Source: a candidate division KSB1 bacterium (GTDB lineage Bacteria; Zhuqueibacterota; JdFR-76; DREG01). From it: a stretch of DNA of 21,448 bases. Positions 1 through 21,448 of this stretch are shown piece by piece. The stretch's first letter is position 1. Each line of letters starts with the position of its first letter. The stretch is from positions 1-21,448 of the forward strand of contig JADFJB010000083.1 of assembly GCA_022566355.1 (NCBI GenBank). Reading direction: 5' to 3'. The notes below the pieces were generated by a model. The model was not told the DNA's origin and did no database searches. It saw only the letters and a list, made by a program, of their open reading frames with translations. The position numbers and the translations under genes are program-made.

Positions 1-8
1 GTTGTCCG

Positions 9-37
9 TTGACAGATGCCATGGATTTTTTTATAAT
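9..37 (+). promoter_or_regulatory. Consensus sigma70 promoter of the ferredoxin-larC unit
   Basis: A perfect -35 box TTGACA lies at 9-14 and a perfect -10 box TATAAT at 32-37, separated by exactly 17 bases. Transcription would start near 44-45, giving a leader of about 37 bases before the ATG at 82. The -10 box shares its last base with the Fur-type operator that follows, so repressor binding would block RNA polymerase. The match is read directly; activity is inferred. Confidence 0.8.
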
Positions 38-51
38 GAGAATTATTCTCA
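37..51. promoter_or_regulatory. Fur box (7-1-7 inverted repeat)
   Basis: TGAGAATTATTCTCA is a perfect 7-1-7 inverted repeat. It differs from the classic Fur half-site TGATAAT by one base in each arm. It begins at the last base of the -10 box and spans the predicted transcription start, the usual place for a ferric-uptake repressor. The downstream gene encodes a BFD-type ferredoxin, a class often induced by iron starvation, which supports the call. A Zur or PerR site has a similar shape and cannot be excluded from sequence alone. Confidence 0.75.
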
Positions 52-81
52 AAAATAGTCTGTCTCTATCCCATTGTGTCT

Positions 82-351
82 ATGAGCGAAGCCCCGGAAG
101 AAGAAATCATCTGTCAATGTTTTCAGGTCTCGGATGTGACCATCAAGGGTTACATAAAATCTCGAAACCTGACTGAGATCGAACATATAACTGATGTCTG
201 CGGTGCCGGAGGAGGATGTCAGTCCTGCCACATGCTTCTGCAACTGTTCATCGACCAGCAACATAAAAAGATCCCCGAAAAAGTTGCAGAATCGAGCAAC
301 GGCCATTCCCCAAAACGTGGTATCTTCGGCAAGCTGTTTGCACGATTTTAA
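82..351 (+). CDS. BFD-type [2Fe-2S] ferredoxin (bacterioferritin-associated ferredoxin-like)
   Basis: This is a small protein of 89 residues from the ATG at 82; a GTG two codons upstream (76) is an alternative start. Counting from the GTG, it has Cys13-x-Cys15 and Cys48-x2-Cys51, the CxC...CxxC spacing of the BFD-like [2Fe-2S] domain, plus an extra Cys42 just before a Gly-rich turn. In E. coli, Bfd passes electrons to bacterioferritin to release stored iron; the domain also occurs in NifU and nitrite reductases, so the partner here is uncertain. The last 30 or so residues are a polar, basic tail (ending GKLFARF) beyond the usual ~64-residue Bfd. The perfect promoter and Fur box upstream fit induction under iron limitation. 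larC follows 26 bases later and is probably co-transcribed. Confidence 0.82.
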   Translation: MSEAPEEEIICQCFQVSDVTIKGYIKSRNLTEIEHITDVCGAGGGCQSCHMLLQLFIDQQHKKIPEKVAESSNGHSPKRGIFGKLFARF

Positions 352-377
352 GCTCCTTCCAACGGGCAGGATTCCAA

Positions 378-1559
378 ATGAAAATCGCTTATTTTGATTG
401 CCGATCCGGAATTAGTGGCGACATGATTCTGGGTGCCCTGATAGATTTGGGAGTGGATTTCAAAGCCATTCAAAAAGGCCTGAAGACCCTGCTGCTGAAA
501 GGTTATCATCTAAAAACCCGCCGCGTGAAACGCGGGGCTGTGGGAGGCACCAAGTTTGATGTGGGGGTCAATCCATCAGCACACACCCATTCCAGAAATA
601 TCCGAGACATTCAAAAGATCGTTCAAGGTTCCAAACTTCCCAAACAGGTCATGGCGCGATCGCTGGCAATATTCGAGCGCATAGCGCGGGCAGAAGCCCG
701 GGTGCACCGGATTCGCATTGACAAAGTTCACTTTCACGAAGTTGGCGCGGTCGATTCCATCATCGACGTGGTGGGCGGTGTGTTGGCCTTGGAACTGTTG
801 AGGGTGGACCGGGTTCTGGCTTCGCCGATCAACACGGGAGAGGGCACGGTGGCCTGCGACCATGGCATTTTACCGGTTCCGGCTCCCGCTACTTTGGAGC
901 TTTTAAAAGGTATTCCGTGTTATTCCAGCGGAGTCCCTAAAGAATTAGCCACGCCCACCGGTGTGGCCATGATCGGGTTTTGGGCAGAAAAATTTCAATC
1001 CCTGCCCCTCATGACGATTCAAAAAACCGGGTACGGTGCGGGAACCCATATCGTCAAAACCCAGCCTAATTTGTTGCGTATTATTCTGGGGGAAGGAGCG
1101 GGCCGGGCTGGGGAACGCGGGACTCTGATTGAAACCAACATTGATGACATGAACCCAGAGTTTTATGAGCATGTCATGGCGATCTTGTTTTCTGCTGGCG
1201 CGCTGGACGTGTTTTTCACTCCCATCATCATGAAGAAAAACCGGCCCGCCGTGAAATTGTCGGCCTTGGTTCCTCCGGATCGAAGAGAAGAGGCCGAGCG
1301 CATTTTATTGACCGAAACCTCGACCTATGGTGTCCGGAGCTGTGAGATGGACCGCCTGGTATTGGAACGGGAGCAACGCCAGGTCAAAACCCCTTACGGC
1401 AAGGTGACCGTGAAAGTAGGCAGACTGGATGGCAATCGGATCCATTTTTCGCCGGAATACGAGGACTGCCGGAAGATCGCCAAATTGAAGGGATTGCCGA
1501 TTAAAGTTGTTTACGACACGGTTGCCAGGTGCGCCGAGCAGGACCTTGGCGGGGAGTAG
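378..1559 (+). CDS. larC: LarC, nickel insertion protein for the nickel-pincer (NPN) cofactor
   Basis: The 393-residue protein begins MKIAYFDCRSGISGDMILGA, the LarC N-terminal signature (most relatives have Phe where this has Arg10), and carries the conserved HFHEVGAVDSIIDVVG segment near residues 121-136. LarC is the CTP-dependent cyclometallase that inserts nickel into pyridinium-3,5-bisthiocarboxylic acid mononucleotide, the cofactor of lactate racemase and related enzymes. Length and motifs indicate a full single-ORF LarC, not the LarC1/LarC2 frameshift arrangement of Lactobacillus plantarum. An AGGA ribosome site precedes the ATG. No larA, larB or larE is in the window. It sits 26 bases after the ferredoxin gene, so the Fur box may also control it. 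The gene is GC-rich compared with everything right of 2165. Confidence 0.92.
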   Translation: MKIAYFDCRSGISGDMILGALIDLGVDFKAIQKGLKTLLLKGYHLKTRRVKRGAVGGTKFDVGVNPSAHTHSRNIRDIQKIVQGSKLPKQVMARSLAIFERIARAEARVHRIRIDKVHFHEVGAVDSIIDVVGGVLALELLRVDRVLASPINTGEGTVACDHGILPVPAPATLELLKGIPCYSSGVPKELATPTGVAMIGFWAEKFQSLPLMTIQKTGYGAGTHIVKTQPNLLRIILGEGAGRAGERGTLIETNIDDMNPEFYEHVMAILFSAGALDVFFTPIIMKKNRPAVKLSALVPPDRREEAERILLTETSTYGVRSCEMDRLVLEREQRQVKTPYGKVTVKVGRLDGNRIHFSPEYEDCRKIAKLKGLPIKVVYDTVARCAEQDLGGE

Positions 1560-1565
1560 GCAGGG

Positions 1566-1847
1566 CTAGGAGATACCCAACCTGTGCAGGGATTCTTCGT
1601 AATGTTTCTGGTACATGATGTCCCATTCGGGAGTGCCTTCCCGCAATTTTTTTTCCTTGTAGGAGGTGATGATTTTGCGGGCTTCCGCATCGGCCTGATC
1701 ATCGCGTTTTAATTCTTGCGTCATCGCCCGGGTCACTTCCAATCTTACGTCGTTCAGGTCCACCTTGTAATCCATCTCCTCACGATTTTTAAAATCGTTC
1801 GCGATCAGACTGCTGATATGGTTTATTTTGTCTCGGCTCAGTTTCAT
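1566..1847 (-). CDS. DUF507 family protein (downstream copy)
   Basis: This 93-residue protein starts MKLSRDKINHISSLIANDF and is rich in charged, helix-favouring residues with no signal peptide or membrane segment. It matches my recollection of the DUF507 family, whose function is unknown. It lies 12 bases after a second DUF507 gene of exactly the same length, so the two form a tandem paralogous pair. Its 3' end is only 6 bases from the convergent larC stop, with no room for a separate terminator. No clear Shine-Dalgarno sequence is visible, so translation may be coupled to the upstream copy. Confidence 0.75.
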   Translation of the reverse strand: MKLSRDKINHISSLIANDFKNREEMDYKVDLNDVRLEVTRAMTQELKRDDQADAEARKIITSYKEKKLREGTPEWDIMYQKHYEESLHRLGIS

Positions 1848-1859
1848 TTGCTTTTTTAG

Positions 1860-2141
1860 TTAGAGGACGAGTCCGCGTTCCCGGACCAGTTTGGACTTGA
1901 CCATTTGAAAGACCCGGCCAAAATCCATCATATCGCGTTCATAATCTTTGGTCCGTGCTTCCAATAAAGTTTTGACCTCGTCATTCAGCCGGTCTTCCAC
2001 CAGCAGGTCTTCCGTGATGATTGCCGAAATGATGGCTTCCAATTTTTCAGGCCGGTCTTCCCAGACGATAAAATCACCTGCAATGAGAGATTTCACCATT
2101 TGCTTTGACATGCGCTCGACGAGCTCTTTTTTTATCCGCAT
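1860..2141 (-). CDS. DUF507 family protein (upstream copy)
   Basis: This second 93-residue DUF507-like protein begins MRIKKELVERMSKQMVKSLI and shares the N-terminal 'KxxLxxRMSxxIVxxLI' style and acidic helical make-up of the family. Function is unknown. The start codon lies only 23 bases from the 3' end of tRNA-Gly, with neither a ribosome site nor a recognisable promoter in between. It therefore either rides on the tRNA transcript or its true upstream region is missing. Composition is GC-rich like larC, whereas sequence beyond the tRNA cluster is AT-rich. Confidence 0.75.
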   Translation of the reverse strand: MRIKKELVERMSKQMVKSLIAGDFIVWEDRPEKLEAIISAIITEDLLVEDRLNDEVKTLLEARTKDYERDMMDFGRVFQMVKSKLVRERGLVL

Positions 2142-2164
2142 AATTTAGTGAGTTTACATATAAG

Positions 2165-2237
2165 AGCGGGAGACGGGGTTCGAACCCGCGACATACAGCT
2201 TGGAAGGCTGCAACTCTACCAACTGAGTTACTCCCGC
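2165..2237 (-). tRNA. tRNA-Gly (anticodon TCC)
   Basis: The minus strand folds into a standard 73-base cloverleaf. The acceptor stem is GCGGGAG/CTCCCGC, the T arm carries GGTTCGAACCC, and the anticodon loop reads CTTCCAA, giving TCC. The discriminator base is U and no CCA is encoded. It is the last gene of a Thr-Tyr-Gly cluster, 15 bases after tRNA-Tyr. Confidence 0.95.
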
Positions 2238-2252
2238 TTTTTTTAAAAATTG

Positions 2253-2334
2253 TGGAGAGGGAAGGATTCGAACCTTCGAAGGCTTCGCCAGCAGATTTAC
2301 AGTCTGCCCCCTTTGACCGCTCGGGAACCTCTCC
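2253..2334 (-). tRNA. tRNA-Tyr (anticodon GTA)
   Basis: This is an 82-base class II tRNA on the minus strand. The acceptor stem is GGAGAGG/CCTCTCC, the long variable arm is TGGCGAAGCC, the T loop contains GGTTCGAATCC, and the anticodon loop reads CTGTAAA, giving GTA. The discriminator is A and no CCA is encoded. It sits between tRNA-Thr and tRNA-Gly. Confidence 0.95.
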
Positions 2335-2417
2335 AACAAATTTTCATTTTAAAAATTAACCAGCCGAATGCAATACTTATGAAAAAAGACAAGCAACGAA
2401 GCATTCGGCTTGAATTG

Positions 2418-2490
2418 AGCCGATGAGAGGACTCGAACCTCCGACCGGCTGATTACAAATCAGCTGCTCTACCAGCTGAGCTACATCGGC
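2418..2490 (-). tRNA. tRNA-Thr (anticodon TGT)
   Basis: This is a 73-base minus-strand cloverleaf with acceptor stem GCCGATG/CATCGGC, D arm AGCTCAGCTGGTAGAGC, and anticodon loop TTTGTAA, giving TGT. The discriminator is U and no CCA is encoded. It is the first tRNA of the cluster and matches the first position of the E. coli thrU-tyrU-glyT-thrT-tufB order. Confidence 0.95.
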
Positions 2491-2521
2491 GACTAACTTA
2501 ACTTGGTAATGAATTTGTTTT

Positions 2522-2539
2522 AAAATTTTCAAAGAACCA
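2522..2539 (-). promoter_or_regulatory. boxA-like antitermination element in the tRNA leader
   Basis: On the minus strand the leader reads TGGTTCTTTGAAAATTTT. This closely resembles the rrn boxA of Gram-positive bacteria (TGTTCTTTGAAAAC) that binds NusB/NusE (S10). It lies 31 bases upstream of tRNA-Thr and about 90 bases after the predicted promoter. boxA normally belongs to rRNA leaders. A role in a tRNA(-tuf) transcript is plausible but unproven, and an AT-rich chance match is possible. Confidence 0.4.
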
Positions 2540-2626
2540 TACTTCTGCCTAACAGTAACCTCAATATTAGTATAAAATCTGGTAGGCATTCCTTTCCATT
2601 TAGACTCATGTCCAAAGGAACCTAAA

Positions 2627-2654
2627 AATATAATAAATAGAAATGGGATGTCAA
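2627..2654 (-). promoter_or_regulatory. Promoter of the tRNA cluster
   Basis: On the minus strand a perfect TTGACA (2649-2654) is followed 16 bases later by TATATT (2627-2632). It lies between the cysS stop and tRNA-Thr, in a stretch with no supported gene, and would start a leader of about 130 bases. This allows the tRNAs to be transcribed independently of gltX-cysS. Confidence 0.6.
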
Positions 2655-2662
2655 GTGAATTT

Positions 2663-4108
2663 TTAGGTTTTTTCTTTCTTCCAAATACTTTTTTCGGGTT
2701 GGTCTTCTATCACATAACCAATGCTAGCAAGTTCCTCGCGTATTTTATCGCTTAAGTCCCAAAGCTTATTTTTTCTCAATTCACTTCGTATTCCGACTAA
2801 TAAGTCCAATACCTTGGATAATTCTTCCTCCCCACTAGAATCATGTTCATCATTGTCCAATATGGATAAAATTTCATCCACTTCCACAATAAATTCTTTT
2901 ACGTTTACCAATAACAGCTTTTGATTTTCTGTTAGATTACCCCTGGTAATGATTATATTACATTCTTTTACTAACTCGAAAACCTTACCAATAGCAAGGG
3001 CAGTATTAAAATCATCCTCCATTGCCGATATATATTCTTGTTTAATCCGCTCCTGGAAATTTTTGAATTCTTTTTCTTTATTTGTAAGAGATTTTAATTG
3101 TAATGAATTCGAATCAATTTCTATACTGTTCAAATTATCGAATAGATTCTGTAATCTTTCCCATCCACGCTGTGCATCTTCCAGGATTTCTTCAGAATAA
3201 TTAATAGGGCTGCGGTAATGTTTCTGAAGAAAGAAAAGACGTAATACTTGTGGTTTATAGGATTTTAAAATATCTCGAACAATCAAAACATTGCCGATGG
3301 ATTTTGACATTTTTTTATCGCGAATATTCAAAAAACCATTGTGCAGCCAATACTTAGCAAATTTTACATTTCCACTTCCACAGCTTTGAGCAATTTCATT
3401 TTCATGATGTGGAAAAATTAAATCTTCTCCACCTGCATGAATATCAAAATCTTTGCTAAGATATTTCATCGACATGGCTGAGCATTCCAAATGCCAACCA
3501 GGACGGCCTTTACCCCAGGGACTATCCCAAGCAGGTTCATCTGGCTTGGCAGCTTTCCAAAGAGCAAAATCAAGTGGATTTTCTTTCCTTTCGTCTATTT
3601 CCACTCTAGAACCGGCTTGTAAATCTTCAATATTCTTCCCGCTTAATTTTCCGTAGGATTGAAATTTTTCGATACTGTAGTAAACATCACCATCCAGAAC
3701 ATAGGCAATCCCTTTAGCCACAAGTTCCTGAACTAAAGTTATCATATCATCTAAATGTTCAGTTGCCTTTGGTGAAACATCAGGTAGTTTCACAAGCAAT
3801 TGATCCAGATCATCGAAATAGGCTTTTGTGAACTCATCAGCTACTTCTTTTGCAGTCCGATTTTCTTTTATAGATCGTTGAATGATTTTGTCATCCACAT
3901 CTGTGATATTAACCACATACTTAACATCATAACCACGATATTGAAGGAACCTGCGGAAAACATCATAGATGATAAACGGGCGGGCATTTCCGATATGGAA
4001 ATAATCATAAACCGTAGGACCACAGACATAAAACGAAACTTTACCAGCTTGTAATGGTTCAAATTTTTCTTTTTCCCCGGATAAGGTATTGTATAAATGA
4101 ATTGCCAT
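2663..4108 (-). CDS. cysS: Cysteine--tRNA ligase
   Basis: This is a 481-residue class I aminoacyl-tRNA synthetase that charges tRNA-Cys in the cytoplasm. The HIGH motif is His38-Ile-Gly-Asn41 and the KMSKS loop is Lys266-Ser270. The zinc site that selects cysteine is visible as Cys29 (in YVCGPTVYD), Cys209 (in WHLECS), His234 and Glu238 (in HHENE). The C-terminal third is the helical DALR anticodon-binding region. Length fits the family (E. coli 461). The ATG at 4106-4108 is three bases after the gltX stop with no strong ribosome site, which suggests translational coupling. It is the last protein gene of the housekeeping array before the tRNAs. Confidence 0.96.
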   Translation of the reverse strand: MAIHLYNTLSGEKEKFEPLQAGKVSFYVCGPTVYDYFHIGNARPFIIYDVFRRFLQYRGYDVKYVVNITDVDDKIIQRSIKENRTAKEVADEFTKAYFDDLDQLLVKLPDVSPKATEHLDDMITLVQELVAKGIAYVLDGDVYYSIEKFQSYGKLSGKNIEDLQAGSRVEIDERKENPLDFALWKAAKPDEPAWDSPWGKGRPGWHLECSAMSMKYLSKDFDIHAGGEDLIFPHHENEIAQSCGSGNVKFAKYWLHNGFLNIRDKKMSKSIGNVLIVRDILKSYKPQVLRLFFLQKHYRSPINYSEEILEDAQRGWERLQNLFDNLNSIEIDSNSLQLKSLTNKEKEFKNFQERIKQEYISAMEDDFNTALAIGKVFELVKECNIIITRGNLTENQKLLLVNVKEFIVEVDEILSILDNDEHDSSGEEELSKVLDLLVGIRSELRKNKLWDLSDKIREELASIGYVIEDQPEKSIWKKEKT

Positions 4109-4111
4109 TTT

Positions 4112-5560
4112 TTATGTATTGATCGCTTTTTGTATGAATTGTTTACTTTTTTCTAACCCCAGTAATTCAACAACATTTGGTAACTCCAACCCATGCTCAA
4201 GTCCGGTTAATGCCATACGAAAAGGCATCCACAAATCCTTTCCTTTCACTCCTGTTTTTTGCTGAATTGTTTTCATGATTTGCTTAAAAGTTTCGCCACG
4301 CCAATCTGTAATATTTTTTGTTTCATTTAAAAACTCGGCAAAGATTTTTTTTGAAGACTCTGATTTCATCAAAGTGTCGTTCTCAAACATTACCTCATCC
4401 TGGAAAAATATTGAACATCTCGTTGCTAATTCTTGTAGATAATCTGCCCTGGTGATGACTGCGCCAATACATTTTTTGGCAAATGTTTCGTCTGAAATAT
4501 CATAGCCTTCCTTTTCAAGAAAGGGGATCGCCATATTCGTTATTTTATCGAATTCTATATTCCGCAGGTACCATCCGTTCATCCAGTTAAATTTCTCCAA
4601 ATCAAAAATAGCTGCGGATTTTGATAATCTTTCCAGGGTGAACTCTTCAACGAGCCGTTTCATCGAAAGCAACTCATCGCCAGTCGGCGACGACCAACTT
4701 AATAAGCTCAGAAAATTCACCAGGGCTTCAGGAAAATAACCTTTCTCACGATATTGTCTAACTTGATTGTCACCATGACGTTTCGACAACTTCGACCGAT
4801 CAGATCCCAAAATCATTGGAATATGAACAAAATTGGGGGAAGTGTGCCCCAGGGCATTGTGGATTAATATCTGCTTTGGTGTATTGGAAAGATGGTCTTC
4901 ACCCCGGACGATATGTGAGATTGACATCAATGTATCATCAACCGCTGCGGCGAAATTATAAGTTGCAATTCCAACCGCTCGAAGAATTACAAAATCACTG
5001 ATGTTATCTCCATCAAAAGTAATAGTTCCTCTTACAATATCGGAAAAGCTTATTTCTTCAGAAGGGACTCTAAAACGGATGACCGGTTTACGTCCTTGTG
5101 ATTCAAACTGGCGAATTTGTTCTTGAGATAATTGATAACAGGTACCATCGTAATTTACACTCTCGCCTTTAGAAATTGCCAATTCTGATTTTTCCTTAAT
5201 TTCTTCAGCCGTACAATAGCATTTAAAGGCATTCCCCTGCGCCAATAATTTATTTGCATAATCTTGATAAATCTGTAACCGATCCGATTGTTTGTATGGT
5301 CCGAAATCACCCCCAACATCAGGTCCTTCATCCCAATCGAGTCCAAGCCATTTCAGGTCATCTAGAAGTTCTTTATAATATTCTGTGGTAGATCGATCCA
5401 TGTCGGTATCCTCTACCCGAAGAATAAAACTACCACCGCAATGCCTGGCAAAGAGCCAATTTAAAATTGCAGTACGGGCATTACCCACATGCAAATAGCC
5501 AGTCGGGCTGGGTGCAAACCGCACCCGAATATTAATATGATTCTGTGATAGTTCTGACAT
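4112..5560 (-). CDS. gltX: Glutamate--tRNA ligase
   Basis: This class I synthetase charges tRNA-Glu. I start it at the ATG at 5558-5560 (MSELSQNHINIRVRFAPSPT), giving 482 residues. The reading frame extends 13 codons further to a TTG at 5599, but that extension is not family-like. Motifs from the N-terminus are RFAPSPTGYLHVGN (HIGH region), RVEDTD, a CxC...C zinc-type segment (KCYCTAEE ... GTCY), and KLSKRHGD (KMSKS). The helical anticodon-binding domain fills the C-terminus. Whether it also misacylates tRNA-Gln for the amidotransferase route cannot be told here. It follows ispF after about 80 bases and is tightly linked to cysS. Confidence 0.96.
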   Translation of the reverse strand: MSELSQNHINIRVRFAPSPTGYLHVGNARTAILNWLFARHCGGSFILRVEDTDMDRSTTEYYKELLDDLKWLGLDWDEGPDVGGDFGPYKQSDRLQIYQDYANKLLAQGNAFKCYCTAEEIKEKSELAISKGESVNYDGTCYQLSQEQIRQFESQGRKPVIRFRVPSEEISFSDIVRGTITFDGDNISDFVILRAVGIATYNFAAAVDDTLMSISHIVRGEDHLSNTPKQILIHNALGHTSPNFVHIPMILGSDRSKLSKRHGDNQVRQYREKGYFPEALVNFLSLLSWSSPTGDELLSMKRLVEEFTLERLSKSAAIFDLEKFNWMNGWYLRNIEFDKITNMAIPFLEKEGYDISDETFAKKCIGAVITRADYLQELATRCSIFFQDEVMFENDTLMKSESSKKIFAEFLNETKNITDWRGETFKQIMKTIQQKTGVKGKDLWMPFRMALTGLEHGLELPNVVELLGLEKSKQFIQKAINT

Positions 5561-5639
5561 TGGTTTTATTTTAAATCTCAAAAAATTATTAACTTTCAAG
5601 AAACTTGAAGTTTCTCATATAAAATTTGGTTCGTCGCTT

Positions 5640-6134
5640 TTACGAATCTCTGCCAATATTCAGTGTCTTCACCATGGCAACAGATTGGGCGGCAATACCT
5701 TTTCCTTCTCCAATAAAACCAAGCTTCTCATTGGTCGTGGCTTTTATGGAAATTATTGATGATGAAACATCCAGTGCATTCGCTATTTTTGCACACATTT
5801 CCGGAATCAAATCACTAATCTTTGGCTGTTCGGCTATAAGTACTGCATCTATATTAATAATACCAAATCCTATTTGGGCCAGTTTATCATTCACATTTTC
5901 CAATAATAACAGGCTCGAAATGTCCTTCCACTCAGGATCTGTATTGGGAAAATGTTGACCTATATCACCTAATGCTGCCGCTCCTAACAATGCGTCTGAA
6001 ATTGCGTGACTTAAAACATCCGCATCAGAATGGCCTTCCAATCCTTTTTCAAAAGGAATAATCACGCCGCCCAAAATTAATGGCCGGCCATAAACCAATC
6101 TGTGGACATCATAGCCAATCCCAACCCGTGTCAT
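5640..6134 (-). CDS. ispF: 2-C-methyl-D-erythritol 2,4-cyclodiphosphate synthase
   Basis: The 164-residue enzyme of the MEP pathway cyclises CDP-ME-2-phosphate to ME-cyclodiphosphate with release of CMP. The N-terminal metal site GYDVHR (Asp9-x-His11) and the GHSDADVLSHAISDALLGA block (third metal ligand His43) are intact. Further on are DIGQHFPNTDPEWK and the C-terminal KATTNEKLGFIGEGKGIAA substrate loop. The start ATG overlaps the ispD stop by 4 bases (ATGA), so the two are translationally coupled. They catalyse non-consecutive MEP steps and are fused in some bacteria; here they remain separate. Confidence 0.96.
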   Translation of the reverse strand: MTRVGIGYDVHRLVYGRPLILGGVIIPFEKGLEGHSDADVLSHAISDALLGAAALGDIGQHFPNTDPEWKDISSLLLLENVNDKLAQIGFGIINIDAVLIAEQPKISDLIPEMCAKIANALDVSSSIISIKATTNEKLGFIGEGKGIAAQSVAMVKTLNIGRDS

Positions 6135-6817
6135 TGTTTTTTCTCCAGTAAATAACGTGCAAAATCTAAATCTTCCTGTGTGGTTATTTTAATATTCTGC
6201 TTCGATCCTTCAATTACCTTAACGGATATGTTCTGCCTTTCAACGATCATTGAATCATCGGTAGCAAAAAAACCATCTTCAAATGCCTTTTTGTAGGCTG
6301 AATAAATCAATTGAAAGTCAAAAACCTGTGGTGTCTGGACATTCCATAAATTGCTGCGATCAATCGTTTCCTTAACTTCATGATCATCCACAAGTTTTAC
6401 GGTCGATGATATAGGTATTGCTGTAATTACTGCTCCATGATTTACACAAAGTCTAACAGAATCCTCGATTAAATCTACTGGAATAAATGGCCTAACACCG
6501 TCATGAATGATCACATAATCCGTGCTGTTTACCAGGGATTGTAATCCTGCGAAAACAGACGATTGACGTTCCAGCCCGCCAGCTACTATGTGTTTCACCT
6601 TACGAACGCCAAATTCATTAACAATTTCTTCTCGTGTAAATTGGATTTCTTCTTCTTTTACTACTAGAACAATATCATCAACTATTTCACAATTCTCGAA
6701 TTGAAATAAGGTATAAAAAAGAATCGGCTTAGCGCCGATTCGAATAAATTGTTTAGCTATATTGTTTTGCATTCTCCGGCCACTGCCTGCGGCCGGAATC
6801 ACAGCAGAAACTTTCAA
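6131..6817 (-). CDS. ispD: 2-C-methyl-D-erythritol 4-phosphate cytidylyltransferase
   Basis: The 228-residue enzyme couples CTP to MEP in isoprenoid precursor synthesis. It shows the nucleotide-binding VIPAAGSGRRM loop at residues 6-16, IHDGVRPFIP in the middle, and the LWNVQTPQVF and FFATDDSMIVE segments that bind MEP. The start codon is TTG at 6815-6817: the N-terminal motif begins almost immediately and no in-frame ATG lies close upstream. It is 20 bases after queA and overlaps ispF by 4 bases. Confidence 0.95.
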   Translation of the reverse strand: MKVSAVIPAAGSGRRMQNNIAKQFIRIGAKPILFYTLFQFENCEIVDDIVLVVKEEEIQFTREEIVNEFGVRKVKHIVAGGLERQSSVFAGLQSLVNSTDYVIIHDGVRPFIPVDLIEDSVRLCVNHGAVITAIPISSTVKLVDDHEVKETIDRSNLWNVQTPQVFDFQLIYSAYKKAFEDGFFATDDSMIVERQNISVKVIEGSKQNIKITTQEDLDFARYLLEKKQ

Positions 6818-6837
6818 TACTGGTATCTTAAAATCGT

Positions 6838-7866
6838 TTAAATAATAATCATTGCATCGCCATAACTGTAGAATCGATATTTTTCTTCCATAGCCTTGGC
6901 GTATGCTTCAAAAATCATTTCTTTTCCTGCAAATGCAATGACCAGCATGAGTAATGTAGAACCGGGTAAATGGAAATTTGTTATCAAAGAATCAACAATT
7001 TTAAAATTGTATGTTGGAAAAATGAATTTATCTGTCCAACCTTTTTCGGATTTAACCTGGCAATCAGATGTTACAGCTGTTTCCAATGCACGAGTTGTTG
7101 TGGTTCCCACAGAAATGATCTTGCCTCCATTGGCTTTGGTCTCGTTAATGATACGAGCAGAATCTTCATAAACTTGAAAATATTCGGAATCCATTTTATG
7201 TCTAGACAAATCTTCAACCTGGACGGGTCTGAAGCTACCCAGCCCGACATGAAGTACAATTGGTACAATCTTAATACCTTTCTTTTTAATCTTCTCCAGT
7301 AATTTTTCCGTAAAATGAAGACCAGCAGTTGGGGCAGCAACTGCTCCACGAACCGATGCATATACTGTTTGATACCTTTCTTTGTCTAACGCTTCCGGTT
7401 CTCTTTTAATATAAGGTGGTAAAGGCGATTTGCCCATTTTCTCAACAATTGAGAAAAAATTACCATTATAATTAAACCGAACAACCCTGCCTCCGGAAAC
7501 AGTATTGTCAATTACATCACAAAACAAATCATCTGTTAAGTGCAGTCGATTCCCTACCCTCACTTTTCTTGCTGGTCTTACCAACACCTCCCACAAACTA
7601 CTTTCCAATTCGCGAAGGAGAAATATTTCCACTTCTGCATCTGTCTTTTCTTTTGTACCCATCAATCGAGCTGGAAACACTTTGGTTTCATTAATAACTA
7701 AACAATCACCTGCTTTTAAATATTCAATAATATTTTTAAAGTGGTAATGTGAAATTGTTTGCTCTTCACGATTGATAACCAGTAATCGAGATTCATCCCT
7801 TTTCTTGGTTGGATATTGTGAAATTAATTCTTCAGGTAAATTATAGGTAAATTCTGATAACTTCAT
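6838..7866 (-). CDS. queA: S-adenosylmethionine:tRNA ribosyltransferase-isomerase
   Basis: The 342-residue enzyme moves the ribosyl group of SAM onto 7-aminomethyl-7-deazaguanine in tRNA, forming epoxyqueuosine at the wobble position of GUN anticodons. Family signatures are LPEELISQYPTKKRDESRLL near the N-terminus, NETKVFPARL, APTAGLHFTEKLL, HVGLGSFRPV and ITNFHLPGSTLLMLV. A GGAG ribosome site lies 8 bases before the ATG. ruvB ends 31 bases upstream; the ruvB-queA neighbourhood is common in bacteria. Confidence 0.96.
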   Translation of the reverse strand: MKLSEFTYNLPEELISQYPTKKRDESRLLVINREEQTISHYHFKNIIEYLKAGDCLVINETKVFPARLMGTKEKTDAEVEIFLLRELESSLWEVLVRPARKVRVGNRLHLTDDLFCDVIDNTVSGGRVVRFNYNGNFFSIVEKMGKSPLPPYIKREPEALDKERYQTVYASVRGAVAAPTAGLHFTEKLLEKIKKKGIKIVPIVLHVGLGSFRPVQVEDLSRHKMDSEYFQVYEDSARIINETKANGGKIISVGTTTTRALETAVTSDCQVKSEKGWTDKFIFPTYNFKIVDSLITNFHLPGSTLLMLVIAFAGKEMIFEAYAKAMEEKYRFYSYGDAMIII

Positions 7867-7897
7867 ATTCTTACTCCAGTTCGAAAAACGACTATAA

Positions 7898-8944
7898 TTA
7901 AAATAAGCTTGTTTGTAATGAACGCCCTTGATCCAGGCCGAAATGTTTATATCCTAGAGCTGTAACCTCCCTTCCTCTCGATGTCCTTTTTAAAAGTCCT
8001 TCCTTTATAAGGAATGGTTCATAAATTTCCTCTATCGTATCACTTTCTTCACCAACCGAAACGGCCAATGAATTAATTCCTACAGGACCTCCATCAAATT
8101 TTTCAATCAATATGGTTAAAATACGTTTGTCCATTTCGTCAAGCCCTTTTTCATCCACATCCAATCTTTCAAGTGAAGATTGAGTGATCTCTTCTGTGAT
8201 GGAACCATTCCCTTCAATTTGCGCAAAATCCCGAATACGTCGCAAAAGTCGATTTGCAATACGGGGAGTTCCTCTTGCCCGTCGTGAAATTTCCACTGCA
8301 CTTTCTTCATCCATTTCCACTTTCAATATCTTAGCAGATCGTTTGACAATTAAACAAAGATCATCCGGAGGATAATAATCCAAGCGATTGACGACTCCAA
8401 ATCGATCGCGTAAAGGTGAAGTCAACAAACCCGCTCGGGTAGTTGCACCGACCAATGTAAAATGAGGCAGAGAAAGCTGTAAATTTCTGGCATTTGCTCC
8501 CCTGTCGATTACGATATCTAACCGAAAATCCTCCATCGCCGAGTACATGTATTCTTCCACGACCGGATTTAAGCGATGGATTTCATCAATAAAAAACACA
8601 TCTCGTTCATTTAAATTGGTAAGAATACCCGCTAAATCACCTGCTTTTTCCAATGCCGGACCTGAGGTTAATTTAATGTCCACTTCCATTTCTCTGGCCA
8701 TGATATGCGCTAAAGTAGTTTTGCCCAAACCCGGAGGACCATAAAATAACACATGATCCAGTGATTCACCACGTGCTTTGGCCGCTTCAATAAACACTGA
8801 GAGGTTTTCTTTCATCTTTTTTTGACCCACAAATTCGGAGAATCGGCCTGGTCGAAGAGACAAGTCAAACTCTAACTCTCCTAATTGCCTCTCGGGAGAT
8901 GTTGTGGATTCACGGTGTTTTTCTTTAGTGATATTTTCTGTCAT
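7898..8944 (-). CDS. ruvB: Holliday junction branch-migration ATPase RuvB
   Basis: This 348-residue AAA+ motor forms hexamers that pump DNA through the RuvA-bound Holliday junction. Visible motifs are Walker [10 protein letters not shown], Walker [10 protein letters not shown], sensor 1 VGATTRAG, and the arginine finger in SPLRDRFG. The C-terminal winged helix includes [18 protein letters not shown]. The first ~25 residues are a variable polar leader, so the start could lie slightly downstream. The ATG follows a possible 25-codon ORF by 8 bases and ruvA by 94. Confidence 0.97.
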
Positions 8945-8952
8945 TTGTTAAT

Positions 8953-9030
8953 CTATTCTAGGTTTTCAAGGTCAGCTAAATCCTGGTATCTTCCAATTGC
9001 TTTTTTAAAATGTAACCAGTCTTTTTTCAT
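8953..9030 (-). CDS. Possible 25-residue small ORF between ruvA and ruvB
   Basis: An ATG at 9028-9030, 8 bases after the ruvA stop, opens a 25-codon frame (starting MKKDWLHFKKAIGRY, ending DLENLE) that closes with TAG 8 bases before the ruvB ATG. It fills almost the whole ruvA-ruvB gap and would be translationally coupled on both sides. The peptide is charged and helix-prone with no recognisable family. A short AG-rich stretch precedes it. It may be a chance ORF or a remnant of a longer gene; confidence is low. Confidence 0.3.
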   Translation of the reverse strand: MKKDWLHFKKAIGRYQDLADLENLE

Positions 9031-9038
9031 GCTTCTAC

Positions 9039-9632
9039 TCACTTAGTTTTTTGCAAAGCCAACTTCACCACATTTTCGAGAGATAGTTCGTCTCCATTTG
9101 AATTAAGAACCGAACCTACCATTTTTGATGCTTCAATCTCTCGATAGCCTAACGAAACCAAAGCCGCAGCGGCTTTCTCTCCCAATTTCAATTCACTATC
9201 ACTTTTAAATGAAATACCGGCATCCTTTGCTTTCGAAAATTTATCCCGCAATTCAGTTACCAGTCGTTGAGCCATTTTATTTCCAACCCCAGGCACCTGG
9301 GTTAACAATGCATGATTTTGTGTGATCATTGCTTGTGTAAAATTATCAACTGAAATTTTTGACAAAATCCCTTGCGCTAGTTTCGGACCTACTCCTGATA
9401 CGGAAATCAATTTCAAAAACAGGCTTTTCTGCTTCTCATCGCTAAAACCATAAAGCTGCAAAATATCTTCACGGACATGAACATAGGTCAATAACTTTAC
9501 CTGCTCATGGAGTTGGCCGATGCTTTCATAGGTGGATATGGGAATATCAAACTCGTAGCCGACGCCATTCACATCAAGAACTACTTTGGTCGGATTTTTA
9601 ACAGTCAATTTTCCCTGGATATAGGCAAACAT
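9039..9632 (-). CDS. ruvA: Holliday junction DNA-binding protein RuvA
   Basis: The 197-residue protein forms the tetramer that holds the four-way junction flat and loads RuvB. The N-terminal OB fold contains VHVREDILQLYGF. Two helix-hairpin-helix motifs follow: VSGVGPKLAQGIL (about residues 77-90) and VPGVGNKMAQRLV (about 112-125). The C-terminal domain that contacts RuvB (LKLGEKAAAALVSLGYREIEA) is complete. The ATG is 7 bases after the ruvC stop. Confidence 0.96.
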   Translation of the reverse strand: MFAYIQGKLTVKNPTKVVLDVNGVGYEFDIPISTYESIGQLHEQVKLLTYVHVREDILQLYGFSDEKQKSLFLKLISVSGVGPKLAQGILSKISVDNFTQAMITQNHALLTQVPGVGNKMAQRLVTELRDKFSKAKDAGISFKSDSELKLGEKAAAALVSLGYREIEASKMVGSVLNSNGDELSLENVVKLALQKTK

Positions 9633-9639
9633 AATAATA

Positions 9640-10119
9640 CTAATTCTTCCTGTTAGATCGGTGACAATGGCAAATTACGACTGCTAATGCATCAGATATA
9701 TCATAACCAAATGAATCCGACTCCAAATGAATTTGGGTGCATACCATTTTTTTTACCTGCTCTTTGGATGCGTTGCCATAACCAGTAACTGCCATTTTGA
9801 TTTCTCTTGGGCTATATTCCGAAACCGGTAAATTGTCCTTTGCAGCTGCCACTAAAGCTGCACCCCTGGCATGTCCCATCAACAAAGCGATTTTCGGATT
9901 TGCAGCGTAAAATACTTCTTCAACTGCAACTTCATCGGGCGCATACTCTTTTATCAGTTCAACAACTTTTTGAAAAATAATTGCTAAACGCTCAGATAAT
10001 TTCTGTGTAGTTTTCGTTTTAATCTCACCTAAATTAAGTGAGAAATATTGATTCTTATGAAATTGAACCAAAGCGAAACCAGTCGAGGAAAGACTTGGAT
10101 CTATACCCAACACTATCAA
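9640..10119 (-). CDS. ruvC: Crossover junction endodeoxyribonuclease RuvC
   Basis: The 159-residue resolvase cuts Holliday junctions symmetrically. Acidic catalytic residues are visible: Asp7 in VLGIDPSLSSTGFA, Glu in VAVEEVFYA, and the C-terminal DISDALAVVICH. The start codon is TTG at 10117-10119, preceded at 7 bases by a clear GGGAG ribosome site; a GTG two codons later is the alternative. It follows yebC by about 58 bases and is followed immediately by ruvA, a standard yebC-ruvC-ruvA arrangement. Confidence 0.95.
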   Translation of the reverse strand: MIVLGIDPSLSSTGFALVQFHKNQYFSLNLGEIKTKTTQKLSERLAIIFQKVVELIKEYAPDEVAVEEVFYAANPKIALLMGHARGAALVAAAKDNLPVSEYSPREIKMAVTGYGNASKEQVKKMVCTQIHLESDSFGYDISDALAVVICHCHRSNRKN

Positions 10120-10177
10120 AGTTTAACTCCCAAGGTATTATTATTAATAAAAACATGAAAAACATGGACTGGGCTAA

Positions 10178-10930
10178 TCAGGTTTGTTCCAGTTCTTCTA
10201 TATATTTTTCATCGATATCGAAATTTGAATAAACATTTTGCACATCCTCATGATCATCCAAGGCATCCATCAATTTGAGCATCTGCCCAGCTTGATTACC
10301 TTCAATCTTGACGAAATTTTGCGGATACAATGTAATCTCGGCGGATTCAACAGGGAATGAGGCTGCTTCCAAAGCTTTTTCGGTTTCTTCAAGACGATCC
10401 GGGGAGGTTATGATTTCAAAATAATTATCTTCATTTTTTATATCTTCCGCGCCGCCATCTAACGCTGCCATTAAGACCTCATCTTCTTGTAAACTTTCCG
10501 CCGAAACTTGAATAATACCCTTTTTTTCGAAAATCCATGCAACACTCCCGGATTCTCCAAGGTTACCATGATATTTACCAAGAAGATGTCTTAGTTCTGC
10601 AACTGTTCGGTTTTTGTTGTCGGTTAAAATTTGAATAAATAATGCAGCACCGCCAGGCCCATAGCCCTCGTAAGTTGCTTCCTCGTAAACCACTCCAGGC
10701 AATTCACCGGTTCCACGCTTGATGGCTTTTTCTACATTGGCTTGCGGCATATTTGCACCGCGGGCTGAGGCAATGGCAGTCCGCAAACGTGAATTTGCTG
10801 CTTCATCACCTCCACCAATCTTTGCGGAGATGGTAATTTCTTTGATAAGACGCGTAAAAATTTTTCCCCGCACAGCATCTGTTTTAGCCTTTTTATGCTT
10901 AATTGAACTCCATTTGCTGTGTCCCGACAT
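10178..10930 (-). CDS. yebC: YebC/TACO1 family protein
   Basis: I start at the ATG at 10928-10930 (MSGHSKWSSIKHKKAKTDAV), giving 250 residues, because a GGAGG ribosome site lies 4-5 bases upstream and this is the universal family start. The frame continues open to 10987, but those 19 extra residues are not family-like. Characteristic segments include RGKIFTRLIKEI, NSRLRTAIASARGANMP, YEGYGPGGAALFI, and ESGSVAWIFEKKG. Family members have been described as transcription regulators and, for the mitochondrial TACO1 and some bacterial homologues, as factors that help ribosomes through difficult sequences such as polyproline. It heads the ruvCAB array. Confidence 0.95.
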   Translation of the reverse strand: MSGHSKWSSIKHKKAKTDAVRGKIFTRLIKEITISAKIGGGDEAANSRLRTAIASARGANMPQANVEKAIKRGTGELPGVVYEEATYEGYGPGGAALFIQILTDNKNRTVAELRHLLGKYHGNLGESGSVAWIFEKKGIIQVSAESLQEDEVLMAALDGGAEDIKNEDNYFEIITSPDRLEETEKALEAASFPVESAEITLYPQNFVKIEGNQAGQMLKLMDALDDHEDVQNVYSNFDIDEKYIEELEQT

Positions 10931-11081
10931 TAAACCTCCGCAATTTTTCCAAATTCTAAATGTAATATAAAATTTACCCCAGACCAAGTAAAAATTGCTT
11001 TGTTACCTGCTGATATAAACTTAATCACAGATAAATTACTTTGAACCTAGACTTTTATAAGGTAAGATTTTTGTGGAATAC

Positions 11082-11591
11082 CTAAGGAGATTTACTTTTT
11101 TTTTCGATTATTGTTCGAATAATCCAGGCATCACCATATCCTAGACTTACTGCCTTTTTTTGCAGAGCTTCAGCGTCGTGGCGATGCTCGAAATCACCTA
11201 CTCTAATTTTATAATATGGAGTTTCAAATTCCAAATAGACATTCGCATCTTCAAACTGTAGCATCGCCTCTCGCACAATTTCTGAGGCATCTTCCTGATT
11301 GGTCATTGATCCGACCTGAATCCTGAATCCTGGTACTTTTATGATTTCTTCTTCAACAGAAGGATTCTGGTTATTTTCCCCGGGATTCAGATAACGCTCG
11401 GCTCCAGAGGCTTTTTGTTCTTTACCAAATTTTGGCTCGACAACATATTCAATATCTCCCAAAGTGGCCGGATCAAAATCTTCGACAATGCCGGTATCAT
11501 TCTTATCTTGTTGCTCATTCTGTTGAACGGCATTTTGGGTAGATGCACATCCCCAAAAAATAGATATAAATAAAATGAATAAACTTTTCAC
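11082..11591 (-). CDS. SPOR-domain lipoprotein
   Basis: The 169-residue protein begins with a short signal sequence (MKSLFILFISIFWGCASTQN) whose Cys15 is in a plausible lipobox, so it is probably anchored in the outer membrane or periplasmic face. A polar, acidic linker (residues ~20-85) leads to a C-terminal SPOR domain: PGFRIQVGSMTNQEDAS...YYKIRVGDFEHRHDAEALQ. SPOR domains bind denuded glycan strands of peptidoglycan at division sites. The start is GTG with an AGGA site about 10 bases upstream. It lies 11 bases after etfA in the same direction, so it is probably co-transcribed, although no functional link is obvious. Confidence 0.85.
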   Translation of the reverse strand: MKSLFILFISIFWGCASTQNAVQQNEQQDKNDTGIVEDFDPATLGDIEYVVEPKFGKEQKASGAERYLNPGENNQNPSVEEEIIKVPGFRIQVGSMTNQEDASEIVREAMLQFEDANVYLEFETPYYKIRVGDFEHRHDAEALQKKAVSLGYGDAWIIRTIIEKKSKSP

Positions 11592-11602
11592 AATAGGTTT
11601 TC

Positions 11603-12583
11603 CTAATTTGATTTTAATTTTTTGATTTCTTCCGTTAATTTCGGCACGATCGCAAAAGCATCGCCAACAATGCCATAATCTGCTTTAGAAAATATCGGAG
11701 CATCTTTGTCTTTGTTGATCGCTACAATCACTTTTGAAGAAGACATACCTGCCAAATGTTGAATAGCGCCTGAGATACCTACCGCAACATACAAGTTCGG
11801 TGAAACCGTTTTTCCGGTTTGACCAACTTGTTCTGAATGGGGACGCCATCCGGCATCGACGACGGCTCGTGAAGATCCCACCGCAGCGCCTAAAGCTTCC
11901 GCCAACTCTTCGACAAGATGAAAGTTTTCTGGCCCCTTGAGTCCACGCCCACCCGAAACGATTACATCAGCTTCAGACAATTCCACTTTTTCGCCACCGG
12001 TCTTTTTGAATTCTTTGAATATAGTCCTAATCTCACCAGGATCAAAATCTAATTTTTCAACTTCTGCCGCAGTACCAGGATTGGTTTTTTTGGGAGTGAA
12101 TATGTTTGGACGCAGAGAAGCCAATTGTGGCGAAGCATTAAATCCAACCGTTACAAAAGCTTTTCCGGCATAAACCGGCCGTTCGGCTTGGAGTTTGCCA
12201 TCAACAATATCCACGGCAGTGCAATCGGTCGCTAATCCGACTGATAATTTAGCTGCAACTCTTGGCGCCAAATCCTTTCCGATAGACGTGGCAGAAAACA
12301 ACACAATTTCCGGCTTCGCGGTTTCAATAGCTGCTAAAACTGCTTGGGTGTAAGCTTCCGGAATATAGTGGGAACATACATCATTTTCGGCTGCAAAAAC
12401 CTTCTTCAGTCCATATTCACCAACACTAAATGCATCTTCCGGACAATCAGATCCGATCACTAACCCAAGGGAATCCCTCCCCGATTTATCACCTAATTCT
12501 ACAGCAGCAGTCGCAACCTCATATGCAGATTTCCGATATTTCCCATCACGTTGTTCTAGAACAGCTAGTACTGAACCTGACAT
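11603..12583 (-). CDS. etfA: Electron transfer flavoprotein, alpha subunit
   Basis: The 326-residue FAD-binding subunit pairs with EtfB to carry electrons from acyl-CoA and other dehydrogenases to the quinone pool or, in bifurcating versions, to other acceptors. The FAD domain is clear: VIVSGGRGLKGPENF, then GSSRAVVDAGWRPHSEQVGQTG, VAVGISGAIQHLAGM, VIVAINKDKDAPIF and ADYGIVGD. A GGAGG site lies 4 bases before the ATG, so it is translated independently of etfB. That fits the unusual ~880-base separation from etfB, which contains a four-helix-bundle gene and repeats. Confidence 0.95.
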   Translation of the reverse strand: MSGSVLAVLEQRDGKYRKSAYEVATAAVELGDKSGRDSLGLVIGSDCPEDAFSVGEYGLKKVFAAENDVCSHYIPEAYTQAVLAAIETAKPEIVLFSATSIGKDLAPRVAAKLSVGLATDCTAVDIVDGKLQAERPVYAGKAFVTVGFNASPQLASLRPNIFTPKKTNPGTAAEVEKLDFDPGEIRTIFKEFKKTGGEKVELSEADVIVSGGRGLKGPENFHLVEELAEALGAAVGSSRAVVDAGWRPHSEQVGQTGKTVSPNLYVAVGISGAIQHLAGMSSSKVIVAINKDKDAPIFSKADYGIVGDAFAIVPKLTEEIKKLKSN

Positions 12584-12611
12584 TTAACCTCCAAAATTTA
12601 AACACTGAAAC

Positions 12612-12670
12612 AAGAAATCCGAATTTCGAAATCCTAAACAATACCGAAATTATAAATATTAATTTTCAAA
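12612..12670. repeat. Direct repeat, distal copy (tail of four-helix-bundle unit)
   Basis: This ~59-base AT-rich stretch, with the core CGAAATCCTAAACAATACCG, recurs at 13228-13287 with only scattered differences. The two copies lie on either side of the four-helix-bundle gene. In the direction of that gene it is the tail of the unit, just upstream of etfA. Confidence 0.75.
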
Positions 12671-12688
12671 TCTGAGTCTACTCTAAAA

Positions 12689-12759
12689 ACCGATGCAATC
12701 GCTTTTTCCAAAAGCAATGTTACATAAAAACAAATACTTATGAGAGCGATGGAATCGGT
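12689..12759. repeat. Spaced imperfect inverted repeat after the four-helix-bundle gene
   Basis: ACCGATGCAATCGCT (12689-12703) is the near reverse complement of AGCGATGGAATCGGT (12745-12759): 15-base arms with two mismatches around a 41-base centre. A smaller hairpin GCTTTT-TCC-AAAAGC sits inside, beginning within the left arm. It lies between the four-helix-bundle stop and etfA. It could be a terminator, a protein site, or ends of a small element. Confidence 0.5.
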
Positions 12760-12795
12760 ATCCCACCTTTTTAGAATGAACTCAAATCTAATTAA

Positions 12796-13161
12796 TTACT
12801 TACTCTTTTCTAAAATTGCCCCAAATATTTTCATTAATTCTGTAGACTCTTGAATTAGGTTTTGCCTGGCTTTGTCACTGATTTCACTATTTGTTTCCAA
12901 TAAGTTTAACCAATATCTGCTTTCTTTAGCTTCTTTTTTGCAAATCTTAATTCTCATCATAAAATCTTTTTTGCCTAATGCTTCATTTGCTTCAATGTAA
13001 TTTGCTCCAACAGAACCAGTAGATCGAATGAGTTGTTTTGAAATCTCAATATTCTGTAAATTTAATTGAATCTCTTTCGTCAATTGAATTATTTTTTTAG
13101 CAAATTGTAACGTTCTTTCCTCTAAATCATATCTCTTTGAAGAACTGATAATAGCCCCCAT
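12796..13161 (-). CDS. Four-helix-bundle protein (23S rRNA intervening-sequence family)
   Basis: The 121-residue, entirely helical, charged protein has the family pattern: a helix ending in LTKEIQLNLQNIEISKQL, then RSTGSVGANYIEANEALGKKDF, then KICKKEAKESRYWLNLLE. Members were first seen in intervening sequences of 23S rRNA genes and later as free-standing genes of unknown function, often in AT-rich repeat surroundings. Here it lies between etfB and etfA on their strand, with a duplicated leader and a broken second copy immediately upstream (13310-13390). It looks like an insertion into the etf operon. No transposase or signal peptide is visible. Confidence 0.85.
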   Translation of the reverse strand: MGAIISSSKRYDLEERTLQFAKKIIQLTKEIQLNLQNIEISKQLIRSTGSVGANYIEANEALGKKDFMMRIKICKKEAKESRYWLNLLETNSEISDKARQNLIQESTELMKIFGAILEKSK

Positions 13162-13179
13162 TGTGTTTTATTTATGTTC

Positions 13180-13215
13180 ATTGAATCATTCGAATTTGTT
13201 TAGAATTTAGAAATT
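13180..13215. repeat. 36-base identical leader repeat, copy A
   Basis: This block, beginning ATTGAATCATTCGAATTTG, is identical to 13408-13443. It lies just upstream of the intact four-helix-bundle start codon; the other copy lies just upstream of the degenerate start. It shows that leader plus gene start were duplicated as a unit. Confidence 0.85.
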
Positions 13216-13227
13216 TATACTTAAAAT

Positions 13228-13287
13228 ACGAAATCCTAATTCCGAAATCCTAGACAATACCGAATTTACAAATGCTAAATTTTCCAA
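13228..13287. repeat. Direct repeat, proximal copy (tail of the broken unit)
   Basis: Partner of 12612-12670. In the minus-strand direction it follows the broken four-helix-bundle remnant, exactly as the other copy follows the intact gene, so it marks the tail of the first repeat unit. Confidence 0.75.
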
Positions 13288-13309
13288 ACTAATTATATTA
13301 CTGATTTCA

Positions 13310-13390
13310 TTAATTTAATTATTCTCTCCTAAATTGTAATGGATATTTCCTCTAAATCAAATCTCCTTGTAGAACTGATGATAGTCCCAT
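13310..13390 (-). pseudogene. Degenerate 5' remnant of a second four-helix-bundle gene
   Basis: Reading from the ATG at 13388-13390, the DNA aligns base for base with the start of the intact gene at 13161 (shared runs such as GATTTAGAGGAAA and TTACAATTT), but small deletions shift the frame and a TAG follows within 13 codons. Homology fades after about 80 bases, where the tail repeat begins, so most of the coding region has been deleted. Together with the repeated leader and tail it is a collapsed tandem copy of the neighbouring unit. Confidence 0.7.
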
Positions 13391-13407
13391 TGTTTGTTAT
13401 TTTTTTT

Positions 13408-13443
13408 ATTGAATCATTCGAATTTGTTTAGAATTTAGAAATT
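13408..13443. repeat. 36-base identical leader repeat, copy B
   Basis: Identical to 13180-13215. It lies 16 bases from the etfB stop and precedes the degenerate four-helix-bundle start. The inner sequence (GAATTTGTTTAGAATTTAGAAATTC) is itself loosely palindromic. Confidence 0.85.
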
Positions 13444-13459
13444 CGAGATTAGATATTTC

Positions 13460-14209
13460 TTAAATCACTTTTGCTTCTTCATTTAACAACCGCACCAACT
13501 CCGGCACCGCTTCAATGCCTTCACCCACAATTTTTCCCGGCGGCCTCTCAGGTGGATATGCCATTGTTTGAGTAACCAGCTTTACTTCCTCTATATCCAC
13601 AGATTGGGTTTCGATCGGCTTTTTCTTAGCCATCATGATCCCTTTTAAAGATGCATAACGAGGCTCGTTAATGCCTTTTTCAACCGTCAGCATTGCGGGC
13701 AATTGACACTCGACTACTTCAACCCCACCCTCTACTTCACGATGAGCGGTGACTTTACCCTCTTCGATTTCGGCTTTGGCTACATAAGTGATACATGGCA
13801 CATCCAACAGTGCAGACAGTCTTGGACCAACTTGTTCGTTATAATCGTCGATGGCTTGTTTTCCCATTAAGATCAGATCATATGGCATTTTCTTAAGCGC
13901 TTGGGCTAGTGCAAGAGAAACAGCATGCGAATCCAACACTGTATCTTCTGCAACAATATGGATAGCTTTATCCACACCCATGGCCAACACGGAACGAAGT
14001 GCGGTAGCAGCGCCTTCGGGTCCCAGGCATAGAGCAGTCACCTCTCCGCCCATTCTTTCCTTGATTTGCAGCGCCTCTTCGATGGCATATTCGTCGAATG
14101 GATTCACAATAAATTTCACAGCGGATGCGTCCAGTGTTTTGCCGTCTGCACCTATCTTTACTTTGGTTGTAGAATCCGGTGTTTGCTTAACAAGAATGAT
14201 AATGTTCAC
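13460..14209 (-). CDS. etfB: Electron transfer flavoprotein, beta subunit
   Basis: The 249-residue partner of EtfA has the expected N-terminus (MNIIILVKQTPDS), the VNPFDEYAIEEALQIKE block near residues 36-52, the nucleotide-site segment GKQAIDDYNEQVGPRLSALL, and MLTVEKGINEPRYASLKGIM. The start is GTG at 14207-14209 with no strong ribosome site. Twelve tandem heptamers lie 31-115 bases upstream, in the likely promoter or leader. etfA is displaced by the four-helix-bundle insertion, though direction is preserved. Confidence 0.95.
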   Translation of the reverse strand: MNIIILVKQTPDSTTKVKIGADGKTLDASAVKFIVNPFDEYAIEEALQIKERMGGEVTALCLGPEGAATALRSVLAMGVDKAIHIVAEDTVLDSHAVSLALAQALKKMPYDLILMGKQAIDDYNEQVGPRLSALLDVPCITYVAKAEIEEGKVTAHREVEGGVEVVECQLPAMLTVEKGINEPRYASLKGIMMAKKKPIETQSVDIEEVKLVTQTMAYPPERPPGKIVGEGIEAVPELVRLLNEEAKVI

Positions 14210-14235
14210 GGTTTAAACTCACTATAGAATTGATA

Positions 14236-14324
14236 ATTGGTCATTGGTCATTGGTCATTGGTCATTGGTCATTGGTCATTGGTCATTGGTCATTGGTCAT
14301 TGGTCATTGGTCATTGGTCATTGG
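14236..14324. repeat. Heptanucleotide tandem repeat, 12 units of TCATTGG
   Basis: Twelve uninterrupted, identical copies of TCATTGG occupy 14241-14324, preceded by a partial unit ATTGG. In the direction of etfB the unit reads CCAATGA. The array starts 27 bases upstream of the etfB GTG and ends about 40 bases before the remains of the divergent toxin gene. Perfect heptamer arrays expand and contract by slippage, and similar ones are scattered through filamentous cyanobacterial genomes. Here the array could alter promoter spacing for etfB. Confidence 0.95.
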
Positions 14325-14365
14325 TAAGAAAATTTATCGGATAAAGAGTTTGAAAGCAAACGTTT

Positions 14366-14619
14366 TTGGCGACATACCACGGTTATGGTAATTTGAGCTG
14401 CATTGACTGCAGCAAGATTGAGTTTAGAGAAACTGGTGGTGCAAGAAAACTCAGATTTGCCATCCCCGGTAAAGGAAAAAGTGGTGGCCTTAGAATCATT
14501 TATTATTCAAAGTTAATGAAAGAATATACCTGCTTCTCGTTTATAAAAAATCAAAACAAGAACATTTAACTCCAAAACAACACAAAACCCTTAAATCACT
14601 CATAGAGAGGTTAAAGTAA
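14366..14619 (+). pseudogene. HigB/RelE-type toxin, frameshifted and 5'-truncated
   Basis: Codons from about 14422 encode ETGGARKLRFAIPGKGKSGG, the hallmark core of the HigB2/NadT-type RelE toxins, then RIIYY. At 14507-14508 one base of the next codon is missing (TC where TAC is expected). If one base is restored, the frame continues KVNERIYLLLVYKKSKQEHL and a further family-like tail to a TAA at 14617-14619 that overlaps the antitoxin ATG, the normal coupled layout. The first ~45 residues of the family are unrecognisable, so the 5' end is also decayed or replaced, and the heptamer array lies just upstream. The mRNA interferase is almost certainly inactive unless the deletion is a sequencing error. 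Confidence 0.75.
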
Positions 14620-14924
14620 TGGACGATAAATTATTTGACCGACTCGTCGAAAGCACCAAGCAAGCTATAGAGATATCCGAAGGTAAAGTGAAAGAGTTTC
14701 GTTCTTTTACCTTTGAGTTGCCTGAAGATATAAAGACCATTCGAAATGATAAGTTGCAGATGAGTCAAGAAAAGTTTGCCGCCATGCTTGGCGTTTCTAT
14801 AAGAACCTTGCAAGAATGGGAACAAGGACGCCGCAAGCCAAGTGGCGCTGCAAAATCCTTACTTAAAATTGCTTCATTTGCACCTGAGGTAGTCCTGAAA
14901 GCTCTTACACAATCTACTCGCTAA
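14619..14924 (+). CDS. NadS/HigA-type XRE antitoxin
   Basis: The 101-residue protein has a short N-terminal helix (MDDKLFDRLVESTKQAIEI), a β-type stretch (KEFRSFTFELP) and a helix-turn-helix domain from about residue 38 (LQMSQEKFAAMLGVSIRTLQ, then EWEQGRRKPSGAAKSLL). This is the layout of NadS-like antitoxins, which bind their toxin and repress their own operon. Its ATG overlaps the toxin stop (TAATG). The reading frame is intact although the toxin is broken, leaving an orphan antitoxin that might still act as a DNA-binding regulator or anti-addiction protein. Confidence 0.85.
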   Translation: MDDKLFDRLVESTKQAIEISEGKVKEFRSFTFELPEDIKTIRNDKLQMSQEKFAAMLGVSIRTLQEWEQGRRKPSGAAKSLLKIASFAPEVVLKALTQSTR

Positions 14925-15062
14925 CTATTTAGTTTAATTTGAATTATTCATAAATTTACACCGTTAAGACGCAAAGAAACAAAGAGCAAGACTATAAATG
15001 TTTTGGAAACTAAGTACATAAAAAACATAATTATGTGACATATAAAAAATAAACTTAACAAC

Positions 15063-15154
15063 ATCAAAAAAGGCATTGTTAAACCTCCCCTGGCCACTCC
15101 TTAATATTAAGGAGGGGAAAAACCTCTCAGGTTTTTAAAACCTGAGAGGTTTAA
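15063..15154. repeat. Double-hairpin repeat, left copy
   Basis: This 92-base element recurs at 15848-15946 in the same orientation. It has two stems. One is the palindrome CTCCTTAATATTAAGGAG (15097-15114). The other is a perfect 16-base stem, AAACCTCTCAGGTTTT (15120-15135) and its complement (15137-15152), with a single central base. It resembles REP/BIME or MITE-like extragenic palindromes and could also stop transcription in either direction. It lies 34 bases before the AbiEii-like gene. Confidence 0.85.
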
Positions 15155-15188
15155 TTAGAATTTTTCAGGAAGATTAAGGAGTAGGTCC

Positions 15189-15818
15189 ATGTTCGATGCC
15201 GGCACTTTAACATTTCAGGAGTTTGCGATGCTTGAGAAAGTACCACTGGCGACTATTCAAAACGCCGTGTTGGAATTTTTATGCGGCCGTGATGATGTTG
15301 TTGTATTTGGAGCTCAAGCTGTCAATGCCTATGTAAAAGAACCACGTATGACACAGAATTTGGACTTGATGTCAATTCGAGCTGCTGAATTAGCTGAAGA
15401 ACTGAGGGAATATTTATGTGATCGTTTTCATATTGCGGTGCAGGTTCTGAAAGTTGGAAAAGGGCGAGGATATCGATTATTTCAACTTAAAAAACCTAGT
15501 AATCGACATTTAGTTGACTTGCAGACTGTAGATTCTTTACCACCAGCTAAACGAATTTCACAAATCCTGGTAATAGCGCCGAAAGAATTAATAGCCCGAA
15601 AAGTCATCGCTTATTACAAGCGACGTGGACAACCAAAATCCGGTACTGACTGGCGGGATCTGGCTATGCTGGCGCTCAGGTTTCCCCGTCTCAAGCGCGA
15701 AGCCGGACCAGTTTTCGAGCGGCTTCAAGCTTTAAATGACGATCCAAAGGTTTTAATGGTTTGGAATAAATTTGTTAATCAAGAGATCAAAGAACCAAGC
15801 ATTAACGATGAGTTTTAG
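15189..15818 (+). CDS. AbiEii-like nucleotidyltransferase-fold protein
   Basis: The 209-residue protein carries VVVFGAQAVNAYVKEPRMTQ followed by NLDL, matching the GG(x)AxxA...RxTxDxD core of the AbiEii/AbiGii and MNT nucleotidyltransferase superfamily. A later Asp110 in RHLVDLQTV could be the third metal ligand, and the C-terminal half (IAPKELIARKVIAYYKRRGQ...TDWRDLAMLALRFP) is the helical part seen in this group. Known members are toxins that modify tRNA or other targets, including abortive-infection proteins. Residue 57, normally the first Asp of the DxD pair, is Asn here. A perfect AAGGAG lies 7 bases before the ATG. No AbiEi-like antitoxin is adjacent. The gene is bracketed by two copies of a double-hairpin repeat, which suggests it arrived as a cassette. 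Family assignment is by motif memory only. Confidence 0.6.
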   Translation: MFDAGTLTFQEFAMLEKVPLATIQNAVLEFLCGRDDVVVFGAQAVNAYVKEPRMTQNLDLMSIRAAELAEELREYLCDRFHIAVQVLKVGKGRGYRLFQLKKPSNRHLVDLQTVDSLPPAKRISQILVIAPKELIARKVIAYYKRRGQPKSGTDWRDLAMLALRFPRLKREAGPVFERLQALNDDPKVLMVWNKFVNQEIKEPSINDEF

Positions 15819-15847
15819 GTAGATTGCACTCAAAAATACTTATCAAT

Positions 15848-15946
15848 ATCAAAAAAAGGCATAGTCAAACCTCCCCTAACCCCTCCTTGAACAATTGAAC
15901 AAGGAAGGGAAAAACCTCTCAGGTTTTAAAAACCTGAGAGGTTTAA
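15848..15946. repeat. Double-hairpin repeat, right copy
   Basis: This 99-base partner of 15063-15154 shares the entry (CAAAAAAGGCAT..), the CCTCCCC block, and the perfect 16-base stem AAACCTCTCAGGTTTT (15912-15927) with its complement (15929-15944). The first stem differs in sequence from the left copy but still pairs (CCTTG...CAAGG), so the structure seems conserved rather than the exact bases. It begins 29 bases after the AbiEii-like stop. Confidence 0.85.
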
Positions 15947-16028
15947 TCACAGCTTTTTCGTGATTATGGTTCGAAGGGTCATTTATTCTCAATTATTTTG
16001 CATTAATCAGCCCAAAGCAAAATAACAC

Positions 16029-16057
16029 TTGACCTTAAATAAACATCTACTTATTTT
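16029..16057 (+). promoter_or_regulatory. Putative promoter of the sensor kinase gene
   Basis: TTGACC (16029-16034) and TATTTT (16052-16057) are 17 bases apart, about 40 bases before the ATG at 16100. The -35 matches five of six consensus bases and the -10 four of six. The local sequence is very AT-rich, so chance matches are likely. Confidence 0.4.
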
Positions 16058-16099
16058 ACTGTAAAAATAATATACCCTCAAAAAGCTGGGGTAGTTAAT

Positions 16100-18619
16100 A
16101 TGGGTACAACCCGAAGTTGGTTTATTTATCTTTTTCTTATTATTTGCACATTGGGGTGTGAATATTTGCCGTTTAATCGTGGGCCGCTGGATGGGCCGTT
16201 TAGGTATAAAATGGTAGAAAAAATCTCCAAATCCGGACGAGTTATATTTGAGGACCTGGAAGGGAATAACCAGTACACATACTTTCGTTACCAGGTAGAT
16301 TTAGACGGCGGGTTCACAATTATTACACTCAATAATGAGGATAATACTAATGATCAGAATAATTTTGATGGTGAGATTAGAGCTATGGAATTCCTTGATT
16401 GGAATGAAGATGGGAAAAAAGATATTCTCGTCGTGAATGAAGTAAACGATTCCTGTTATGCAACGATTTACGATAAAGAGGGCAATACTTTAATTGAGAG
16501 GTTTTTGTTTGCCGGAAAGCCCAGGTTCGAAAGAAAAAAAAGGCACGAATGGTTGGGAAGGATAAATCAAATTCGGATTACAGATTTAGAGAACGACGGA
16601 AAAAAAGAACTTGTTGCTTTCTTATCTGAAACTACTGGGGGTAAACCCCGTGGTGTATTCTGCTACGATCTAAAAACATTGGAGTTAAATTGGAAATACG
16701 AAATCGGACCACCATTAATTTCATTTGACATTATTGATGTTGATAATAATGGAACACTAGAAATATTAATGGCTACATCCGCACCTGATAATGGCAATAC
16801 CGCCAATAATACTGCAGATACTCTTTCCTATGTCATTTTAGTTTCTCACGAAGGTAAAGAGATCTGGAAAAAGCAATATGGAGAAATATTTTCAGCAACT
16901 TATGCTGCTGCCTCAGACATAGACAACGATGGATCGATTAACATTCTTGTAGCAAAGGCAAGGGGTGAGACAGAAAAAAATCCGGATATTCGTTTAGAAT
17001 ATGTAAATCCATTAAACGGGGAGCCGTTGGCAAATAAAAAATTTCCATTTTATTCTGAGATAAACTTTGCTCTTTTGCAAACTGACCAAAATTTGGATAA
17101 AGAAATTGTTATTTATGATACATCAGGGGAATTGCAACTTCTTGATCATCAATTCAACCTACTAAATCAGAAAAAATTTCCTTCGGGAATTGGCGATTTA
17201 AAAAAAGTAGACGATTTAACCGGTGATGGTCTGGATGAATTTGCTCTCGATATTCAAGGACGATGGTTTATTATAAATCACAAACTTCAAATCATAGCCG
17301 AAATAGATGGTAATCTACGAATTATTCCAAATTATCCTAATTACGCTCAATACTCCTATTTGCAACCACGCAGAAATTCCACTCCTTTGTTAGTCAATTA
17401 CAACGAGAATGATCAAATGACTCGTTTTATGTCATTGGAACGAAATCCATATTTTATTTTACAATTAATTGGGCCATGGGTGATTATAGTATTGAGCTTT
17501 TCTTTGGTAGTTTTTATAATTTTATGGACTGTTCGAACCACAAATCGCCTGATTATATTGAAGCGAAGTTTTACAGTTGGATTGGCTTTAAACAACAAAC
17601 CCTGTATTTTTATCAACCGAAAAATGCAAATCGAAAAAGCGAATTCTGCAGCCATACAACTTTTGTCGATTAAGAATAATCCTTTACCAATGCCAGTTTC
17701 TTCAATTCCTGATACTGTTGGAAATCTAAAGAGACATCTATTAAACCTGAAATCCAAAGGTTTTATTCGCCAGGAAGAAACAATTCTTGCAACTGAAGCA
17801 AGTACCTCAAAACTTAGTTTTATTGCCGAACCGATTGGTCAAAGGGGTCGAAGGTATCCTCATTGGCTAGTCGTTTTCAACCAGAATTCATTGCTAGACT
17901 CAAAGGATGCTGTTAACTGGGCTAAAATGGCGCAACGCCTGGCGCATGATATTAAAAACCCACTAACGAGTATTTTACTCACGCAACAAAGGCTGCAAAA
18001 AGAATATAGAAATGAAGATACAGATAAAATAGAGAGATATGATAAATACTCCAACCGTATTGTTGAACGGATAGAAGATTTACGCAAACTGAGCCGTAAT
18101 TTTATGAAATTTGTCAATGTTGAAAAAATCAACTCCCAGCCGACAAATATCAATCACTTCCTGGAAAAGATTTTTTCCAACTCAACAATCGATTTACCCA
18201 AAGATATTCAGTTGCAAAAAAATCTCGGCGTAGATCTTCCTGTTATCCATGTGGATCAGGAGCTCATCCATTCGGTCATTGAAAACCTGGTCAGCAACGC
18301 TGTCAATGCCATGCCGAATGGCGGTACATTAACCATTTCCACTAACTTTGTCGCACAATTACAGCCTGGCGGTTCGGAGCAACCTCCAAATGATTACCTC
18401 GTCATTGAAGTTTCGGATATTGGAATCGGTATTCCTGATGATATGAAAGATCAGTTATTTAAACCCTTCGTTACTTCAACTAAACAAGGAACAGGATTGG
18501 GACTTACTATTGTTAGAAAGATTATCGATGACCATAAAGGTTTCATTGAAGTGAGTAGTGAAAAAGGGGTTGGGACGACGTTTACAATTTACCTTCCACT
18601 AAATATATTTAGAAACTGA
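16100..18619 (+). CDS. Sensor histidine kinase with periplasmic FG-GAP/VCBS-like domain
   Basis: The 839-residue protein has an N-terminal hydrophobic signal ending TLGC (Cys20, a possible but imperfect lipobox). Residues ~40-445 form a predicted extracytoplasmic domain with repeated calcium-type loops: DWNEDGKKD, DLENDGKKE, DVDNNGTLE, DIDNDGSIN and DLTGDGLDE. This is the pattern of FG-GAP/VCBS β-propellers. One transmembrane helix lies at ~451-476, followed by a PAS-like stretch (~490-595). The kinase core is complete: H box RLAHDIKNPLTS with phospho-acceptor His616, N box ENLVSNAVNAMPNGG (~728-742), G1 DIGIGIP (~773) and G2 GTGLGL (797-802). The kinase half resembles NtrY-type proteins. No response regulator is adjacent. 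It would read an external ligand or surface state and phosphorylate a partner encoded elsewhere. A GGGG stretch precedes the ATG. Confidence 0.88.
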   Translation: MGTTRSWFIYLFLIICTLGCEYLPFNRGPLDGPFRYKMVEKISKSGRVIFEDLEGNNQYTYFRYQVDLDGGFTIITLNNEDNTNDQNNFDGEIRAMEFLDWNEDGKKDILVVNEVNDSCYATIYDKEGNTLIERFLFAGKPRFERKKRHEWLGRINQIRITDLENDGKKELVAFLSETTGGKPRGVFCYDLKTLELNWKYEIGPPLISFDIIDVDNNGTLEILMATSAPDNGNTANNTADTLSYVILVSHEGKEIWKKQYGEIFSATYAAASDIDNDGSINILVAKARGETEKNPDIRLEYVNPLNGEPLANKKFPFYSEINFALLQTDQNLDKEIVIYDTSGELQLLDHQFNLLNQKKFPSGIGDLKKVDDLTGDGLDEFALDIQGRWFIINHKLQIIAEIDGNLRIIPNYPNYAQYSYLQPRRNSTPLLVNYNENDQMTRFMSLERNPYFILQLIGPWVIIVLSFSLVVFIILWTVRTTNRLIILKRSFTVGLALNNKPCIFINRKMQIEKANSAAIQLLSIKNNPLPMPVSSIPDTVGNLKRHLLNLKSKGFIRQEETILATEASTSKLSFIAEPIGQRGRRYPHWLVVFNQNSLLDSKDAVNWAKMAQRLAHDIKNPLTSILLTQQRLQKEYRNEDTDKIERYDKYSNRIVERIEDLRKLSRNFMKFVNVEKINSQPTNINHFLEKIFSNSTIDLPKDIQLQKNLGVDLPVIHVDQELIHSVIENLVSNAVNAMPNGGTLTISTNFVAQLQPGGSEQPPNDYLVIEVSDIGIGIPDDMKDQLFKPFVTSTKQGTGLGLTIVRKIIDDHKGFIEVSSEKGVGTTFTIYLPLNIFRN

Positions 18620-19164
18620 CTTTTTTATTCCAAAATCAAAACCATCTTACCTTGTAAAAACACAGATACACAATTAATATCCCTCAAAACTGTTACAAAA
18701 ACCAAACATTCAAATCAATATCTGTTTACTAAAGTAAACATACCCTAATGTTTTTCCTCGCATAATTGACCATCCTCATTTTCACCCAATTTATTAACAG
18801 TTTGTTTATATGTGAGTTATATCAAATTATTATTGAGAATAGCAAGATTGGTATAGTCTTTGAGAACAGTTATGCAATTACAAAATAGAGCATCATCAAA
18901 AAAATTACAAACACCATACAATGCAATCAATTGTTTAATAAAATCCCAATAAATCCTAATAATTAAATAATTAACCTGGATAATTCATGAATCATGTTTT
19001 TAAGCTTAAAACTTCCAATTATGTCATCCTGTAAGGATCTAATTCCATACATATGAAAAAGCAGAATGTTAAGCATGAAAATAGGGTGAAATGATCTTTT
19101 CTTGGATAAAAATTATAAGGTTTATGAATAGGTCAGGTTAATAAACAAACGGAGGGCAAATCCA
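18620..19164. other. Gene-free AT-rich interval of 545 bases
   Basis: I see no convincing ORF, RNA gene or terminator between the sensor kinase and the kelch-protein gene. It contains one clear 8-2-8 palindrome (18723-18740) and a strong ribosome site, GGAGGG, 8 bases before the kelch ATG. The length suggests a regulated promoter region or an untranslated leader for the secreted protein, but nothing else is recognisable. Confidence 0.6.
18723..18740. promoter_or_regulatory. Palindrome TGTTTACT-AA-AGTAAACA, possible operator
   Basis: Perfect 8-base arms around a 2-base centre form an 18-base dyad typical in size of a dimeric repressor site. It is about 100 bases after the kinase stop and 425 before the kelch ATG, so the controlled promoter is unclear. 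Confidence 0.4.
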
Positions 19165-21432
19165 ATGGAATCAAATAAAAACAGTAATAAGATTTTTCAT
19201 CTATTTTTAATAGTTATGTTCTTGTTGTGCCCGACACAACTATTATTATCTCAGCCATTTTTTCAACAAGCCTCTTTCAATTTACCATTTCGAATGTCTT
19301 TAGGTGTAATAAGGTCTGCATATGTACCAGCACAGCATGCAATCTATATTTTAGGAGGCTATGAAGATCAAGTTGGATATTCAGATAAAATAATAAAGGT
19401 TGATCTCAATTCTGAACAAGTTTCGGTTTTAAGCACACATTTACCATTTGCATTACAATCCGATCTTACTCTTATTCAAGTTGCATATAACAACAACGAT
19501 GGAAATATTTATTTCTTTAACAAATTTGATGCTTACAGTTTCGATCCACAGACGGAAAACATAAGTCTTATTGGCTCTAATATTTCCCCCGAACAAGTTG
19601 TATATGGTATTTCAAAATATGTTTCTAGTCAAAATGCAATCTATTCATTTGGAAATAGAGGTTCTTCGGGTGGAAATTTTACACTTAAATATGATATAAC
19701 GAATAATACTGTAGATCCATTAACTAATACAATGCAGCCTGGAAATAATACATCTCCGGCTGCAGCTTATTGTCAATCTAGAGATGCAATTTACCTATTT
19801 GGGGGCAACCACAGCAGTTTTTCATTTGACATAATTCAAAAATTTGATCCTGTCAGCGAAATCTTTACAACTTTACCTATAACATTACCTATTATTTCAG
19901 GAGGAGCAGCAGCTGCAGCAGTTCCAATCGAAAATGCAATCTATGTATTCGGAGGATATGACAACTCCCAAAATTTAGACGATGTATTTAAATTCGATTG
20001 TTCCACTGAGACACTTCAAGTAATGCCGGACTTGCCAATAGCTCTTAATTCGATGGGTGTCGAATATGTACCTTCGGAAAATAGAATTTACATACTAGGA
20101 GGGACAACGGCTAGGACAGGGGGATATACCCCAGCAACAGATGCTGTATACTATATTCAACTTCAAACACCACCCCCTCCATTAGATACATCAGAAGTTA
20201 CCATTCAGTGGCAGGAAGCAACTCCTTTTACAGCCCCACATGGTCGTTCATACTCAGAAGTAATTGGACGTAAAATCTATGTACCCTCTGGTGGGAATGC
20301 ATTTGGTGGTTATAATTTCACAGCTTTATCAATTTATGATGTGGACAGCGATACGTGGTCTTCAGGCCAAAATATTCCTAGCGCGAAGGCAGGAAACTCT
20401 GAAACCACAGTTCTTAATGGCAAACTATACCAAGTCGGTGGAGAAGGACCTAATGCTGGCAGATGGTCACCTGAATTTGAGGAATACGATCCATCTTCCA
20501 ATTCATGGTCATTTAGAGCAAATTGGCAATCTCCACGCCGTGACATTGGAGTGGGCACTATTGGTGATAAAATTTATGTTGTAGGTGGTCATAATAATTA
20601 TTCCAATATGTCATCTGGGCTGGATATTTATGATTACAGCATGGATTTATGGGGTAATGGGCAAAATTATCCAATCCAAATTGACGGAGCAGCTGTGATT
20701 GCCTTTAACGGCAAATTATATTCTTTTGGCGGCCATACAGGTCCAAACCAGGGACAGAGAAATATTACAAATCGAGCCTTTTGTTATGATCCAATTACAG
20801 ATCAATGGAATGAATTATCTTCAATGCCAATTCCCAGAGCCGAAGCTACAGTTGGTGTATATAATGGAAAAATCTACATACTAGGAGGTGCGATAGAGGA
20901 GAATGGACAATTTATGTTTTTACAGGATGATGTATTAGAGTATTCTCCATCTGAAGATCAATATCGCGTTGTTATTACCCAAGGATTTTATCCATTTTCA
21001 CTTTGGGCTTATGGTAAACATACACCTGTCTTAGACAATGAAATCTTTTTGATAAGTTCATTTGCAAAAAGCCATGAAACTGATCAACTTCATTTTGAAC
21101 CAAAAGTCCAGCGTGGCCAATTCATTTCACCTAACTCACCACCGACTGCCAACGCCGGCCAAGACTCCACCTACGAATGCACCTCCACCTCAGATACAGA
21201 TGTCACCCTCAACGCTTCACTTTCATCCGATCCCGACAACGATCCCCTCACCTACACCTGGCGCGAGGACGGGGATATCATCGCAGGGCCAACAACCGAT
21301 TCAATCTCCGTCGTAGCCCTTGGCTTGGACAGTCACGAAATCGAATTAACTGTGGATGACGGTGCCGGCGGAACAGACACGGATGAAGTACTCATCACAG
21401 TGGTGGATATCACTCATCCAGTTATCGCATGA
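19165..21432 (+). CDS. Secreted double kelch-propeller protein with C-terminal PKD-like domain
   Basis: The 755-residue protein starts with a signal peptide (hydrophobic residues ~10-30, probable cut near LLLSQ). Two sets of kelch blades follow. The first (~45-335) has AIYILGGY, NIYFFNKF, AIYSFGNR, AIYLFGGN, AIYVFGGY and RIYILGGT. The second (~350-640) has KIYVPSGG, KLYQVGGE, KIYVVGGH, KLYSFGGH, KIYILGGA and EIFLISSF. That suits two six-bladed propellers. From ~655 an Ig-like PKD/cadherin-type domain begins (PPTANAGQDSTYEC, SSDPDNDPLTYTW, ELTVDDGAGGTDTDEVLITV). The frame ends at TGA 21430-21432, but the bases after it still encode NGDNP in frame, so the gene is probably prematurely stopped and originally continued past the window edge. 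Role: probably extracellular or surface binding; no enzyme motif is seen. GGAGGG lies 8 bases before the ATG. Confidence 0.85.
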   Translation: MESNKNSNKIFHLFLIVMFLLCPTQLLLSQPFFQQASFNLPFRMSLGVIRSAYVPAQHAIYILGGYEDQVGYSDKIIKVDLNSEQVSVLSTHLPFALQSDLTLIQVAYNNNDGNIYFFNKFDAYSFDPQTENISLIGSNISPEQVVYGISKYVSSQNAIYSFGNRGSSGGNFTLKYDITNNTVDPLTNTMQPGNNTSPAAAYCQSRDAIYLFGGNHSSFSFDIIQKFDPVSEIFTTLPITLPIISGGAAAAAVPIENAIYVFGGYDNSQNLDDVFKFDCSTETLQVMPDLPIALNSMGVEYVPSENRIYILGGTTARTGGYTPATDAVYYIQLQTPPPPLDTSEVTIQWQEATPFTAPHGRSYSEVIGRKIYVPSGGNAFGGYNFTALSIYDVDSDTWSSGQNIPSAKAGNSETTVLNGKLYQVGGEGPNAGRWSPEFEEYDPSSNSWSFRANWQSPRRDIGVGTIGDKIYVVGGHNNYSNMSSGLDIYDYSMDLWGNGQNYPIQIDGAAVIAFNGKLYSFGGHTGPNQGQRNITNRAFCYDPITDQWNELSSMPIPRAEATVGVYNGKIYILGGAIEENGQFMFLQDDVLEYSPSEDQYRVVITQGFYPFSLWAYGKHTPVLDNEIFLISSFAKSHETDQLHFEPKVQRGQFISPNSPPTANAGQDSTYECTSTSDTDVTLNASLSSDPDNDPLTYTWREDGDIIAGPTTDSISVVALGLDSHEIELTVDDGAGGTDTDEVLITVVDITHPVIA

Positions 21433-21448
21433 AATGGCGACAATCCGC

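Follow-up and report, generated by a model that had tools for sequence, protein, structure and literature searches.

A metagenomic contig that joins DNA of two phyla inside a tRNA-Gly gene is very probably an assembly chimera

The 3' halves of tRNA genes are known attachment sites. One conserved tRNA locus has the order tRNA-Thr-Tyr-Gly-Thr-tuf(-Trp-secE-nusG), and its counterpart in E. coli is thrU-tyrU-glyT-thrT-tufB. Another locus, which occurs in Nitrospinaceae, places larC, two DUF507 half-genes and tRNA-Gly(CCC) in succession. Misassembly is described by the authors of GUNC as yielding chimeric contigs, in which fragments of different species stand on one contig, and misassemblies of such kind are relatively rare (PMC8201837). 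Here we compare these systems with a stretch of 21,448 bases, referred to as the window, which is the whole of contig C83 in a metagenome-assembled genome (MAG; G000) that comprises 4.62 Mb in 213 contigs and is estimated to be 98.5% complete and 0.21% contaminated. We conclude that C83 is very probably a chimera of two phyla that arose during metagenome assembly and not through gene transfer.

The two arms of the window differ in composition. The left 2141 bases have a G+C content of 50.0%, in contrast to 38.0% for the right arm, whose own windows of 2141 bases range from 33.7 to 42.0% with none above 42.0%. The tetranucleotide distance between the left and right arms is 0.437; pieces of the right arm lie at 0.18-0.30 from the remainder of that arm, and the left arm lies at 0.226 from the Nitrospina contig L035. 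Both profiles shift between the arms. The break in composition and gene content that an earlier note had described from the letters is real, and its line counts (38 of 60 bases G+C at 661 and 21 of 60 at 3001) were reproduced when recounted by eye. The note had placed the break at 2142-2165. Origin changes instead inside the tRNA-Gly gene, between position 2195 and the flank left of 2160, which is found in Nitrospina only.

The left arm (1-2159), with which the contig begins, is Nitrospinota DNA from a Nitrospina-like organism. Positions 3-2237 are 91% identical, unbroken and colinear with positions 6137-8372 of L035 (Nitrospina sp. N074bin53, SMVS01000163.1), and other Nitrospinaceae match almost the same span at 66-70% DNA identity. 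The L035 match and most of the other Nitrospinaceae matches end at 2237, which is the 5' end of tRNA-Gly. Within this 91% block lie a gene for a BFD-like [2Fe-2S] domain protein (76-351, plus strand; Pfam PF04324, E 1e-11) and larC, which encodes a nickel pincer cofactor biosynthesis protein (378-1559, plus strand; PF01969, E 2.4e-145; TIGR00299). These are followed by two minus-strand genes that each encode half of a DUF507 protein, the second or C-terminal half at 1566-1847 (PF04368 positions 95-181, E 7.8e-15) and the first or N-terminal half at 1860-2141 (PF04368 positions 1-93, E 2.1e-13). In a scan of named genomes, the best match to LarC was encoded on the same N074bin53 contig, with 90% amino acid identity, and the matches ranked after it formed a run of Nitrospinaceae and Nitrospinota, to which the MAG is related at the level of the same domain only. 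Among 77 Nitrospinota genomes searched for a donor species that would match at about 100%, the best reached 91%, and a search of the MAG for the neighbouring Nitrospina DNA (L035 1-6136, 6.1 kb) returned only a tRNA-Met match.

We also considered whether the left arm contains no foreign DNA and is native to the lineage of the MAG, with a composition that merely differs locally. LarC is present in about half of the genomes of the host phylum, which is consistent with a native arm, but these proteins are at most 50% identical to that of the window, as opposed to 90% for Nitrospina, and LarC is absent from the two genomes of the same family. No genome listed for the phylum yielded a DUF507 match, all matches outside the MAG fall in other phyla, and C83 is the sole contig within the MAG that carries the family. 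Together with the colinearity of the entire 2.2 kb with Nitrospinaceae, the LarC identities and the absence of DUF507 refute a native arm, to which we assign practically no probability.

The adjacency of DUF507 and tRNA-Gly, which had been called odd, is native to Nitrospinota, although the tRNA there is tRNA-Gly(CCC) and not TCC, such that the oddness persists for the anticodon and for the sequence on the far side of the tRNA. The closeness of the DUF507 start to the tRNA also stands, with a gap of 22 bases (ATG at 2141). Nitrospinota commonly encode DUF507 as two tandem half-genes, the N half and then the C half, close behind tRNA-Gly(CCC), and the repeated occurrence of this adjacency across the phylum may hint at co-expression.

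The right arm (2195-21448) is the MAG's own DNA through about 9.9 kb, as indicated by synteny and DNA identity, and probably so beyond that point. It contains tRNA genes, cysS, gltX, ispF, ispD, queA, ruvB, ruvA and ruvC, among others, with the names from ispD to ruvC taken from translations and not from a family search. Genomes G002, G003, G005, G006 and G019 are syntenic with this arm at 63-70% DNA identity, the longest of them through about 9.9 kb. The first protein gene, cysS (2663-4108, minus strand), shows graded amino acid identity to the MAG's relatives, with 61% in the same family, 53-57% in the same order and 39-53% in the rest of the phylum; full-length Nitrospinota copies are 45-47% identical. 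The comparison of best matches across the break that the earlier note had proposed separates the two sides, with larC assigned to Nitrospinota, cysS assigned to the MAG's phylum and DUF507 missing from that phylum's listed genomes.

Several other features of the right arm were recorded. A 74-base interspersed repeat (5590-5663), which contains the palindrome AGAAACTTGAAGTTTCT, includes the stop codon of ispF and extends over the start called for gltX; five more copies, at 90-97%, are located on C31, C73, C75, C91 and C134, and the predicted RNA fold of the repeat is no better than those of shuffles. Between etfB (13460-14209) and etfA (11603-12583) lies a gene (12796-13161) for a four-helix-bundle protein of the 23S-rRNA-intervening-sequence type. 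A gene resembling NadS-type antitoxins (14619-14924) and, farther along, one for an AbiEii-like nucleotidyltransferase (15189-15818) are found where the coding strand and GC skew switch (14619-15818).

ARAGORN finds all three tRNA genes that the earlier note had read in the order Thr(TGT)-Tyr(GTA)-Gly(TCC), on the minus strand within 2164-2490. The tRNA-Tyr gene (2252-2334, minus strand) is 92.8-94% identical to those of four of five host-phylum genomes and 85.5% identical to that of G019, with Nitrospinota at 80-88%, and the tRNA-Thr(TGT) gene (2417-2490, minus strand) is up to 100% identical to those of host-order genomes, with Nitrospinota at 85.5% or less. Both tRNA-Tyr and tRNA-Thr are thus nearer to the host phylum, which extends the host arm into tRNA-Gly. 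These identities also bear on whether the joint is genuine to some Nitrospina strain, with DUF507 directly beside tRNA-Gly(TCC)-Tyr-Thr, so that host DNA would begin only after tRNA-Thr(TGT). Nitrospinota do have a Thr-Tyr-Gly-Thr-Trp cluster of their own, but the nearest Nitrospina (G131) carries it on another contig and continues with tRNA-Thr(GGT), and the 5' half of tRNA-Gly and the Tyr-Gly spacer in the window resemble those of the host relative G002. Assignment of tRNA-Tyr and tRNA-Thr to Nitrospinota is rejected by the tRNA identities, which identify both as host genes, and we consider a genuine Nitrospinota joint extremely unlikely.

The two arms meet within the tRNA-Gly(TCC) gene (2164-2237, minus strand), which was called by ARAGORN and aligned with five host-phylum tRNA-Gly(TCC) genes and six Nitrospinaceae tRNA-Gly genes. 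Its 5' half is host-like, and its 3' half and trailer are like those of the Nitrospina tRNA-Gly(CCC). Read in the direction of the tRNA, host tRNA-Gly(TCC) sequence extends through the anticodon arm and is succeeded by Nitrospina tRNA-Gly(CCC) sequence that includes the trailer; the last host-like base is 2195. A 35-base block in the 3' half of the gene (2160-2194, minus strand; ATAAGAGCGGGAGACGGGGTTCGAACCCGCGACAT) is identical in the window and L035 and holds the join, and the tRNA part of this block is nearly unchanged in the host's relatives. The length of sequence common to both parents lies between about 13 bases, if the host was like G002, and 35 bases. The join is placed somewhere within 2160-2194, and the tRNA-Gly gene is probably a composite that exists in no cell.

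The host sequence expected beyond this point is missing from the window. All five host-phylum loci that were read continue from tRNA-Thr(TGT)-Tyr-Gly(TCC) into tRNA-Thr(GGT). A tRNA-Trp gene also follows in G002, G003 and G019, and direct reading of G002 revealed tuf, secE, nusG and rplK beyond the tRNAs, with tRNA-Trp between tuf and secE. As the earlier note had pointed out, neither tRNA-Thr(GGT) nor tuf comes after tRNA-Gly in C83. For the MAG as a whole, a DNA search did not recover tRNA-Thr(GGT), and neither did tRNA detection, which scored 150 of 299 candidates and yielded 40 tRNAs; tRNAs for His, Ile(GAT), Val(TAC), Glu(TTC) and Ala(TGC) were likewise missing from these 40, although the MAG is estimated to be 98.5% complete. 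The missing tRNA-Thr(GGT) is by itself weak evidence, since other tRNAs, such as tRNA-His, are also absent from the MAG.

Using the tRNA-Gly-Thr-tuf-Trp-secE-nusG segment of G002 as a query against the MAG, we obtained three main matches, which correspond to the tRNA-Gly of C83, the tuf of the str operon on C37, and positions 32607-36120 of C37. The last of these spans secE/nusG and tRNA-Trp, enters tuf and halts at the contig end. C37 ends at base 36120, which is 226 bases into a second copy of tuf adjoining tRNA-Trp; this fragment matches the other copy at 99.6% identity. The MAG has two tuf genes, one of which is mostly lost at the end of C37. Because C37 breaks inside a near-identical duplicated gene, C83 most likely adjoins the end of C37 in the real genome, and the intervening tRNA-Thr(GGT) and most of a tuf have been lost.

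These observations fit a contig that was falsely joined during assembly. In the host genome, tRNA-Thr(TGT)-Tyr-Gly(TCC) would be expected to lead into tRNA-Thr(GGT), tuf, tRNA-Trp, secE and nusG, and the presence of two near-identical tuf genes would have broken the assembly at the second copy, where C37 ends. The path out of tRNA-Gly then most likely continued across the conserved 3' half of that gene into the genome of a co-occurring Nitrospina-like organism, in which tRNA-Gly(CCC) would be followed by DUF507 and larC. The product would carry 2.16 kb of Nitrospinota DNA on the left end of the contig, attached through a tRNA-Gly gene of mixed origin. The data show where each arm comes from, where the join lies, which host sequences are absent and that tuf is broken; from these we infer that the assembler, or a chimeric read, made the join, rather than a cell. 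Of the two readings offered by the earlier note, a chimeric contig is the one that the data strongly favour: the arms differ in phylum, with Nitrospinota on the left and the host phylum on the right; the join lies in sequence shared by both parents, the 35-base block in tRNA-Gly; and the host continuation is missing, given that tRNA-Thr(GGT) was not found and that C37 ends in the second tuf, at a repeat left unresolved.

The other reading, a transfer boundary, supposes that Nitrospinota DNA truly entered the host at tRNA-Gly and displaced tRNA-Thr(GGT) and tuf, either by recombination between two tRNA-Gly genes or by means of an element that uses the 3' end of a tRNA. The join does fall in the 3' half of a tRNA gene, and the tRNA-Gly reads as an intact gene, as would be expected from such an event, but the arm has no integrase, recombinase or other mobility gene next to the tRNA and holds only the BFD domain protein, larC and DUF507. 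Furthermore, it has the ordinary gene order of a Nitrospinaceae chromosome and ends at its own tRNA-Gly locus, and it extends to the contig end with no return to host DNA within the contig. Host gene order beyond an insert is not kept, as tRNA-Thr(GGT)-tuf is gone; a transfer would thus have deleted a housekeeping tRNA and left tuf truncated at the very assembly break that ends C37. Transfer at the tRNA is therefore very improbable. The 91% identity to Nitrospina would also demand that the event be very recent, and there is correspondingly little chance that a very recent exchange between the phyla recombined Nitrospina chromosomal DNA into the host tRNA-Gly, yielding a hybrid tRNA that still functions and pushing out tRNA-Thr(GGT) and one tuf.

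With the false join as the preferred explanation, the joint is most likely an artefact without biological significance. The genes for LarC, DUF507 and the BFD-like protein should be neither assigned to the MAG or its phylum nor taken as a case of transfer between phyla. The left 2.2 kb of C83 should be excluded from the MAG, and the tRNA-Gly at 2164-2237 is unfit for use as host sequence. More broadly, a MAG with an estimated contamination of 0.21% can still contain a chimeric contig that is joined through a tRNA.

The first three tRNAs of the window stand in the usual order of the tRNA-Thr-Tyr-Gly-Thr-tuf locus, which the host's relatives retain in full, but in the window that order is lost past tRNA-Gly because the contig switches organism there. 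To the Nitrospinaceae tRNA-Gly(CCC)-DUF507-DUF507-larC locus, the window is alike in genes, order, spacing and 91% DNA identity, and it differs in its TCC anticodon and in a tRNA 5' half that is host sequence. Like the chimeric contigs described with GUNC, C83 carries two source genomes that are joined in conserved sequence, and the low contamination estimate did not reveal them. Nothing of substance sets C83 apart from those chimeras, except that its join can be placed within 35 bases of one tRNA gene and that the cause of the host break, a duplicated tuf, is visible.
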